Assembly (NCBI RefSeq): GCF_014634745.1
Contig: NZ_BMBP01000001.1
Span: 372,001 to 436,000 of the forward strand
Origin: Leuconostoc pseudomesenteroides KCTC 3652
GTDB taxonomy: Bacteria > Bacillota > Bacilli > Lactobacillales > Lactobacillaceae
Reading direction: 5' to 3'
Length of the DNA: 64,000 bases
The position numbers and the translations under genes are program-made. The notes beneath the pieces were generated by a model. That model was not told where the DNA came from, did no database searches, and worked only from the letters and a program-made list of their open reading frames with translations. Shown piece after piece: positions 1 to 64,000 of this stretch (position 1 is the first letter of the stretch; each line of letters begins with the position of its first letter).

Positions 1-1283
<1,283 letters not shown>

Positions 1284-1347
1284 TCATGATTCCATCTGCG
1301 TTTACAACCACAGAAATGACGTAACAATTAGGGGTAAAATAAAATAG

Positions 1348-1378
1348 AAAAGCTCCCAAGAAAGTCTTGAGAGCTTTT
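1348..1378 (-). terminator. pyrG leader attenuator hairpin
   Basis: A 14-bp stem with one G-U pair and a 3-nt loop, followed on the minus strand by a T-rich run (TTTTCTATTTTATTTT). It lies between the pyrG promoter and the pyrG start, so it must be read through for expression. The 3' arm contains GGGAGC, complementary to GCUCCC at the transcript start. Confidence 0.8.
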
Positions 1379-1399
1379 AACGTTTGTCCCAACAAATGG

Positions 1400-1440
1400 G
1401 AGCCCTAATTTATAATACAGAGTTAGTCCTCATTTGTCAA
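1400..1440 (-). promoter_or_regulatory. pyrG promoter with GGGC start
   Basis: TTGACA (1435-1440), 17-bp spacer, TATTAT (1412-1417). Six bases after the -10 the transcript would start GGGCUCCC at 1405. In Bacillus and Lactococcus a GGGC start allows reiterative G addition when CTP is low, and the poly-G tail disrupts the leader terminator. The start position is inferred from spacing. Confidence 0.75.
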
Positions 1441-1479
1441 ATTGAATTATCTTAAACACCCAGTCAATGTCCCTGTCCA

Positions 1480-2853
1480 TCAAATTCGTCTGGATTGGTT
1501 GAAAATTTGATTTGGATCATACTGCTTCGCAATTTGATGAAGGCGACGTCCTGTTTCACTTGGCCAAACACGCTTCGTTTCAGCTTGGCTAATGTCACTA
1601 GAATAGGCGCCATAGACCCCTAGGTTTTCCAAATGTAGTGCTTTAAATTGCTGATTCAAGTCATCTGACATTGTTGGATCACACCAAACCGCGATAAAAA
1701 ATTTAGCCTGTCGGTGTGCCCACGCATTAAAATTAATAGCGCGCATATTTATAGCACCATCAATAGCACGAACTTCAAGACCCATTACACTATCCAAAGC
1801 AATTAATTTGGCTAATTTCAGCACAATTTCAGCATCTAATTGATCGACCAACACATTTTTGACATAAGCATCTTGATCCCCCTTGTTGTCCAAATGTGGC
1901 GCTTTGACTAAGTCAGCATAACTCATCTGTTGCCATTCATATTCGACAACTTGTTCAAGATTCTTGCTAGCACGCAATAATGTTTTCATTTTGTCTGTTG
2001 ATTCACCAATCCAGACATTTGTTGCTGTCGCGGCCAGCGGATTCCCCCCCTCCTGCTTAGTAATCATCAAGAGACTAGACAAATCATAGTCACAATTGGC
2101 AAGCCATTGCTGCCAATGGCGCAAAAATTGCCATAAATCTTTCAAATCATAACTGATCTTTTGATACATAATTGGGACAGATACACCTTGTGCTGTTTGA
2201 GGTACTGCGTCAGCCTGAAACACAAAATTAGTCACAACACCAATTTGAGAACTACCACCCCGTAGCGCCCAAAACAAGTCAGGCTCATGTTCCTCAGAGA
2301 CGACATGTCGATTCCCATCACCTGTTATAACAGTTGCCGAAATAATACGATCGATCGTCAGTCCTTGTTTTCTGACTAATAAACCGATACCACCAGCCGT
2401 TGCGAGACCGCCAACGCCAGTATCGCCAAAGTCACCACTTGATAAAATAAGCCCAGACTGACCAATTTTTGCAGCCACGTCTCCCCAAACTGCACCGCAT
2501 TGTGTCTCAAATATGCCTTTTTCAGCGTCCAAAACAGTCACACGATTCATCTGAGATAGATCTAGTATAACGCCATTTTGATTAATAGACTGCTTAGTAA
2601 GGCCATGCCCGCCGCTTTTAATTGAAAATGGTACGGCATCTTTTGCAAGACGTTGCAATTGTGCCACGTACATAATAACTTCACTCACGTGGGCTTCAGT
2701 TTTTGCAACAAATATTAACGCAGGATGACCAACTTGAAAATAATTAGATTGAAAACGGCTGTACTGGTCATCATCAGAATCCAAACATATTGATTGCAGC
2801 TCTTCTGGAATTGGTGGCCAATCTTGCGTGCCAGTTTGTTTAATATTTGTCAT
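1480..2853 (-). CDS. FAD-binding oxidoreductase, berberine bridge enzyme-like
   Basis: A 457-residue flavoprotein of the FAD_binding_4 / BBE type. Residues 45-190 form the FAD-binding domain. KSGGHG at about 79-84 holds the His that family members attach covalently to FAD. The second covalent Cys of bicovalent members is absent: the matching loop reads GDFGDTGVGG. The BBE domain closes the protein with PNQIFNQ. Such enzymes oxidise alcohols, sugars or aromatic compounds; the substrate here is unknown. No signal peptide, so cytoplasmic. The start overlaps the stop of the upstream MFS gene by 4 bp (ATGA), so the two are translationally coupled and probably act on one compound. No terminator is visible before the pyrG promoter. 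Confidence 0.88.
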   Translation of the reverse strand: MTNIKQTGTQDWPPIPEELQSICLDSDDDQYSRFQSNYFQVGHPALIFVAKTEAHVSEVIMYVAQLQRLAKDAVPFSIKSGGHGLTKQSINQNGVILDLSQMNRVTVLDAEKGIFETQCGAVWGDVAAKIGQSGLILSSGDFGDTGVGGLATAGGIGLLVRKQGLTIDRIISATVITGDGNRHVVSEEHEPDLFWALRGGSSQIGVVTNFVFQADAVPQTAQGVSVPIMYQKISYDLKDLWQFLRHWQQWLANCDYDLSSLLMITKQEGGNPLAATATNVWIGESTDKMKTLLRASKNLEQVVEYEWQQMSYADLVKAPHLDNKGDQDAYVKNVLVDQLDAEIVLKLAKLIALDSVMGLEVRAIDGAINMRAINFNAWAHRQAKFFIAVWCDPTMSDDLNQQFKALHLENLGVYGAYSSDISQAETKRVWPSETGRRLHQIAKQYDPNQIFNQSRRI

Positions 2854-4058
2854 TCGGAACGCACCCCTCTTTCAGCTTGGTGTGCAGTAATTATCATAAA
2901 CAACACGTATGTCAACACAGCAAATCCTGCAAAAAACAGAAATGGTAATTTAGTATTAATTTGATAGATAAATGATCCAAACAATGGGGATACAATTCCA
3001 GCAATTGCTTGTGTCATAGCAACAGCGCCGGCAACCGCACCTTGATGTTCTTGAGAAACTGTTAATGAAGCGCCTGCTGATAATGAACTCATACCTAACG
3101 CCGCGCCAGCACCAATGAAAATATAACTGACAATCATTAACCAATAAGCATTTGCAGAAGCAATGAGTAATAACCCAATCACAATGAGCGGAATACCAAT
3201 CAGCATCATTTGTCGCGCTGAAAAATTAAAGACTTTGATTTGAAGTATTTGAACAATCATCAACGTAACACCTAAAATAACAAACAAAAATGATGATGTT
3301 TTGGCACTTTGGATGACGCTTTGCCCGATGTTGTCATGTAAATATAATGATGTGAGTAATTGTAAGCCGACAACCACAAACATCACTGAGCTACCAACCA
3401 ACAACCAACTCAATAATTGCACCGAGAAAAATTTGCTTTTTTGCTTTTGGGTTGTTTCGTCATTTTTTGCATTGTCAATTGTGATTTGCTGTTTTGGCAA
3501 GATACCTGTCATAATCACTGCAAAAATTAAGAGCAAAACTATCGTTGTGTAAAAAGGTAAATACAAATTGCCTGAGGCCGAAATTAGACCACCAATGATA
3601 GGACCCAAAACCATAGCTAGACCGGTAGCAAATCCCAATGAAGACATATCTTTTGCGCGATCTGTTACTGATGAAATGTCTGCCATATAAGCATTAGCAG
3701 CCGTTGGCGTTGTGGTCATAAAAATACCTAACAAAAACCTAGTGCCCATTAACGCGTATATCAGCATCGAGCTGGCTGTCGCCGTTCCAATCGCCATGTG
3801 GAGCAAGGCGACGTATAGAATGAAAAACGCACCCATACCCAATAGACCAATAATCATAACGATACGTCTGCCAAATGAATCACTCAACTTTCCCCAAATT
3901 GGTGCAAAGAGCAGCATGGCGAAAGCACCTAACGAAATCATAATGCCAATTTGACCTGGCATTAAATGTGCTTTTGTTGAAATGGCTGAGAGCACTGGCA
4001 TCGTAATGTAAATTCCTAAATACGACACAAGTGTTGCCACAAAGAGTTTCTTTTTCAT
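2850..4058 (-). CDS. MFS drug/metabolite efflux transporter (DHA1-like)
   Basis: A 402-residue integral membrane protein with about 12 hydrophobic segments. The MFS motif A is clear after TM2 (GKLSDSFGRR), and a polar central loop around residue 200 (KNDETTQKQKSK) separates the two halves. It resembles proton-driven TetA/NorA-type exporters. It lies downstream of an AraC-family activator on the same strand and overlaps the downstream flavoprotein gene by 4 bp, suggesting an AraC-controlled unit that exports and oxidises one compound. Substrate unknown. The ribosome site (GGAAGGGAA) is far from the ATG. Confidence 0.9.
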   Translation of the reverse strand: MKKKLFVATLVSYLGIYITMPVLSAISTKAHLMPGQIGIMISLGAFAMLLFAPIWGKLSDSFGRRIVMIIGLLGMGAFFILYVALLHMAIGTATASSMLIYALMGTRFLLGIFMTTTPTAANAYMADISSVTDRAKDMSSLGFATGLAMVLGPIIGGLISASGNLYLPFYTTIVLLLIFAVIMTGILPKQQITIDNAKNDETTQKQKSKFFSVQLLSWLLVGSSVMFVVVGLQLLTSLYLHDNIGQSVIQSAKTSSFLFVILGVTLMIVQILQIKVFNFSARQMMLIGIPLIVIGLLLIASANAYWLMIVSYIFIGAGAALGMSSLSAGASLTVSQEHQGAVAGAVAMTQAIAGIVSPLFGSFIYQINTKLPFLFFAGFAVLTYVLFMIITAHQAERGVRSE

Positions 4059-4108
4059 GAATAGAACTTCCCTTCCTGTTGATTAACTATTCTGTTAACT
4101 AATCTAAA

Positions 4109-4160
4109 GAAGTTCTGCTGCTTTTACTATCCTTTTTTGACAAAAGTAGCCCTTTTGAGT
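4109..4160 (-). promoter_or_regulatory. Candidate AraC-type activator site upstream of MFS gene
   Basis: On the minus strand two related segments, AAAAGGGCTACTTTTG and AAAAGGATAGTAAAAG, lie about 20 bp apart just upstream of the MFS gene, the direct-repeat spacing typical of AraC-family sites. No good -35 hexamer is visible, which fits activator dependence. The assignment is inference. Confidence 0.35.
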
Positions 4161-4180
4161 ATTTTATAAAAATTGACGGC

Positions 4181-5104
4181 TTAATTGATGTTGTAGAGTT
4201 GTCGATACTGTTTTGGTGTCATCTGTGTTTTCTTTTTGAAAATGGCCGAGAATTTACTGACATTACCATAACCAATTCCAGTTGCAATTGATAGTATCTT
4301 GGCGTTGCTATTTTTGAGTTGATCGCATGCTTTATCAAATCGCTTCTCAGAAACAAACTGGTGAATTGTCTGTTGATAAGTTGATTTGAATAATTTCTGT
4401 AATCTCGTTTGACTAATATGAAATTGATTGGATAGTTGCACAATCGCTATTCTTTTGTCTAAATTTTGTAGCAGAAAATCATGTATCGCATTAATTTTTT
4501 TAATATCTTTGGTGGCAAAATATTGTTGTGGGAAAGTACTTTGATATGTTGTGAGATATAGCAACAGTTCAGCAACTTTTAATCTTAAAAATTGGCGTTG
4601 ATTATGGGTTTCAACTTCCGCAATATCTTTAAAGAGACGATCAATAAATTCAGTTTTCATCAATCGAAAATTTCGATTTGTTAATTGATTTTGAAAAATT
4701 TGTTGGCAAATATCAGGATTGCCAACTAAACTAAATAATTCTTCGTCAACTTTTTCTGGATTAACTAAAAAAGTGACACCACGATAATGTCCATCAATAA
4801 TATTGTAGTTTCTTTGCTCATCTGCTTCTTGAGAAATTTTTAAAAATCCGGGTTCTAAAAATACTGCTTCCCTATGATTGTTAACAGCATGAACATTGCC
4901 AGCATAAGCAAAGTCAAGGCGCAATATTTTATTTGGAAAATTAATATTGGCACGATAATGTGCAATATCATAATCATGTAAAATAAAATCAACACCTGGT
5001 AATAATTTAATCGCTTGGGGATTAATTGTGGCTGACTGATCAAACAAGAATCGTTTGTAATGGTCCAAATTATCCGACATTTCATGCCATTTTGTTTCTA
5101 ACAT
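4181..5104 (-). CDS. AraC-family transcriptional regulator
   Basis: A 307-residue DNA-binding protein. The N-terminal ~200 residues are a presumed ligand-sensing domain of unclear family. The C-terminal ~100 residues are a double helix-turn-helix: first helix pair around IVQLSNQFHISQTRLQKLF, second around ILSIATGIGYGNVSKFSAIF, ending KKKTQMTPKQYRQL, the AraC signature. It lies 122 bp upstream of, and in line with, the MFS-flavoprotein pair, so it is the likely activator of that unit. Ligand unknown. Confidence 0.92.
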   Translation of the reverse strand: MLETKWHEMSDNLDHYKRFLFDQSATINPQAIKLLPGVDFILHDYDIAHYRANINFPNKILRLDFAYAGNVHAVNNHREAVFLEPGFLKISQEADEQRNYNIIDGHYRGVTFLVNPEKVDEELFSLVGNPDICQQIFQNQLTNRNFRLMKTEFIDRLFKDIAEVETHNQRQFLRLKVAELLLYLTTYQSTFPQQYFATKDIKKINAIHDFLLQNLDKRIAIVQLSNQFHISQTRLQKLFKSTYQQTIHQFVSEKRFDKACDQLKNSNAKILSIATGIGYGNVSKFSAIFKKKTQMTPKQYRQLYNIN

Positions 5105-5180
5105 TACGTCTCTTCCCCATCTTTGCGAAATTTATTTAGTAATATTATCATAATAACAACGATCAATTAAAGCAAATAAA

Positions 5181-5206
5181 AAACAGCAACTTAATGATTG
5201 CTGTTT
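5181..5206 (-). terminator. Terminator of amino-acid permease gene
   Basis: AAACAGCAA and TTGCTGTTT pair across an 8-nt loop and run into TTTTTTATTTG on the minus strand. The 5' arm lies inside the last codons and stop of the permease gene. Confidence 0.75.
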
Positions 5207-6591
5207 GAACCTTGCTGCATTTTCTTAGCATGCCAAGCACGTGTTGCAAAGAAAACAATGGTCATGATGACTAGAAAAGCAAACCCAACAAGCAATGGTG
5301 CTCGTGTATCGGGGTTAATCATCATAAATACCAACGTCACCAATAACATCAAAATCGCAAAATAGTTGGTGTATGGTGCAAATGGCATTTTAAAGGGATG
5401 ATCTGCCATTAATACCGCATTAGCTTTTCGGAATTTGATTTGGCTAACCAAAATGACAAACCAAGGCACCATACCGGGTAACGTACTGGCTGAATAAACC
5501 AGTACAAAAATGCTAGAACTACCATGCCAAAACATGGGCAAAACTGCATTTAAAATGATGCCTAACAAGATACCACCAGAAATCGCTAACACAGGCAGCG
5601 TTGGCACACGGTGCTTAGATAATTTCAAAAACTTAGGTGATAATTCTTTTCCCAAAGCCAACGTGTACAGCATGCGACTTGATGAAAAAATTCCCGAATT
5701 CAACGCAGACATTGCAGCCGTCATCATGACAAAATTAATGATCCCCGCAGCAGCTGTAATACCTACTCGTGAGAAAGTCTCCACAAATGGTGATCCCACT
5801 TGATCTAATTTATCCCAAGGATAGATCGTAATGATAACAAAAATAGCACCAATATAAAATATTAAAATACGCGCAACAATTGATTTAATAGACTTAACAA
5901 TGGCAACCTGAGGATTGGCGGCTTCACCTGCTGTAATACCAATAATCTCAATTGCTTGATATGATGTAATGACAATTGATAATGCAAAGAAAAATCCTTT
6001 TATCCCACCAGCAAAAAATGGTCCGTGCGCCCACAAATTTGAAAAGCCTAAGGGTTGCCAATGATTACCAAATCCTAGTAAAATCACGAGCAATCCTAGA
6101 ATAATCATGAAGATGATAGTGACAACCTTAATTAACGAAAACCACGTTTCCATTTCACCATAAGCTTTCACCGTCACTAAGTTAGCTGCTGTCAACATCG
6201 CTAATACGACAACGCCCGTCACCCAATCGGGAATGTGTGGGAACCAAAAGTCTAAGTAAATGCCCACGGCAATTGTTTCACTAACACCAACTGTCAGCCA
6301 TTGAAATACATTTGCCCACACCGTGAGATATCCAGCTACGGGATGAATATATTTTGTAGCGTAATTTGCAAAAGAGCCAACCGATGGATCAACATATAAC
6401 ATTTCTCCCAAAGCACGCATCACCAAATACAGCACTAAACCAGCCAATGCGTATGCCAACAGGACAGAAACACCTGTCCATTTAATAGTTGCTGAAGATC
6501 CCATGAAAAGGCCGACACCTATCGTGCCACCTAGTGCAATCATCTGCATTTGACGTGATGATAAATCACGATTTAATTCTTTTCCTGCCAT
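5191..6591 (-). CDS. Amino-acid permease, APC superfamily (AAT type)
   Basis: A 466-residue proton-coupled amino-acid importer. It has about 12 hydrophobic segments and the AAT-family opening LSSRQMQMIALGGTIGVGLF, with SYQAIEIIGITAGEA in the middle and charged C-terminal residues. The ATG at 6591 is chosen because GAGG lies about 10 nt upstream; an upstream in-frame TTG overlaps that site. A T-box leader controls the gene, so it is induced when one tRNA is uncharged. The cognate amino acid cannot be fixed from the protein alone. Confidence 0.92.
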   Translation of the reverse strand: MAGKELNRDLSSRQMQMIALGGTIGVGLFMGSSATIKWTGVSVLLAYALAGLVLYLVMRALGEMLYVDPSVGSFANYATKYIHPVAGYLTVWANVFQWLTVGVSETIAVGIYLDFWFPHIPDWVTGVVVLAMLTAANLVTVKAYGEMETWFSLIKVVTIIFMIILGLLVILLGFGNHWQPLGFSNLWAHGPFFAGGIKGFFFALSIVITSYQAIEIIGITAGEAANPQVAIVKSIKSIVARILIFYIGAIFVIITIYPWDKLDQVGSPFVETFSRVGITAAAGIINFVMMTAAMSALNSGIFSSSRMLYTLALGKELSPKFLKLSKHRVPTLPVLAISGGILLGIILNAVLPMFWHGSSSIFVLVYSASTLPGMVPWFVILVSQIKFRKANAVLMADHPFKMPFAPYTNYFAILMLLVTLVFMMINPDTRAPLLVGFAFLVIMTIVFFATRAWHAKKMQQGSNSNH

Positions 6592-6618
6592 AACTCGTCC
6601 ATCCTCTTTTTTAAACAA

Positions 6619-6872
6619 ATAAAAGCGCCCTCGAATAAAAATTCAAGGGCGCTTTTCGCGCGGTACCACCTTAGTCATATCAGCCGTCATCAAAAATAGC
6701 CAATTCATTTCACTCTCATTGGAATAACGACCAATGACACCGGTCATACTTTCACGTGCGCTAATCGTATGTCACTTCGGAGGTAGTTATTCACCATCAT
6801 TGCTTTGCCACTCTCACCAAGTATGGCATCTCTTCAACAACAACAATAGTTACTTGTCCTCTTCAACGTTTT
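6619..6872 (-). promoter_or_regulatory. T-box tRNA-sensing leader
   Basis: The diagnostic T-box sequence AAGGTGGTACCGCG lies at 6659-6672 (minus). Upstream is a stem I with AGTA (loop E) on the 5' side, a distal GGTGAGAG loop and GAA on the 3' side. The terminator is a long stem at 6621-6656 followed by TTTTATTTG. The specifier loop reads GAATAACTACC; spacing after GAA favours AAC (Asn), while CTA and TAC are alternatives. The bulge UGGU would pair with a tRNA having A73, which speaks against Asn if that tRNA carries G73. Confidence 0.93.
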
Positions 6873-6877
6873 CATCA

Positions 6878-6906
6878 ATAATACACTAATTTACTATTTT
6901 AAGCAA
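6878..6906 (-). promoter_or_regulatory. Promoter of T-box/permease transcript
   Basis: TTGCTT (6901-6906), 17-bp spacer, TATTAT (6878-6883) on the minus strand, directly upstream of the T-box stem I. Confidence 0.7.
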
Positions 6907-6908
6907 AT

Positions 6909-6940
6909 AAAAAACAGAATTCCTAAGAATTCTGTTTTTT
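6909..6940. terminator. Terminator after tRNA-Lys, symmetrical
   Basis: A perfect 14-bp stem (AAAAAACAGAATTC / GAATTCTGTTTTTT) with a CTAA loop. It ends the tRNA transcript and lies just upstream of the T-box promoter. T runs on both strands make it usable in both directions. Confidence 0.85.
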
Positions 6941-6972
6941 GTGGATCACCCAAGGTCGCCTGATTAACTCAG

Positions 6973-7046
6973 TGCTCCCGCTCGGATTCGAACCGAGGAC
7001 CTTGGGATTAAAAATCCCCTACTCTAACCAACTGAGTTACAGGAGC
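6973..7046 (-). tRNA. tRNA-Lys (anticodon TTT)
   Basis: A 74-nt cloverleaf: acceptor GCTCCTG/CGGGAGC, D stem ACTC/GAGT, anticodon loop TTTTTAA giving anticodon TTT, T arm CTCGG-TTCGAAT-CCGAG, discriminator A. CCA is not encoded. The top pair of the anticodon stem (27-43) is G-A, a mismatch. It stands alone with its own promoter and terminator. Confidence 0.9.
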
Positions 7047-7073
7047 ATTTCTTATGCCTTAGCACATTTATAT

Positions 7074-7102
7074 ATATTACAGACTTTTCTAAAAAAAAGC
7101 AA
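7074..7102 (-). promoter_or_regulatory. tRNA-Lys promoter
   Basis: TTGCTT (7097-7102), 17-bp spacer, TAATAT (7074-7079) on the minus strand, about 28 bp before the mature tRNA 5' end. Confidence 0.6.
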
Positions 7103-7218
7103 CCCCTTTTTTCAACTAAGTTGTATTCTTTTAACAGGCCCTGAACATCTAGTTAACACCTCCATATTTTCGTAGTTACAAATTTTCTTATATCACTCAT
7201 TTTTAAGCTCAAATTAAT

Positions 7219-8250
7219 CTATATGACTTGTTCTTCATCCTTTTCAGCTAAATGAAACACATGCCAGATAGTAATGGCAATAATCCAAGCAACAACAAAC
7301 AACCCAACCAAGATGATACCCATTTGATTAAAATCCAGCGCGTTTGCCCATCTCGTTAAACCATTTTGCCAGCCAAGCATGACGGAAAATGATTGAATAA
7401 AGTCCACAAACCCAATGAACCCAGCAGCTAAAATAGAAATGCCTGTAATCGTCAAATTATAATAGACTTTTCGATATGGTGATGAAAATACCCAATGATA
7501 TGTTGTACTCATAAAGAAGCCGTCAACAGTATCCATCAAACACATCCCCGCAGTAAACAGCAACGGAAAAGCCATGGTTGAATACCATGGTATTCCCTCA
7601 TTAGCAGCGGTAGCAGACGTGGCCAAAACCGCAATTTGTGTCGCAGTATCAAAGCCTAAACCAAACAAAAAACCAACGATTGCCACTTGCCAATTATGCT
7701 TGATCATGCCCAATAACTTCAAAAACAAACGATATATTTTAGAGGTGTTAACTTGTTCCTGCTTATCATCCACACCATTGCGATGATGCATTGCCGTAAA
7801 TTTCACCCAAATATCACGCAAAATAAAACTATTGACAATAGCTAACATTATCAACATAGCAGCTGCAATTGAAGTCCCTAAGGCGCCACCAATATGTTCA
7901 AAAACCGGCATGGCATGTTTGGCCCACTCGACAAATAAAACTGTTGCCATTGCCATCAATACCACAACCATTGAATGACCAAATGAAAAACTGAAGCCGA
8001 CACCGCGCGTATTTTTGCCATCATTTAGCATTTTACGCGTCATGTTATCAATGGCAGCAATATGATCGACATCAAATGCATGCCTTAGTCCCATGGTGAA
8101 CGACAAATAAGCCATTGCTATCATTTCAGGATACTGCGCAGCACTGGTCATTAATAACATTATTCCTGAAATTAAAAAAAGGACGATTATTGCACCATAG
8201 CGCATTGCATCTGACTGTAACGTTGTTTGTTTTTGTGTGCTTAACATCAT
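7219..8250 (-). CDS. Nickel/cobalt-family (NiCoT, HoxN/NixA-like) metal transporter
   Basis: A 343-residue inner-membrane permease with about eight hydrophobic segments. All family signatures are present: RHAFDVDHIAAIDN at 56-69 (the metal-binding HX4DH), FSFGHSMVV, GFLFGLGFDTATQ and GMCLMDTVDGFFM. NiCoT proteins import Ni2+ and/or Co2+; the metal here is not predictable by eye. AAGGAG lies 9-10 nt before the ATG. No nickel enzyme gene is visible nearby. The gene sits downstream of a Leu-rich leader peptide and a strong terminator (8426-8462), so expression would depend on antitermination. Its upstream neighbours are the leu and suf operons, which points to metal supply for those pathways (inference). 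No convincing terminator follows. Confidence 0.92.
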   Translation of the reverse strand: MMLSTQKQTTLQSDAMRYGAIIVLFLISGIMLLMTSAAQYPEMIAMAYLSFTMGLRHAFDVDHIAAIDNMTRKMLNDGKNTRGVGFSFSFGHSMVVVLMAMATVLFVEWAKHAMPVFEHIGGALGTSIAAAMLIMLAIVNSFILRDIWVKFTAMHHRNGVDDKQEQVNTSKIYRLFLKLLGMIKHNWQVAIVGFLFGLGFDTATQIAVLATSATAANEGIPWYSTMAFPLLFTAGMCLMDTVDGFFMSTTYHWVFSSPYRKVYYNLTITGISILAAGFIGFVDFIQSFSVMLGWQNGLTRWANALDFNQMGIILVGLFVVAWIIAITIWHVFHLAEKDEEQVI

Positions 8251-8360
8251 GTTTTTTCTTCTCCTTGCACTGTAAAAATAAGATTATCATAGGATATATT
8301 CTCTGGTAAACATAGCGAACAAATGGTGTCCTTAGTAGACAAATTATGTCCTTTCAACAT
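8247..8360 (-). CDS. Possible 37-residue small ORF overlapping the transporter start
   Basis: An ATG at 8360 opens a 37-codon frame ending KGHNLSTKDTICSLCLPEN...VQGEEKT; its stop overlaps the transporter start (ATGA). It holds a CxxC pair. The ribosome site is weak (AAAG). It lies after the attenuator terminator, so it would be co-expressed with the transporter. It could be a coupling or metal-sensing peptide, or chance. Confidence 0.25.
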   Translation of the reverse strand: MLKGHNLSTKDTICSLCLPENISYDNLIFTVQGEEKT

Positions 8361-8425
8361 GCTACTTTGACGAGAAGGTGATCGATAATCGCTGACTACA
8401 TTTGTTGCTTTGAGTGCATCAACAC

Positions 8426-8462
8426 AAAAACACCCCAACCATATTAAAGTTGGGGTGTTTTT
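8426..8462 (-). terminator. Attenuator terminator before the metal transporter
   Basis: A perfect 14-bp stem (AAAAACACCCCAAC / GTTGGGGTGTTTTT) with a 9-nt loop and T run on the minus strand. It stands 176 bp before the transporter start and 69 bp after the leader-peptide stop, in the attenuator position. Its 5' arm CCCAAC can instead pair with GTTGGG at 8471-8476. Confidence 0.85.
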
Positions 8463-8470
8463 AATGTTGT

Positions 8471-8529
8471 CCCAACTATCTACCAAACGATTTTTATTTA
8501 GTAGATAGTCACTCAAAGAACCTACTAAA
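8471..8529 (-). promoter_or_regulatory. Competing leader hairpins before the metal transporter
   Basis: Minus-strand segments, in transcript order: TTTAGTAGG (8521-8529), CTATCTACTAAA (8497-8508), TTTGGTAGATAG (8476-8487), GTTGGG (8471-8476). TTTAGTAG pairs perfectly with CTACTAAA; that segment pairs alternatively with TTTGGTAGATAG. The first segment also pairs with CCTACT inside the leader-peptide frame. These are mutually exclusive structures of the kind used in ribosome-controlled attenuation. Confidence 0.65.
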
Positions 8530-8531
8530 CC

Positions 8532-8588
8532 TCAATTGAGGAGTAGGTAGAGGAGAGAATGATTGACTTGCTTCATTGTTTTATGCAT
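8532..8588 (-). CDS. Leucine-rich leader peptide (MHKTMKQVNHSLLYLLLN)
   Basis: An 18-codon frame with a good ribosome site (AAAGAGG, 7 nt before ATG) about 40 nt downstream of a consensus promoter. Five of the last seven codons are Leu (CTC CTC TAC CTA CTC CTC AAT, then TGA). The stop lies inside the first hairpin, so ribosome stalling for want of charged tRNA-Leu would decide which downstream hairpin forms. The downstream gene is a Ni/Co-type transporter. Confidence 0.75.
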   Translation of the reverse strand: MHKTMKQVNHSLLYLLLN

Positions 8589-8632
8589 AATTTTACCTCT
8601 TTTTTTGTTATTTATTTAACAATATAATTAAA

Positions 8633-8661
8633 ATTATATTATTAAATTTTCATTTTGTCAA
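8633..8661 (-). promoter_or_regulatory. Promoter of leader peptide/metal transporter unit
   Basis: TTGACA (8656-8661), 17-bp spacer, TATAAT (8633-8638): full consensus on the minus strand. It begins right after the stop of the YrdC-like gene, with no terminator in between. Confidence 0.85.
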
Positions 8662-8665
8662 ACGT

Positions 8666-9454
8666 TTAATAATAAAATCCGTGACGATAATCCCATGACG
8701 AGAAAATATCACTCATAATTTTCATGATTTTGTCGACATCTAATCCTTTACGAATAACGATTGGTGCTGGTTGAACACCAACAGCACCATTTTGTTCTGG
8801 GATAAGCTGACCTGCTTCGTCAACCATTGATACCATCACACCTTGTTCGTAACGTGTGTCCAGCGTCTTATCAGGTTGAATTGATGCCACATAATCATCG
8901 GCCTCAATAATTAGGTCAGCAGCATTTTCAATTTGATCACCAATACCAGCTACCAAACCACGGTTTCCTTTACCAGAAGGATTAGCTGAACTTGCAAACG
9001 AGAACTTGCCATACTTTTCCCACATTTCTTTGGCGATATTTTCACTTGGTGTACCAAACTTGATAACAAAACAACTCGTTTCACGTTGATCCATCATCAA
9101 ATCTTTTGTACCGTCATTTGGTATCTTGCTCTTAGCTTCTGCTTGCCATGGTAAGATGCACCCCAACAAAATATCCTCATTCCAATGTTGTTGATACATT
9201 TGTTCGATTTCTGGTGTCATTTGCGCTAATTCTTTAACTTGTTCTACTGAACCACATAATACGACACCTGGCTTGTTACGCTTGCGATTTTTGGCAGCAA
9301 ACTTTCTTTCTAATCCTTTATCGTCTGAAGTCATGATAATGTAACCCACTTTTGTTGGACTCACAATCATTCCGCCATCTTCTTTCAAGATATTAATGGC
9401 TTCAGCTTGAACGCCACCATTCCAATGAATCTTTGCTGTTGTTGCTTCTGTCAT
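8666..9454 (-). CDS. Sua5/YciO/YrdC-family protein
   Basis: A 262-residue protein of the YrdC-like fold, which binds RNA or nucleotides. Typical features are SPTKVGYIIM near the start (the PTDTVYG-like strand), NRKRNKPGVVLC, and FASSANPSGKGNRG (matching the SANxSG motif). Members such as Sua5/TsaC make threonylcarbamoyl-AMP for tRNA t6A37; YciO-type paralogues have unclear roles. The divergent N-terminal motif (SPTKVGY) suggests a YciO-like paralogue rather than the essential enzyme. It lies 62 bp after leuD with AAAAGGA as ribosome site and no terminator between, so it probably shares the leu transcript. A link to leucine synthesis is not known. Confidence 0.8.
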   Translation of the reverse strand: MTEATTAKIHWNGGVQAEAINILKEDGGMIVSPTKVGYIIMTSDDKGLERKFAAKNRKRNKPGVVLCGSVEQVKELAQMTPEIEQMYQQHWNEDILLGCILPWQAEAKSKIPNDGTKDLMMDQRETSCFVIKFGTPSENIAKEMWEKYGKFSFASSANPSGKGNRGLVAGIGDQIENAADLIIEADDYVASIQPDKTLDTRYEQGVMVSMVDEAGQLIPEQNGAVGVQPAPIVIRKGLDVDKIMKIMSDIFSSWDYRHGFYY

Positions 9455-9516
9455 GATAAAATACCATCCTTTTAATATATTGCTTTTTGTTTCTGATTTA
9501 TAAATGATTTGCTCGT

Positions 9517-10101
9517 TTATCCAAAATTTGGTCGTTGCTTTTCAAACGCTGAAATCAATTTTTCATATTTCATTGTGTTATCAATATCGTCTTCACCATT
9601 GATAAATTTTTCTTTCCATTGTGAATTAATATCAAAATGGAAAATATTATTTTTATAAGTCACAGTTTGTTCAGGTAAATCAATTTGAATAGTTTCATCT
9701 GCTTGAATGCCTCGCAATATTTTCCGATTTTCTTCAGGCAACACAATTGGTAGCAAGCCATTCTTGGTTGAATTCATGTAAAAAATGTCTGAAAATCCGC
9801 CGCCAATTACTGCTCTAAATCCATAATCCGTTAACGCCCATACTGCATGTTCTCGTGATGATCCTGATCCAAAGTCATTGCCTGTAATCAAAATTGAAGC
9901 ACCCTTATGTTCTGGTTTGTTTAGCTCGAATGCCTCATTTAATGAGCCGTCGGTATTGTAACGCCAGTCATAAAATAAATCTTTCCCAAATCCGGTTTTC
10001 AAAATGTTTTTCAAAAATTGTTTAGGCAAGATAATATCAGTATTAATGTTGTCATTTGGAATCACAACCGCTCTGCCTACTTCGCTTACAAAAGCTTCCA
10101 T
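9517..10101 (-). CDS. leuD: 3-isopropylmalate dehydratase small subunit (LeuD)
   Basis: 194 residues, normal family length. Small (swivelling) subunit of isopropylmalate isomerase, which converts 2- to 3-isopropylmalate with LeuC. Family motifs: [12 protein letters not shown] near the start and [17 protein letters not shown] at about 73-89. Ribosome site GGGGGA before the ATG. It starts 9 bp after leuC in leuABCD. Confidence 0.97.
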
Positions 10102-10110
10102 ATTATCCCC

Positions 10111-11487
10111 CTATACAAATTCATCTGTCGTAATATCAACAAAGTGACCAGCAATTCCTGCCGCAGCAACCATCGCTGGAGAAGCCAAATGCGTTCTTGA
10201 TCCTGCCCCTTGGCGTCCAATGAAGTTTCTATTTGATGTTGACGCAACATGTTTGCCAGCCGGTATTTTGTCAGGATTCATTGCCAAACATGCTGAGCAT
10301 CCTGGTTCACGCCATTCACACCCAGCATCTTTAAATATTTTAGCAATGCCTGTTTTAATTGCACGATTTCTAATGGCACGACTACCTGGCACGATCCATG
10401 CAGTGACGTTGGGCGCTAAATGATGCCCTTTCATCATATTTGCAGCAATTTCAAGATCTTCGTAACGGCTGTTCGTGCATGAGCCAATGAAAATGTAATC
10501 CAAATTAATATCAACTGGCTTCATATTGGGGTGTAAACCAATATATTCATAGGCATTAGCATCATTTTCATCTTTAATTTCTGGCAAATACTGATCAACA
10601 GCTGTTGCCATGCCTGGATTTGTTCCCCATGTCACCATCGGCTTCAAATTTGATACATCAAAGGTCAGTATCTTATCAAAATCACTTTCATCATCTGTAT
10701 AGAATTGTGACCAATACTCTTTTGCAGTTTCAAAATTCTTGGGTGCTTGTTCACGACCCTCAATGTAATCAAATGTCGTTTGATCTGGCTGTACCATACC
10801 AGTTCTTGAACCAGCTTCAATTGACATGTTACACATCGTCATACGTGCTTCCATTGAAAGATTTTCAACAGTTTCTCCGTAAAATTCAATCGCATAGCCG
10901 ACACCAAATGACACCCCATATTTAGCAATGATGCCCATGATAATGTCTTTGGCGTACGTATTTTTAGGCAGCTTCCCAGTAACCTTAATCCCCATGGTTT
11001 TTGGTTTCACCTGCCAAATCGTTTGAGTCGCTAGCACGTGCTCAACTTCGGAAGTACCAATACCAAAGGCGATTGCGCCAAACGCACCGTGAGTTGCTGT
11101 ATGGGAATCACCACATACGATTACTTTTGCAGGCTGTGTTAGACCGCGTTCGGGTCCCACAATATGCACAATGCCTTGTTTGTCATCACCAATTGATGCT
11201 AATGGGATGTTAAATTCTTTCGTGTTTTTGACTAATGTGTCCATCTGCAATCGAGACATTTGATCTTGCACATTAAATATATCTTTCGTTGGTACATTAT
11301 GATCCATGGTTGCAAAAGTTAGATCTGGTCGTCTCACCCGGCGATTTGTACTTCTCAACCCATCAAAGGGTTGAGGCGAGGTCACTTCATGTACCAAATG
11401 CAAATCGACATAAATCAGTTGAGCCTCACCAACTTCCCCAGTAATGACGTGTTTTTCCCAAATTTTATCAAATAGTGTTTTGCTCAT
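10111..11487 (-). CDS. leuC: 3-isopropylmalate dehydratase large subunit (LeuC)
   Basis: 458 residues, aconitase family. Carries the [4Fe-4S] cluster of isopropylmalate isomerase. The three cluster cysteines are visible: FIGSCTNSR at about residue 340 and GCSACLAMN near 405. The substrate-binding [21 protein letters not shown] segment lies near residue 125. The start overlaps the leuB stop by 4 bp (ATGA). Its need for an Fe-S cluster ties this operon to the SUF operon immediately upstream. Confidence 0.98.
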
Positions 11488-12557
11488 TTTATATCCGCCG
11501 ATTCATATTTTTTGATGTAATCAATCATTTTTTGTGTGACTTCATCGGTCGTCATTGTGCCACCCATGTCTGGCGTCACATAGTGATTTTCAATAACGTA
11601 ATCTACTGCTGCAGTAATTTTATTGGCAATCTTTTTTTCATCAAAGCTTTCTGATAACATCATTGCTACCGTATTCACCATAGAAATGGGGTTGGCTATG
11701 CCTTGACCAGCAATATCAGGTGCTGAACCGTGAATTGGTTCATACAAATTAGGACCGCTTTCACCAACTGACATAGATGGTATTTGCCCAATGGAGCCTG
11801 TAATTTGTGCTGCTTCATCACTTAAAATGTCCCCAAACAAATTAGGTATAATCACAACATCAAATGTTGCGGGCTTAGTCATAATTGCCATTGTCATCGC
11901 GTCAACATAATAATCGTCGATTGTTACATCTGGGTAACTTTCGCCAATTTCATGAGCAATCCTTCGCCAAAACTTTGATGTAGCCAATACATTCGACTTA
12001 TCAACAATCGTGACATGCTTACGCCGCCTTTGCGCCATTTTAAAACCTTGGTGCATAATACGAGTCACTTCTTCTTCACTGTAATACATCGTATCAATGG
12101 CTTGATGTGCTTCGAGCTTACGTGGTTTTCCAAAATAAGCACCAGAGGTCAGCTCACGAACGATTACAAAATCCGTATTTTCAACATACTCTGGCTTCAG
12201 TGGTGAGCGGTCAATTTGCGCTTGAGTCACTTTTGTTGGCCGTATATTAGCAAATAAATTAAGTTTTGATCTAATTTCTAATAACCCTTGTTCTGGGCGT
12301 CGTGGCGCATTATCCCATTTCGGTCCACCAATTGCACTAAGGAGCACCGCATCAGCTTGCTTTGAAACATCAATAGTCGATTGGGGTAAAGGATCACCAG
12401 CTCGATCAATACCATCACCACCAAAAGGTGCATCTATAAGTTCATAGGAAAATGCTTCATTCCTTGTCGCAGCATCTAATACTGATAACCCGGCTGTCAT
12501 GATTTCCGGACCAATATAATCGCCTTTTAAAACTACTATTTTTTTAACGGATGTCAT
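11484..12557 (-). CDS. leuB: 3-isopropylmalate dehydrogenase (LeuB)
   Basis: 357 residues. Oxidatively decarboxylates 3-isopropylmalate to 2-ketoisocaproate with NAD+ and Mg2+ or Mn2+. Motifs: LNLFANIRP (substrate Arg), [30 protein letters not shown] (metal Asp) and [15 protein letters not shown] (NAD site). The N-terminal loop reads GDYIGPEI where most members have GDGIGPE(I/V), a Gly-to-Tyr change next to the cofactor. The start is 2 bp after leuA. Confidence 0.97.
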
Positions 12558-12558
12558 A

Positions 12559-13731
12559 TTATTGATAACTCACCATTTCTTTTTCTGCAACGACTTGCAT
12601 AATCACCTTTAATTGCTCATCTGTAATCAAATCAGACGCTTCAGCAACTAACTTAAAAATAGGAAAAATTATTTTCATATCATCACGCGTCACCTCATAA
12701 CCTAAGCTATTTAGTTTTGACATGACGGCATGCGATCCTGACAATTTACCTAAAGGTAAGGACGCCGTAGCACCAACCATTTCTGGCTTCAAAATCTCAT
12801 ATGTTTCTGGATTTTTTAAGTAGCCATCTTGATGAATACCAGATTCATGAGCAAAGGCATTGCGTCCCATAATTGGTTTATTACCCGCAACTGGCATGTG
12901 GGTTGCGCGTGCGACAACGTCAGAAATAGTTTTCGACTGCGCTAGGACAATATCCGTTTCAACATTAAACTTTTCATGACGCACTTGAATCGCTGCGGCT
13001 GCTTCAATCATGTCAACATTTCCAGCGCGTTCACCAATACCATTAATTGTGCCCTGAATTTCCGTCGCCCCATGCGCAATGCCTGCCAAAGCATTAGCTG
13101 TTGCCATTCCCAAATCATTATGCGTATGAGTTGACCAACCAACTGTGTCAAAACCAATAATATTTTGACGTAAGTTTTCAAAAACCTCACCATATTCTTC
13201 TGGCGTATCATAACCAACTGTGTCTGGTATGTTAATCATTGTTGCTCCGGCGTCAATGGCTGTTTGCACGCTGGCTACCAAAAAATCAGGTTCAGTTCTC
13301 GTCGCGTCTTCAGGTGAAAACACAATGTCTTGCATATATTGCTTAGTAAAAGTAACGTCTGCTTTGATTTTGTCCAATATTTCTTCTTTAGTCATGTGCA
13401 ATTTGAACTCACGATGAATGGGTGAAGTTGCAATGAACACGTGAATCATTGGATGTTTTGCATTCTTAGTTGCCTCAATAACGGCATTAATATCGTTTCT
13501 GACCATTCGTGCCAAACCGACAACTTTTGCATTATCCACAACTTCTGCAATTTTTTTAACTTCCTCAAAATCTTTCTGAGAAGCCGCAGGAAATCCCGCT
13601 TCAATGGCGGCAACGCCATAATTATCCAGTCCTTTTGCTATTTCAATCTTTTCGTCAATTGAAAAGTTAACCCCAATTGTTTGTTCACCATCACGCATTG
13701 TTGTGTCATAAAAAGTTACTTTGCTTGCCAT
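12559..13731 (-). CDS. leuA: 2-isopropylmalate synthase (LeuA), short form without regulatory domain
   Basis: 390 residues. Condenses acetyl-CoA with 2-ketoisovalerate, the committed leucine step. The TIM barrel carries FYDTTMRDGEQ at 7-17 and the metal-binding HTHNDLGMA near 203, with GIGERAGN after it and the C-terminal linker motif FAHESGIHQDG. It stops just after the linker (EKEMVSYQ). Typical LeuA proteins run to about 510 residues with a leucine-sensing C-terminal domain; that domain is missing, with no sign of a frameshift. Feedback inhibition is therefore probably absent or altered, leaving the leader attenuator as the main leucine control. First gene of leuABCD. Confidence 0.95.
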   Translation of the reverse strand: MASKVTFYDTTMRDGEQTIGVNFSIDEKIEIAKGLDNYGVAAIEAGFPAASQKDFEEVKKIAEVVDNAKVVGLARMVRNDINAVIEATKNAKHPMIHVFIATSPIHREFKLHMTKEEILDKIKADVTFTKQYMQDIVFSPEDATRTEPDFLVASVQTAIDAGATMINIPDTVGYDTPEEYGEVFENLRQNIIGFDTVGWSTHTHNDLGMATANALAGIAHGATEIQGTINGIGERAGNVDMIEAAAAIQVRHEKFNVETDIVLAQSKTISDVVARATHMPVAGNKPIMGRNAFAHESGIHQDGYLKNPETYEILKPEMVGATASLPLGKLSGSHAVMSKLNSLGYEVTRDDMKIIFPIFKLVAEASDLITDEQLKVIMQVVAEKEMVSYQ

Positions 13732-13750
13732 AATTTTCTCCTTAAATTAA

Positions 13751-13785
13751 AATCCCGGATTAGTCAATATGACTAGTCCGGGATT
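13751..13785 (-). terminator. leu attenuator terminator
   Basis: A 16-bp stem with one G-U pair and a 3-nt loop, followed on the minus strand by TTTTAATTTAAG. It lies 20 bp before leuA and downstream of the Leu leader peptide. Confidence 0.9.
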
Positions 13786-13826
13786 ATGCACTCACATCCT
13801 TTTATTCACTAGCCATTAGATAAATA

Positions 13827-13879
13827 CCTAACAACTAGCTCAAAAGCTCAACTTGTTAGGGTAGTCTAAGCAAGTTGAG
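13827..13879 (-). promoter_or_regulatory. leu leader pause and alternative hairpins
   Basis: CTCAACTTG (13871-13879, inside the Leu codons) pairs perfectly with CAAGTTGAG (13847-13855), a pause hairpin spanning the leader stop. Overlapping CCTAACAA (13853-13860) pairs instead with TTGTTAGG (13827-13834). The two foldings exclude each other. Confidence 0.7.
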
Positions 13880-13930
13880 GAGAAGGGCTGCGTTTGTTTT
13901 GTTAATTTGTACTGTGGCCTGATTTCTCAT
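13856..13930 (-). CDS. leuL: leu operon leader peptide
   Basis: A 24-codon frame with ribosome site AAAAGGAAG. It ends ...NAALLLNLLRLP-stop with codons CTT CTC CTC AAC TTG CTT AGA CTA CCC TAA: six Leu codons in the last nine. The stop lies in the loop of the first hairpin. This is the standard arrangement for ribosome-mediated leucine attenuation, as described for the Lactococcus lactis leu-ilv operon. Confidence 0.88.
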   Translation of the reverse strand: MRNQATVQINKTNAALLLNLLRLP

Positions 13931-13961
13931 GTGAAACACTTCCTTTTAATTTAATAATCCA

Positions 13962-13990
13962 ATCATAGCGGGTATGTCATTTATCGTCAA
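13962..13990 (-). promoter_or_regulatory. leu operon promoter
   Basis: TTGACG (13985-13990), 17-bp spacer, TATGAT (13962-13967) on the minus strand, starting 44 bp after the sufT stop. No terminator separates the suf operon from it. Confidence 0.8.
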
Positions 13991-14033
13991 TTTTCAGGTG
14001 TATTTTATTCCAAATTTATATAATTTTGCCACG

Positions 14034-14339
14034 CTATAATCCTAACGCCATTTTAGCGTATCGTGACATTCTATTGATTTCCCAAGCTGGTTGCCAAGTG
14101 AGTTCAACTTTGGTTGTCTTAACTTCAGGCAAAATTTTTAATGCGTCATCAATCATTTCTTCCAACACACCAATCAGCGGGCACCCCATTGTTGTCAACG
14201 TCATATTAACAGTGACGTCACCGCTTGCGCTGATAGCAACACCGTTAATTAGTCCCAAATTAACGATATCCACTCGCAGTTCTGGGTCAATGACCGTTGT
14301 CAAAGCATCCATAATACTTGCCTCAATTTTTTGATTCAT
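14034..14339 (-). CDS. sufT: DUF59/MIP18-family Fe-S assembly protein (SufT-like)
   Basis: 101 residues, a complete single DUF59 (PaaD-like) domain. Motifs: TVIDPELRVDIVNLGLI near the start and LTTMGCPL, with the conserved Cys, at about 50. The last third is VELTWQPAWEINRMS. Such proteins act as auxiliary factors in Fe-S cluster maturation. Last gene of the suf operon, 3 bp after sufB. Symbol by context. Confidence 0.88.
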   Translation of the reverse strand: MNQKIEASIMDALTTVIDPELRVDIVNLGLINGVAISASGDVTVNMTLTTMGCPLIGVLEEMIDDALKILPEVKTTKVELTWQPAWEINRMSRYAKMALGL

Positions 14340-14342
14340 AGC

Positions 14343-15773
14343 TTATCCTACCGATCCCACCATTTCAAATTTCATTAATCGATTTAACTCAACCGCATAT
14401 TCCATTGGCAGCTCTTTTGTGAATGGCTCAATAAAGCCCATAATAATCATCTCTGTGGCTTTTTCAGCAGAAATACCACGTGTCATGAGATAATACAATT
14501 GCTCTTCGGAAACACGTGAAACTTTTGCCTCATGTTCCATCGACACATTGCCATTCAAAATTGTATTATATGGAATCGTATCGGCTGACGATTTATCATC
14601 AACTAAAATTGTGTCACACTCGACGTGAGCAAATGACCCATCAGACTCGCGACCAAATTTCACTGTACCGCGATAATCTGTGGCACCACCATCGTGTGCA
14701 ATTGATTTTGAAATGATAGATGACGAGGTATTTTTGGCATTATGAATCATTTGCGCGCCAGAATCTAAATTAACGCCTTCGCCAGCAACGGCAATTGATA
14801 ACATGGTGCCTTTTGCACCCTCGCCCTCCAAATAAACTGATGGATATTTCATCGTGGTTTTTGAACCAAAATTACCATCAACCCATTCCATTGTGGCATT
14901 TTCATGCGCTGCTGCACGTTTTGTTTCCAATGAATAGACATTATTTGACCAGTTTTGAATCGTCGTGTAGCGGCAATAGCCATCTTTTTTAATAATCACT
15001 TCTACCACAGCAGCATGCAGCGCATCCCCTGAATACATTGGTGCTGAACACCCTTCAACATAATCAACATGTGCCCCTTCGTCAACAACAATCAATGTCC
15101 GTTCAAACTGACCCTCATTTTCAGTATTAATTCGAAAATAAGACTGAATCGGTGTCGTCACGTGGACACCTTTCGGTACATAAATGAATGTACCACCAGA
15201 CCAAACTGCTGAATTTAAGGCCGCTAATTTATTGTTGGTTGGTTTGACAAGTGACCCAAAGTATTCTTGAATAAGCTCGGGATATTCTTGGACCGCAGTA
15301 TCTGTGTCGGTAAAAATAATCCCTGTCTTAGCAAATTCTTCTTTCATGCGATGGTAAACCACTTCGGACTCATATTGTGCAGAAGAGCCGGCTAGCCACT
15401 TCCGTTCGGCTTCTGGAACACCCAAGCGTTCAAAGGTGGCTTTCAATTCCGCTGGCACGTCATCCCAGTCACGATATTTGTCATTGGTTGGCTTGTTATA
15501 GTAATAAATATCATCAAAATTGATTTCGCTTAGATCCGGTCCCCATTGCTGCATTGGCATTTTGAGATATGTTTGATATGCTTGCAATCGGTAATCCAGC
15601 ATCCACTCCGGTTCATTTTTTTTAGCTGAGATTTGACGGATAATGTTTTCATTTAGTCCTTTACCCGTCGAAAAAACTGCTTGATAATCGTCTTGAAAGC
15701 CTAATTCAGTCGCCTTATCATTTGAAATAGCTGCCTTTGTTTGATCAATAGCTACTTGTCTGTCTATTTCCAT
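14343..15773 (-). CDS. sufB: Fe-S cluster assembly scaffold SufB
   Basis: 476 residues, normal SufB length. Partner of SufC and SufD in the SufBC2D scaffold on which Fe-S clusters are built. The N-terminal helical region is followed by the parallel beta-helix core, with [18 protein letters not shown] and [20 protein letters not shown] (family Cys). It ends with the [23 protein letters not shown] segment shared with SufD. Ribosome site AAGAGGGG. Order in operon: regulator-sufC-sufD-sufS-sufU-sufB-sufT. Confidence 0.97.
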
Positions 15774-15786
15774 GCTTGCACCCCTC

Positions 15787-16221
15787 TTATTTTTCTATTG
15801 CTAATAATTCTGCCAAAGCATGCCATGCTAAAGTTGCACACTTGATTCGCGTTGGGAATTTAGTCACACCTGAAAGAATTTGCGCTTCCCCAAGAGCGTT
15901 ATAATTTCCCGCTTCGCCACGAACCATTTTTGAAAATTGATCTACTAGCTGAGTAATCTGGCTGGTATTTTTCCCGATAACTAAATCCGTCATTATCGAA
16001 GCGGAAGATTTCGATATAGCACAACCATCCCCATAAAAATGAATATCAGTCACAATATCATGATCTATATTAAAAGCCAAATCAATGACATCACCACAGG
16101 TCGGATTATACTTTCGAATATGATAATTTTCGGTTCCCAACATAGGCTGATAATGGTGCGGATGTTGCGCGTATGCCATAATCGTTTGACGGTACAAATA
16201 ATCTAAATTATGCAAACTCAC
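15787..16221 (-). CDS. sufU: SufU zinc-dependent sulfur transfer protein
   Basis: 144 residues, IscU-like fold of the Gram-positive SufU type. It accepts persulfide from SufS using bound zinc. Ligand positions are visible: NPTCGD (Cys and Asp), DGCAISKSS (Cys) and [11 protein letters not shown] (Cys). The start overlaps the end of sufS by 14 bp, so the pair is translationally coupled. Confidence 0.96.
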
Positions 16222-17434
16222 GGTTAAAGTACTCCTTAATTTTTCCTAAGGTGGCAACAAAGCGATCAATTTCTTGACGTGTATTATAGATGTAAAAACT
16301 AACACGAACAGTCGCAGCAACATCTAAATAATGCATCAGTGGCTGTGCACAATGGTGTCCTGCTCGTACCGCAATACCTTCTTGATCCAATGCAGTCGCT
16401 AAATCATGCGCATGAATACCCGCTATATTAAATGCGATTACACCAGTGTGCTGTTCACTTTCTTGCGGACCATAGACAGTCAGACCATCAATACTTTTAA
16501 GCTTTGGCAAAGCATAATCAACAAGTGATTGTTCGTATTTCGCTACCTCAAACATCCCGATATTTGTTAGATAGTCCACAGCAGCTCCCAGACCAATAGC
16601 ACCAGCAATATTTGGTGTCCCCGCTTCAAAGCGCCAAGGCAATGGTTGAAACGTTGCTTCATGTAAATCGACAAATTCAATCATTTCGCCACCAAATTGT
16701 GCTGGTCGCATTTGATTTAACACATCATACCTGCCGTACAGCACACCAATACCGGTTGGTCCCAGCATTTTATGACCTGAAAAAGCAAAAAAATCAACAC
16801 CCATTTCTTGCACGTCTATTGCCATGTGAGGCACTGATTGTGCCCCGTCAGCAATCATGATGGCACCGTGTTCATGTGCCATCTGAGCTAATTTTTTAAT
16901 TGGATTGACCACACCCAACACGTTCGAAGCATGAGTAACTGATACGATTTTGGTTTTATCAGACAGTTTTGCTTCGGCATCCGCCAAGTCTAAGGTACCG
17001 TCTTCTTTAAGAGCAATATATTTCAAGCTAGCACCAACCCGCTTGGCCAACTGTTGCCACGGAACAATATTAGAATGATGTTCCATGTACGATAAGAGAA
17101 TTTCATCTCCTTGTTTAACATTTTCTACACCATAAGTACTTGCCAGCCAATTCAACGATTCAGTTGTGCCACGTGTGAACAACACTTCTTCTCGCCTTTT
17201 GGCATGTATCAATTTTTGGACCTTGTCTCGCGCTTTTTCATATAAATTGGTAGCACGTTGTGATAATTCATAAATACCACGATGCACATTAGCATTGTCG
17301 TTTTGATAGTAATCAGTGATGGCATCGATGACAAATTGAGGTTTCTGCGAAGTTGCAGCGCTATCGAAATATATCAGAGGTTCGCCATTAATTTTTTGGT
17401 TAAGTATTGGAAAATCAGTTTGATTCATCTTCAT
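16208..17434 (-). CDS. sufS: Cysteine desulfurase SufS
   Basis: 408 residues, class V aminotransferase fold with PLP. Removes sulfur from cysteine for Fe-S assembly. The PLP lysine is in FSGHKMLGPTG, the persulfide Cys in RAGHHCAQP near residue 363, and TRGTTESLNW binds the PLP phosphate. The start overlaps sufD by 20 bp; a second ATG two codons on (MNQTDF) is also possible. Confidence 0.97.
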   Translation of the reverse strand: MKMNQTDFPILNQKINGEPLIYFDSAATSQKPQFVIDAITDYYQNDNANVHRGIYELSQRATNLYEKARDKVQKLIHAKRREEVLFTRGTTESLNWLASTYGVENVKQGDEILLSYMEHHSNIVPWQQLAKRVGASLKYIALKEDGTLDLADAEAKLSDKTKIVSVTHASNVLGVVNPIKKLAQMAHEHGAIMIADGAQSVPHMAIDVQEMGVDFFAFSGHKMLGPTGIGVLYGRYDVLNQMRPAQFGGEMIEFVDLHEATFQPLPWRFEAGTPNIAGAIGLGAAVDYLTNIGMFEVAKYEQSLVDYALPKLKSIDGLTVYGPQESEQHTGVIAFNIAGIHAHDLATALDQEGIAVRAGHHCAQPLMHYLDVAATVRVSFYIYNTRQEIDRFVATLGKIKEYFNREFA

Positions 17435-18605
17435 GTTTTAACTTTCTGTCAATTTCCGTCACTACCTGCTGTTGCGCTTCCTTTGTTGGCATTTTTGCTA
17501 ATACTTCACCCATAAATCCGCGAATAACCAGTTTTCGAGCAACTTGTTCACTAATGCCTCGACTCATTAAATAATACATTTGATCCTCATCAACACGACC
17601 AACGGAAGCGGCATGACCAGCAGTCACATCATTTTCATCAATTAATAATAGTGGATTAGCATCACCGCGTGCTCGACGTGATAACATCAAAACACGTGAC
17701 TCTTGTTGTGCATCTGAACCCTGTGCGCCTTTAATAATTTTGCCAATACCGTTAAATACTAGAGTTGAGCGGTTTAAAATGACACCTCGCTGGAAAATAT
17801 GCCCTAATGTATGCCGCCCACGATTCAAGATAGTGGTCACAAATCCTTGTGTTTGCTTTTTAGTTGTCAGCCCAATGACATTGGCATGTGAGGTAGCCCC
17901 CTCACCATTCAATTGACTAGCTAAGCGGATTATCGCATTGCCATCATTAAATTCAGCATTTTGCCAATCAAGTGTGGCATGGTCTCTCACTTCAGCCTCA
18001 CGATTAATATAAGCTGTTGTTTGCTCGTTAAAGGCGTCAATATTAGCATAAGTTACTTGGGCACCAACATCAGCGATGACTTCAACAACAACTGAAGCTT
18101 TGGTTTTTTGATCGCTTATCGTGTGTATTTCTTGCAAAATATCCACCTTAGCATTTGCACCAATATAAACAAAAATACGCGCAACCAAATCTTTGCCAGA
18201 GGCAGCCAAATGATTTAATGTTAAATGCAAAACGTCATCAAATTGGACGTTTTCTGGGATATATACAAAAATTCCTGTATTAAATTGCGCAAAATTTTGT
18301 GCGGATAAACGATCGGTTGTCTTAGTAATGACGGTGCCAACCATTTTTTCTAGCAGAGCCGGATAGTCGATTTTTGCTTGAACCATGCTCATCAAAATCA
18401 CACCTTGAGCAGTCAACGCCTCGGTCAAATGTTGGTAGGTTGTCGATAATCCACTCACTTCGATACCATTTTCTTTATTTTTCATAAAAAATGGTGTCGT
18501 GGCTGTTTCAGTGGCTGGTATCATATCATCTAGTTGCCACGCGTTATACCGTACTTTGGCAAATGTAGGCAATGGTAAAGATTGGATTGCATGAGTATCA
18601 GCCAT
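17415..18605 (-). CDS. sufD: Fe-S cluster assembly protein SufD
   Basis: 396 residues. Scaffold partner of SufB and SufC, with the SufBD beta-helix core and C-terminal SRGISEQVARKLVIRGFMGEV signature. The ATG at 18605 is chosen because GGAGG lies 6 nt upstream; an earlier in-frame ATG at 18620 lies inside sufC and has no ribosome site. It starts 1 bp after the sufC stop. Confidence 0.96.
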   Translation of the reverse strand: MADTHAIQSLPLPTFAKVRYNAWQLDDMIPATETATTPFFMKNKENGIEVSGLSTTYQHLTEALTAQGVILMSMVQAKIDYPALLEKMVGTVITKTTDRLSAQNFAQFNTGIFVYIPENVQFDDVLHLTLNHLAASGKDLVARIFVYIGANAKVDILQEIHTISDQKTKASVVVEVIADVGAQVTYANIDAFNEQTTAYINREAEVRDHATLDWQNAEFNDGNAIIRLASQLNGEGATSHANVIGLTTKKQTQGFVTTILNRGRHTLGHIFQRGVILNRSTLVFNGIGKIIKGAQGSDAQQESRVLMLSRRARGDANPLLLIDENDVTAGHAASVGRVDEDQMYYLMSRGISEQVARKLVIRGFMGEVLAKMPTKEAQQQVVTEIDRKLKHEDESN

Positions 18606-18606
18606 A

Positions 18607-19407
18607 TTAATCCTCCACAAAATATGAGTTCACATCTTCGTCAGTTAACTGAACACTCAAACCCAATTCATCTCGAAGACCAGCATAGCCTTCAGTTTCC
18701 AGCTTTTTGGCCAATTCGGCGCCACCTGTTTTGACAATTTTGCCGCCCATCATCACATGAACAAAGTCTGGCACAATATAATCCAGAAGTCGCTGATAGT
18801 GAGTAATCATTAACGCGCCAAAATCGCTAGATCGCATGTCATTAACGCCTCGGGAAACAACTTTCAAAGCATCAATATCTAATCCTGAGTCAATTTCATC
18901 CAAAATCGCAATTTTTGGTTCAATCATCATCATTTGCAAAATTTCATTGCGCTTTTTCTCCCCGCCTGAGAAACCTTCATTAAGATAACGTTCCGCCATT
19001 TCTTCAGACATAGATAAAAATTCACGTTTTTCATCCAGTTTTTCAATGAATGACATAACACCAATTTGATCATCTTCTGGACGACGCGCGTTAATGGCTG
19101 CCCGCATGAATTCAGCGTTGGTCACGCCTTGAATTTCTGATGGGTATTGCATGGCTAAAAACAAACCGGCGCGTGCGCGTTGGTCAACTGACATGTCAGC
19201 TAAATCTTGATCGTCAATGGTAATATGACCTTCAGTCACCTCATAAGCTGGATGTCCCATAATGGTTTGCGATAGTGTCGATTTACCAGTACCGTTTGGT
19301 CCCATAATGGCATGAATTTCACCAGTATTAACAACCAAATTAACCCCTTTCAAAATTTCTTTTCCTGCCACTGAGACATGTAAGTTTTCAACCTTGAGTG
19401 TTGTCAT
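18607..19407 (-). CDS. sufC: Fe-S cluster assembly ATPase SufC
   Basis: 266 residues, ABC-type ATPase of the SUF scaffold. Walker A GPNGTGKST at about 36-44, signature region FSGGEKKRNEILQ near 147, Walker B with KIAILDEIDSGLD near 166, switch His in MITHYQR. The first SUF gene. It overlaps the end of the regulator gene by 20 bp, so regulator and SUF genes share one transcript. Confidence 0.98.
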   Translation of the reverse strand: MTTLKVENLHVSVAGKEILKGVNLVVNTGEIHAIMGPNGTGKSTLSQTIMGHPAYEVTEGHITIDDQDLADMSVDQRARAGLFLAMQYPSEIQGVTNAEFMRAAINARRPEDDQIGVMSFIEKLDEKREFLSMSEEMAERYLNEGFSGGEKKRNEILQMMMIEPKIAILDEIDSGLDIDALKVVSRGVNDMRSSDFGALMITHYQRLLDYIVPDFVHVMMGGKIVKTGGAELAKKLETEGYAGLRDELGLSVQLTDEDVNSYFVED

Positions 19408-20251
19408 TTTTATTTCCCCCTTTGCGTTGACTGAGCTTTTTTAGGATAGCTTCGTTATTATGTATTTTAGCAATTACACGCGCATTTTCAATCATTTCAT
19501 TGACAATAAATTTTTGACTATGCCACATGTCGCTTGCTTGCACCAATTGCCAGAAGAAGTTTTCCAAAAAATAGGTGCTATCACTGGCATTGGCTAAATC
19601 AATTCCATAAGTGGCTAACATCATTGCCACTTGATAATTTTTCATCAACATCTGATATTCTGCTAGTAGATAGACAATTGCTTCTTGGCAACCGGTGTGG
19701 TCATTGACAGCATTTGATTTTTGATGACGCCACACGTCTTCAAACGCTTGTTGCGCCTTGGTAAATTGACCACATCGATAATAATAATGACTGGTTATCG
19801 CATAAAACAATAATTTGTATTGTTGATTGAAACACGCAATATCAATGTGCGATACCAATTTCTTCGCTTGATTATCATCTTGCAACAAAATTACCGTATA
19901 AAAGTATTTGGCGATTTGATAGGTTGACAACTCTTTATCAAGCATTTTATCCAGCGCTACTTGTTCAATATTCTTTTTAAATTGCGTAACATTTTGGTAA
20001 AATAGTGCTTTTAAAGCCTGTGTCAGTAGCTTTTCATTGCGTGTTTGATGTGAAGAAACTGCTATTGGAAACACATCATTTAATGTCAATCCTATTCTTT
20101 CACACAGCGCTACCATAATCTCAAATGATGGAATTTGTTGATGTTTTTCAAATTTTGAAAGTGTGGCTTGCGTGCAAATACCTGAACAAAGCGCAACCTG
20201 CGATATCTTGAGATGTTTTCTCGTCTTAATAAATTTTTCTATGTTGATCAT
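19388..20251 (-). CDS. XRE/Rgg-like transcriptional regulator heading the suf operon
   Basis: 287 residues. Residues 1-60 are an XRE helix-turn-helix (FIKTRKHLKISQVALCSGIC ... LSKFEKHQQIPSFEIMVALCERIG). The rest is helical and TPR-like, as in Rgg/PlcR regulators, which often bind small peptides. The ATG at 20251 is used because GGGAG precedes it; the longer frame would run back through the leader terminator. The stop overlaps sufC, so it may control the SUF operon or be a passenger. Its placement behind an attenuator with a Leu/Val-rich leader frame is unusual. Ligand unknown. Confidence 0.85.
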   Translation of the reverse strand: MINIEKFIKTRKHLKISQVALCSGICTQATLSKFEKHQQIPSFEIMVALCERIGLTLNDVFPIAVSSHQTRNEKLLTQALKALFYQNVTQFKKNIEQVALDKMLDKELSTYQIAKYFYTVILLQDDNQAKKLVSHIDIACFNQQYKLLFYAITSHYYYRCGQFTKAQQAFEDVWRHQKSNAVNDHTGCQEAIVYLLAEYQMLMKNYQVAMMLATYGIDLANASDSTYFLENFFWQLVQASDMWHSQKFIVNEMIENARVIAKIHNNEAILKKLSQRKGGNKNDNTQG

Positions 20252-20273
20252 GTTTCTCCCAAAAGCTACAAAA

Positions 20274-20305
20274 AAGCACCTAACTGTCAAAACAGTTAGG
20301 TGCTT
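20274..20305 (-). terminator. Attenuator terminator before regulator-suf operon
   Basis: A perfect 14-bp stem (AAGCACCTAACTGT / ACAGTTAGGTGCTT) with a 4-nt loop and TTTTTTG on the minus strand. It lies between the leader frame and the regulator start, 23 bp before that start. Confidence 0.88.
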
Positions 20306-20315
20306 AATCCGATAT

Positions 20316-20377
20316 CCCAACCGTCTACTCTATTTCTGAAAGAAAATAGTAGACGATTAACACAAAATAGCCTACTA
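20316..20377 (-). promoter_or_regulatory. Competing leader hairpins before regulator-suf operon
   Basis: In transcript order: TAGTAG (20372-20377), CGTCTACTATTT (20344-20355), AGTAGACG (20322-20329), GTTGGG (20316-20321). TAGTAG pairs with CTACTA; CGTCTACT pairs alternatively with AGTAGACG, extended by ATTT/AAAT across a 2-nt bulge. GTTGGG can pair with CCTAAC in the terminator 5' arm (one G-U). The same order of segments occurs before the metal transporter at 8471-8529. Confidence 0.65.
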
Positions 20378-20378
20378 G

Positions 20379-20438
20379 TCACGTGAGGACAAGGAGGGCA
20401 AAAAATGTGTTGTTCAATTGTGTTGTTATCTTATTCAT
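20379..20438 (-). CDS. Leu/Val-rich leader peptide (MNKITTQLNNTFFALLVLT)
   Basis: A 19-codon frame ending TTT TTT GCC CTC CTT GTC CTC ACG TGA, with a Leu-Leu-Val-Leu-Thr tail. The ATG lies only about 8 nt after the predicted transcription start and has no Shine-Dalgarno, so translation would be nearly leaderless. The stop comes just before the first hairpin segment. The position matches the leucine leader frames at 8532 and 13856; function is inferred. Confidence 0.55.
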   Translation of the reverse strand: MNKITTQLNNTFFALLVLT

Positions 20439-20451
20439 AATATTGATACCC

Positions 20452-20480
20452 ATTGTATGCGCATTCGTTAATAATGTCAA
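20452..20480 (-). promoter_or_regulatory. Promoter of regulator-suf operon
   Basis: TTGACA (20475-20480), 17-bp spacer, TACAAT (20452-20457) on the minus strand. Confidence 0.85.
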
Positions 20481-20575
20481 ATCAAAAAATTATTTTTATC
20501 ACATTTTTTTATCATGAAACTATTTGAGGTGCTGTTCAAGATTTTTAACCAAGCAATGTAGCACAATAATCAAGT

Positions 20576-21142
20576 TTATACGAAATTATTTTTGACAAAT
20601 AGCTGTTCAAATCGTTCTGCTAACCAGCGATAGACAACAAAAACAACTATCATTGTCATCACACAGTTAATCACAGTTGGAAATAAGGACGATATTGTTG
20701 CTACTATCGCAGGTTGTATGGTCATACCCTTGAACAGACTCATCACAAAATTATGCCCTGTTGTCATGACTAACTTGGTAACGACAGCCGCCAAAATAAC
20801 CACAATTAACTTAACGCTCGTCCCATGTTTTTTATAGTGAACCAGTGAAAATACATAGGTAGCAATGCCGCCAACGACGAAACATTCAAAAAAGTAATAA
20901 GGGGCTTCCATCACATAGCCATGAAATAGATCAAACAATGCTAGCCCAAAACCGCCAGCAAGCGCACCACGTTTAAATCCTAAAAGTAGTACTGACAATA
21001 GCACTGCTGAATTTCCCAAATGCACAAAAGGTTTTCCAATTAATGCCGGCATTGGCACCTGTATACTGGTTGCAACAAAGGTAATACTAGTGAACAATGC
21101 CACCAGTACAATGTTAATAACGGCGCTATTATGTTGTTTCAT
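20576..21142 (-). CDS. pdxU: ECF transporter substrate-binding (S) component, probably for vitamin B6
   Basis: 188 residues with about six hydrophobic segments, the size and pattern of ECF S components, which capture a vitamin and work with the shared EcfAAT module (not in this window). The ATG at 21142 is chosen from GGGAG nine nt upstream; a longer frame begins inside the kinase gene. It overlaps the upstream pyridoxine kinase gene by 14 bp, so a pyridoxine substrate (PdxU-like) is inferred from context. No terminator is obvious downstream. Confidence 0.75.
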   Translation of the reverse strand: MKQHNSAVINIVLVALFTSITFVATSIQVPMPALIGKPFVHLGNSAVLLSVLLLGFKRGALAGGFGLALFDLFHGYVMEAPYYFFECFVVGGIATYVFSLVHYKKHGTSVKLIVVILAAVVTKLVMTTGHNFVMSLFKGMTIQPAIVATISSLFPTVINCVMTMIVVFVVYRWLAERFEQLFVKNNFV

Positions 21143-21929
21143 AATGATTATCTCCCTGCCACACATGGCCCACAAACTGGTTTAATTGAATCGCATTAGC
21201 AACTGCTTGAAATGTAAATTCTTTGGCTTCTTTAACTGAAGCACTGATTGACTTATTTTTAACCATATTAGCAAGAATTGCTGCCGAAAAAGTACATCCT
21301 GCCCCATGATTATAATCTGTTTTTATGATTTCATTCTGGAATACTTCAAAATTCGTCCCATCATACAATAAGTCCGTCGCTAAACCGTCAGCAAATCGGT
21401 TCCCCGATTTAATCACGACATTTTTGACGCCGTAATCATAAATTTTCTTTGCTGCTTCTTTCATTTCAGAGACACTATTGATTGATTGGACATCAGTCAA
21501 CAATGCTGCTTCCAAAACATTAGGCGTCACAATGTCAGCCTTCGATAATAATTTCTTTTTATAAGTTGTCAAATCAATCGTTTTGTCATGAGCAATGGTC
21601 AACTTTGTAGCCATCACTGGATCCACCAGCAACCAACCAAAGTTAGCCGTTTCGAGATAATCAATTAAAATATTAAAATTATTGATATCTGAAATCATAC
21701 CAACCTTAATACCCGCTAGCGGAATAGATAATGTCGTTTGCAGTTGGGCTGAAAAAATTTCAGTTGGCATTGAATATTGCGCAACTTGCCAGTTATTTGG
21801 ATTCATAGTGACAATATTTTCTATCGCCACTACGTTAAATTCATCATATCTTTCAAACGTTTTAATGTCTGCCTCTATGCCCCCGCCGCCACTCGTATCC
21901 GAACCACCAATAGATAATATTTTTTTCAT
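21129..21929 (-). CDS. pdxK: Pyridoxine/hydroxymethylpyrimidine kinase family (PdxK-like)
   Basis: 266 residues, ribokinase-like fold. Starts MKKILSIGGSDTSGGGGIEADIKTF, with the anion-hole motif NHGAGCTFSAAI near 227 and substrate-side LVDPVMATK near 127. The family phosphorylates pyridoxal/pyridoxine or HMP. A separate ThiD lies in the thiamine operon at 52475, and this gene is coupled to an ECF S component, so a vitamin B6 salvage role is favoured. Ribosome site GAGG at 7 nt. Confidence 0.82.
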   Translation of the reverse strand: MKKILSIGGSDTSGGGGIEADIKTFERYDEFNVVAIENIVTMNPNNWQVAQYSMPTEIFSAQLQTTLSIPLAGIKVGMISDINNFNILIDYLETANFGWLLVDPVMATKLTIAHDKTIDLTTYKKKLLSKADIVTPNVLEAALLTDVQSINSVSEMKEAAKKIYDYGVKNVVIKSGNRFADGLATDLLYDGTNFEVFQNEIIKTDYNHGAGCTFSAAILANMVKNKSISASVKEAKEFTFQAVANAIQLNQFVGHVWQGDNHYETT

Positions 21930-22011
21930 AATTACCTCGTTTTCAATTAGCTATATTGTTATTTAAAAAATGTTAATTTAGTGTTATCTCATTTAATATA
22001 CACTACTTCAA

Positions 22012-22050
22012 AAAATATTCAACATTCACTATTTATTTAATGAATATTTT
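22012..22050. promoter_or_regulatory. Inverted repeat upstream of the vitamin B6 salvage pair
   Basis: AAAATATTCA and TGAATATTTT form a perfect 10-bp inverted repeat 19 bp apart, with a second ATTCA inside. It overlaps a possible TTGAAT-16-TATATT promoter for the kinase gene. A regulator site is possible; AT-rich chance is not excluded. Confidence 0.35.
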
Positions 22051-22091
22051 GTTTTGTCAGAAAGTTGATGTTCTCATGATAGCAAAATAAA

Positions 22092-22126
22092 CAGTTAGTT
22101 ATCGGGGCACGCGCGATAACTAACTG
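22092..22126 (-). terminator. rpoE terminator
   Basis: CAGTTAGTTATC / GATAACTAACTG, a perfect 12-bp stem, followed by TTTATTTTG on the minus strand, 70 bp after the rpoE stop. Confidence 0.8.
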
Positions 22127-22195
22127 CTTATTGTAGATACTTTTTAAATGATAATCATCCAACTTACTGTTGCCAGTTGAGCCAACTATCTCAAA

Positions 22196-22789
22196 TTACT
22201 TTTCTTGATCACCATCACCAAGATCGTCAAGATCATTACCACCAGTTAATTCAGTCATGTTGGCATCAATTGATTCATCTTCACTCAAGTCAATTTCGTT
22301 GGCATCGTCATCATCGTCGTCAACAGCCACATCATCGTCTTCAGAATCATCTTCGGCGTCATCATCATCTTCAACTGTTGTGAAATCTTCATCTTCTGGA
22401 TCATCATCGTTATAATCGATAACATCATCATCAGATGCATTATCAGCGAAGACATTGACCTTCTTTTTAGCTGACTTTTTACGCTTAGGTGCATCTTCTT
22501 CATCATCAAGTTCATGAATTGATTCATCAATGGCATCAACTGGATACCAAGCACGTAATGCCCATTCATTATTACCAAGTGAAATGAATGAACCGTCTGT
22601 ATTTAAGTCCGTGTAAAATTGTGATAAACGTGGCTTAAAAGTTTCTGAATCAATTTCCAAAAAGTCTTGAATCTCTTGAACGAGTGAGCTGAAAGGCATT
22701 GCTTCTTTATGTTCGGTCAAAACAGCAGTTGCTATTTCGACAAGTGCTAATTCTTCTTTAGGGTGATTGCCTAATGTTGTAAGTGACAT
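22196..22789 (-). CDS. rpoE: RNA polymerase delta subunit (RpoE)
   Basis: 197 residues. The N-terminal ~90 residues form the HARE-type winged-helix domain (ELALVEIATAVLTEHKEAMPF ... NNEWALRAWYP). A short Lys-rich patch (RKKSAKKK) follows, then a very acidic Asp/Glu tail of about 80 residues. The delta subunit of Firmicutes RNA polymerase speeds recycling and makes promoters sensitive to initiating nucleotide levels. Single gene with its own terminator. Confidence 0.95.
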   Translation of the reverse strand: MSLTTLGNHPKEELALVEIATAVLTEHKEAMPFSSLVQEIQDFLEIDSETFKPRLSQFYTDLNTDGSFISLGNNEWALRAWYPVDAIDESIHELDDEEDAPKRKKSAKKKVNVFADNASDDDVIDYNDDDPEDEDFTTVEDDDDAEDDSEDDDVAVDDDDDDANEIDLSEDESIDANMTELTGGNDLDDLGDGDQEK

Positions 22790-22815
22790 ATTGCACGTCC
22801 TTTCGGGGTTTCTAA

Positions 22816-23262
22816 CTAGTCTAGCATACTAGATTTGGCGCTAAATTGCAACCGAATTTCGTATTGTCCGACAATTTGTTGATTGGCATATAAAACATAA
22901 TCCACGTCAACTTCACCTCGCCAGTTTGCCAAATCAAAGTGAGTCGCTAATAATGTTGTTAACGTTTCAATTTGCATTTGTCCGGCAGGTGTTTGATACA
23001 AAGCCGGAACACGTTGTGATTTCACAAAGGCTAATTTGGTTGTTGTCTCACCAGAGCGATTTAAGCGCACGCGTTCATCATCAATTTTGAACATGACTTG
23101 TGTTGTCTGATCGTCAATAATCTCTGTATAACGCAAATAAAGTGCGCCATTTTTTAACAATAACTGACCATCTGTATCAAATTGAAAGTCTTCGATATCA
23201 TTTCCCTGACGAATTTTCGTTTTTAGGTGAACTTTTACGTCCGATTGCCCGTTAATTATCAT
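22816..23262 (-). CDS. DUF1934 family protein (YwiB-like beta-barrel)
   Basis: 148 residues, the whole of a DUF1934 domain, predicted as a small calycin-like beta barrel of unknown function. Recognised by NGALYLRYTEI, the VMFKIDDERVRLNRSG strand and the closing IVGQYEIRLQFSAK. Ribosome site GGGG before the ATG. It lies between divergent HD-phosphohydrolase and downstream rpoE, its usual Firmicutes neighbourhood as far as I recall. Confidence 0.82.
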   Translation of the reverse strand: MIINGQSDVKVHLKTKIRQGNDIEDFQFDTDGQLLLKNGALYLRYTEIIDDQTTQVMFKIDDERVRLNRSGETTTKLAFVKSQRVPALYQTPAGQMQIETLTTLLATHFDLANWRGEVDVDYVLYANQQIVGQYEIRLQFSAKSSMLD

Positions 23263-23325
23263 ATTCTGCCCCTATTTCAATCTAAAATCTATTATAATAT
23301 AAGAAAGCACAAAAGGGCATACTAT

Positions 23326-24675
23326 ATGATGTTAGATAAAAAAATTACTAATGAAAAAGTTCTACGCGATCCTATTCATAATTTTATTCATATTCAAGAC
23401 CAAGTTATTTTGGATTTGATTAACACCCCTGAATTTCAGCGGTTGCGTCGCGTGAAGCAACTTGGCATTACCAGTTCAGTGTTTCATGGGGCGGAACATT
23501 CACGTTTTGGCCACTCTGTGGGCGCCTACGAGATTGCTCGACAGATTACCGAACACTTCGATCAATATTATGGCGATGTGTGGGATTCAAATGAGCGCTT
23601 AGTCACGCTTGTCGCTGCCTTACTTCACGATGTCGGACACGGTGCATTTTCTCATACATTTGAACACCTATTTGGCACAGATCATGAAGCAATTACACGG
23701 GAAATTATCATGGGTGATACGGCCGTACACACGATTTTGGCACAAGTATCAACAGATTTTCCTAATAAAGTGGCTAGTGTTATTGCTAAAACTTATGAAA
23801 ATCCACAAGTCGTGCAATTAATTTCTAGTCAAGTTGACGTTGATCGTATGGATTATTTATTACGTGACGCTTATTTTACTGGTACTAAATACGGTGAATT
23901 TGATATTGATCGTATTTTGCGTACCATGCGCCCAACCCCAACCGGCATTGCCTTTGATATCGCCGGTATGCATGCCGTTGAAGACTATGTTGTGTCACGT
24001 TATCAGATGTATTTACAAGTTTATTTTCACCCTGTCTCACGTGGCATGGAAGTGCTGTTAGAACATATTTTGACACGTGTTCGCGAGCTTTATCAAGCCA
24101 GCCATCATAATCCTGTGCCTGAAAAGGACTTCGTCGGCCCACTTTTGGCGCCCCTATTTGATGAAAAGCCATTGGAATTAGATGATTATCTCAAGCTCGA
24201 CGATAATGTGTTTATGACTTATATCAATATCTGGCAATCTCACCCCGATCCGATTTTATCGGACTTATCACAGCGTTTTCTTGGACGTCGCCCACTCAAG
24301 TCAATTGCTATCACCAATGAAACAGCACCTTTATTGGGCGAGTTAGAACAGCTTGTGGATAACGCGGGTTTTAACCCTGATTACTACACAGCACGCAACG
24401 ATGCTTATGACTTACCATACGACGATTACAAACCCAACGTGGCCAAGCCGCGAACGCAAATTGACTTTTTGTTGGCTGATGGGACCCACCGCGAACTCTC
24501 TGATTTATCAACACTCGTCGCTGCGATTAAAGGTAAAGCGTCACTTGATCAGCGATTCTTTTTCCCGAAAGAAATGTTAAATATTGAACCAGACGAATTA
24601 TTTGCTGATACTTTCAAGACCTTTCGTAGTTTCATTAGAAATAATGCGTTGACAACGCCTAATCCTGAAACTTAA
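23326..24675 (+). CDS. HD-superfamily phosphohydrolase (YwfO-like, dNTPase-type)
   Basis: 449 residues. The HD metal site is built from RVKQLG...HSRFGHSVGAYEIA (His), LLHDVGHGAFSHTFEHL (HD pair) and VDVDRMDYLLRDA (Asp). It resembles SAMHD1/dGTPase-like proteins such as Bacillus YwfO and Enterococcus EF1143, which hydrolyse dNTPs. The start at 23326 (ATGATG) follows AAAGGG. A -10 TATAAT lies at 23293-23298 with a weak -35. Confidence 0.88.
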   Translation: MMLDKKITNEKVLRDPIHNFIHIQDQVILDLINTPEFQRLRRVKQLGITSSVFHGAEHSRFGHSVGAYEIARQITEHFDQYYGDVWDSNERLVTLVAALLHDVGHGAFSHTFEHLFGTDHEAITREIIMGDTAVHTILAQVSTDFPNKVASVIAKTYENPQVVQLISSQVDVDRMDYLLRDAYFTGTKYGEFDIDRILRTMRPTPTGIAFDIAGMHAVEDYVVSRYQMYLQVYFHPVSRGMEVLLEHILTRVRELYQASHHNPVPEKDFVGPLLAPLFDEKPLELDDYLKLDDNVFMTYINIWQSHPDPILSDLSQRFLGRRPLKSIAITNETAPLLGELEQLVDNAGFNPDYYTARNDAYDLPYDDYKPNVAKPRTQIDFLLADGTHRELSDLSTLVAAIKGKASLDQRFFFPKEMLNIEPDELFADTFKTFRSFIRNNALTTPNPET

Positions 24676-24679
24676 AAAT

Positions 24680-24709
24680 AAATCACCGTAAATCAAATTA
24701 CGGTGATTT
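24680..24709. terminator. Bidirectional terminator between HD gene and pgmB
   Basis: AAATCACCGTAA / TTACGGTGATTT, a perfect 12-bp stem with A and T runs on both sides, between two convergent genes. Confidence 0.85.
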
Positions 24710-24716
24710 TATTTTG

Positions 24717-25391
24717 TTATCCATTCATTTGTTTTGAGATATTAGCCAAGGAAATTTCCTTGGTCTCAGCAAACCAAATGTTTGGTTGAGCCTCTTTAGC
24801 TGCTGTACCAATGCCCAGTGCCGTTTGTCCTGCACCTTTGATTGCCTGCACGCCTGCACTGGCATCTTCCAACCCAATGATTTGTGTTGGTTGTAGCTTC
24901 AATAACTCCCCTGCTTTGGTAAATATTTCAGGATCTGGTTTGCCATGTGATAACGTGGCTGGATCCACAATGCCGACAAAATCAGCCATGATGCCTAATT
25001 TTTTGAGTATCGTTGGTGCATTTTTTGAAGCACTGGCAACACTCGCGACGTAACCTTCACGTTTTATTTCGGCTAGAAATTCAGTCATTCCGGGCAAAAT
25101 ATCTGCCGGTGTCAACGCTTGAATTAATGCAACATAATGTTGATTTTTTTGTGCCGCAAATGCTGATTTTTCATCATCTGTGTAGTCATTTTCATGACCA
25201 CCTTCAGCTAAAATCATATTTAGCGAATCCATACGACTAATACCTTTAAGTTGACGCCCTAATTCGGCCGACCAAGGCACATTCAAGGACGTAGCCAAAT
25301 CATGCCAAGCTTGCTCGTGAAACTTAGCGGTATCCGTGATGACACCATCTAAATCGAATGTAAAGCCTTTTATTTCTGAAAAATTAACCAT
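24717..25391 (-). CDS. pgmB: Beta-phosphoglucomutase
   Basis: 224 residues, HAD superfamily. Converts beta-glucose 1-phosphate to glucose 6-phosphate. Catalytic FDLDGVITDT at 12-21, substrate-binding LKGISRMDSLN near 50, ASASKNA near 115, and GLEDASAGVQAIKGAG near 172. It takes the product of the GH65 phosphorylase, whose gene it overlaps by 8 bp. Last gene of the trehalose operon. Confidence 0.96.
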   Translation of the reverse strand: MVNFSEIKGFTFDLDGVITDTAKFHEQAWHDLATSLNVPWSAELGRQLKGISRMDSLNMILAEGGHENDYTDDEKSAFAAQKNQHYVALIQALTPADILPGMTEFLAEIKREGYVASVASASKNAPTILKKLGIMADFVGIVDPATLSHGKPDPEIFTKAGELLKLQPTQIIGLEDASAGVQAIKGAGQTALGIGTAAKEAQPNIWFAETKEISLANISKQMNG

Positions 25392-27750
25392 GATAAGACA
25401 CCTCTTTTGCCTCTCCAGCTACCAAATCAATCGCTTTGCCATAAACGTGAACAGTTGTTGCTTGATCACTCATCAATACCATGACAGTTGGCTTGATATC
25501 AATATCAATTAAGGTACCACGATATTGCTGTGTAAAGTGTAATTCAGCCCACTGTTTTGGTAATCGTGGATTAATGGTGAACTGACCGTGTAACAAATCA
25601 ACTCCAGCATAATCATTTTGAATGACTGATAATGTTTCGCCCATGACACCCATGTGAACACCCTCTGCGGTTGTACCACCTTGAATATCATAATAATCAG
25701 AACCAATTGCGTCTGTCAAAAAATCGTACGCTTGTGTTTCAAATTTTGTATCACCTTGTCGCGCCAACTCGACATAGATACCAGCAAATACTGGGCGAGA
25801 AGTCGTTGAACCATGTGTTGTGCGGTCTAAGTAATAAGCTGTATTTTTTGCTAACCAATTATCGGGTAATTGATACCCAAGTTGATGAATCAGTGACTCT
25901 GTCTGTTGCGCACCTAGGTTATACAGTAGCATTAGAAAGTCTGCCTGTTTAATGACCTGATAATCATCAGGCGACTTGCCCTCTGCCTTGAGGATCCTAT
26001 CAATTCGATGAATATCACCATACTTAGCTTGATATGCTGAAAAATCGAGTTGCTCAAGTTTGAAGAAACCTTCATATTGTTCGACAATGCCACGATCATC
26101 AATGGATAACTTCAAATGATGACGGATGTTTTCTGCTTTTTCCGCTTCATTTTTGGTATAGCCGACTGCTCGTGATGCCGCATCAAAGTCAATCTTGACG
26201 TTCTGCGATAAATCATGCAGATAGTTCAACAACCAAACCACCATAACGTTTGTGTAAGCGTTATTTAGCAATCCGCCAGCATGAGCGCCGGGAATTTCTT
26301 CATGGAATTCGTTAGGTCCCATAACGCCTTTAATTTGGTAACGGTCACCGATCTTCTCTGCTTTGTTAATCCAAAAACGCCCAATTTGGATTAACATGTT
26401 TAAACCGCCTTTATCAAGATGGTCATAGTGTCCTGTCACCTGCTGATAAACCCACATATTATAGGCAATTGCTAATGAAATGTGGCGTTGTAATCTAGAA
26501 TTATCTGGAATCCAAGTGTTATCAACTGTGTTTAAATGAATCAGTTGACTTTGCTCGTCACCATACATGCCTGATTGCCAAGGATACATCGCACCTGATT
26601 CGTTCTCTGATATAGCATTTTTTTCAGCCGCTGACAACCGCTTCGTGCGATAATTCAAAACAGCACTAGCCGATTTGGGTTCGTTTGCTGAGTAATATGG
26701 TAGTGCAAATAATTCATCCCAGAAAATATGACCACGATACCCCTCACCAGTCAAACCACGAGAGCCAACCGAAGCATCCAAATATGGATTTGCGTTTGGA
26801 TTAGCCATCTGATTAAGGTGAAAAATATTCATACGCGTCAACTTTTGCATGGCATCGTCGCCACTAATTTGAATATCTTTGGTTTGCCATAATGATTGCC
26901 AATAATCATGACTCTCTCGTTGAATTTCTTCAAAAGTCGTGTTAGCTGTTTCATTTTGAACAAATTCAGCAAGATCGCCGTTTGTCTCTAAACTGCTTGC
27001 AACTGCCATCACCCGTTCAATTGTGAACGATTGTCCGGCCTGACAATCACGTTCGATGTGTGTTGTCACCTGATTTTCAGTTTTTATCATTTTTTCAACA
27101 CTTTCACCTATTGTTTTTGCTGCTAAAGCAACAGTAACATCAGTTGTTCGTGTTTTGATGATCATCAGATCGTCATGAACTGACTGGACATCAAATTCTT
27201 GTGAGTCAAAATCACGATAGCGTGCCACATTTTTGTTTTCGACGCTGCCATCAATAATCGCATCAATCGCAATGTGTGCGTCATAATTTGAGGTGATTTG
27301 AAAACGTAAACCTAACTGATGCCAATGAACCGGATTAATCACCTTAACCGTTTTAATGGTGACAAAATGTTGTGAGTTTCCCGCCACCTGCACTTGATAA
27401 TCATCTGTCAATTCACCCGTTTTAAAATTCAGGCTGCGCTTTAGTGATTTGATAGTTGAGTTGTTGATTAACAGAGATTCACCATCAATTTGTACCTTGA
27501 TTAAGGCTATATTGGGCAAATTCACAAGGTCTTCATTAATGACGTCGCGCCCTGCAACGGGTGTTGATGTTTGGTTAAAAATACCAGCGCCATACAACCC
27601 GGGATAAAAATCATCATCATAAGCGTTTGTCACAAGCGCACCACGCCAGCCCAGAAAGCCATTTCCTAAAGTTAGCAAACTCTCGCGACCGTAATTTTTA
27701 ACACCACCAACAATGTCGTTGTAAGTTAATAACCAATTTTCATTTGTCAT
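25384..27750 (-). CDS. trePP: GH65 phosphorylase, probably trehalose 6-phosphate phosphorylase
   Basis: 788 residues, glycoside hydrolase family 65. N-terminal beta-sandwich, then an (alpha/alpha)6 barrel. The catalytic Glu lies in GVMGPNEFHEEIPG near 475, and phosphate-binding residues in HGSTTSRPVFAG. It cleaves an alpha-glucoside with phosphate, giving beta-glucose 1-phosphate. The family also includes maltose phosphorylase; trehalose 6-phosphate is favoured because the neighbours are a trehalose-type PTS, a TreR-like regulator and pgmB. The ATG at 27750 follows AAGGAG; an in-frame GTG two codons earlier overlaps that site. Confidence 0.88.
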   Translation of the reverse strand: MTNENWLLTYNDIVGGVKNYGRESLLTLGNGFLGWRGALVTNAYDDDFYPGLYGAGIFNQTSTPVAGRDVINEDLVNLPNIALIKVQIDGESLLINNSTIKSLKRSLNFKTGELTDDYQVQVAGNSQHFVTIKTVKVINPVHWHQLGLRFQITSNYDAHIAIDAIIDGSVENKNVARYRDFDSQEFDVQSVHDDLMIIKTRTTDVTVALAAKTIGESVEKMIKTENQVTTHIERDCQAGQSFTIERVMAVASSLETNGDLAEFVQNETANTTFEEIQRESHDYWQSLWQTKDIQISGDDAMQKLTRMNIFHLNQMANPNANPYLDASVGSRGLTGEGYRGHIFWDELFALPYYSANEPKSASAVLNYRTKRLSAAEKNAISENESGAMYPWQSGMYGDEQSQLIHLNTVDNTWIPDNSRLQRHISLAIAYNMWVYQQVTGHYDHLDKGGLNMLIQIGRFWINKAEKIGDRYQIKGVMGPNEFHEEIPGAHAGGLLNNAYTNVMVVWLLNYLHDLSQNVKIDFDAASRAVGYTKNEAEKAENIRHHLKLSIDDRGIVEQYEGFFKLEQLDFSAYQAKYGDIHRIDRILKAEGKSPDDYQVIKQADFLMLLYNLGAQQTESLIHQLGYQLPDNWLAKNTAYYLDRTTHGSTTSRPVFAGIYVELARQGDTKFETQAYDFLTDAIGSDYYDIQGGTTAEGVHMGVMGETLSVIQNDYAGVDLLHGQFTINPRLPKQWAELHFTQQYRGTLIDIDIKPTVMVLMSDQATTVHVYGKAIDLVAGEAKEVSYHG

Positions 27751-27775
27751 GTTCACTCCTTAAACAATTCTCACT

Positions 27776-29830
27776 TTACTTGGCAACTGCGTCTTTAAAG
27801 GCGTTCTTCTTTTCAACAGTCTTAATTTGACCTGTATCTGAATCTTTAAATCCGAAGAAGTAAACCATCGCAAACGACACCGCAATTGTCGCAATCGAAG
27901 CCACCCAGAAAATCAACATATTATTATCCGCACCTGTTTGACCCTTTGGTACCGCAAATGATGGGAAGCCAATCAGTGATCCTGTGAATCCGTACATATT
28001 CAAGTTGAACAAACCGGCAATTAAGCCGCCGACAGCACCACCAATGTTAGCCATCCAAAATACACGGCCATACTTCAAATTAATACCATACATTGCTGGT
28101 TCTGTAATACCTGCCATCGCTGATAGGAAGCCCGCACCAGCCAATCCCTTAAGTGATGGAATCTTGGTCTTAGCCCAAACCGCCAAAGCACCAGCACCCT
28201 GTGCAATCATAGTAAAGTTCACAATTGCATTCAAAGTAGAGTGACCAGTCTGCGCAATTTCATTAGCAATCAATGGCACAACCATCCAATGCAAACCGAA
28301 GATAACGAGCGCTTGATACAAACCACCAATAATCAAACCAGATAATGGATAATTTAAGTGCAAAAGCCAGTTAACAATTGTTGAAATACCTTGTGATACC
28401 AAAGTGATAGCTGGTCCAACGACAACAACAACGACTGATCCCACAATTAATAGCGTTAGCAAAGGTTGGAAAATTGAACGTAATACTAATGGCAAATGCT
28501 TTTTGAGCCAATTACCTACTGGACGTGCCAACCAAGCGGCAAAAATAATTGGGAAAATTGAGTATGCGTAACTTGGAATATTGATGGGTAAACCAAAGAA
28601 ACTTGAATTAAGGCTTACGCCAAACAAACTACCCAGCGCTTGCGCTGGTTGCACAACTTTGCCATCAACAACATGCGCCGTTGTCAAATAAATAAAATCA
28701 GGCTTAACCAAGAAAGCACCAATAGCGGCAACTACGAAAGGATCACTTTTAAGCTGTTGCGCTGCGGAAAAGCCAACTAAAATAGGCAAAAAGTAGAACG
28801 GTGCCATGGCCATTGACTGTAAAATCGTAAACGTACTTGATGCTGGATCAATGAAGTAAATCGCTGGAAACGACGCTTTGTTTGAAAACAAGCTCAAAAA
28901 TCCATTTAGCATACCACCAGCAGCCAATAAACCAATGATTGGCATCATTGAGCCAGTTATGGTACCGATGATTGCTTGAAATGCATGGACCAAGGGATTC
29001 TTGGAACCTTTTTCTTGCTTGGTTGCAGCAACTGCATCTGCCGTTGCCGCATCATCTACAACACTGCTGCCAAGTTGCGCTACGACTTCATCATAAACAT
29101 CGGTGACTGCCGGTCCAATGACAACTTGATATTGTCCCAACGAATCAGCATAATTGACACCGGCAACCCCATTTAGAGATTCAATCTTGTGATCATCAGC
29201 GACTGTGTGGTCCTTCAAATAAAACCGCAAACGCGTGATACAATGAATGACCTTGTCCACATTTTGTGCACCGCCAACGCCTTGAATAATGTCTGCCGCT
29301 AAGGGTTCGTACTTAGTCCCATTCCCTTTTGCTGGTGCTGATGATGTTACCGGTGCAACCTTCGGAGTGGTTTTGACAGTCGCGTCAGCAACAGTCTCAC
29401 CAGCTGAAACATTATCTTGACCAGAAATCAGTGTTAATTTGTCTAATAGATCAGCCGTATTAGTAAAGACAACCATCGTTGTTGTATCAAGATGTGCTGC
29501 TTTGATTTCTGCTAAATCAACATCCCCGACATGATCGCCTGCGTTGACCTGATCACCTTCTTTAATTCGCCATTCGAAAGGCTTACCCTCGAGACTGACG
29601 GTTTCCAAACCAACATGCGTCAGTACTTCTAAACCGTCAGAACGTCGAATGCCAAATGCATGACCTTGCGTGGCGATAACGACGCCACTAACTGGGGCTA
29701 CAATATCATGCCCAGTGGGTTGCAAGGCGAAACCATCTCCCATGGTTTTTTTACTAAATACTGGATCAGCCACATCAGCAAGTGAGATAACGTGACCTGC
29801 TAGTGGCGCTAAAATTTTTGTATCTGCCAT
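27776..29830 (-). CDS. treP: PTS trehalose-type transporter EIIABC
   Basis: 684 residues. Imports and phosphorylates the sugar at the membrane. Domain order is EIIA (glucose type, about 1-140; phosphorylated His in LEVLTHVGLETVSLEG), a Ser/Ala/Pro linker, EIIB (about 175-250; phosphorylated Cys in VIHCITRLRF), then an EIIC membrane domain with about ten hydrophobic segments. EIIA at the N-terminus differs from the common BC or BCA order of the glucoside family. Substrate inferred from the operon; sucrose-type relatives are hard to exclude. Confidence 0.9.
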   Translation of the reverse strand: MADTKILAPLAGHVISLADVADPVFSKKTMGDGFALQPTGHDIVAPVSGVVIATQGHAFGIRRSDGLEVLTHVGLETVSLEGKPFEWRIKEGDQVNAGDHVGDVDLAEIKAAHLDTTTMVVFTNTADLLDKLTLISGQDNVSAGETVADATVKTTPKVAPVTSSAPAKGNGTKYEPLAADIIQGVGGAQNVDKVIHCITRLRFYLKDHTVADDHKIESLNGVAGVNYADSLGQYQVVIGPAVTDVYDEVVAQLGSSVVDDAATADAVAATKQEKGSKNPLVHAFQAIIGTITGSMMPIIGLLAAGGMLNGFLSLFSNKASFPAIYFIDPASSTFTILQSMAMAPFYFLPILVGFSAAQQLKSDPFVVAAIGAFLVKPDFIYLTTAHVVDGKVVQPAQALGSLFGVSLNSSFFGLPINIPSYAYSIFPIIFAAWLARPVGNWLKKHLPLVLRSIFQPLLTLLIVGSVVVVVVGPAITLVSQGISTIVNWLLHLNYPLSGLIIGGLYQALVIFGLHWMVVPLIANEIAQTGHSTLNAIVNFTMIAQGAGALAVWAKTKIPSLKGLAGAGFLSAMAGITEPAMYGINLKYGRVFWMANIGGAVGGLIAGLFNLNMYGFTGSLIGFPSFAVPKGQTGADNNMLIFWVASIATIAVSFAMVYFFGFKDSDTGQIKTVEKKNAFKDAVAK

Positions 29831-29861
29831 TTTTTCTCCTCAATACAATTAACAACAACAC

Positions 29862-30563
29862 TCAATGTCGCCTTGAAAATTCAACGCTTTTAAATCGATC
29901 GGCTCGGTGTCTAGACTCAGTGAAAGAGATAATTCGACCATCATTCAAAAATGTCTCTGATCTAATCACAACAATTGGAATGGACTCAGCTAATCCCATT
30001 AATTGCCTGTCTGTAGCATTGGCAGGTTCAACCGTAATGGTTTTCTTAGCATAACTAATCACCAATCCCAATTGCTGTTCAAACAATTCAAATAATGACA
30101 CTGATTGCGATAACTTTTTGATTTCAGGCACAACATCTTTTAAAACGTAATCGTGATCAATAATCACCGGTTCGTTGTCCAAATATCGAATTCGGACAAC
30201 AGCAGTTGCCGGCACAGGCGTGTCGTCACCATACTCAAATACCGATGGTACCTCACTATCTGTAATCGTCAACAACTGTGTTCGTTCATTTAATTTCAGA
30301 CGCGCAGCCAACTCACGATAACTTTCAACGTGTGAAATCGGAAATGAATAGCGATTTTGATTAATGACGAACGTGCCTCGTCCTTTAATTCGCATAACAT
30401 ATCCTTCATCAACTAGCATTGCCACAGCTTTTCGTGACGTCTCACGAGCGACGTGGTAACGATTCATTAACGCAAAATCACTCGGCAACATCGCATTATT
30501 TGGATATTTACCATCGTTAATTTCTTTCAGTAGTTCATCGTGGATGATTTGATATTTATTCAT
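29862..30563 (-). CDS. treR: GntR-family repressor, TreR-like
   Basis: 233 residues. N-terminal winged helix (MLPSDFALMNRYHVARETSRKAVAMLVDEGYVMRIKGRGTFV, residues ~25-66) and a UTRA ligand domain (residues ~85-230). Bacillus TreR of this type senses trehalose 6-phosphate. First gene of the operon, 31 bp before treP, so it regulates itself with the transport and phosphorolysis genes. Ribosome site AAGGAG. Confidence 0.9.
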   Translation of the reverse strand: MNKYQIIHDELLKEINDGKYPNNAMLPSDFALMNRYHVARETSRKAVAMLVDEGYVMRIKGRGTFVINQNRYSFPISHVESYRELAARLKLNERTQLLTITDSEVPSVFEYGDDTPVPATAVVRIRYLDNEPVIIDHDYVLKDVVPEIKKLSQSVSLFELFEQQLGLVISYAKKTITVEPANATDRQLMGLAESIPIVVIRSETFLNDGRIISFTESRHRADRFKSVEFSRRH

Positions 30564-30595
30564 TTTTAATCTCCTTCACTGATGTCTACAACAAC

Positions 30596-30624
30596 AATAT
30601 ACCATCTGTTGAAAGCGTTTACAA
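30596..30624 (-). promoter_or_regulatory. Trehalose operon promoter
   Basis: TTGTAA (30619-30624), 17-bp spacer, TATATT (30596-30601) on the minus strand, about 33 bp before treR. The cre box covers the -35 and part of the spacer. Confidence 0.65.
30610..30623. promoter_or_regulatory. CcpA cre site, trehalose operon
   Basis: TGAAAGCGTTTACA matches the cre consensus at every position. Binding here would block the promoter, giving glucose repression. Confidence 0.85.
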
Positions 30625-30649
30625 CGCTGTTTTAAAGGTTTTTTAGAGA

Positions 30650-30661
30650 TTGTATAGACAA
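30650..30661. promoter_or_regulatory. Candidate TreR operator
   Basis: TTGTATAGACAA is a near-palindrome like the Bacillus tre operator half-sites. It lies 26 bp upstream of the -35, so it may be one of a pair. The flanking stretch to the pepX terminator holds nothing else I can recognise. Confidence 0.45.
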
Positions 30662-30760
30662 GTAGCCTAGTGTTAGTATCTGATAACCTTTTGACGACTA
30701 GACAGGATATTTATTCATTTTGGTCGTTCAGTTATGCACAAATAAAAAAGTGCAAAAAAA

Positions 30761-30779
30761 AAGCAACTGATAATTGCTT
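30761..30779 (-). terminator. pepX terminator
   Basis: AAGCAA / TTGCTT stem with a run of nine T on the minus strand, 15 bp after the pepX stop. Confidence 0.75.
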
Positions 30780-30793
30780 CCCGCTTCACGTCA

Positions 30794-33130
30794 TCATTTG
30801 TTAACAATTGGTAAATCAATTTGACTATTGGCTAAATCTATCGTGTAAACAATATCCTGATTACCGCGGACAGTCATCTCAAAATCAGTCGCATACAAAA
30901 CAACACCAAGTTGGTGCCCTGAACGCATTTGATAGTGAGTTGGCTGTAAAGTCAATGAGACATTGACAAACTCGTCTGCTTGCAAATCATCAGTTTGCCA
31001 CGCATTGGTTCGATTTTGCAAATTAATGTGACCCAATGTTACCATTTTCTGATTCGCCTTGGTCATTTCAAAAGCCATCAAACGCGTTGGGCTAAAGTTT
31101 CGTCCGCGATCAACTGTGGCTTCCTGTGGTGTTGGTGAAACTTTCAGGTATTGATCAGTCCCATAATCCACAATCATAGCGCTCAATAAACCAATATTTT
31201 TTGAGGATTTGACCCGCAAATTTAGCGTGATTTCACCATCAATCGTCTGAGCGGTTGATAATGCTTCTGTCTTAAAAATCTGTGCTGTTTCTGCTATTTT
31301 TCCTGAAATAATTGCTTGACGCCAAGCATTGAAATGCTTGCCATAATGGTTGAATTGGTCCTCAGGTAGCCAATCCCTGAAGCTTACTTCACCAGCTGAT
31401 TGTGAGCTACGCGACAATTTTTTATCCGCGAAATGATAACTGACTTTTTCACCAATTCCCCAATCTTCTAAGGCATGCCAAGCTTCTGGATTGGTGTTAT
31501 CTTGCCATGTCACTGTTGGCAAGGCAGTCGTGGCGTCCACATGCAATCCTAATAGTTTTTCGGAAAACCAAAGATTAATTTGATCAGAAAAATCAAGGGA
31601 ACGGTTATTATTGATGTTAATATGTTCTCCTTGATGCAAATATATCTTTTTAACATGATTATTTTGTTTTAAGGCAGACCAAAGTTGGTAAACTTGACGT
31701 GGTTTAACATTCCAATCATTCAAACCATGGACCATCAGCATATCGATTTTGATATTTTGTATATGGTTCAGGTAATTACGCGAATCCCAATAGCGGTCAT
31801 AATTGCCGTTATCACGTGCCATCAGATGTGCAGTTTCTGATTGAAAAGCTTGCCACTGAGAGCGTGTTCGCCACCAATCTGCCGGATCTTTCATTCTTGT
31901 GTAGACCAATTCAGCCAACACGTCCATATCTTCTCCCGGAAAACCACCCGGTGCCACCACTAAGCCATTATCACGGTAATATTGATACCAATTCGAAATA
32001 GCAGCTTCAGACACAACTGTTTCTAACCCTTCAACGCCAGTTGTTGCAACAGCAGTTGCTAATGTGCCCAAATACGAACGCCCCGTCATCGCAATTTTGT
32101 GACTCGACCAGTCAGCCGTAATTGCCATGTTATCGTATCGATTCGTAAAAGCCACGCGATTACCAGCAAGCCATTCGACAACATTTTTCATTGATTCGAC
32201 TTGCTCTGGCGACCCCGTATCTTGCATGCCATCAGCGTGCCGCGTGCCGACACCTGCAGAATAAGCAATCGCAAAACCACGCGACAAAAAGTACTGATTA
32301 AGATCAACTGGCAAACCAGCTTCAGCTGTAAATGAAACTTCCGTTTCAGTTGCGTGACCTGCAACTTCTCGCGGTTTAGCAGTCGACGCCGATAATCCTT
32401 GATACGTCACGTCATTTTTATCAACTTGAGTTGGTTCTTTCCGCTGCAAAGGCACATTGACCGAATGAATTTTAGCATCATTTTCTTTGACATTCAGTCC
32501 CTGATAATATGGAGAAGCAGTGAACAAAACGGGCAATGGTGTCTCACTTTTTGGACGAACAATGTCGACTTGTACTAAATCAAGCTGTCCATCATTATCA
32601 GTGTCAACACTCGTTTCTACCCAGACAGACTCGCGAATCAAATCATTTGTATCAAACGTTGGTAATGACTTGCCATTAAAAATGAGACGTTGATTGTTTT
32701 GTGGTAAATAACCTTGGCTAACTAATGCATCAATCAACAATAATCCAGTGCTATTATGAGTATTTAGCAACGTATACCAAGCATGGGGGATATTATCAAC
32801 CGCAACAATCGGCAAGCCCAGTTGTTGAAATGTCGCCACACCGTCTAAGTTATTATTGGCCAATTCATCATTAAAACCTAGTAGTTGTGCCCCAATACGA
32901 TAAAAAATTGCTTGATCTAATGCTAATTTTTGTTGGAAAAAACTATAAATATCTTGTTCGGTCGTTGCCAAATGCAACCGCAACCAATCATTTTGAGATG
33001 ACATAGAGTGAAAGCTAGGCAAAGCCTGTCGTAACAGCGTTTCAAAGTTGGCACTGCTAAATCCTAATGCTTTTAATTCTTGTAATTCAGTCGCCAAGTC
33101 TACCTTAATTCGCCCGTATTGATTAATCAT
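30794..33130 (-). CDS. pepX: Xaa-Pro dipeptidyl-peptidase PepX
   Basis: 778 residues, family S15. Removes X-Pro dipeptides from proline-rich peptides in the cytoplasm, important for casein peptide use. N-terminal helical domain (1-~145), alpha/beta-hydrolase domain with nucleophile Ser in MTGRSYLGTLA near 350, Asp in VHGLNDWNVK and His in YLHQGEHIN, then a C-terminal jelly roll. Length fits LAB PepX. Single gene. Confidence 0.96.
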   Translation of the reverse strand: MINQYGRIKVDLATELQELKALGFSSANFETLLRQALPSFHSMSSQNDWLRLHLATTEQDIYSFFQQKLALDQAIFYRIGAQLLGFNDELANNNLDGVATFQQLGLPIVAVDNIPHAWYTLLNTHNSTGLLLIDALVSQGYLPQNNQRLIFNGKSLPTFDTNDLIRESVWVETSVDTDNDGQLDLVQVDIVRPKSETPLPVLFTASPYYQGLNVKENDAKIHSVNVPLQRKEPTQVDKNDVTYQGLSASTAKPREVAGHATETEVSFTAEAGLPVDLNQYFLSRGFAIAYSAGVGTRHADGMQDTGSPEQVESMKNVVEWLAGNRVAFTNRYDNMAITADWSSHKIAMTGRSYLGTLATAVATTGVEGLETVVSEAAISNWYQYYRDNGLVVAPGGFPGEDMDVLAELVYTRMKDPADWWRTRSQWQAFQSETAHLMARDNGNYDRYWDSRNYLNHIQNIKIDMLMVHGLNDWNVKPRQVYQLWSALKQNNHVKKIYLHQGEHININNNRSLDFSDQINLWFSEKLLGLHVDATTALPTVTWQDNTNPEAWHALEDWGIGEKVSYHFADKKLSRSSQSAGEVSFRDWLPEDQFNHYGKHFNAWRQAIISGKIAETAQIFKTEALSTAQTIDGEITLNLRVKSSKNIGLLSAMIVDYGTDQYLKVSPTPQEATVDRGRNFSPTRLMAFEMTKANQKMVTLGHINLQNRTNAWQTDDLQADEFVNVSLTLQPTHYQMRSGHQLGVVLYATDFEMTVRGNQDIVYTIDLANSQIDLPIVNK

Positions 33131-33171
33131 ATTTTTTTCCTTTAATTGTTATTATTATCTCATTATACGAC

Positions 33172-33201
33172 AAAAGCACCCGCCTGACGACGCGTGCTTT
33201 T
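33172..33201 (-). terminator. Oleate hydratase terminator
   Basis: AAAAGCAC / GTGCTTTT with inner CGC/GCG pairs, T run on the minus strand, 46 bp after the stop. Confidence 0.75.
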
Positions 33202-33246
33202 ATGACGACATAATTTAATGATGAGAAGCTACTGTTTCAATCATGC

Positions 33247-35019
33247 TCACATCAAGTGTGCTTCAACAAGCAACTCTTCTAACCATGTCCCTTTAATTTT
33301 TTTCATACCAACTTTTTGAATTAACTTAGGAATTGGCAAATCCATATCCGTAATAGCTTTTTTGTCGTTCATATAATACATGGCGCGTAATAATTCACGA
33401 ATATCATAAATTGAATTAAACACTTCCGGCACACCGCGTTCAACATCTAGCAGACTATACACGGCTTCCATTGCTGTACGGACTGAGTATTCAGTCGTAA
33501 ACACTGTATCGCGTGATGGCGACTCCGCAAAGTTACCAATGAATGCCAAATTAACCGACCCGTCAGGAACGACTTTTGGTCGATCGCCCATTACACGTGG
33601 CATGAAGTAACTTGTGATAAACGGCATGTAAACCGGCACAGTATTAATCGACTCTTGCTTGGATAATTGCTGAATTTTACTTTCTGGCACGCCAAGATGA
33701 TAAAGTAATTCTTGCGTAATTTCTTCGCCGGAGCAATCAACAATCGTCTTTTTTACATAATTGCCAGGCACATCAGAATACAAGCCATAAATCCAGACAG
33801 TTGTTTCATTTGGCTTTTGTGTTTTGAAATGTGGCTGACGATGTACAGCAAAACTCATTAACCAATTAGAATCTGTAATTGTAATAATGCCGCCAGTATT
33901 GATTTTACCATCATGCAAATCACGTTTCGTCAAACGTTCAATATAGGGATCAATTTCTGTATTTTCAATTGTGGCGGTCGCTGACACAAACCAACTTTTT
34001 GCAGGTAAATCTTGGTAAAAGACCGATGGATGACCAAATTCATCAGATTGTGCCGCCAAATTTTCCCATAATTGCCATGATCCACCCGGCTCATTGGTTA
34101 CTGGTGCTGGTTCAAAGTGGCTGCCATAAGTTGTACTTTCGGTGATAGATCCGTTGGTTACAAACACCAAATCATTGGCAGTTAATGGTCTTGTTTCGTG
34201 TTGCCCGCTAACGGTTAATTCTATTGATTTAGCCACCTTTTGACCATTATCAAAATCCACAATAATGTTATCGACCGTGGTATCAAATTGTACATCAACA
34301 CCATGATCCTCTAAGTAATGAATCAAGGGCAAAACCATCGAGTCATATTGATTGTATTTATTGAATTTCAAAGCTGAAAAATCTGGTAATCCATCAATAT
34401 GGTGAATAAATCGCATGGCATAGCGACGCATTTCAACAGCAGAATGCCATTTTTCAAAGGCGAACATTGTTGCCCAGTAAGTCCAAAAATTGCTTTCAAA
34501 GAAAGCATCTGAGAAGTAATCTTCAATCGTTTGGGTACCCAGCTTGGCTTCTGGTGTCATAATCAGTTTGATAATTTCTTGTGATGATTTACCCAAAGTA
34601 TAGTCACCGTCATCTGGCACACGATTACCGCGATCGTAAATCAATCGGCAATTTGAAGAATTGGGATCATCTTTGTCTAACCAATAATATTCATCAAGAT
34701 ATGAAGCACCCGGAATTTCAAGTGATGGAATTGATCGATACAAATCCCATAAGCACTCAAAATGATTTTCCATTTCACGACCACCACGCGTTACGAAACC
34801 CACATTTGGGCGTGCTATGCCATCTAATGAACCGCCAGCTAACGGTAGTTCTTCTAAAATATGAATTGCCTCACCTTTCATTTGACCATCTCTAATCAAA
34901 AATACCGCAGCCGACAACCCAGCCAACCCAGAACCGACAATATAAGCTGACTTTTGATCGACCCCCTTTGGCTTTCGTGGTGTGGCAAATGCCTCATAAT
35001 TACCATTACTATAATACAT
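33247..35019 (-). CDS. ohyA: Oleate hydratase (67-kDa myosin-cross-reactive antigen family)
   Basis: 590 residues. Adds water to the cis-9 double bond of oleic and linoleic acids to give 10-hydroxy fatty acids, a way of detoxifying free unsaturated fatty acids. The FAD-binding [13 protein letters not shown] motif lies at about 28-40, with the second FAD loop [32 protein letters not shown] near 75 carries the proposed catalytic Glu. No signal peptide. A consensus promoter and perfect cre box lie upstream, so it is probably carbon-catabolite controlled. Confidence 0.95.
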
Positions 35020-35037
35020 GCTGATCTCCTTTCAAAT

Positions 35038-35085
35038 TGGAAACGCTTTCAATACACTTATATTTTATCGCTAATCGTATCACAA
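35038..35085 (-). promoter_or_regulatory. Oleate hydratase promoter with cre site
   Basis: TTGTGA (35080-35085), 17-bp spacer, TATAAG (35057-35062). A perfect cre box (TGAAAGCGTTTCCA on the minus strand, 35038-35051) lies just downstream of the start, where CcpA would act as a roadblock. Confidence 0.75.
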
Positions 35086-35122
35086 TTGCAATTTTTTGGC
35101 GTTGAATACTTGGTTAAAAAAA

Positions 35123-35149
35123 CCTTGATAGTTCTGCAAACTATCAAGG
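35123..35149 (-). terminator. pepN terminator
   Basis: CCTTGATAGTT / AACTATCAAGG, a perfect 11-bp stem with 5-nt loop and TTTTTTT on the minus strand. Confidence 0.9.
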
Positions 35150-35170
35150 TCACTCAGGTATAAATATTTT

Positions 35171-37705
35171 TTATTGTGTCACTTCAGCAATTGCTGCGTT
35201 GACAGCATCTTTCTCAGCGGCAACAAGCGCTACACGACTTGTAATCACACTTGTATCCATTTTAATTTCACGCGTCAATCCCGGCGTATCTAATTTTGGT
35301 TCAAAGAAATCTTTAAATTCATCAAGGCGAGTTTGTGTCTTGAAAACATTTGCAATGACGGTGATATAGGTCGTAAATTCCATATCGCCACCCACTGTAT
35401 CTTCTAGCCATTGCCACTCTTCACGTACCCAATCCCAAGCGGCTTGTTGTCCATCTTCGTTAGCCAAAAGCCCATAGAACCAACCACGTAAATCTTGTGG
35501 CTTAATTGTGTCAGCATCTTCAAATTTGCCAACTAGTTTTTCAATCAGCGCCTTATCAGTTGTGCTAGTGATAGCCGCACGCAAATCAGACTGATAGCTT
35601 GCATCAGAAGTAGCGTGATACTCAGCCAGTAACTGATTAAACAAATCAGCAGACCCAAACTGTTTCATTTCATTTGCCAAAATGAAGACACGTGTACCAG
35701 CAGAGAGACTTGCTAAATCATTTACATGGGTCATAAATATATCATGTGCCGCTGCAATTGCGGCTGGATTTTCAGCATACAAAGCTGCACTGATAATATA
35801 TGGACGAGACAGTTGATCGTCATTTGACTCACCATCAGTATCTTGCCAGCCTAAACGTGCTAATTGATCTTGACTCAGTTGGTCATACAACCCCTTCAAA
35901 GCCTTTTCCTCATCAGAATGAGCGGTCACGAACTTTTTCAAATTCACTGCAACACGATAAAGTGCCGCTGTCACAACAGCTGAATGGCTATTGGCAAAAC
36001 GACCTAGTAATGGCACTAATTGTGCATAAGAAATTTGTCGCCCTTCAGCTAATAATCTCAAATCTTGTAAAATTTGTAATTGTGAAATCGCATCTAGCTG
36101 ATCTGATTGACTTAAAATATCTTGTAACAATGTCTCATCATATTTAACAATAAAATGAGAATTATTACCAACGTTCAAACGGAAGGGTGTACCAAACTGT
36201 TCTCTTAATGCTCCATAATTACCAATCGTCACTGACTGATCTTTGAAAATAGCGGGTACGGCATCGTAATTACTGTTCAATGGAATGTCCCATTGACGGC
36301 CAACCTCTTTGCCATCGCCAATAAAGAACTGTTGTTGTGAAAGTGTCAATTGCCCATCAACCACAGCAGCAGTAACAACCGGATAACCAGGCTGTTCCAA
36401 CCAAGAAGTCATGATAGCACTCACATCAATGCCAGAGGCTTGCCCCAATGCAGCCCATAAGTCAGCTCCAGTAGCATTGCCAAATTGATGCGCAGCAAAA
36501 TAAGCTTTCAAGCCAGAACGAAGCGCCTCATCCCCAATCAACGCACGCACCATGACGAGCATGCGCGCACCTTTAGCATAAACAATTGCCCCGTCAAACA
36601 GCGCATCAATTTCTGCAGGATGTTCAACTTGAACATGGACTGATTGCACGCCATCAGTCGCATCTCGTTGTAAAGCAGCTGGTGCATCAGCTGTTTGGAA
36701 ACTTTCCCAAATGTGCCAATCAGGCTCTAAAGCATCGATGGCGACATACTCCATCATATTGGCAAAACTTTCATTTAGCCACAAATCATCCCACCACTTC
36801 ATCGTCACCAAATCACCAAACCATTGGTGCGCCAACTCATGGGCAATCACAGTTGCTACTACCTGCTTGGTATCTAGCGCTGTGTTGTCGGGATCAAGCA
36901 ATAAGTATGCCTCACGATAGGTTACTAAGCCCCAGTTTTCCATTGCACCCGCTGAAAAATCAGGCAACGCAAGCTGCCATGAATGTGGCAATGGATAAGG
37001 CGTTTGATAAAAGTCTTCATAAAACTCGATTGAGCGCTTCGCAATATCTAGTGCAAAATCAAGTTCCTTAGCCTGATGTGCTTTGGTTGCGAACACACCA
37101 ATTTGAACACCGCTCGTCGTTTTGGTTTCTTTCTTTTGCAAGTCACCAAAAGCAAAGGCAACTAAATACGTTGACATACGCACTGTGGTATCAAAATAGT
37201 GTACACCATTTGCTTCACGCACTTCAGGCATATTCGCCAAGATAGTTTCGCCTGGTTGTTCATCAAACTTAATGGCTAAATCAAAGGTTGCTTTGGCTTC
37301 TGGTTCATCAATACTTGGAAAAGCCTGTCTGGCAAAATTGGTTTCAAATTGCGTGCCAATAATCTGCTTTTTCTCACCATCAACTTCATAATATGAAGGA
37401 TAAATGCCCATCATCGTATCAGTCAAAACTGTTGTATAAGTAATGGTAACCTTTGTTTCACCTGACTTAGGTAATTCAATCCGAATAGCGTCTGCGTCAC
37501 GATCTACCATAAACGTCACGTCTTGCTCGTCCGCTTGGACCGCACTAATCATCAAATCCTTTTGATGAATCGCAATCGTTTCCGATTTAGCAGTTCCAGT
37601 GATTGTGGTTTTACCACTGATTCGCTTCGATTCTCGATCAATATCCAAATAGATTTCATAATGTTTTGGTTGGAATGTATTATAAAATCGTGTCAATTCA
37701 GCCAT
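35171..37705 (-). CDS. pepN: Aminopeptidase N (PepN)
   Basis: 844 residues, family M1 zinc aminopeptidase with broad N-terminal specificity. The exopeptidase motif GAMENWG (near 255) and zinc site HELAHQWFGDLVTMKWWDD with distal Glu in LNESFA (near 290-315) are intact. The C-terminal ERAP1-like helical domain is present. The ATG at 37705 follows AGGAG; an ATG five codons earlier lies ahead of that site. Single gene with its own terminator. Confidence 0.96.
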   Translation of the reverse strand: MAELTRFYNTFQPKHYEIYLDIDRESKRISGKTTITGTAKSETIAIHQKDLMISAVQADEQDVTFMVDRDADAIRIELPKSGETKVTITYTTVLTDTMMGIYPSYYEVDGEKKQIIGTQFETNFARQAFPSIDEPEAKATFDLAIKFDEQPGETILANMPEVREANGVHYFDTTVRMSTYLVAFAFGDLQKKETKTTSGVQIGVFATKAHQAKELDFALDIAKRSIEFYEDFYQTPYPLPHSWQLALPDFSAGAMENWGLVTYREAYLLLDPDNTALDTKQVVATVIAHELAHQWFGDLVTMKWWDDLWLNESFANMMEYVAIDALEPDWHIWESFQTADAPAALQRDATDGVQSVHVQVEHPAEIDALFDGAIVYAKGARMLVMVRALIGDEALRSGLKAYFAAHQFGNATGADLWAALGQASGIDVSAIMTSWLEQPGYPVVTAAVVDGQLTLSQQQFFIGDGKEVGRQWDIPLNSNYDAVPAIFKDQSVTIGNYGALREQFGTPFRLNVGNNSHFIVKYDETLLQDILSQSDQLDAISQLQILQDLRLLAEGRQISYAQLVPLLGRFANSHSAVVTAALYRVAVNLKKFVTAHSDEEKALKGLYDQLSQDQLARLGWQDTDGESNDDQLSRPYIISAALYAENPAAIAAAHDIFMTHVNDLASLSAGTRVFILANEMKQFGSADLFNQLLAEYHATSDASYQSDLRAAITSTTDKALIEKLVGKFEDADTIKPQDLRGWFYGLLANEDGQQAAWDWVREEWQWLEDTVGGDMEFTTYITVIANVFKTQTRLDEFKDFFEPKLDTPGLTREIKMDTSVITSRVALVAAEKDAVNAAIAEVTQ

Positions 37706-37759
37706 AATATCTCCTATCAATTGTTAGAATAATTCCATTATACGCTTTTAAAATAAAAA

Positions 37760-37779
37760 ACGTCCCACAAGCGGGACGT
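37760..37779 (-). terminator. Terminator of ketogluconate operon
   Basis: ACGTCCC / GGGACGT with a 6-nt loop and TTTTTTATTTT on the minus strand, 11 bp after the last gene. Confidence 0.85.
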
Positions 37780-37790
37780 CAAAACAATGG

Positions 37791-38735
37791 TTATACCTCT
37801 AGATGGTTAACAGCTGCTTCTGGTTGTTCGCCTTTAAGCACCCGAACAATATCATTGGTAGCATCAACTGCCATACGTGCTTTTGTTTCAATTGTATTGG
37901 AAGCAATGTGTGGTGTCAGCAAAACATTTTCTAAGCTAACCAATGGATTGGTTACTGGCAAAGGCTCTTCTTCAAAGACATCTAATGCTGCACCAGCAAT
38001 TTCATTATTTTTAAGTGCTGCAACAAGATCTGATTCGACGATAATGACGCCACGTGCCATGTTAATCAAGTACGCGTCATTTTTCATCATTTTGAACTCG
38101 GCTGCGCCAATTGAATGCTCTGTTTCTGGCAAAGCTGGTAGATGCACCATCACATAATCTGCTGTCTTGAAAATAGTATCACGATCAACAATTGATACGC
38201 TATCAGTTGATTTAGCAAATGGATCATAAGCAATAACTTTAACATCAAAGCCGCTTAACTTTTTTGCAACTTGTTGACCAATTCGACCAAAGCCTAAAAT
38301 ACCAACCGTCTTGCCTTCAATATCGCGGCCAGGATGTGACTTACGATAATTCCAATTATCATCGTGAATGGCTTTAGCATCTTGATAGAGGTTTTTACTG
38401 ATAGCTAACAGCTCTGACACGGCTGTCTCAGCTACTGAACCTGACAGAGCTTTTGGCGTGTTGACCACATAAATGCCCCGCTTTGTAGCAGCATCAACGT
38501 CAACAGCGTCATAACCAACCCCATTACGCGCAATCACTTTTAAGTTTGGCATGGCATCCATAATGTCACCATCAAATGGTTGCGTACCAATCAAGACAGC
38601 ACTTGCGTTAGCGCCTTCGATTTTCATCGTTTCACGGGCACGTCCAGTGCCAACAACCACTTCAAATCCAGCGTCAGTTAGTATTTTTTTACCTACTGCA
38701 GGAATATCATCTGGTAAATAAATTTGTTCTGTCAT
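37791..38735 (-). CDS. kguD: D-isomer-specific 2-hydroxyacid dehydrogenase, probable 2-ketogluconate (6-phosphate) reductase
   Basis: 314 residues. NAD(P)-binding GFGRIGQQVAKKL near 150 inside the catalytic domain; catalytic Arg in NMARGVIIVE, Glu in FEEEPLP, His in TPHIAS. Phosphoglycerate dehydrogenase-like. In Pseudomonas the same kinase-epimerase-reductase set (KguK, KguE, KguD) degrades 2-ketogluconate, with KguD reducing 2-keto-6-phosphogluconate to 6-phosphogluconate. That product would feed the phosphoketolase pathway. Symbol by context; last gene, 2 bp after the kinase. Confidence 0.8.
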   Translation of the reverse strand: MTEQIYLPDDIPAVGKKILTDAGFEVVVGTGRARETMKIEGANASAVLIGTQPFDGDIMDAMPNLKVIARNGVGYDAVDVDAATKRGIYVVNTPKALSGSVAETAVSELLAISKNLYQDAKAIHDDNWNYRKSHPGRDIEGKTVGILGFGRIGQQVAKKLSGFDVKVIAYDPFAKSTDSVSIVDRDTIFKTADYVMVHLPALPETEHSIGAAEFKMMKNDAYLINMARGVIIVESDLVAALKNNEIAGAALDVFEEEPLPVTNPLVSLENVLLTPHIASNTIETKARMAVDATNDIVRVLKGEQPEAAVNHLEV

Positions 38736-38737
38736 GT

Positions 38738-39700
38738 TTATGCCTCTTTCTGTTCTTTGGCTAAATAACTTGCCAATTGTTCTGGGGTTGGGTAGCCGTC
38801 ATTGTCACCTGTTGTTTGAACTTGCAATGCACCAACGGCGTTACCACGTTCCACTGCTTGTGCCATTGTCAAACCTTCAATCAAGCCAGTAATGAGTCCC
38901 AATGCAAACCCATCGCCAGCGCCAACTGTATCCACTACTTTTTCAACTTTGAATCCCTGAACTGTGTAACTATCTCCCGCTTTATTTTTGACGTATGCGC
39001 CTTCAGGACCAAGTTTAACAACAACCGTTTGCGTGCGTTCACTATTTGCCAAATAGAAATCAGCAATTTTTTCTGGATCACGCGAGCCCATTAAAATTTC
39101 ACCTTCGTTAATGCCTGGTAAAACAATTTCGCCATACTTTGCCAAATCGTTAATCGTTGTAATCATTTTTTCTTGTGATTCCCACAAAGCAGGTCTTAAA
39201 TTAGGGTCAAATGTTGTCCGAATACCACGTTGAATTAATTGTTCGGCAAAGTAACGAAATGCTTCTCGCGCTTGATCAGAAATAGCAGGAAAAATGCCTG
39301 ATAAATGTGCAATTTTAACACCATCAAAATCAATGTGATCAATGTTTGATTTGTCAAAGTGAGCAGCAGCAGAATTACGTCTAAAGTTAAAGGTTGAAGG
39401 ATCACCTTTATCAACTAACTCTTTCAATTGGAAGGCAGTCCAGTTATGGTCATCTGTTGAAATATAATGATTACCTACATGATACTTGGCAATTTCTTTT
39501 ACTGCAAATTGTCCCAACGGATCAGCACCCACTTGAGAAATATATTCAGTTGAATGTCCCAGACGCGTCGCACCAATCATCACGTTTAACTCAGCGCCAC
39601 CCAAAAACTTATAATAGTTAATGCTATCAACTAACCCAGCATTCAAGTCAGTTGATGTAAAGGTTACAATTGGTTCACCTAATGTCAAAATTTCACTCAT
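38738..39700 (-). CDS. kguK: PfkB-family sugar-acid kinase (2-ketogluconate/KDG kinase type)
   Basis: 320 residues, ribokinase fold. GGAELNVMIGATRLG near 36 (PfkB motif 1) and DTVGAGDGFALGLITG near 255 (motif 2 with catalytic Asp). Resembles 2-keto-3-deoxygluconate kinase and 2-ketogluconate kinase. The ATG at 39700 has AAGGAG upstream; the longer frame overlaps the permease gene. Symbol by operon context. Confidence 0.8.
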   Translation of the reverse strand: MSEILTLGEPIVTFTSTDLNAGLVDSINYYKFLGGAELNVMIGATRLGHSTEYISQVGADPLGQFAVKEIAKYHVGNHYISTDDHNWTAFQLKELVDKGDPSTFNFRRNSAAAHFDKSNIDHIDFDGVKIAHLSGIFPAISDQAREAFRYFAEQLIQRGIRTTFDPNLRPALWESQEKMITTINDLAKYGEIVLPGINEGEILMGSRDPEKIADFYLANSERTQTVVVKLGPEGAYVKNKAGDSYTVQGFKVEKVVDTVGAGDGFALGLITGLIEGLTMAQAVERGNAVGALQVQTTGDNDGYPTPEQLASYLAKEQKEA

Positions 39701-39725
39701 TATTTTACTCCTTAAACTGTTGTTT

Positions 39726-41003
39726 TTAGTGACCGAAGAAAGCAAATACTAGCAGTTCATTGACAATTGAAACTGCCCACATAACCGGAATGCCCATCTT
39801 CAAAAATTCTTTAGTTTCTAACTTTGAATATGTCAATGCCCATGTGTTCCATGATTGTGTTAAATCAATTGAAACCGCCATGATGCTTGCTGTATATAGC
39901 AATGGCAATAAGAAAATTGGTTGGAATGTGCCCGTAGCGGCCAAAACCGCAGCAGTTGCGGCACCGGCACCCCAAACATGCAAAGGCCCACGGAATAATG
40001 CCAATGGTGCTAGAATACCAACTGCAATCGCCAACACAAGTGGACTACTTGGCAAGATAACTTCGATGATACTTTTAAAGTGAGGCACATTCATTGTGGC
40101 AGCACCCGCAAACATCACCAGCGCCATCAAAAAGATAATCAGTCCTGAAATATCATTAATGGCTTGGGAAACAGTTTTGTTAATAAATTCAACCAGTCCT
40201 TTATAAGATTTCATCTGACCCGTCAAAAGCAACGCAATAATGGTTGCCAATAACAACGCAGGAATTGCATCCCAGTGGAAAAACATATTTAATGCAACTG
40301 GTAAGACTGGCACAATGAAAGTAATTGGATGAGTTTTTTTAAAATCAGCTTGATTATTGGCGGCAATCGTCTCAATTTTGCCATTTTTAATACTTTTACT
40401 ATTAATCAAAATGAAGATGATCACACCAATCAATTGAACACTCATCGCTGCTAAACCAAATATCAGATACTTACCCGAGAAACTAACAGATGGGAAGAAA
40501 GCCTTAATTTGATTAAATAACACCACGTTAATGTACATTGGCGCACCGATTGCCATGGTAAATGCTGGTATAGCGACCTTTTTGGGAACGCCGATTGATA
40601 GCAAAATTGGAATTAAAATAACACCAATTGCGATTACTGATCCAACACCATAAGCAGATGAGAAAATCAACGCCGTGACCAATACCACCAAAATAGCAGC
40701 TAATATCGGTGCTTTTCGACCAACTTTTTCTGTCTGAGCCGAAATTGACCCGGCAATGCCTGAATCAACCAACACTCGCCCAAACCAAGAACCAAAAACA
40801 ATATATATAATCGTTGGACCATAATTTAACGCTGGTGTTGCAATAACGTCTTGAATGACTTTATTGAATGGCACCAAACCAATAACTGACCAAAGTAATG
40901 CCATCACGAAGAAGCCAATCACAAGATTGCCACCCTTCACAATGTAATAAATGAACCCGACAAATGTCAGTAACAATAGGATACTAATAATAATGTTAGT
41001 CAT
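39726..41003 (-). CDS. Permease of the gluconate/citrate ion-transporter superfamily
   Basis: 425 residues with about 11-12 hydrophobic segments. GSWFGRVLVDSGIAGS resembles the GntP motif, and the pattern fits the IT superfamily (GntP/CitMHS-like proton symporters). In an operon with a keto-sugar-acid kinase, reductase and epimerase, it is the probable importer of gluconate or 2-ketogluconate. Pseudomonas uses an MFS protein (KguT) in this place, so the transporter has been exchanged. Confidence 0.78.
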   Translation of the reverse strand: MTNIIISILLLLTFVGFIYYIVKGGNLVIGFFVMALLWSVIGLVPFNKVIQDVIATPALNYGPTIIYIVFGSWFGRVLVDSGIAGSISAQTEKVGRKAPILAAILVVLVTALIFSSAYGVGSVIAIGVILIPILLSIGVPKKVAIPAFTMAIGAPMYINVVLFNQIKAFFPSVSFSGKYLIFGLAAMSVQLIGVIIFILINSKSIKNGKIETIAANNQADFKKTHPITFIVPVLPVALNMFFHWDAIPALLLATIIALLLTGQMKSYKGLVEFINKTVSQAINDISGLIIFLMALVMFAGAATMNVPHFKSIIEVILPSSPLVLAIAVGILAPLALFRGPLHVWGAGAATAAVLAATGTFQPIFLLPLLYTASIMAVSIDLTQSWNTWALTYSKLETKEFLKMGIPVMWAVSIVNELLVFAFFGH

Positions 41004-41011
41004 GATTTGCC

Positions 41012-41755
41012 TCAGTTATACGCTTCTAGTGCCTGCACACCATCAATAATGACTTGCTCGCTAGCAGTCGGATACTCAACTGCGACTGGTACGTCTTGTG
41101 GCAAAATCGTCAAGATTGCTTGCCAATTGATATCCCCGTCATTTAAAGGCACTGTCACAAGATTATCCCCACTACCCTTATCATCTTTCACATGAATGTA
41201 GCGAACGTAAGGTGCAAGTGCTTTCGCTGCGACAACTTCATCTTCGCCGACATAACGCCAATTACCCATATCATAGACATAGCCTATGTCGAGCTTAGCT
41301 GCTTTGGCAGCAGTCATGAATGCCTTAATGGCATCAATTTTACCTGATACCTGTGTTTGGTCATTTTCAATATTGGTTTCAATACCACGGTCTAAGAAAG
41401 CATTGAGTTGTTGAATATCTTCAGGCAACAATGTATCAAAATCACCTGTATTAAATTTGATCACGCTAACGCCAAGTTGCGTAGCCTCATCATAATATTG
41501 TTCCAATTTTGGATTGATACGATGATTAACAAAGACTTCATCCGGCACCGAATAAAATAAACGTAATTGATGTGCTTTTGCGTAATCAGCAATAGCTGGC
41601 GTTTCAGCGGCAATGTCATCAAAATATTCACGACGTAATTCGGCTGACTGAACGCCCAATGCGACCACTTTTTTTAACATGTCTAATTGCTGCATGCCGT
41701 TGTCATGATCTTTAGCAAACACCAGATGGTTCAAGACGATTTGAGATTTTTTCAT
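41012..41755 (-). CDS. kguE: Xylose isomerase-like TIM barrel protein (KguE-like)
   Basis: 247 residues, AP_endonuc_2 / sugar-phosphate isomerase-epimerase fold. Metal-ligand positions are plausible in ETNIENDQTQ (Glu), YVYDMGNWRY (Asp), IHVKDDKG (His) and VAVEYP (Glu). KguE of Pseudomonas is the same fold and its exact step is uncertain. The start is 10 bp after the small upstream gene. Symbol by context. Confidence 0.75.
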   Translation of the reverse strand: MKKSQIVLNHLVFAKDHDNGMQQLDMLKKVVALGVQSAELRREYFDDIAAETPAIADYAKAHQLRLFYSVPDEVFVNHRINPKLEQYYDEATQLGVSVIKFNTGDFDTLLPEDIQQLNAFLDRGIETNIENDQTQVSGKIDAIKAFMTAAKAAKLDIGYVYDMGNWRYVGEDEVVAAKALAPYVRYIHVKDDKGSGDNLVTVPLNDGDINWQAILTILPQDVPVAVEYPTASEQVIIDGVQALEAYN

Positions 41756-41765
41756 GATTAACTCC

Positions 41766-42023
41766 TTAATACTGGTTTAAATCTTTTACATGTTCTAATA
41801 ATTCGTCAAATCCTAAATCAGACAAATTATTAGTATCGTTTTTATCAAAATTTTCACTTTCAATCCTATTGAATTTTTCAACAAGGAAGTACGCCGATAA
41901 GTAGGCAGCCAATTCTTTTTTGGCCATACTCTCTAATTCCTTTGCATTAAAATCGAAGTTGAACGATTCAATGAATCTCAAGGCAAATTTTTCTGGATCA
42001 ATGTGCATTTGTTCTGTAGCCAT
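41766..42023 (-). CDS. Small acidic protein of unknown function, first gene of ketogluconate operon
   Basis: 85 residues, helical, with no membrane segment and no recognised domain. Charged throughout (FNFDFNAKELESMAKKELAAYL ... NFDKNDTNN). Good ribosome site (AAAAAGGA). It is the first gene after the cre- and operator-bearing promoter, 10 bp before kguE. A regulatory or enzyme-assisting role is possible but unsupported. Confidence 0.7.
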   Translation of the reverse strand: MATEQMHIDPEKFALRFIESFNFDFNAKELESMAKKELAAYLSAYFLVEKFNRIESENFDKNDTNNLSDLGFDELLEHVKDLNQY

Positions 42024-42054
42024 CTTAGTGTCCTTTTTAGTTTATCGTTTTCGG

Positions 42055-42064
42055 AAACCGGTTT
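42055..42064. promoter_or_regulatory. LacI-type operator of ketogluconate operon
   Basis: AAACCGGTTT, a perfect palindrome with the CG centre typical of LacI-family operators, downstream of the operon -10. The flank extends to TTTACAA/TTGTAAA (42062-42081). Confidence 0.6.
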
Positions 42065-42073
42065 ACAAAATAT

Positions 42074-42101
42074 ATTGTAAACGCTTTCAAACATTTGTCA
42101 A
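42074..42101 (-). promoter_or_regulatory. Ketogluconate operon promoter with cre site in the spacer
   Basis: TTGACA (42096-42101), 16-bp spacer, TACAAT (42074-42079) on the minus strand. TGAAAGCGTTTACA, a perfect cre, occupies 42076-42089 between the hexamers, so CcpA would compete with polymerase. Confidence 0.75.
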
Positions 42102-42121
42102 CCCCTAATTTCAATTTGTCG

Positions 42122-42136
42122 TATAATGTTTTCATG
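42122..42136 (+). promoter_or_regulatory. -10 element of the LacI regulator gene, probably giving a leaderless mRNA
   Basis: TATAAT (42122-42127) stands six bases before the ATG at 42134, so transcription would start at the A of the start codon. No Shine-Dalgarno is present. The -35 is poor. Confidence 0.5.
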
Positions 42137-43120
42137 GATAAAAAAGTCACAATTAATGATATTGCCACCCAAGCAGGGGTATCAAAAACCACCATTTCGC
42201 GTTATTTGAATGGTAAATTTGATAATATGTCGAGTAATACAAAAGCGCGTATCGAGGAAACAATTGATAAACTCGATTATCGGCCTAATCGTCAAGCGCA
42301 AGCCTTAAAAACGCATCACTCTTTTTTAATTGGCGTTTCAGTCGCTGATATTTCTAATATGTACACATCACGTTTGCTCAAAGGCATTGGCGAATATTTT
42401 CAAAAAACACATTATCAAGTCTTGATTATGGACGCCGATAATAGTGTTGCGCGAGAATTAAGTAACCTTGAAAAAATGATGACTGAACAAGTCGATGGCA
42501 TCATTTTGCAACCACTTGTTCATCAACCTGAACATTATCAGTTGCTTGTCGCCGAAAACACACCAGTAGTCCAAGTAGATCGTTACACTGAGCCCTTCGC
42601 TTGGCCTGCTGTCGTGTCTGATAATTTTCAAAAATCAGTCGAATTAGCTAAAATTTTCAAAACAAAATCCTACGATGCTATTCTTGTTTTGGCCAACCAC
42701 ATCAATGGCGTATCTAGCCGAATGAATCGCTATAACGGTTTAGAAGCTGGCTTAACTGGTAGTGGTATCACCGTCAAACTAATTGAAATTGATGGCAGCG
42801 ATTGGCAATCATTATTACATGCGGAAATCAAACAGCACCAACATCCAGCCATTTTTGCACTCAATGGGCAAGTGCTTTGGTCTGCCGTGCGTTTTGCCAA
42901 GGAACGCTCACTCAATATTCCTGAAGATGTCGGTTTAATTGGCTATGATGACGACCAATTTGCCGATATGATCACGCCGGCAATTTCATCAGTGTCACAA
43001 AATCCCCAAGAAATTGGCCGTGTCGCAGCAGAGCAATTATTATCAAGTGTTAACGGTCAAGCCACACCACCAAAAAATACTCGTATCCCATCCGAAATTC
43101 AAATGCGTGACTCTCTTTAA
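42134..43120 (+). CDS. LacI-family repressor of the ketogluconate operon
   Basis: 328 residues. Helix-turn-helix at the very start (VTINDIATQAGVSKTTISRYLNG) and hinge helix (RPNRQAQALK); the remainder is a periplasmic-binding-protein-like ligand domain ending in VGLIGYDDDQFADMITPAISSV. The ATG at 42134 matches the family N-terminus exactly; the upstream in-frame extension lies in the promoter. Divergent from the operon, with a CG-centred operator between them. Related to KdgR-type regulators. Confidence 0.9.
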   Translation: MDKKVTINDIATQAGVSKTTISRYLNGKFDNMSSNTKARIEETIDKLDYRPNRQAQALKTHHSFLIGVSVADISNMYTSRLLKGIGEYFQKTHYQVLIMDADNSVARELSNLEKMMTEQVDGIILQPLVHQPEHYQLLVAENTPVVQVDRYTEPFAWPAVVSDNFQKSVELAKIFKTKSYDAILVLANHINGVSSRMNRYNGLEAGLTGSGITVKLIEIDGSDWQSLLHAEIKQHQHPAIFALNGQVLWSAVRFAKERSLNIPEDVGLIGYDDDQFADMITPAISSVSQNPQEIGRVAAEQLLSSVNGQATPPKNTRIPSEIQMRDSL

Positions 43121-43285
43121 TTTGTCAATCAGAATGACTTTACCATGAATTGTCAGATAACAGCCTATATTGGTAAATACGGCGAAAATAATCGACTAGT
43201 GTTAAAATTGAATCATGTGGTTTTAAGCATTGCACGCCACATACATTAATTTCATGATTACTAACAACCATTAATGAGGATTCAA

Positions 43286-45406
43286 ATGGAAACACTCTAT
43301 ACCCTTTCGCTACTGCTCATTGGCGTTATTGCCACTAATATTATTAAAGACTTCATTCCAAAAATACCTGAAGCATTCATTCTAATCATTGTTGGTGTTG
43401 CTATGTCATTTACACCAATTTTTAACAATTTTGAATTAGAACCCGAATTTTTTATGTTAATGATTATTGCTCCGATTATGTTTATTGACGGTCAAAAACA
43501 ATCATTTTCCAAAATTAAAAAGCGATTTGGTGGTATTTGGACGCTGTCGGTCGTTCTGGCCGTAGTAACGGCTTTAGTGGTTGGTATGATTACCAATCAC
43601 GTTGAAGTAGCTTGGACACTGCCACTAGCCATTACATTAGCTGCCATCGTGACCCCTACTGACGCTGTTGCCGTCAAATCGCTAACTGCTGGTACCGACA
43701 TGCCTGAGGGCGTCGGTGAAGCATTAGAATTGGAATCACTTTTTAACGACGCCACAGGCTTAGTCATGTTAGATTTATCCTTGTCCGTCCTCTCAAAAGG
43801 CACTTTTTCGGTGCTTAACGGTCTGGAACACTTCTTTTTTGTCGCTTTTGGCGGGGTTGTCATTGGCACTATTTCTGGGCTTCTAATTGTGGCATTGCGT
43901 GTCAATTTGCAACAACGCGCCTCCAATCCTGAAACGACCATCATCCCCATCAGCTTATTAACACCGTTTGCTGTCTATTTATTAGCTGAACACTTAGGCA
44001 CATCTGGTATTTTAGCGGTCGTGGCCACTGGTATGGTCCACAACTGGGAATCAAGTCGTTTGCGACTAACTTCAACAAGTGTTCAGCTGACTTCAAGAAC
44101 TATTTGGGGCACCATTGCTGATGTTTTAAACGATATTGTCTTTCTAATTTTAGGTATTTCCTTACCAACTGTTTGGTCAGCCATGACTAAGATTGGGGTG
44201 TCTGGTACACTCCAACTAGCTGCGCTAAGTCTCTTAATTTATGTCGTTATGCTTGTATTACGATACTTTTGGGCTTTACGTGACGATGATCGTAACAATC
44301 GTTCACGTCGTCATCGTCAGACACTTCCTTCATTCTTTGGTGATCGTAATGATCAAAATCATCGTTTTTATGCCCAAATTTTTGCTATCAGCGGTGTTCA
44401 TGGTACTGTGACGCTAGCGATGGCTTTCTCATTACCTTATCAAATTGGCGGTCATGCCTTTCCGTATCGTGAAGAGCTCATCATTGTTGCCACCATCGTC
44501 ATTTTACTCAGCATGCTGATCAGTGCAATTGTATTACCACTTAGTTTGCCAAAAAAAGTAGAAGCTTATTCCGATAGTGATTTAATTCATATCCGTGATA
44601 AGATGGTCGATTATGCCTCACTCAAAATTTTAGATACTGTCACCGACCATAACACACGTGAAGTGCTATCAGCACAACTACAATCACAAAAAAATAAACT
44701 GTTTATGATGGATGACAGGAAACGTCAATCATCTGAATTTATTGATTTAATTGCTGACACGCAGGATTTTATGATAGCTTATGTGCATGGTGATTATGCC
44801 TCTGCAACATATAGCTTGACTACCATCAACGCTTATACAAAAATACTGACTTATTCATTTAATAATGGTCAAAAAACAATGGGACATTTTAGTCATCATT
44901 TGAAGCATACTTTGAAGCGCTTTATGAGACAATCTGCTTGGCACTTAGCTAATGGTGCAATTACCAAAGCGCAACGTGACCGAATACGAAAAACAAAGCT
45001 TGCTAGTGACCCCAAATTTGCCGAAAGCGTTGAAAAATGGACTAATACAAGAAAAGAAATGTTGCGCTTAAATGAGGATGTGATCACTGCCACAGACAAA
45101 CATTTAGATGATTTGTTAAGAGAACGCCTCGATAATAAACAAAGCGACAACGACTATATCTACATGACTCGCGAAACAATGAATCGCTTCTTCAGTGCCA
45201 TTAAACGTGATTACCGCCAACAAACAACACAAGTTGACAACAGCTTATACATCCAAGCATTTCAATTTGAATATGATTTTGTGCAACAGGGTGTCACAGA
45301 TGGCTTTATTCCAACGTCAATGGCGAGTGTCTTATACACTGAAATTAACCAAGCACAAACTTTACAGCTGCAAGAAAACAATCAGTTTGACGCCATTGGT
45401 GGCTAA
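43286..45406 (+). CDS. CPA1-type Na+(K+)/H+ antiporter
   Basis: 706 residues. The first ~420 residues are a Na_H_Exchanger membrane domain with about 12 segments. The ion-binding motifs are VTPTDAVAV and LESLFNDATGLV (conserved Asp). The last ~280 residues are a hydrophilic helical tail without a recognised domain. ATG at 43286 with GAGGA at 5 nt; a longer frame begins 12 bp earlier without a ribosome site. Role in pH and sodium homeostasis. The 165 bp upstream hold no clear promoter. Confidence 0.9.
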   Translation: METLYTLSLLLIGVIATNIIKDFIPKIPEAFILIIVGVAMSFTPIFNNFELEPEFFMLMIIAPIMFIDGQKQSFSKIKKRFGGIWTLSVVLAVVTALVVGMITNHVEVAWTLPLAITLAAIVTPTDAVAVKSLTAGTDMPEGVGEALELESLFNDATGLVMLDLSLSVLSKGTFSVLNGLEHFFFVAFGGVVIGTISGLLIVALRVNLQQRASNPETTIIPISLLTPFAVYLLAEHLGTSGILAVVATGMVHNWESSRLRLTSTSVQLTSRTIWGTIADVLNDIVFLILGISLPTVWSAMTKIGVSGTLQLAALSLLIYVVMLVLRYFWALRDDDRNNRSRRHRQTLPSFFGDRNDQNHRFYAQIFAISGVHGTVTLAMAFSLPYQIGGHAFPYREELIIVATIVILLSMLISAIVLPLSLPKKVEAYSDSDLIHIRDKMVDYASLKILDTVTDHNTREVLSAQLQSQKNKLFMMDDRKRQSSEFIDLIADTQDFMIAYVHGDYASATYSLTTINAYTKILTYSFNNGQKTMGHFSHHLKHTLKRFMRQSAWHLANGAITKAQRDRIRKTKLASDPKFAESVEKWTNTRKEMLRLNEDVITATDKHLDDLLRERLDNKQSDNDYIYMTRETMNRFFSAIKRDYRQQTTQVDNSLYIQAFQFEYDFVQQGVTDGFIPTSMASVLYTEINQAQTLQLQENNQFDAIGG

Positions 45407-45435
45407 AAAAAGAACTTCAGTGAAGTTCTTTTTTT
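45405..45435. terminator. Bidirectional terminator
   Basis: A 15-bp stem (AAAAAAAGAACTTCA / TGAAGTTCTTTTTTT) with a one-base formal loop, shared by the convergent antiporter and DUF1054 genes. Confidence 0.9.
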
Positions 45436-46027
45436 AAACGAGTTGTTCATAAATTAGTTTTAATGTTCTTAGAGCATCGCTTAATGCCACCACTAGGCTT
45501 TCAGTGCCCACGCGTTGATCACCTCTTGGTATCACAACGCCAATCAACACCTCACTGTGTTTGACATCTTGATACCGTTTAACTAAGTGTGAATAGTCTG
45601 ACAGGGGCACTGTTTCATTGACCATGTGGTCAGGACTAAGCCGATAACTGGCTGGTAAAGATAAAACCATATCAGTCACTGCTGTCATTTTATTGACAAT
45701 GTCAGCAGTTTGTTTTGGCTTCATATTTTCTTCAATCGCCAAATAAAAATAAATATGATCAGCCCACATACCCAGCTCAAAGTGCGGCAACATTTTATAC
45801 CCGCGTCGATTGGGTGCAAAAGCCACCCATGTATTATCCGGCGCATAGGTAGTTCGCCGCAAATGTTTTGCGACATGTGCATACCATTCTTGTCCATTTT
45901 CTTGCAAAATTGGTAAAGCTATGTCAGCAAATTCAACAAATTTTGGATCAATAATAGCCTTAATTTTAGCCATTCGCCCTGCTAACGTTTCATCATTAAA
46001 AATATCAAAATCACTGTCTTGAAACAA
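45434..46027 (-). CDS. DUF1054 family protein (YktB-like)
   Basis: 197 residues, the full family length. Recognised by the opening FQDSDFDIFNDETLAGRMAKIK and by HVAKHLRRTTYAPDNTWVAFAPNRRGYKMLPHF. Function unknown. It overlaps the upstream YihY-like gene by 17 bp, so the two are probably cotranscribed. Confidence 0.85.
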   Translation of the reverse strand: MFQDSDFDIFNDETLAGRMAKIKAIIDPKFVEFADIALPILQENGQEWYAHVAKHLRRTTYAPDNTWVAFAPNRRGYKMLPHFELGMWADHIYFYLAIEENMKPKQTADIVNKMTAVTDMVLSLPASYRLSPDHMVNETVPLSDYSHLVKRYQDVKHSEVLIGVVIPRGDQRVGTESLVVALSDALRTLKLIYEQLV

Positions 46028-46871
46028 GATCTTTCCCCCATTTTATCTCAGCTATCCACTTTATAATTACATATCCCAATACTAAAATTGTTGCAATCAA
46101 ATTTAACCAAATCAACAGTACAATCATAGAACTCACAGATTGATAGAAGTCATATTTCCCAATCGCAATCTTAGCATAGATGGTAAACCCTTTGTTCAAA
46201 GCATTTAGCATCAATAATTCTATGAAACTGCCAATCACGACAAATCGCAGAGGCGCTCTAGCATCTTTAGTGGGTAACAAAAAGTTCATCATGGTTAAAG
46301 CTAACCACATCCCCAACCAAATAAACCAACGTGTTTGGTGTTGCAAAAAGCTGGTCCATTGCGTATGCGGCAAGTGCTGCATAGCAATCGTTAGAACATT
46401 ACTCCCAATCATCAATAAAGCGAACGCTGCAATAATCACAAGTAACCATAGAAATGAAAACAAACGTGTCAACATGTTATTAAAACGTTCATCAACATCA
46501 GCAATGGCATTGAAAGACTTACGGAATACAGCAATCACGCGAGAAATTGACCAAATGGTGAAGATAACAGTAAACGACAGTAATGAGGCACTTTTTGACG
46601 CCAAAACTGACTGCATAATTGGAATCACAATATTTTCAATATTTTTTGGTAGCATATTGCGCATGGCAGTCAATAAATCTGCTGTACTAAAGCTTGTAAA
46701 GGACACGATCATCGCTGCGCCCATCAATATTGGAAACACTGTTAACAAAGCATAATAAGCAAAAGTCGGACCAACGTAACCGATTTGTGATCGCGAAAAA
46801 AGCTCGCCTAAGGTGGATAATTTAAAACGCGCATCGATCACACGCCATGTTTGCTTAATTTTGTTATTCAT
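46011..46871 (-). CDS. YihY/BrkB-family inner membrane protein
   Basis: 286 residues with about six hydrophobic segments. Family pattern: YVGPTFAYYALLTVFPILM near residue 32, TIWSISRVIAVFRKSFNAIADVDE near 112, then NFLLPTKDARAPLRFVVIG. Formerly annotated as ribonuclease BN, which is wrong for this family. Function unknown. Confidence 0.88.
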   Translation of the reverse strand: MNNKIKQTWRVIDARFKLSTLGELFSRSQIGYVGPTFAYYALLTVFPILMGAAMIVSFTSFSTADLLTAMRNMLPKNIENIVIPIMQSVLASKSASLLSFTVIFTIWSISRVIAVFRKSFNAIADVDERFNNMLTRLFSFLWLLVIIAAFALLMIGSNVLTIAMQHLPHTQWTSFLQHQTRWFIWLGMWLALTMMNFLLPTKDARAPLRFVVIGSFIELLMLNALNKGFTIYAKIAIGKYDFYQSVSSMIVLLIWLNLIATILVLGYVIIKWIAEIKWGKDLVSRQ

Positions 46872-46914
46872 GGTCCCATTATCTCAAATATCAAGCCCCA
46901 TGAGCAAGTCTATC

Positions 46915-47604
46915 TCAAAACAATTTTCCAATACCAAAGTGAATGGCGACTGTTACAAGACCAATAATAATGTTTCGGATAACGGCACGCTTAACAAGAC
47001 CGTTAGAAATTTTGGCACTCAAAAATCCAGTTAACGCGACAGCCACAACAGTCGCAACAATGGTAGCAACAAATTGATAGCGTCCTGTGACCAATATTAA
47101 GGCAGCTAATGGAAAAACGCCCCCAATCGCAGCACTAAATAGTGACGACCATGCTGCTGACCAAGGATTCATATAATGTCCCAACGTCAAATCGTATTTA
47201 ACACTCAAAACTGTTTCGAGTGGTTTTTTAACTAATAGTTCATCTGCAATCGCTAGCGCTGTATTTTGAGATACCCCACGCTCAACATAAAAATCTGCCA
47301 CGCTCCTTCGCTGTCCTTCAAAATCATCATGTAATAACTTTTTTTCACGTGCGACGACGACTTTTTCACTATCAGATTGCGAACTTACTGACGCATATTC
47401 CCCTGAAGCCATCGACAAAGCACACGCTAACAAATCTGCTAAACCAGCAATAAATATCGCAAAATGATTAGTCGTGGCGGCTGCAACCGAAAACAAGACA
47501 CCAACAACAGTTAAAATGCCATCATTTGCCCCAAGAACACCTGCTCGAATCGCGTTTAGTCGCTCATCCATTGTCATACTTTTATTATTTCTTTGCTTTG
47601 ACAT
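46915..47604 (-). CDS. VIT1/CCC1-family metal transporter, copy 2
   Basis: 229 residues, about five hydrophobic segments. Shares LRAGVLGANDGILTVVGV-type start and SMASGEYASVSSQSD with the paralogue upstream (NAIRAGVLGANDGILT here). The polar loop EGQRRSVADFYVERGVSQNTALAIADELL is the cytosolic metal-binding region of the family. Members move Fe2+ or Mn2+ out of the cytosol. Good ribosome site (AGGGGG), 12 bp after copy 1. Confidence 0.9.
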   Translation of the reverse strand: MSKQRNNKSMTMDERLNAIRAGVLGANDGILTVVGVLFSVAAATTNHFAIFIAGLADLLACALSMASGEYASVSSQSDSEKVVVAREKKLLHDDFEGQRRSVADFYVERGVSQNTALAIADELLVKKPLETVLSVKYDLTLGHYMNPWSAAWSSLFSAAIGGVFPLAALILVTGRYQFVATIVATVVAVALTGFLSAKISNGLVKRAVIRNIIIGLVTVAIHFGIGKLF

Positions 47605-47616
47605 TGTGTCCCCCTT

Positions 47617-48294
47617 TTATCGAAATAAACTACCAATGGCAAATGTCACAACCATCGTAAATATACCTGCTAACACATTTCGGATAGCAGCATGTTTTTT
47701 ATCAGCACCATTCAAATGTGCAGCGACATAGCCTGTCAGTGCTAAGGCAATAGCAACGGCGAAAAAAGTCAACCATTCACGACTGCTTTTAGGTGACAAA
47801 TACATTGCTAACATCGGCAAAATAGACCCAACTGGAAAACTAATTAACGAAGCTAATGCCGCATCTTTGGCACTCAATTCATTGTCTAATGAGAAACCAA
47901 ATCGTTCACGAACTGTGGTTACAAGTGGTTCCTTAGTCATCATTTCACGAGTTGCTTGCATTGCAAGCTGCTCAGAAATACCATTATCTTCATATTTCTT
48001 TTGAACAAAGTTGAACTCACCTTCAAAATTTTGTTCCAACGCTAATGATTGTTCTCGTCGCACTTTTTCTTGTGCATCATGTTGTGAACTCACGGACACA
48101 TATTCTCCCATTGCCATGGAAACCGTTCCGGCTAAAGTACCGGCAAAACCTGCTAAAAGAATTGTTCCAGTATGACTGGTGGCGCCAGCAACACCCAATA
48201 TAATTCCTGATACTGACAAGATGCCATCATTGGCGCCCATCACTGCAGCACGAATGACATTGTTACGTTGCATCAAACTCTGCTTTTCCGACAT
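47617..48294 (-). CDS. VIT1/CCC1-family metal transporter, copy 1
   Basis: 225 residues, same architecture as its downstream neighbour: NVIRAAVMGANDGILSVSG, SMAMGEYVSVSSQHDAQE, loop FNFVQKKYEDNGISEQLAMQATREMM, and the closing GADKKHAAIRNVLAGIFTM. Probable iron or manganese exporter. First of a tandem pair controlled by a promoter with a Fur/PerR-type box, divergent from a Fur-family gene. Confidence 0.9.
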   Translation of the reverse strand: MSEKQSLMQRNNVIRAAVMGANDGILSVSGIILGVAGATSHTGTILLAGFAGTLAGTVSMAMGEYVSVSSQHDAQEKVRREQSLALEQNFEGEFNFVQKKYEDNGISEQLAMQATREMMTKEPLVTTVRERFGFSLDNELSAKDAALASLISFPVGSILPMLAMYLSPKSSREWLTFFAVAIALALTGYVAAHLNGADKKHAAIRNVLAGIFTMVVTFAIGSLFR

Positions 48295-48312
48295 TTTATT
48301 CCCCCCTCGATT

Positions 48313-48327
48313 TTAGAATCATTCTAA
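48313..48327. promoter_or_regulatory. Fur/PerR-type operator
   Basis: TTAGAATCATTCTAA, a perfect 7-1-7 palindrome close to the Per/Fur box consensus (TTATAATNATTATAA). It lies just downstream of the VIT operon start. Confidence 0.75.
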
Positions 48328-48336
48328 TATAATAAC

Positions 48337-48365
48337 ATCATAACGCTCTTTTTATCACAATTCAA
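48337..48365 (-). promoter_or_regulatory. VIT operon promoter
   Basis: TTGAAT (48360-48365), 17-bp spacer, TATGAT (48337-48342) on the minus strand. Confidence 0.65.
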
Positions 48366-48370
48366 GTTTC

Positions 48371-48399
48371 TTGGTAGAATATTTTAGACGTGATATAAT
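48371..48399 (+). promoter_or_regulatory. Promoter of the Fur-family gene
   Basis: TTGGTA (48371-48376), 17-bp spacer, extended -10 TGATATAAT (TATAAT at 48394-48399). Confidence 0.7.
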
Positions 48400-48424
48400 G
48401 AGGTCATATTAAATGGAGATGCTG

Positions 48425-48829
48425 ATGCCTGATCAAAAATTGCGCAACATGTTGCAAGAACGTGGACTAAAAGCAACGTCTCAGCGTATGATTATTTTAG
48501 ATTATCTGATGTCTCACAAAACCCATCCGACAGCTGAAATGATCCACGCTGACTTGCAATCAATTAGTTTAGCCACCGTTTATAATACGCTCGAAAAATT
48601 AATAGAAACTGGTTTAGTCGTTGTTATCGACGTGAACGATGATAAACGCCACTTTGATTATTATGGCAAACCACACTATCACATCATAAACCAAGAAACA
48701 CACGAGATTATTGATGCTAATAATTTTGACGTGCAGCCATTAATTGACGCGGCTCGTAAGGCAAGCGGTCTCAATATTTCTGGTTATCACATTGAGTTAT
48801 ATGGTATTGACCCTAAAGATGCAAAATAA
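48425..48829 (+). CDS. Fur-family metal- or peroxide-responsive repressor without cysteines
   Basis: 134 residues. Winged helix (LKATSQRMIILDYLMSHKTHPTAEMIH ... SLATVYNTLEKLIETGLV, 15-70), then the regulatory metal site region KRHFDYYGKPHYHIINQETHEIID. His and Asp positions of the PerR/Fur regulatory site are kept. The structural zinc CxxC, normally right after HxHxxC, reads NQET, and the protein has no Cys at all. ATG at 48425 follows GGAG. Probably represses the divergent VIT pair. Confidence 0.88.
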   Translation: MPDQKLRNMLQERGLKATSQRMIILDYLMSHKTHPTAEMIHADLQSISLATVYNTLEKLIETGLVVVIDVNDDKRHFDYYGKPHYHIINQETHEIIDANNFDVQPLIDAARKASGLNISGYHIELYGIDPKDAK

Positions 48830-48864
48830 AAACACAACTGTTATGAACAACAGCTGTGTTTTTA
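48828..48864. terminator. Bidirectional terminator after the Fur-family gene
   Basis: AAAACACAACTGTT / AACAGCTGTGTTTT with one mismatch, A and T runs at the ends, between convergent genes. Confidence 0.8.
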
Positions 48865-49797
48865 TTTGTCATACTGATTCAAAAAGTTGGTCACTTTTTG
48901 TCGATAAGCTACGGGATGATCTGGAAAACTTTGCACATGTTTTGAACCACTCGTCACCCACAATTTTTTTGGCCCCTTTGTTGCCGCGTAAAGCTGATAA
49001 ACCATGCGTGTTGGTACAAACGTATCTTTGTCACCATGAATGAACAACATTGGTCGTTTATTTTTCGCAACCTGCTTCAACGGACTAGCCTCACCATATG
49101 AGTATCCAGCTCGTACTTTGGAAATACCGGAGACAATGTTAACAATAGGGAACCAAGGTAGCCCATACATATCCCCAGCCTCATGTTTCACTTCTGCCAA
49201 AACACTAGTGTATGACGAATCTTCGATAAACGCTTTCACTTGTTTTGGCAAATCATGTTCACCAGAAACATTAACAACAGTTGCTGCACCCATGCTCATT
49301 CCGTACATAACAATATCAGATTGTTGCCCATTTTTCTTTAGAACCTGATTAATCCAGCCCATATAATCACGACGATCTGTCCAACCGTATCCAATTAATT
49401 TACCCTGTGAATCACCATGTGCACGATTATCTGGAATTAACACATTATAGCCAAGATCGTGAAATAGTTCGCCGTAGATGGCCATCGTTGTTTTATTATT
49501 ATGCCAACCATGTGCCAAAATTGCGGTTTTATTTGTTGGCCGACTAGCTGTCACATACCAAGCATCGAGTGTCAGCCCATCCAAAGTTTTTTGCGTCCAA
49601 GTCGCTTTATGACGTGCTAAAAACGTGTGCTCATAATCATAGACAGGACTGGATTTTGGTCTAAGTGCATCTGGTTTATTTGCAGCGGGATTGCGAACTT
49701 CTGCAACATGAAAAAAATACATCGCCGCTGATAATAATATCAGCATGACTACGGTTACCAGACCAATTAACCACTTATAGACACTTCTCATACTCAC
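48862..49797 (-). CDS. Alpha/beta hydrolase, membrane-anchored
   Basis: 311 residues. One N-terminal hydrophobic segment (LIGLVTVVMLILLSAAMYFF, about 10-29) with no obvious cleavage site, so the enzyme probably faces outward. Oxyanion HGWHNNKT, nucleophile elbow GMSMGAAT near 165, Asp in GDKDTFVP and His in GSKHVQSFPDHP. Similar to YqkD/FrsA-like esterases or peptidases; substrate unknown. Confidence 0.88.
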   Translation of the reverse strand: MSMRSVYKWLIGLVTVVMLILLSAAMYFFHVAEVRNPAANKPDALRPKSSPVYDYEHTFLARHKATWTQKTLDGLTLDAWYVTASRPTNKTAILAHGWHNNKTTMAIYGELFHDLGYNVLIPDNRAHGDSQGKLIGYGWTDRRDYMGWINQVLKKNGQQSDIVMYGMSMGAATVVNVSGEHDLPKQVKAFIEDSSYTSVLAEVKHEAGDMYGLPWFPIVNIVSGISKVRAGYSYGEASPLKQVAKNKRPMLFIHGDKDTFVPTRMVYQLYAATKGPKKLWVTSGSKHVQSFPDHPVAYRQKVTNFLNQYDK

Positions 49798-49981
49798 ATT
49801 CTCCTCGAATTCAATCTTTTTATTTTACAACTTAATTGTATAGGGGGCAAATATGTTGATTCCCACTATTTTTAATCCTTTCAAAAATTGCCATGTTGTT
49901 CTCCTCATAATCTCATATATCCAATTTTTTCAAACAATGTTATCATAAGGTAACGATAAAAATAAATTGAGGTATTCAATC

Positions 49982-51793
49982 ATGGCTTATTCACAAACTT
50001 GGGATTTGGAAAGTATTTTCCCGGGTGGCATCACATCACCACAACTCACTCAAAAATACGATCTCATCACTTCTCAAACACAAGACTTCGCGACAAAAGT
50101 TGACGCATACCGCGCATCTGATGATAAAGATTTTGACCAATTAGCTAACTTAGCTGATTTAGCACAAACAATTAGTGCTGGTATTGGCACAGCAGGTATT
50201 TTTGTTAATGGTTGGTCATCTGTTGATTATGGTAATAGTGTCTATGCACCTCATTTTGATAAATTAGGTAACTTGTGGGTTGCTTTTTCAACGCCACTCA
50301 ACCGCTTCCAAAAGCTGTTATTACAATTAGATGATGCAACCTTTGCCACAGCCATTAAAACACAACGCTTATCACCGATTGCTTTCTATTTGACAGAGCT
50401 ACGTACGGATGCCAAGCGTCTTTTGGATGACAGCACTGAGTCGTTGATCAATCAATTTGACCTTGATGGTCAGCAAGCATGGTCTCAACACTATGACACT
50501 ATTTCGGCTTCACTCTCAATGAACTACACTGACGAAACGGGCAAAACACGACAAATTTCCGCTGGTCAAGCGCTTAATATGCTAGACGGTGAACCCAATA
50601 ACGAGACGCGCGCCAATATTATGGCTAATTATGAGAAAATGTGGGGTAATGCAGAAAATCTCACTGCTGACACGCTGAATCATTTGGCTGGGTTCCGATT
50701 AACTAATCAGAAAGCACATCAACGTCAAAACTATTTAGAACAACCTTTGGAAATGAATCGCATGTCTGAAGAAACCTTAAAGGCGATGTGGCAAGTCGTT
50801 GATAACAACAAAGGCATGTTCAAACCTTACTTTGATCGTAAAAAAGCCTTGCTTGGTCTCTCGCAATTAGGTTGGCAAGATCAAGTTGCCCCGCTCACAA
50901 ACATCGGTGACTACAGCCCTAAAGAAGTCTCTTACGATGAAGCAGCACAATTTATTATCACGCAATTTGGTAAGTTTTCACCTAAAATGGCTGATTTTGC
51001 CAAAACGGCATTTGAAAATAATTGGATTGAATCTGAAAACCGCCCTGGCAAACAACCGGGCGGCTATATGGAATCTGTCCCTGATTTACATGAATCACGC
51101 ATTTTTCTAACTTATACTGGATCAGTCAATGATGCCGCAACGATTGCCCATGAGTTGGGACACGCTTTTCACTCTGCACAACTTAATGATTTGCCGTTCT
51201 GGCGTGATGCGTATGCCATGAATGTCGCTGAAACAGCTTCAACTTTCGCCGAACTTATTGTCAATGACGCTAACGTAAAAGCAGCAACGACTGACGCTGA
51301 AAAAGTGGTCTTATTAGACGCTAAAATGACTAATCCTATTGCCATGTTTTTGAATATTCATGCGCGTTTCTTATTTGAAGATGCTTTCTATACTGAACGT
51401 CAAAATGGCGTTGTCACACCGCAACGACTGAACGAATTGATGGATGAAGCACAAAAAAGTGCCTTTGATGGTATGCTAGATACACGTCACCCACATTTCT
51501 GGTCTTCAAAGTTGCACTTCTTTATTGATTCAGTCCCATTTTATAATTTCCCATACACTTTCGGCTATCTCTTTTCAGCCGGTATTTATGCACAAGCACA
51601 AAAAGATGGTGATAATTTCGAGGATAAATATATTGCGTTGCTTCGTGACACAGCAAATATGACATCAGAAGAATTAGCTCAAAAACATTTAGGTGTTGAT
51701 CTGACTAAGCCAGATTTCTGGCAAGCTGGTGCTGATTTGGTTAAAAAAGATATTGATGAATTCTTGTCGCTATCTGAACAATTTATCAAGTAA
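49982..51793 (+). CDS. pepF: Oligoendopeptidase F (PepF)
   Basis: 603 residues, family M3 metallopeptidase cutting 7-17-residue peptides in the cytoplasm. Zinc site HELGHAFHSAQ near 390, with the distal Glu in NVAETASTFAE. N-terminal helical PepF domain present. The ATG at 49982 has TGAGG nine nt upstream. The 180-bp upstream gap holds no clear promoter hexamers. Confidence 0.95.
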   Translation: MAYSQTWDLESIFPGGITSPQLTQKYDLITSQTQDFATKVDAYRASDDKDFDQLANLADLAQTISAGIGTAGIFVNGWSSVDYGNSVYAPHFDKLGNLWVAFSTPLNRFQKLLLQLDDATFATAIKTQRLSPIAFYLTELRTDAKRLLDDSTESLINQFDLDGQQAWSQHYDTISASLSMNYTDETGKTRQISAGQALNMLDGEPNNETRANIMANYEKMWGNAENLTADTLNHLAGFRLTNQKAHQRQNYLEQPLEMNRMSEETLKAMWQVVDNNKGMFKPYFDRKKALLGLSQLGWQDQVAPLTNIGDYSPKEVSYDEAAQFIITQFGKFSPKMADFAKTAFENNWIESENRPGKQPGGYMESVPDLHESRIFLTYTGSVNDAATIAHELGHAFHSAQLNDLPFWRDAYAMNVAETASTFAELIVNDANVKAATTDAEKVVLLDAKMTNPIAMFLNIHARFLFEDAFYTERQNGVVTPQRLNELMDEAQKSAFDGMLDTRHPHFWSSKLHFFIDSVPFYNFPYTFGYLFSAGIYAQAQKDGDNFEDKYIALLRDTANMTSEELAQKHLGVDLTKPDFWQAGADLVKKDIDEFLSLSEQFIK

Positions 51794-51803
51794 AAATCAT
51801 ATT

Positions 51804-51840
51804 AAAGAGGCTCAACGTGTTAAACATGTTGAGCCTCTTT
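51804..51840. terminator. Bidirectional terminator between pepF and thiE
   Basis: AAAGAGGCTCAAC / GTTGAGCCTCTTT, a perfect 13-bp stem flanked by A and T runs. Confidence 0.9.
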
Positions 51841-51846
51841 TAATCT

Positions 51847-52485
51847 TTATGAGTTTTGTTGCCAATTTATCACTGCGTCTGCGACATTATCAGCTGCACT
51901 AATCATGCTAATAACAGCAACGCCATTGATGCCAGTCGTATAAATATCATCAATATTTTGATTTGAAATACCACCAATAGCGACGATTGGCCAATCACTA
52001 ATGCTTTTAATGTGTCTCAAGCCTTCAAGACCAATTGGTGGGTTAGCATCAGCCTTTGTCTGCGTCGCAAATATTGGTCCAACACCGATGTAATCAATTC
52101 CGGATAGACCTTCTAAACGATGAAAATCTGACTTTGTCGTCACGGACACACCAACAAACATACCATTGCAAGCGCGCACATTTTCAATAATACTACCATC
52201 TTTTTGACCAAAGTGTACACCATCAGCGTGAATTTGGTGAGCTAATGGTATATCATCATCGATGATTAAAGGCACATGATACTGGCGTGTTAAATCGCGT
52301 ACACGCTCTGCCACACGATATTTTTCAGCGCCTTTTAATGCGCCATCACCTTTTTCACGATATTGAAAAGCAGTAATACCATATTTCAAAGCGATTGTTA
52401 AAATATCAAAAAATTGTGATTCGTTTTCCACATTTTGAGTGCCTAAAACAAAATAACGTCGTAATATTAACGGATTAAATGTCAT
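51847..52485 (-). CDS. thiE: Thiamine-phosphate synthase (ThiE)
   Basis: 212 residues, TIM barrel. Joins HMP-PP and thiazole phosphate. Motifs FQYREKGDGALKG (pyrophosphate site), IIDDDIPLAHQIHADGVHFGQKDG, IGVGPIFATQTKADA and VAIGGISNQN. The ATG at 52485 follows GAGG; it overlaps thiD by 11 bp. Last gene of the salvage operon. Confidence 0.95.
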   Translation of the reverse strand: MTFNPLILRRYFVLGTQNVENESQFFDILTIALKYGITAFQYREKGDGALKGAEKYRVAERVRDLTRQYHVPLIIDDDIPLAHQIHADGVHFGQKDGSIIENVRACNGMFVGVSVTTKSDFHRLEGLSGIDYIGVGPIFATQTKADANPPIGLEGLRHIKSISDWPIVAIGGISNQNIDDIYTTGINGVAVISMISAADNVADAVINWQQNS

Positions 52486-53308
52486 GAAGTACCTCAATTG
52501 TATCTTCTGTCACCAATTTGGTCCCATGGTTAAGTGGTCCATGTCCGTGTCCAACAGCAATGCCATCACGAATTGTGGCGTCAACGTATCTTTTCCCATT
52601 CAAAATTGCCACATCTAAAGTTTTGCCAAGCGCTAATTGTGAAGTAATCGCTGCCGAAATAGTGTCTCCGGTGCCGTGGGTACGCTCAGTATGGACCCGC
52701 TGACTTGCCAACCAGAAATCTGTCCCATCAGCCAATAAGATGTAATCCTCAATACGTGATGACTGCCCATGACCTCCTTTCAATAAAACATTTTTGGCGC
52801 CTAATTTTTGAATCGTCCTAGCTGCACGTTGCATGTCTTGCCGATTATTAATCGCTTGACCACTTAAAATTTCAGCTTCTGGCATATTAGGCGTTACAAG
52901 TTCTGTCAGCGGTAACAATAAACTTTTCACGGCAGCCACTGCATCAGGATTAAGCAGCTTTGCGCCACCTTTCGCAACCATTACCGGATCTAACACATAT
53001 TTACCAAAATCAAAATTTTGCAAGCCTTTGGCAACAAGCGCTACTGTCTCTGCGTTACCGAGCATGCCAGTTTTGATTGCTTTAATCGCTAAATCATCAG
53101 CGATTGATTTCATTTGTGACCAAATCATATCAGGTGGGGTCATCAAAACATCTTGAACACCCAATGTATTTTGCGCTGTTAAAGCGACAAATACATTAGC
53201 ACCATAGACACCCTGTGCAGCAAATGTCTTTAAATCAGCACTAATACCGGCACCACCACTACTATCAGCACCAGCGATTGTTAATACTTGTGGTGTTTCA
53301 TTGCTCAT
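52475..53308 (-). CDS. thiD: HMP/HMP-phosphate kinase (ThiD)
   Basis: 277 residues, ribokinase fold. Phosphorylates HMP twice to HMP-PP. Opens TIAGADSSGGAGISADLKTFAAQGVYG; VLDPVMVAKGG near 120; ERTHGTGDTISAAITSQL near 212 with the catalytic Asp after the GTG. The start overlaps the thiM stop by 4 bp. Confidence 0.95.
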   Translation of the reverse strand: MSNETPQVLTIAGADSSGGAGISADLKTFAAQGVYGANVFVALTAQNTLGVQDVLMTPPDMIWSQMKSIADDLAIKAIKTGMLGNAETVALVAKGLQNFDFGKYVLDPVMVAKGGAKLLNPDAVAAVKSLLLPLTELVTPNMPEAEILSGQAINNRQDMQRAARTIQKLGAKNVLLKGGHGQSSRIEDYILLADGTDFWLASQRVHTERTHGTGDTISAAITSQLALGKTLDVAILNGKRYVDATIRDGIAVGHGHGPLNHGTKLVTEDTIEVLHDI

Positions 53309-54081
53309 AAATATTGCACACTTTCAGTCATAAATGTCGCTACTTCCTCGCTTGTAATTGCAGCAAGCTCATCTAGCAATTGCATACTATAAAAACCTGG
53401 TGTCGTAATTTGACGGCTGGCTTTGAGCCCAGCTAACTTAAAAGTTGCCATCGCATACGTGACATTTTCCACAGTGAGTGATTCAGCTACAAAGGCACCA
53501 ATAACAGACGATAATGCATCGCCAGTACCCACATTAGTTGATAATAATGGCACATCTGTCTCAATGACGGCAGTTTGATGGCCATCACTAATAACATCTT
53601 TGGCGCCACTTAATGCAATTATGGCACCAGTCTTTTCTGCTGCTAATTGTGCGATGGCAATCACATCCCCACTACCAGTGGCATCAATGCCTTGACTGTC
53701 AAAATCAATATCGGCAAACCACGCTATTTCCGCTGCGTTGCCTCGAATAATATCAACATGCCCTTCTTGCATCAAAGTCTGCACAGCCTTACTACGAAAA
53801 GGTACTGCAACAGCAACTGGATCCAAGATAACAGGTTTATCTAAATTAGTAGCGACCTTTGAAAGCGTTACAATATCAGACAGTTCATTGGCCTTAAGCG
53901 TACCAATATTGATGACAACGGCATCTGCAATTTGACATAAATCATTAAATTCACTAACTTCCCTACTCATAAGTGGCGAAGCACCAATAACATTCACGAC
54001 ATTGGCTACGAATTGTGGGGTAACAAAGTTAGCATAAGTCAGAACAAGCGGTGATTGTGTCCGTACATTTTTAATCGTCAT
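53305..54081 (-). CDS. thiM: Hydroxyethylthiazole kinase (ThiM)
   Basis: 258 residues. Phosphorylates the thiazole moiety for salvage. LVLTYANFVTPQFVANVVNVIGASPLMS near the start, PVILDPVAVAVPFR, IIRGNAAEIAWFA, and LLSTNVGTGDALSSVIGAF with the catalytic Asp region. Family Cys at the last motif (usually GTGC) is Ala-region altered: it reads GTGDALS. Overlaps the tenA stop. Confidence 0.94.
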   Translation of the reverse strand: MTIKNVRTQSPLVLTYANFVTPQFVANVVNVIGASPLMSREVSEFNDLCQIADAVVINIGTLKANELSDIVTLSKVATNLDKPVILDPVAVAVPFRSKAVQTLMQEGHVDIIRGNAAEIAWFADIDFDSQGIDATGSGDVIAIAQLAAEKTGAIIALSGAKDVISDGHQTAVIETDVPLLSTNVGTGDALSSVIGAFVAESLTVENVTYAMATFKLAGLKASRQITTPGFYSMQLLDELAAITSEEVATFMTESVQYL

Positions 54082-54641
54082 TAGTATTGACTCCCTTTTT
54101 CATAGGCATTCCGCCAAAATTTTAGTTCAAATTGATATGATTTTTCAAAAATAGCGACATCCAGTTGACCGTCTGAATGGTCAACAATCTGCCAGTAATA
54201 GGTTACCAAATCATGATATTGTTTACTGGCGTAATATTGCTGCCAACCATTGTTTGTTTGATGTGCCAGTGCTTTAGCTATAAAATAATAGGATTCTACA
54301 CAAGGTAAGGTTGCCATAATTGCTGCCATAGCACCTTTTTGAGCTGCAGAACGCATGTGATTCACATAAGATTGCCCAACCAAATCTAAAGGCTTTGGGG
54401 CAACAGCATCCACTAGACTAAGATGTGCTTGTCCTTCATCGTCGCTTGTCGGTCTGGTTAAATGTAATGATTCATCAATTTGATTCACAATGGGCATAAA
54501 TGCTTCAATGTAGCTTGCATCTTGTGCTGTATAATAATCAGCTTGCCGCTGAGTTAATGAATTACTGCCAATAGCTTTCACGAAAGGTTCAGCCATGATT
54601 TGAGGCATAAATTGTTCTCTAATGGTTTGTAATGAGGTCAT
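54081..54641 (-). CDS. tenA: TenA-family aminopyrimidine hydrolase (thiaminase II)
   Basis: 186 residues. Hydrolyses degraded thiamine to recover HMP. Catalytic Cys in ATLPCVESYYFIAKAL near 105; substrate-site YTAQDASYIEAF near 33. It is somewhat shorter than typical TenA (210-220). The ATG at 54641 has GGAG upstream; the longer frame passes through the riboswitch terminator and is rejected. First gene of tenA-thiM-thiD-thiE; no de novo genes are seen, so this is a salvage set. Confidence 0.92.
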   Translation of the reverse strand: MTSLQTIREQFMPQIMAEPFVKAIGSNSLTQRQADYYTAQDASYIEAFMPIVNQIDESLHLTRPTSDDEGQAHLSLVDAVAPKPLDLVGQSYVNHMRSAAQKGAMAAIMATLPCVESYYFIAKALAHQTNNGWQQYYASKQYHDLVTYYWQIVDHSDGQLDVAIFEKSYQFELKFWRNAYEKGSQY

Positions 54642-54667
54642 GTTTTCTCCATAATAGGACACAAAAA

Positions 54668-54704
54668 GGCCGCGAACCCACTCCAAGAAGATGCGTTCAC
54701 GGCC
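54668..54704 (-). terminator. TPP riboswitch terminator
   Basis: GGCCGTGAAC / GTTCGCGGCC stem with one mismatch-like pair and TTTTTGTGT on the minus strand, 27 bp before tenA. Confidence 0.85.
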
Positions 54705-54740
54705 AGTAATCAACATTTAAAAAACACTAGCTTATGCAAC

Positions 54741-54810
54741 ATATCTCCCTGCGTACGTACTAACGTCATCAGGTTCAATGGGTATTTCTCAGCCAATCGG
54801 CACCCCAGAT
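54741..54810 (-). promoter_or_regulatory. TPP riboswitch (THI element)
   Basis: Minus strand reads GGGGTGCC, GGCTGAGA, ATACCC, GAACCTGATG and CGTACGCAGGGAG in order, the complete conserved THI core, with closing P1 arms ATCT/AGAT. TPP binding would favour the downstream terminator. A promoter TTTACA-16-TAAAAT fits just upstream. Confidence 0.97.
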
Positions 54811-54855
54811 ATTTTATTTAATTCAAGATAAGTGTAAATGAATGTCACCAGATAA

Positions 54856-55362
54856 TCAACCCCACCATTCAGGATCAACATCTCTCATTTGATGTTTTAG
54901 TGACAATTGCGAATCACTTGTAACACGTTGATAAGTTGTTGTATAAGGATTTTTCATCAAATTAATCATTTGCTGATACTGCGTACTTTTCAAAAAATCA
55001 GCTAATTGACTGTGATTTTGCCAAAAAGTCCACAGCATATAATCTGCTTTACCATTATCATTTTGAGCCACAACACCGGCAACATTTACTAACTTACCAA
55101 TTAGTTTATCATTATCATCTTTAGCCTGAAAGGCAATTTGATGAATCACACGACCAGTTAACTGACCATTAGTATAACGACTATCAAATCCTAATGGCCG
55201 TTGAAATTGTTGGACAATTTCTGGTGCATCCAAAATCAAAATATTCGAACCAGCCAATTGTGATACCTTCCCGAGGTAAAACACATTGTCTGGATTCGCT
55301 GTTTGAAGTGCTAATAATTCTGAAACTGACTGTTCTGGTGCAAGTACAAGATTAATTTTCAT
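54856..55362 (-). CDS. Unknown protein with possible ABM-type (monooxygenase-like) domain
   Basis: 168 residues, no membrane segment. The second half (ADYMLWTFWQNHSQLADFL ... YQQMINL) resembles the dimeric alpha/beta barrel of antibiotic-biosynthesis-monooxygenase and HmoA-like proteins. Not a confident match. It overlaps the upstream 96-residue gene by 4 bp and ends the MoxR-VWA operon. Function unknown. Confidence 0.65.
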   Translation of the reverse strand: MKINLVLAPEQSVSELLALQTANPDNVFYLGKVSQLAGSNILILDAPEIVQQFQRPLGFDSRYTNGQLTGRVIHQIAFQAKDDNDKLIGKLVNVAGVVAQNDNGKADYMLWTFWQNHSQLADFLKSTQYQQMINLMKNPYTTTYQRVTSDSQLSLKHQMRDVDPEWWG

Positions 55363-55649
55363 AAGAATGGCTCCTTTAACATTGTGACGACATCTGGTGA
55401 AAGCCGAACTGCATTACGCTGAATAAACTGTTGAACGCCTTTAAACGTTGTCAGATCAACTGTGGGTGTCATAGCGTCTGATGCAACTAATGCTTTTGCA
55501 TAAACAATATCTGAACGCGTCATCATCGTCATGCCCCATGGCTCGCTCAGCAACAGTGATTCCCATTGATCGGTTAATAATGCTTCAGCTCTTTTGAACC
55601 GATTGTCTTTGGCAATAAAACTACTCAGATCTCTTGGATTTAATTTCAT
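55359..55649 (-). CDS. Unknown 96-residue protein in MoxR-VWA operon
   Basis: A soluble helical protein, no recognised motif (KLNPRDLSSFIAKDNRFKRAEALL near the start; TFKGVQQFIQRNAVRLSPDVV near the end). Overlaps of 4 bp (ATGA) on both sides show tight coupling to the VWA gene and to the 168-residue gene. Confidence 0.75.
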   Translation of the reverse strand: MKLNPRDLSSFIAKDNRFKRAEALLTDQWESLLLSEPWGMTMMTRSDIVYAKALVASDAMTPTVDLTTFKGVQQFIQRNAVRLSPDVVTMLKEPFL

Positions 55650-56803
55650 AGGGTCAACACCTTTCCAATTTGATTAGGCAAACTGAGTTGTTGCTGTTCT
55701 GGCAGTATCCAATAAACACGACGATACTGTGACATAATCGGTGATGTTTCACCGTCACCATCAGTTAGGATAATCACTGTTGTCGTCTCACGAGGTGTTT
55801 TTTGTTTATCTAGATAGTCAAAAATACTTTGAAATGCCGTCCCCCCGCCAGCACGGCGCTGCCAATGATTGATATTTTGAATCACTTCAACTGCTGTATC
55901 AAATGAAAACACGCGAACTTTAGCATCAAATTGTTGTGTTATTTGCATCACATTGGCTAGGAATTTACCCACTAGTTTATCACTAATAGAAGCCGAATTG
56001 TCGACAAATACCAAAATTTCATTTTCATACGTACTAATTTCACCAAATAAATCCATTCGGTAGGCTTGGCGTCGATTAAATCGTGCGCGTGATGGTTTCT
56101 TTTGATTAGGTACTTGGCTTACCCCTGTTTTGAGGATTTGATGCCAATTTTTTTTAGGCACCACCACCGCAGCAATCTGCTGCATGACAGCACTAGTCAA
56201 GTGACCTCGCCCAGATTTTTGTGCATCTTCATTGGCTTGGCGAATGACTTGTTCAAGTGCCGATTTAGCCTCATCAGCCTCATCGCCAACACTCGCCCAA
56301 TCACCGTGGCCGTCGATGTCCCCATGAGCGGGCACATCATCTTCAAAACGACTGATTAAATCAATATAAGTTTGCGAATCTTGATAAGGCGCAAACCATT
56401 CGCCGTACACATCAAACAGCATTTGCAAAGTCACAGCCGTTGGTAACTCACCTAATTCCTTAGGTAAATATTGATTAATCGCCACATCAGTTCCTAGATC
56501 AACAACTGATTTTGCTTGGTGCGTTGTAGCATAGCGAACTGGGTGTTCCCAAATAACATGCAGTGCTTCATGTGCCAATGCAGCCGCAATCTGATTGTAT
56601 GTGCTGAAATTTTCTGTTAAACGAGCTGGATTGATTACTAAGTACCAACGATGATTTTGCCATTTTAATGCCAATGGATGCGGTGCTAACAGGTTCATTT
56701 CACGGGTTAAATTCATGACAATGTTGCCATATAGCGGTGAAACATCTAGCAAGGTTTTAATACCACCTAATATTAAATTATCCGTTTCATCCTGCGTTGT
56801 CAT
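55646..56803 (-). CDS. VWA-like/metallopeptidase-fold protein (DUF2201 type), MoxR partner
   Basis: 385 residues. The N-terminal half has a zinc-peptidase-like helix ALAHEALHVIWEHPVRY (HExxH, near 85). The C-terminal half is a VWA-like domain with the MIDAS-type motif VFVDNSASIS near 262 and VIILTDGDGE near 345. This domain pair occurs beside MoxR AAA ATPases, where the VWA protein is the effector or adaptor for metal insertion or complex remodelling. Overlaps MoxR by 4 bp. Target unknown. Confidence 0.85.
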   Translation of the reverse strand: MTTQDETDNLILGGIKTLLDVSPLYGNIVMNLTREMNLLAPHPLALKWQNHRWYLVINPARLTENFSTYNQIAAALAHEALHVIWEHPVRYATTHQAKSVVDLGTDVAINQYLPKELGELPTAVTLQMLFDVYGEWFAPYQDSQTYIDLISRFEDDVPAHGDIDGHGDWASVGDEADEAKSALEQVIRQANEDAQKSGRGHLTSAVMQQIAAVVVPKKNWHQILKTGVSQVPNQKKPSRARFNRRQAYRMDLFGEISTYENEILVFVDNSASISDKLVGKFLANVMQITQQFDAKVRVFSFDTAVEVIQNINHWQRRAGGGTAFQSIFDYLDKQKTPRETTTVIILTDGDGETSPIMSQYRRVYWILPEQQQLSLPNQIGKVLTL

Positions 56804-57951
56804 CTGGTCGCAATATCCATAATTTGTTGATACAACACGTTTGCATAGTGTTCTTCTGAATTGTATAGATCATCTAAAATTGGAGCATTTGTCATTTGCT
56901 TAACCAGTGCATATTGACCATCTGGCGCCACCAATTGTAGTAATTCACTAAAACGTGCAGCGTTATTATCGTGTGTCATATCTGCCGTCAATAACAATGT
57001 TTTCATCACTGTCATTTTTTGAATTTCTGAATAACTTTCGAATTTAGAACGAATGTTTAAAGGTACTTTAGGGCCGTCTGGTTTTGAGTCAAAAACGTCT
57101 TCAGCTGTGAGACTTGGCGTTTGTTCCCGTACAAATCGAACAAATTGTGTAGCTACTACTTGACCTAAATCACCCGCCACAATATCAAATAATAAATCTT
57201 CTTGCTGACGACTAGACAGCCCAAGCAATTCAAAAAGATTATCCGACACACGTTGCCAAGCACGTGGCGTTGGATTCAAGTCAACTTCACGCACATCAGG
57301 ATATAACAAACCAGCATTTTCAGCGATAAACCTGCGCACCAAATCATGAATATTGGGTCGTTGATCGCCTTTAGCAGCCCATGCTAGCCAATCTTTCACT
57401 GATACGCTCATCACTAATCTTGTTGTCCGATCCTTAATTGCGGCATCAGAAGTTTGAACCGCATATTCAGATGTCTCAAAACCATGCATACTATCATCTG
57501 GATTTTCTGCCAAGATAAGGAAAACATTTTTTGGCAAAACTAGATCATTAATCTGTCGTTGTAGCACTAAATTCATCAGTTCGGCCTGAACAGCTTGTGA
57601 GCCGCGATTAAATTCATCTAAAAACCAAATGATTGGTTGACGCGGCACCGATTCGGCATGCTGAATAATTTGAATCAGCGTGTGTGTGTAGCCAAATTTA
57701 ACATCAGCAAGTTGCCCATAATGCTTAGTTTCTAAAAATGCGCTTTCAGTCAAGGGCGGTATTGGAATCGCCAAATCGCCTTTTTCTGACAGAGAAACCA
57801 CCGTTGTAAACAATTGCGCGTTCATTTGGTTTGCCACATCGCTCACTAAAGCAGACTTGCCAATGCCTGCTTCTCCAACAATATTAGGGACATTACCGCC
57901 TCGTAATATCAGTGGGACTGCCGTTAATAGTTGTTGATAAGTTAAACTCAT
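56800..57951 (-). CDS. MoxR-family AAA+ ATPase
   Basis: 383 residues. Walker A GEAGIGKSALV near 29, Walker B PIIWFLDEFNRG near 100, sensor region VFLILAENPDD near 130. ATP-driven chaperone/remodelling subunit. The ATG at 57951 follows GAGG; the longer frame adds four residues. First gene of a four-gene operon (MoxR, VWA, 96-aa, 168-aa), divergent from an NAD-binding protein gene. Confidence 0.9.
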   Translation of the reverse strand: MSLTYQQLLTAVPLILRGGNVPNIVGEAGIGKSALVSDVANQMNAQLFTTVVSLSEKGDLAIPIPPLTESAFLETKHYGQLADVKFGYTHTLIQIIQHAESVPRQPIIWFLDEFNRGSQAVQAELMNLVLQRQINDLVLPKNVFLILAENPDDSMHGFETSEYAVQTSDAAIKDRTTRLVMSVSVKDWLAWAAKGDQRPNIHDLVRRFIAENAGLLYPDVREVDLNPTPRAWQRVSDNLFELLGLSSRQQEDLLFDIVAGDLGQVVATQFVRFVREQTPSLTAEDVFDSKPDGPKVPLNIRSKFESYSEIQKMTVMKTLLLTADMTHDNNAARFSELLQLVAPDGQYALVKQMTNAPILDDLYNSEEHYANVLYQQIMDIATR

Positions 57952-58012
57952 AATGAACCTCATTCCTATCTATATTTTACCGCAATCCAAACAATCATGC
58001 TAAAATGAAAGT

Positions 58013-58630
58013 ATGACAAAAAAAATTCTAATTCTCGGTGCTAATGGTCAAATTGCCAAATTAGTGGTTAATATGTTAGCCAATACCGACACACAATTAA
58101 AGCTCACCTCTCTTCACGCCAAACCAGCCCAACACATTACCAAGCTAGACGCAGCAAGTGAAGCTGATTTGGTGACAGCATTAAAAAATATTGACATCGT
58201 ATATGCCAATGTTGGTGCCGAAGGTCGTCAAAAAAATGTGGCTAATGCGTTAGTCAACGCCATGCATACTGCCGGTGTGTCTCGACTGATTTGGATCGCG
58301 ACAATTGGCATTTACAATGAGTTGCCACCACAGCAAGCTGATTTATGGCGCAATATTTTGGGTACTCCCGAAAACGAAAACAGCTACATTGGTGATCAAG
58401 CCGCTGCCGCACAACGTATTACAGCATCTCAACTTGATTACACCATTATCAGACCCAATGAACTCACTGATGACAATAAAATGCAGCAACTTAACGTTCA
58501 AACTGATCCAAACGAAGAAATTATTGGTGGGCCAATCACACGCACTAGTGTCGCAGAATTTGTCACACAACTCATCAACAATCCCGACCAATATATCGCT
58601 GAATCCGTTGCGATTTCGTCAACTCATTAA
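58013..58630 (+). CDS. NAD(P)-binding atypical SDR (NmrA-like)
   Basis: 205 residues. Rossmann motif ILGANGQIAKLVVNML at 6-21, then DIVYANVGAEG and RLIWIATIGIYNELP; TIIRPNELTD near 143. No classical YxxxK in place, so an atypical SDR, perhaps a redox sensor or flavin/quinone reductase-like protein. Weak ribosome site. Substrate unknown. Confidence 0.85.
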   Translation: MTKKILILGANGQIAKLVVNMLANTDTQLKLTSLHAKPAQHITKLDAASEADLVTALKNIDIVYANVGAEGRQKNVANALVNAMHTAGVSRLIWIATIGIYNELPPQQADLWRNILGTPENENSYIGDQAAAAQRITASQLDYTIIRPNELTDDNKMQQLNVQTDPNEEIIGGPITRTSVAEFVTQLINNPDQYIAESVAISSTH

Positions 58631-58732
58631 TCTTGATAATCATAAAAAGGTCTCAGAATGAATTGCCTTGACTAAGCAAATTTTTCTGCCCTTTTTTATT
58701 AGCAAGTTGTTATTTTTTAGGAACACTCATTT

Positions 58733-61342
58733 ATGAAACACACTTTAAAACGCTACACACTGTCACCATTAGCACTCAGCTTTTGGATCCCCCTACTGAT
58801 TATGTTAGCTTATTTTGCCTATCGTCACATGGCACCATTTGGCACCAACTCAATTTTAACAGTAGACCTCGGTCAACAATACATTGATCAATTTGCAGCA
58901 TTCAAGCATACCTTACTGCAGCATCCTAGTAGCTTTTTTTATTCATTTTCCAATGCCTTAGGCGGAGATATGCTGGGTGAATGGGCTTATTACTTAATGA
59001 GTCCTTTTAACCTTATTTTTTTAATGGTTCCTAACGCCTCACTCCCCAGCGCCATTCTACTCGTCACTGTGCTCAAATTTGGGGCAGCTGGCCTATCAAT
59101 GGCTTATCTATTGCAAAAATTGCACCTGCAACAACATTACTATGTCACTTTGTTCGCCGTTAACTACGCACTATCTGGTTGGTTCATTGCAAACGACTTA
59201 AATTTGTTATGGCTCGACACCGTCATTTTACTGCCATTGGTAATTTTGGCACTTGAACGTTTGTTTTATCAACAATCTTGGTGGCAATATAGCCTTTTGC
59301 TTGGTGCCAGTATTATTTGTAACTATTATATTGGCTATATGGTCGCCATTTTTGTCGTATTGTATTTTTCTTGGCGCTTGACTTGGCCAAATATTAAACA
59401 TCGTTGGCTAATTCTAAGACGCTTTATTGTTAGTTCAGCTATTGGTGGTGGCCTATCAGCTTGGCTAATTTTACCGACTTATTTTCAGCTTAAATTAGGC
59501 AAAACACAGTACAATTCTGATTTTTCTTTCAAGTTTGATAATAATCCTTTACATCTTTTGTTTAAATTAATTCCGGGTAGTTTTAATTTTGACCAGATGC
59601 AAAATGGACAAGCAAATTTTTATGTCAGTGCTTTCGTTTTAATCACATTAACAGCTTTTTTCACGACACGTGTTATTAAATTACGCGTCAAAATCGGGGC
59701 ATTTTTACTGTTAGCCTTCTTAATATTAGCCACTACTTGGGCACCACTTACTTTATTATTCCACGGTTTTCAATACCCAGTTTGGTATCCATACCGTTTC
59801 AGTTTTTTGATTAGTTTCTTTGTCATTTATTTAGCTGCTATTAGTTGGCAGCCAACTTGGCGGCCACGCCTGATGACCATTACTACTTTGTTAGTCATAT
59901 TTAGTGCCATTGCTATTTATGCCACACTCAGTGATGCTAAAATCAATTACATCAATCGTTCAAGTATTGCTTTATTTATTGGCTTAGCGCTGCTAACATT
60001 GGCGCAGTTCACTTTTAAAGTTCATGACAAATTTTGGCTACCCATTTTATGTGGCTTAACGTTATTATCCCTCACAGCAAATGTTGTGTTCACGCTAGAC
60101 AACTTTTCTTATTTAACAAATACAGAGTATCAAAATACGATCAAAGCGCTCACAGCGGATAAAAAGTTTCTAAAAAAAGATACCTCTTGGTATCGTGTAG
60201 CGCAAACATTTCAACGCACTCGTGGTGATGGCATGATGTTTGATTATTATGGCGGTGCCCATTTCAGCTCGGCTTTACCAAAATCTACGCCAACTTTTTT
60301 TGGCAATTTTGGACAACCGGACGGCGATAATTATGTTGTGTATAGCAATGGCAGTCTCTTATCTGATGCACTGCTGGGCATGAAATATATGATCACCCCA
60401 AATGGTCAAGACAATGGCGATGCTGGTCAACCTAGTCAACATTTAATTGGATATCGTCCGGACACCAGTAATTACAGTTTAAAAGCAACAACATCGACTA
60501 CTAATATTTATCAGAATCAAAATGCCCTACCAATAGCGTTTGCAGCCAACTCCGGCGCACTTAATACCAAAATGCTCTATAATAATCCCTTGCAAAACCA
60601 GGGCAATCTCTGGCAAAGTTTGACTGGTGATTTGACATCGACAGTTGACACAGACAATTTTCAAAAAGCTATTGGTCATAATGTCAAAGCACCAACAACA
60701 ATTACAAATGCGATCATAACACGTCAAAATGCGAGTCAACCTGCTAGTTTGGACTTGCAATTTACCCCAACAACTAATGATAGCTACTATTTGACCATTG
60801 GCAGCGGTCTGGATATTAAAAACTTTGACCTCCTAATTAACGGTAAGGTCATTACACAATTTAGCTCTTATCGCCACACTGTTATTGTTAATCTTAATTC
60901 AAATGCCAAAAATAAGTTGCAGACAATCACTTTTAGAATGAAAGATACCCAAACATTAGCCTTGTCTAACGTCACCCTCTATCATGTCGATAACAAGCGG
61001 ATTGCAGATGATGCTAGCGGGTTAAAGCAAAATAGCCTTAAGATCACAAAACGTTCCGAACGACACATTAAGGGGACAATCACGACGACATCAACAAAGC
61101 CATTGATTATGACTACCATTCCATTTGTTGCTGGGTGGCATATAGCGGTTGATGGCAAAACCGTTCAAGCCGACAAAGTGGCTAACTATTTTATCGGTAT
61201 TAAAACAAAACCAGGGCGGCACACAATATCTATGACCTATACCCCACCATTTTTATGGTCGGGTCTTGCTATTACAATCATTGCGACAGTTATATTAGTA
61301 ATATTTAGCAATTTATCTATTGCAAAAAAGGTCACCACATGA
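58733..61342 (+). CDS. YfhO-family membrane protein (GT-C-like)
   Basis: 869 residues. About 12 hydrophobic segments in the first ~460 residues, a large extracellular beta-rich domain (about 465-840) and one last segment (LWSGLAITIIATVILVIF). The first outside loop has SILTVDLGQQYIDQFAAFKH, typical of YfhO. The family is related to GT-C glycosyltransferases and is linked to modification of cell-wall polymers. Single gene. Confidence 0.9.
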   Translation: MKHTLKRYTLSPLALSFWIPLLIMLAYFAYRHMAPFGTNSILTVDLGQQYIDQFAAFKHTLLQHPSSFFYSFSNALGGDMLGEWAYYLMSPFNLIFLMVPNASLPSAILLVTVLKFGAAGLSMAYLLQKLHLQQHYYVTLFAVNYALSGWFIANDLNLLWLDTVILLPLVILALERLFYQQSWWQYSLLLGASIICNYYIGYMVAIFVVLYFSWRLTWPNIKHRWLILRRFIVSSAIGGGLSAWLILPTYFQLKLGKTQYNSDFSFKFDNNPLHLLFKLIPGSFNFDQMQNGQANFYVSAFVLITLTAFFTTRVIKLRVKIGAFLLLAFLILATTWAPLTLLFHGFQYPVWYPYRFSFLISFFVIYLAAISWQPTWRPRLMTITTLLVIFSAIAIYATLSDAKINYINRSSIALFIGLALLTLAQFTFKVHDKFWLPILCGLTLLSLTANVVFTLDNFSYLTNTEYQNTIKALTADKKFLKKDTSWYRVAQTFQRTRGDGMMFDYYGGAHFSSALPKSTPTFFGNFGQPDGDNYVVYSNGSLLSDALLGMKYMITPNGQDNGDAGQPSQHLIGYRPDTSNYSLKATTSTTNIYQNQNALPIAFAANSGALNTKMLYNNPLQNQGNLWQSLTGDLTSTVDTDNFQKAIGHNVKAPTTITNAIITRQNASQPASLDLQFTPTTNDSYYLTIGSGLDIKNFDLLINGKVITQFSSYRHTVIVNLNSNAKNKLQTITFRMKDTQTLALSNVTLYHVDNKRIADDASGLKQNSLKITKRSERHIKGTITTTSTKPLIMTTIPFVAGWHIAVDGKTVQADKVANYFIGIKTKPGRHTISMTYTPPFLWSGLAITIIATVILVIFSNLSIAKKVTT

Positions 61343-61399
61343 TATGCTTTTTTCGTTATATTTTGCGGAAAAACACGCAAATTGAAAGGAAAAACACTT

Positions 61400-61882
61400 A
61401 TGTCAGAAGAAAAAACATATCCAATGACAACTGAAGGTCGTGATAAGCTACAAGCTGAATTAGACGACCTCATTGCTAACCAACGCCCAGAAATTACAAA
61501 ACGTATCCAAATTGCGCGATCATACGGTGACTTGTCTGAAAATTCAGAATATCAATCAGCAAAAGATGAACAAGCCTTTGTTGAAGGTCGCATTCAAACA
61601 ATCAAAAAGATGCTTGAAAACGTTGAAATCATTGATTCTAATGCAACTGCTGAGGATGAAGTTTCTCTCGGTAAAACCGTTACTTTTAAAGAATTACCTG
61701 ATGAAGAACCTGAAACTTATACAATTGTTGGTTCTGTTGAGGCTGATCCACTAGCCGGTAAAATTTCAAACGAATCACCAATGGCAACCGCATTAATTGG
61801 TAAAAAGGTCAACGACACAGTCGCGGTACCACTTCCAAACGGCATCAACATTAATGTTCAAATTTTAGAAGTTAAAAAATAA
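61400..61882 (+). CDS. greA: Transcription elongation factor GreA
   Basis: 160 residues. N-terminal coiled coil (TTEGRDKLQAELDDLIANQRPEITKRIQIARSYGDLSENSEYQSAKDEQAF) with acidic tip residues, and the C-terminal FKBP-like domain ending INVQILEVKK. Rescues backtracked RNA polymerase by stimulating transcript cleavage. ATG at 61400 with AAAGGA upstream. Confidence 0.97.
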   Translation: MSEEKTYPMTTEGRDKLQAELDDLIANQRPEITKRIQIARSYGDLSENSEYQSAKDEQAFVEGRIQTIKKMLENVEIIDSNATAEDEVSLGKTVTFKELPDEEPETYTIVGSVEADPLAGKISNESPMATALIGKKVNDTVAVPLPNGININVQILEVKK

Positions 61883-61885
61883 CCA

Positions 61886-61918
61886 AAAAAAAGAAAGCGC
61901 CGTGCTTTCTTTTTTTTG
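61886..61918. terminator. Bidirectional terminator after greA
   Basis: AAAAAAGAAAGC / GCTTTCTTTTTT with a GCCGT-type loop, between convergent greA and the ABC permease gene. Confidence 0.85.
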
Positions 61919-61922
61919 TTGA

Positions 61923-62696
61923 TTAATTGTTTTTGCGATACACCATGAGAGACAATGGCATAAAAATCGCAATGATTATAATACCACTAATAATAACCAG
62001 AGTTGCTTCAGTATTCCAGTAACCTGTTTTCATGATTGCCCGAATAGCACTAATCGTTATGGTCACAGGATTCAATTGCACAATGCTTTGTAAAAATAAT
62101 GGCAATGTCCTGATTGGAATAAAGGCATTTGATAGAAATGTCATCACCAATATAATGATCATGGAAAGGCTTCCTATCAATTCTGCATTTTTCACTAATA
62201 AACCAACCAAAACAAAGATCCAAGAAGTTGCCCATCCAATAAATATTGCTAAAATTAAGACACAAGCAATCATTATTAGATTGACAGAGGGCCGCCATCC
62301 AATTGCAAACGCTGTTCCTAAGGAAATCAAACCGGACAACAACAATCGAAGTGCGTCACCAATAAGTTGACCAGCTAGCGGAACAAATGCAGAAATTGGT
62401 AACGTTTTAAATCTATCAAAAATACCACTATTAATGTCCTCTCGCAATTGCTGACCCGATCCCGCTGCCGCATTTAGAATGCTTTGAATCAAGATACCAG
62501 ACACAAGCATTGGCAAATACGCATGCACACTTCCAGCAATCACACCGCCGAAAAGAAATCCAAACAAAAGCGTGAAGATAATCGGTTGAATAATAACATC
62601 ACTCAGATTATCTGGATTATGCCACGTCTTGAGCAAGTTCCGATGCGCCATTGCTAAAGTTGTGCTCATAGTACTGGCTTTTTTTTGATTTTTCAT
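61923..62696 (-). CDS. ABC-2 type transporter permease (DrrB-like)
   Basis: 257 residues with six hydrophobic segments. DNLSDVIIQPIIFTLLFGFLFGG and the ABC-2 signature around SNAFIPIRTLPLFLQSIVQLNPVT near 200. Membrane half of an exporter, probably drug or antibiotic efflux. The ATG at 62696 follows GAGGAG; 11 bp after the ATPase gene stop. Confidence 0.92.
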   Translation of the reverse strand: MKNQKKASTMSTTLAMAHRNLLKTWHNPDNLSDVIIQPIIFTLLFGFLFGGVIAGSVHAYLPMLVSGILIQSILNAAAGSGQQLREDINSGIFDRFKTLPISAFVPLAGQLIGDALRLLLSGLISLGTAFAIGWRPSVNLIMIACVLILAIFIGWATSWIFVLVGLLVKNAELIGSLSMIIILVMTFLSNAFIPIRTLPLFLQSIVQLNPVTITISAIRAIMKTGYWNTEATLVIISGIIIIAIFMPLSLMVYRKNN

Positions 62697-62707
62697 GATA
62701 TGTCTCC

Positions 62708-63649
62708 TCAATTTTTACCCACTGTCATTGATAAAAATACCTCATCTAAAGATGGTGCATCAATTTTAAAACTGCTTAGCATGATTTTAGATGCTAGGAT
62801 TTTGTCCAAAATTTCAGACACTTTGTTAAAAGCATTATTGTCTAATATAACGGTTAGATTTCTATTTTCAACATTAACCGTTTTTCCTAAAACTTTTTCA
62901 ATGATACTTTGCGTTGGAATGACTGACTCATTCTGCTCAACAGTCACTTTCAGCTGCAATCCACCGACAAGCTTTTTCAATTCACTTGGTTTATCCTCAG
63001 CTATTAACCTACCGTGATCAATCAATGCAATTCTGTCCGCTAACTGATCAGCCTCTTCCAAATATTGAGTGGTCAAAAGAACCGTGGTGCCATTTTTTAC
63101 TAATTTTTGAATTGCTACCCACATTTGTGTACGTGTTCTCGGATCTAGCCCCGTTGTGGGTTCATCCAAAAATAAAATACTGGGATTACCGATCAGACTA
63201 ATGGCTAAGTCTAATCGTCGTAACATCCCACCAGAAAATGTTGAAACAGAATGATTTGCCGACTGAACTAAGTCAAAATCAACTAGTAATTCTTCTGAAC
63301 GTTGATGTGCAGAATCACGATTTAATCCGTTTAATCTACCAAATAAAAACAAATTTTCTCGTGCACTGAGTTCTTTATCAATTGTTGCACTTTGCCCAGT
63401 AACACTAAACTGTGATCTCACCTGACGACTTTGAGAAATTGTATTCAAACCATTAATCACAATTTCACCTTGGTCTGGGTGCATAAGTGTGGTCATCATA
63501 TTAATTAAAGTGGACTTACCAGCACCATTTGGACCAAGTAATCCAAAAATTTCACCTTTTTTCACATCAAAACTAATATCATTGACTGCAACATGTTGTC
63601 CAAATTTTTTTGAAATGTTTTTAACGCTTATCGCTACTTCATTTTCCAT
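62708..63649 (-). CDS. ABC transporter ATPase (DrrA-like)
   Basis: 313 residues. Walker A GLLGPNGAGKSTL near 41, signature TFSGGMLRRLDLA near 138, Walker B ILFLDEPTTGLDPRTR, and a C-terminal DrrA-type tail ending APSLDEVFLSMTVGKN. The ATG at 63649 follows GAGG; a 384-codon frame extends into the divergent promoter and operator and is rejected. Probably regulated by the divergent MarR protein. Confidence 0.94.
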   Translation of the reverse strand: MENEVAISVKNISKKFGQHVAVNDISFDVKKGEIFGLLGPNGAGKSTLINMMTTLMHPDQGEIVINGLNTISQSRQVRSQFSVTGQSATIDKELSARENLFLFGRLNGLNRDSAHQRSEELLVDFDLVQSANHSVSTFSGGMLRRLDLAISLIGNPSILFLDEPTTGLDPRTRTQMWVAIQKLVKNGTTVLLTTQYLEEADQLADRIALIDHGRLIAEDKPSELKKLVGGLQLKVTVEQNESVIPTQSIIEKVLGKTVNVENRNLTVILDNNAFNKVSEILDKILASKIMLSSFKIDAPSLDEVFLSMTVGKN

Positions 63650-63670
63650 AACATATACCTCACTACATTT

Positions 63671-63742
63671 AATCAGGGACCCTTGATTATTATTGTAAGG
63701 TCCCCTGATTAATTTGTCAAGTAGAATAGTGTATACTAAAAT
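63671..63742. promoter_or_regulatory. Overlapping divergent promoters and MarR-type operators
   Basis: Minus: TTGACA (63715-63720), 17 bp, TACAAT (63692-63697). Plus: TTGTCA (63714-63719), 17 bp, TAAAAT (63737-63742). The two -35 hexamers occupy the same bases on opposite strands. AATCAGGGACC (63671-63681) and GGTCCCCTGATT (63699-63710) form a near-perfect inverted repeat flanking the minus -10. Confidence 0.75.
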
Positions 63743-63767
63743 AATTGAGCGGAGGTTAACATCAATT

Positions 63768-64000
63768 ATGGAACGCAAAATCAAGTCAGAATTAATTGCC
63801 GGAAAATTAGCCGAATACGAACAATTAACAAAAATATATGACGATATCGTGCAAGACGTCAAACCAAGATTGACAGTAGAAGGTCAAGGAAAGGTATTAC
63901 TTGCTTTAGCAGATGAAGATCATTTATCTCAAAGCCAAATTTCGTCACGACTTGAAATCTCACCACAATCTACGGGTGAATTTGTTTCAAAATTAGCCAA
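63768..64000 (+). CDS. MarR-family regulator, truncated by window end
   Basis: 77 codons seen. The start MERKIKSELIAGKLAEYEQL leads into a winged-helix segment (GKVLLALADEDHLSQSQISSRLEISPQSTGEFVSKLA) typical of MarR. GGAGG lies 12 nt before the ATG, a long spacing. It is divergent from an ABC exporter with shared operator repeats, so it is the probable repressor of both. Confidence 0.85.
   Translation, partial: MERKIKSELIAGKLAEYEQLTKIYDDIVQDVKPRLTVEGQGKVLLALADEDHLSQSQISSRLEISPQSTGEFVSKLA

Follow-up and report, generated by a model that had tools for sequence, protein, structure and literature searches.

In this lactic acid bacterium, paralogous ribosome-mediated attenuators probably place leuABCD, the suf unit, a NicO-family transporter, and a PTS_EIIC_2 protein under the control of charged tRNA-Leu, with suf responding also to tRNA-Ile/Val where IlvD exists. 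Leucine shortage would then be likely to switch on the enzyme together with its cofactor supply. The first-pass annotation of the window (the whole 64,000-nucleotide stretch analyzed here) had proposed shared leader-peptide attenuation for three units. Its interpretation is supported overall, and the three units hold up, with changes.

Leaders of the three units

The minus strand carries, in order, an HTH_3 regulator–suf unit, leuABCD, a Sua5/YrdC-family gene, and a NicO-family transporter, which confirms the serial arrangement of the three units on one strand; all coordinates below refer to this strand unless marked otherwise. The suf unit (14034..20251) comprises the HTH_3 regulator, sufC, sufD, sufS, sufU, sufB, and a SufT/DUF59-like gene. 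leuABCD spans 9517..13731 and encodes a LeuA of 390 aa. The Sua5/YrdC-family gene between leuD and nicoT (8666..9454) scores above the Pfam cut-off and below that of TIGR00057. The predicted NicO-family (Ni/Co-type) transporter, nicoT (7219..8250), does not reach the NCBIfam cut-offs for nico and NicT. Megablast searches gave zero matches to plasmids and, against phages, short matches to a peptidase gene only.

As first described, each unit is preceded by a promoter-like site, a short Leu-ending ORF, competing hairpins, and a terminator. We describe the leaders as arms 1–6. In suf, the promoter scan placed TTGACA-17-TACAAT at 20452..20480, followed by the ORF MNKITTQLNNTFFALLVLT and its stop codon (20379..20438), which ends with just three Leu and one Val. 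Its ribosome-binding site is weak; by eye it is poor in the window and in several relatives, and a further in-frame ATG at 20453 overlaps the −10 site. The preemptor helix 2:3 (20347..20377) pairs TAGTAG (20377-20372) with CTACTA (20352-20347), and its 9-pair version is paired in 83.2% of alignment cells. Helix 3:4 (20321..20356) is formed by TCGTCTACT and AGTAGACGG, and the antiterminator helix 4:5 (20293..20323) by CGGTTGGG (20323-20316) and CCTAACTG (20300-20293), with 96.9% of cells paired in 16 sequences. The intrinsic terminator 5:6 has 14 bp (20274..20305).

The leuA leader follows the same plan, from a promoter-like site TTGACG-17-TATGAT (13962..13990) to an ORF MRNQATVQINKTNAALLLNLLRLP with stop codon and an AAGGAAG ribosome-binding site (13856..13930). 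A protector hairpin 1:2 of CTCAACTTG and CAAGTTGAG spans the Leu codons (13847..13879). It is followed by the preemptor helix 2:3, CTAACAA with TTGTTAG (13828..13859), helix 3:4, CTAGTTGTTAG with CTAATGGCTAG (13809..13838), the antiterminator helix 4:5, ATGGCTAGT with ACTAGTCAT (13769..13816), and the terminator 5:6 (13751..13785). The nicoT leader starts from TTGACA-17-TATAAT, a 12/12 consensus match (8633..8661), and encodes MHKTMKQVNHSLLYLLLN before its stop codon, with an AGAGG ribosome-binding site (8532..8588). Its helices are 2:3, TTTAGTAG with CTACTAAA (8497..8529), 3:4, ACTATCTACTAAA with TTTGGTAGATAGT (8475..8509), and 4:5, AGTTGGG with CCCAACT (8448..8477), ahead of the terminator 5:6 (8425..8463). 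By eye, the ribosome-binding sites of the leuA, nicoT, and EIIC_2 leaders are good. In all four leaders, the intrinsic terminator sits between the leader ORF and the gene.

A promoter-like site alone means little, because the scan returned 76 such sites in 17 kb versus 58.3 expected. Both strands of the 64 kb contain 16 terminator-like hairpins, five of which have an upstream ORF with at least three Leu in its last ten codons. These five are the three leaders, 8323(+), which is the nicoT terminator read from the opposite strand (3 Leu), and 61641(+), with 5 Leu out of frame within a gene that we take to be greA. Across fifteen Markov-1 resamplings the mean was 2.5 terminators, of which 0.2 had an ORF of at least three Leu and 0 one of at least four, a null that takes no account of coding structure, the greA case being a false positive in real sequence. 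The codon pattern LL(L/F)-(N/S)-(L/F)-L matched five times in the own genome, versus three times for a reversed control; the five are the leuA leader and four matches within stop-to-stop frames of more than 90 codons. A LeuA-alignment search of genome contigs returned no Leuconostoc-titled locus among the matches listed (at least 80).

Conservation and paralogy of the leaders

Three search models were used: R1 was built from the suf and nicoT leaders, R2 from EIIC_2 leaders only, and R3 from leuA leaders only. R1 matched the suf leader in 17/17 suf-bearing genomes of the genus, 16 of which had contributed to the model, and the leader ORF is intact in all 16 that were read (G018 was not read as an ORF). 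The leuA leader was read in 15 of the 17 leuA-bearing genomes, the other two being unreadable (G002, split match; G018, contig end). Leu codons and hairpins are kept within the genus for all three units, a positive outcome of the sequence comparison by which the first-pass annotation could have been refuted. Its claim of a shared transporter leader stands in the window, and in the genus only 7 of the 17 nicoT-bearing genomes have a nicoT leader of their own. The copy in G009 has lost its start codon; this sequence (G009a) was kept out of the frame count and R1 and retained in alignment A4. Rows were also removed from A3 (G021 and G030 leuA leaders), A6 (G008, G014, G018), and A7 (G014, G015, G001).

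Retention of the suf leader in relatives was borne out within the genus but not beyond it: none was seen at five suf loci of other genera, including G024, although leuA and EIIC_2 leaders are present there; G025 and G024 accordingly lie outside the suf set. In the two genomes of the genus that have no leuA, sufC (E<=1e-60) and nicoT are missing as well, and an Fe-S serine dehydratase was found in 0/19.

The set of three proved too small. R1 found a fourth leader upstream of a PTS_EIIC_2 gene in 19/19 genomes of the genus, and judged by its sequence this leader is paralogous to those of suf and nicoT. Conversely, R2 finds nicoT leaders in 5/11 and suf leaders in 2/11 genomes of the genus, and R3 finds EIIC_2 leaders in other genera; its match in G112 is a leuA leader. 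In genus g2 (G163, G186), tandem EIIC_2 paralogues carry one Leu leader and one Ile leader. Weak R1 matches in G011, G012, and G027 fell inside genes on either strand, and reading showed no leader at the R2 matches in G112, G150, G188, and G236 or the R3 match in G149. One R1 match (G018:C101) and twelve R3 matches (G078, G086:C1, G091, G120, G148, G156, G162, G187, G190, G196, G243, and G149:C40) were left unread.

In the terminator form, 93.7% (suf, 16 sequences), 95.8% (leuA, 15 distinct), 91.7% (nicoT, 9), and 96.1% (EIIC_2, 18) of cells are paired, and the covariation score was equalled by 0/500 shuffles for each leader. The antiterminator form is paired in 89.7, 94.2, 95.5, and 96.3% of cells, respectively, versus 9–55% when slid. 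Part of the 4:5 pairing is implied, because arm 4 resembles arm 6. Two-sided changes in the antiterminator are few (3, 2, 2, and 1 pairs) and were equalled by 76, 62, 35, and 28 of 500 shuffles; the EIIC_2 antiterminator is nearly invariant and hence little informative.

Proposed switch mechanism and control codons

With ample leucine, the ribosome would reach the leader stop codon, helices 1:2 and 3:4 would form, and arm 5 would be free for the terminator 5:6. When charged tRNA-Leu is scarce, the ribosome would stall on the terminal Leu codons, mostly the rare CTC, and cover arm 1. Helix 2:3 could then form once arm 3 is made, freeing arm 4, whose tail would capture arm 5, so that termination is prevented and transcription continues into the genes. 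Forced-helix folding of the four leaders of the window's genome (G000) gave P(4:5)=1.00 for each with 2:3 forced; with 3:4 forced, however, arm 5 still paired upstream at 0.10–0.94 (0.60–0.94 in three of the four). Both scores count any upstream partner of arm 5 and not arm 4 alone. In equilibrium folding with a stalled ribosome, only leuA of this genome behaved as expected, with P(4:5) of 0.71 naked and 0.72–1.00 stalled. The corresponding values were 0.40 and 0.00–0.01 for suf, 0.91 and 0.11–0.65 for nicoT, and 0.00 and 0.01–0.07 for EIIC_2. This masked-ribosome calculation took a wrong hairpin as terminator in suf of G015, G001, and G006, leuA of G004, and nicoT of G017, and none in EIIC_2 of G002.

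In-frame Leu makes up 45% (nicoT), 48% (leuA), and 32% (suf) of the last 10 codons, versus 5–21% in other frames. CTC, the rarest Leu codon, accounts for 13/19 leader Leu codons versus 5.6% in ORFs (p=1e-12), a preference that may in part be a pairing constraint. In suf leaders the Leu count is steady (2–4), and Ile plus Val track ilvD, with 3–5 in six genomes that have the gene and 0–3 in ten without it, in a post hoc comparison. For suf, leucine as the sole signal is too narrow, its leader carrying three to five Ile/Val codons besides Leu where ilvD is present.

The folding results bear on a reading in which the leaders are attenuators, but those of suf and nicoT, being duplicates of the leuA/EIIC_2 type, work for the most part as constitutive partial terminators, with Leu sensing mattering only at leuA and EIIC_2. 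Equilibrium folding speaks against a switch in suf and nicoT, and the weak ribosome-binding site of the window's suf leader, the decay of the G009 nicoT leader, and the restriction of the suf leader to this genus, as compared with five suf loci elsewhere, point the same way. However, all suf leader ORFs read are intact, the stems and 4:5 complementarity are kept, and Ile/Val content that follows ilvD is unexpected for an idle ORF; we regard this reading as unlikely. Somewhat less likely still, the Leu codons could be a side effect of RNA pairing (arm 1, CCTACT.. against ..AGTAGG), the ORF coupling translation to termination irrespective of the amino acid, for example in response to general stress on translation or to drugs that bind the ribosome. 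The Leu run does partly overlap arm 1, and drug-sensing leader attenuation is known, yet Leu codons reach upstream of arm 1, Leu is biased to the reading frame, the suf codons follow ilvD, and tandem paralogues differ in Leu versus Ile leaders. Direct tRNA binding by T-box leaders is highly improbable: a T-box lies nearby (6642-6875), but it is the sole match, sits upstream of an amino-acid permease, and the three leaders, which contain a conserved ORF instead, gave no match at gathering or permissive thresholds.

LeuCD and IlvD are Fe-S enzymes, and because of this an amino acid could serve suf as a proxy for Fe-S demand, uncharged branched-chain tRNA acting as the putative demand signal for Fe-S assembly. 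We lean modestly toward a scenario in which duplicated attenuators brought control codons to suf and the metal transporter, and the suf codons evolve to match the Fe-S branched-chain enzymes (LeuCD, IlvD) that are retained.

Relation to known systems

In most descriptions, attenuation controls just the pathway responsible for making the amino acid that it senses. The duplicated RNA device described here seems, by copying itself, to link an enzyme, cofactor assembly, and transport in a common response to starvation. It yields a prediction, open to test in the laboratory and in other lineages, that suf leader codons follow the Fe-S clients. Ribosome-mediated attenuation as a mechanism is already known; the literature searched contained no description of suf, metal-transporter, or EIIC_2 targets under it. 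The short LeuA of these bacteria has been called likely inactive, in the part of that source consulted (PMC5289962), whereas the leaders argue that it belongs to a pathway under selection.

Comparisons with published systems rest on excerpts of the cited papers. The suf genes of Streptococcus mutans share the Gram-positive sufCDSUB order, and its suf mutants have a growth defect when leucine or isoleucine is absent; unlike here, promoter binding and induction by cysteine are described, and the strings leader, attenuat, and terminator have 0 occurrences in the text available (PMC11631912). In S. aureus, SufT, whose likeness closes the suf unit here, is needed for LeuCD and IlvD activity, but this is an effect on maturation that, as stated there, does not depend on transcription of leuCD and ilvD (PMC4982691). 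The S. aureus ilvD attenuator is likewise Gram-positive, with a Leu/Ile leader and two upstream stem-loops that refold; the motif released in that case has been proposed to pair with the poly-U tail (PMC5794164), whereas in the present leaders arm 4 can base-pair with the terminator's 5′ arm. Ribosome-mediated leu/ilv attenuators of E. coli, Salmonella, and S. aureus (ilv-leu), and those predicted in Lactococcus, also combine a short leader peptide rich in branched-chain residues with alternative hairpins and a terminator, and the leu leader of Salmonella uses rare Leu codons (PMC5794164, PMC6123439, PMC1183508). In contrast to these, which precede biosynthetic operons, related copies here also stand before genes for cofactor assembly and transport, with opening of the terminator proposed to occur via the 4:5 helix.

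Anatomy of the leaders in the window

The minus strand carries, in this order, the HTH_3 regulator gene and sufCDSUB with a SufT-like gene, then leuABCD, a gene of the Sua5/YrdC family, and a transporter gene of the NicO family (nicoT). As claimed in the first-pass annotation, the suf, leuABCD, and nicoT units each carry a promoter-like site, a short leader ORF with terminal Leu codons, and an intrinsic terminator 5′ of the first gene, and this leader anatomy is well supported. The window holds five terminators with an upstream ORF of at least three Leu codons, compared with a mean of 0.2 (0 for at least four Leu codons) in a crude null in which the 64 kb were resampled 15 times under a Markov-1 model. 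These five comprise the three leaders, the nicoT terminator on the opposite strand, and one terminator inside a gene, presumably greA. We infer from the sequences that the leaders respond to amino acids by ribosome-mediated attenuation, in which scarce charged tRNA-Leu (for suf, where IlvD exists, also tRNA-Ile or tRNA-Val) would open the units.

The HTH_3 regulator (19391–20251, minus strand) opens the suf unit; its identity within the genus is 39–93% versus 83–99% for SufC. The window also contains a TPP riboswitch (54729–54817, minus strand, 71.1 bits) and a T-box leader (6642–6875, minus strand) that scores 86.3 bits, below the gathering score of 93 bits. The T-box specifier, read from the alignment, is ACU (Thr), and the element lies 5′ of an APC permease gene (5191–6618) with ThrP as its top NCBIfam match, under the cut-off of that family.

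The leader family and its distribution

A model built from 24 suf and nicoT leaders (R1) detects a further leader in all 19 genomes of the genus, including G008 and G013, and also in G036 and G025. The gene behind this fourth leader encodes a ∼380-amino acid PTS_EIIC_2 protein (PF13303; domain assigned from the window's genome, G000, only). All 21 EIIC_2 leader peptides were read, and 18 terminate in LLLNLLLI; those of G000 and G014 end in LLLNLQLI, and that of G011 in LLRNLLLI. The peptide of G000 is MTKHMTIKFNNALLLNLQLI (G000:C2:398021–398158). R2, built from 18 EIIC_2 leaders and run on a draw that held 11 genomes of the genus, recovers nicoT leaders in 5/11 and suf leaders in 2/11 (E 7e-10 to 5e-5), and R3, built from 13 leuA leaders, recovers EIIC_2 leaders in other genera, e.g. 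in G024 (E 2e-11) and G186 (E 1e-8). Because the models cross-detect other classes, the four classes form one family, and their shared descent is well supported.

Across 251 genomes from the wider family, matches occur in 23 (R2) and 32 (R3), some of them spurious and some unread. In a second genus, PTS_EIIC_2 paralogues lie in tandem, and a Leu-rich leader precedes the upstream copy and an Ile-rich leader the downstream one, ending in ..ALLLNLLSLS and ..IIIISLQTN in G186 (loci L328/L295) and in ..FALLLSLLMYS and ..IIIVSLLNN in G163 (L291/L305), two of these four peptides being translated by eye. These paired Leu and Ile leaders hint that the membrane protein handles branched-chain compounds.

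When the leaders of relatives were aligned, a check proposed in the first-pass annotation, the terminator stems and Leu codons proved conserved within the genus. Among the 60 genomes searched, 19 belong to this genus, and 17 of these possess leuA, sufC, and nicoT; none of the three was found in G008 and G013 at the thresholds used. R1 matches the suf leader in all 17 suf-bearing genomes (16 of which went into the model), and its ORF was read in 16 of them. For leuA, a leader was read in 15/17 genomes (not readable in G002 and G018) and in three genomes of other genera. An intact nicoT leader of its own is present in 7/17 (G000, G014, G017, G016, G015, G001, and G003) and decayed in G009, where a second nicoT copy follows a leader of the suf type and is oriented divergently to ilvD (L221, G009:C4:57000–67500). 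Between this leader and nicoT, an apparent remnant of the SufT-like gene was noticed by eye. In G002, G004, G005, G007, G010, and G024 (another genus), nicoT begins right after sua5, 3.9–5.2 kb below leuA by match coordinates, with leuBCD in between not read. G006, G011, and G012 have a gap after sua5 with no leader match in it, and the nicoT region of G018 ends at a contig edge. Either through the operon or through a leader of its own, the metal transporter gene thus appears to be linked to leu. None of the five suf loci read in other genera (G023, G024, G025, G030, and G035) showed a preceding leader. Since G024 possesses leuA and EIIC_2 leaders yet none was seen at suf, the suf leader seems to have arisen within the genus of the window.

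Putative control codons and RNA pairing

In-frame Leu makes up 45% of the last ten codons in nicoT leaders (n = 8), 48% in leuA leaders (n = 18), and 32% in suf leaders (n = 16, with a further 19% Ile and 7% Val), versus 5–21% in other reading frames. CTC, which is used least among the Leu codons when window ORFs of at least 200 amino acids are counted (95/1685 Leu codons, 5.6%, chance frames included), provides 13/19 terminal Leu codons of the four G000 leaders (p = 1e-12). The use of rare codons for control has been discussed for the leu leader of Salmonella (PMC1183508).

One six-arm plan suits all four classes, with helices 1:2, 3:4, and 5:6 (terminator) opposing 2:3 (preemptor) and 4:5 (antiterminator). 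In the terminator form, 93.7% (suf), 95.8% (leuA), 91.7% (nicoT), and 96.1% (EIIC_2, without 1:2) of cells are paired, with two-sided changes in 10/27, 12/41, 7/32, and 5/24 pairs, respectively; the covariation score was matched by 0/500 shuffles in each class. In the antiterminator form, 89.7% (4:5 alone 96.9%), 94.2%, 95.5%, and 96.3% of cells are paired in the same order, against 9–55% in slid controls, and two-sided changes occur in 3, 2, 2, and 1 pairs, reached by 76, 62, 35, and 28 of 500 shuffles. Antiterminator complementarity is conserved, yet true covariation is weak in both 4:5 and 2:3, and the 4:5 pairing follows in part from the resemblance of arm 4 to arm 6.

When the four G000 leaders were folded up to arm 5 with one helix forced, the probability that arm 5 pairs upstream, with arm 4 or otherwise, was 1.00 in all four for forced 2:3, and 0.10 (suf), 0.67 (leuA), 0.60 (nicoT), and 0.94 (EIIC_2) for forced 3:4. 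Equilibrium folding of the same leaders supports a switch for leuA (P(4:5) 0.71 naked, 0.72–1.00 stalled) but does not do so for suf (0.40 versus 0.00–0.01), nicoT (0.91 versus 0.11–0.65), and EIIC_2 (near 0, naked and stalled alike). Because equilibrium folding fails for these three, the switch would need a co-transcriptional order in which 2:3 forms before arm 4.

Possible iron–sulfur clients of SUF, and LeuA

The ilvD gene (PF00920) is present in G003, G005, G009, G015, G016, and G017. It adjoins the suf regulator divergently in G017 and G005 (regions listed), likewise lies beside it by match coordinates in G003, G015, and G016, and adjoins the second nicoT copy in G009. A sodium/bile-acid-symporter-family gene (PanS-like, under cut-off; L216 6453–6821, L221 4514–5470) adjoins ilvD and possibly encodes a keto-acid transporter. 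The last ten suf leader codons include 3, 4, 5, 4, 4, and 4 Ile+Val codons in genomes with ilvD and 1, 1, 2, 3, 3, 3, 1, 1, 0, and 3 in those without (Mann-Whitney p = 0.002; PGLS slope 2.4, t = 6.0, n = 16), p values that are post hoc because the pattern was noticed before testing. Sister comparisons on the tree point in the same direction, across some weak nodes (support 0.32–0.48). Leu in the suf leader shows no Mann-Whitney difference with ilvD in any of five codon windows; in one of these, PGLS for Leu gives p = 0.012. Because all 19 genomes of the genus lack the Fe-S serine dehydratase (PF03313), LeuCD and IlvD may be main SUF clients, as judged from these enzymes and the dehydratase only. 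In Staphylococcus aureus, LeuCD and IlvD activity requires SufT (PMC4982691), and suf mutants of Streptococcus mutans show poor growth when leucine or isoleucine is missing (PMC11631912).

The LeuA of the window (12559–13731, minus strand) has 390 amino acids, whereas LeuA frames in other families of the order reach 509–539. The segment absent from the short form is, we assume, the leucine-binding regulatory domain, so that leucine feedback in this organism may rest on attenuation.

Many bacteria are known or predicted to control leu and ilv operons by leader-peptide attenuation (PMC6123439, PMC5794164). In mainly open-access literature, largely judged from listings, we found no recognisable description of a suf, NicO transporter, or EIIC_2 gene under such control. 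The 391-amino acid LeuA of Leuconostoc was judged likely inactive in an earlier study (PMC5289962); the many invariant columns and the retained attenuators speak for a functional LeuA. The same study reports ilvD as missing from sequenced leuconostocs, whereas it is present in 6/19 genomes of the genus here.
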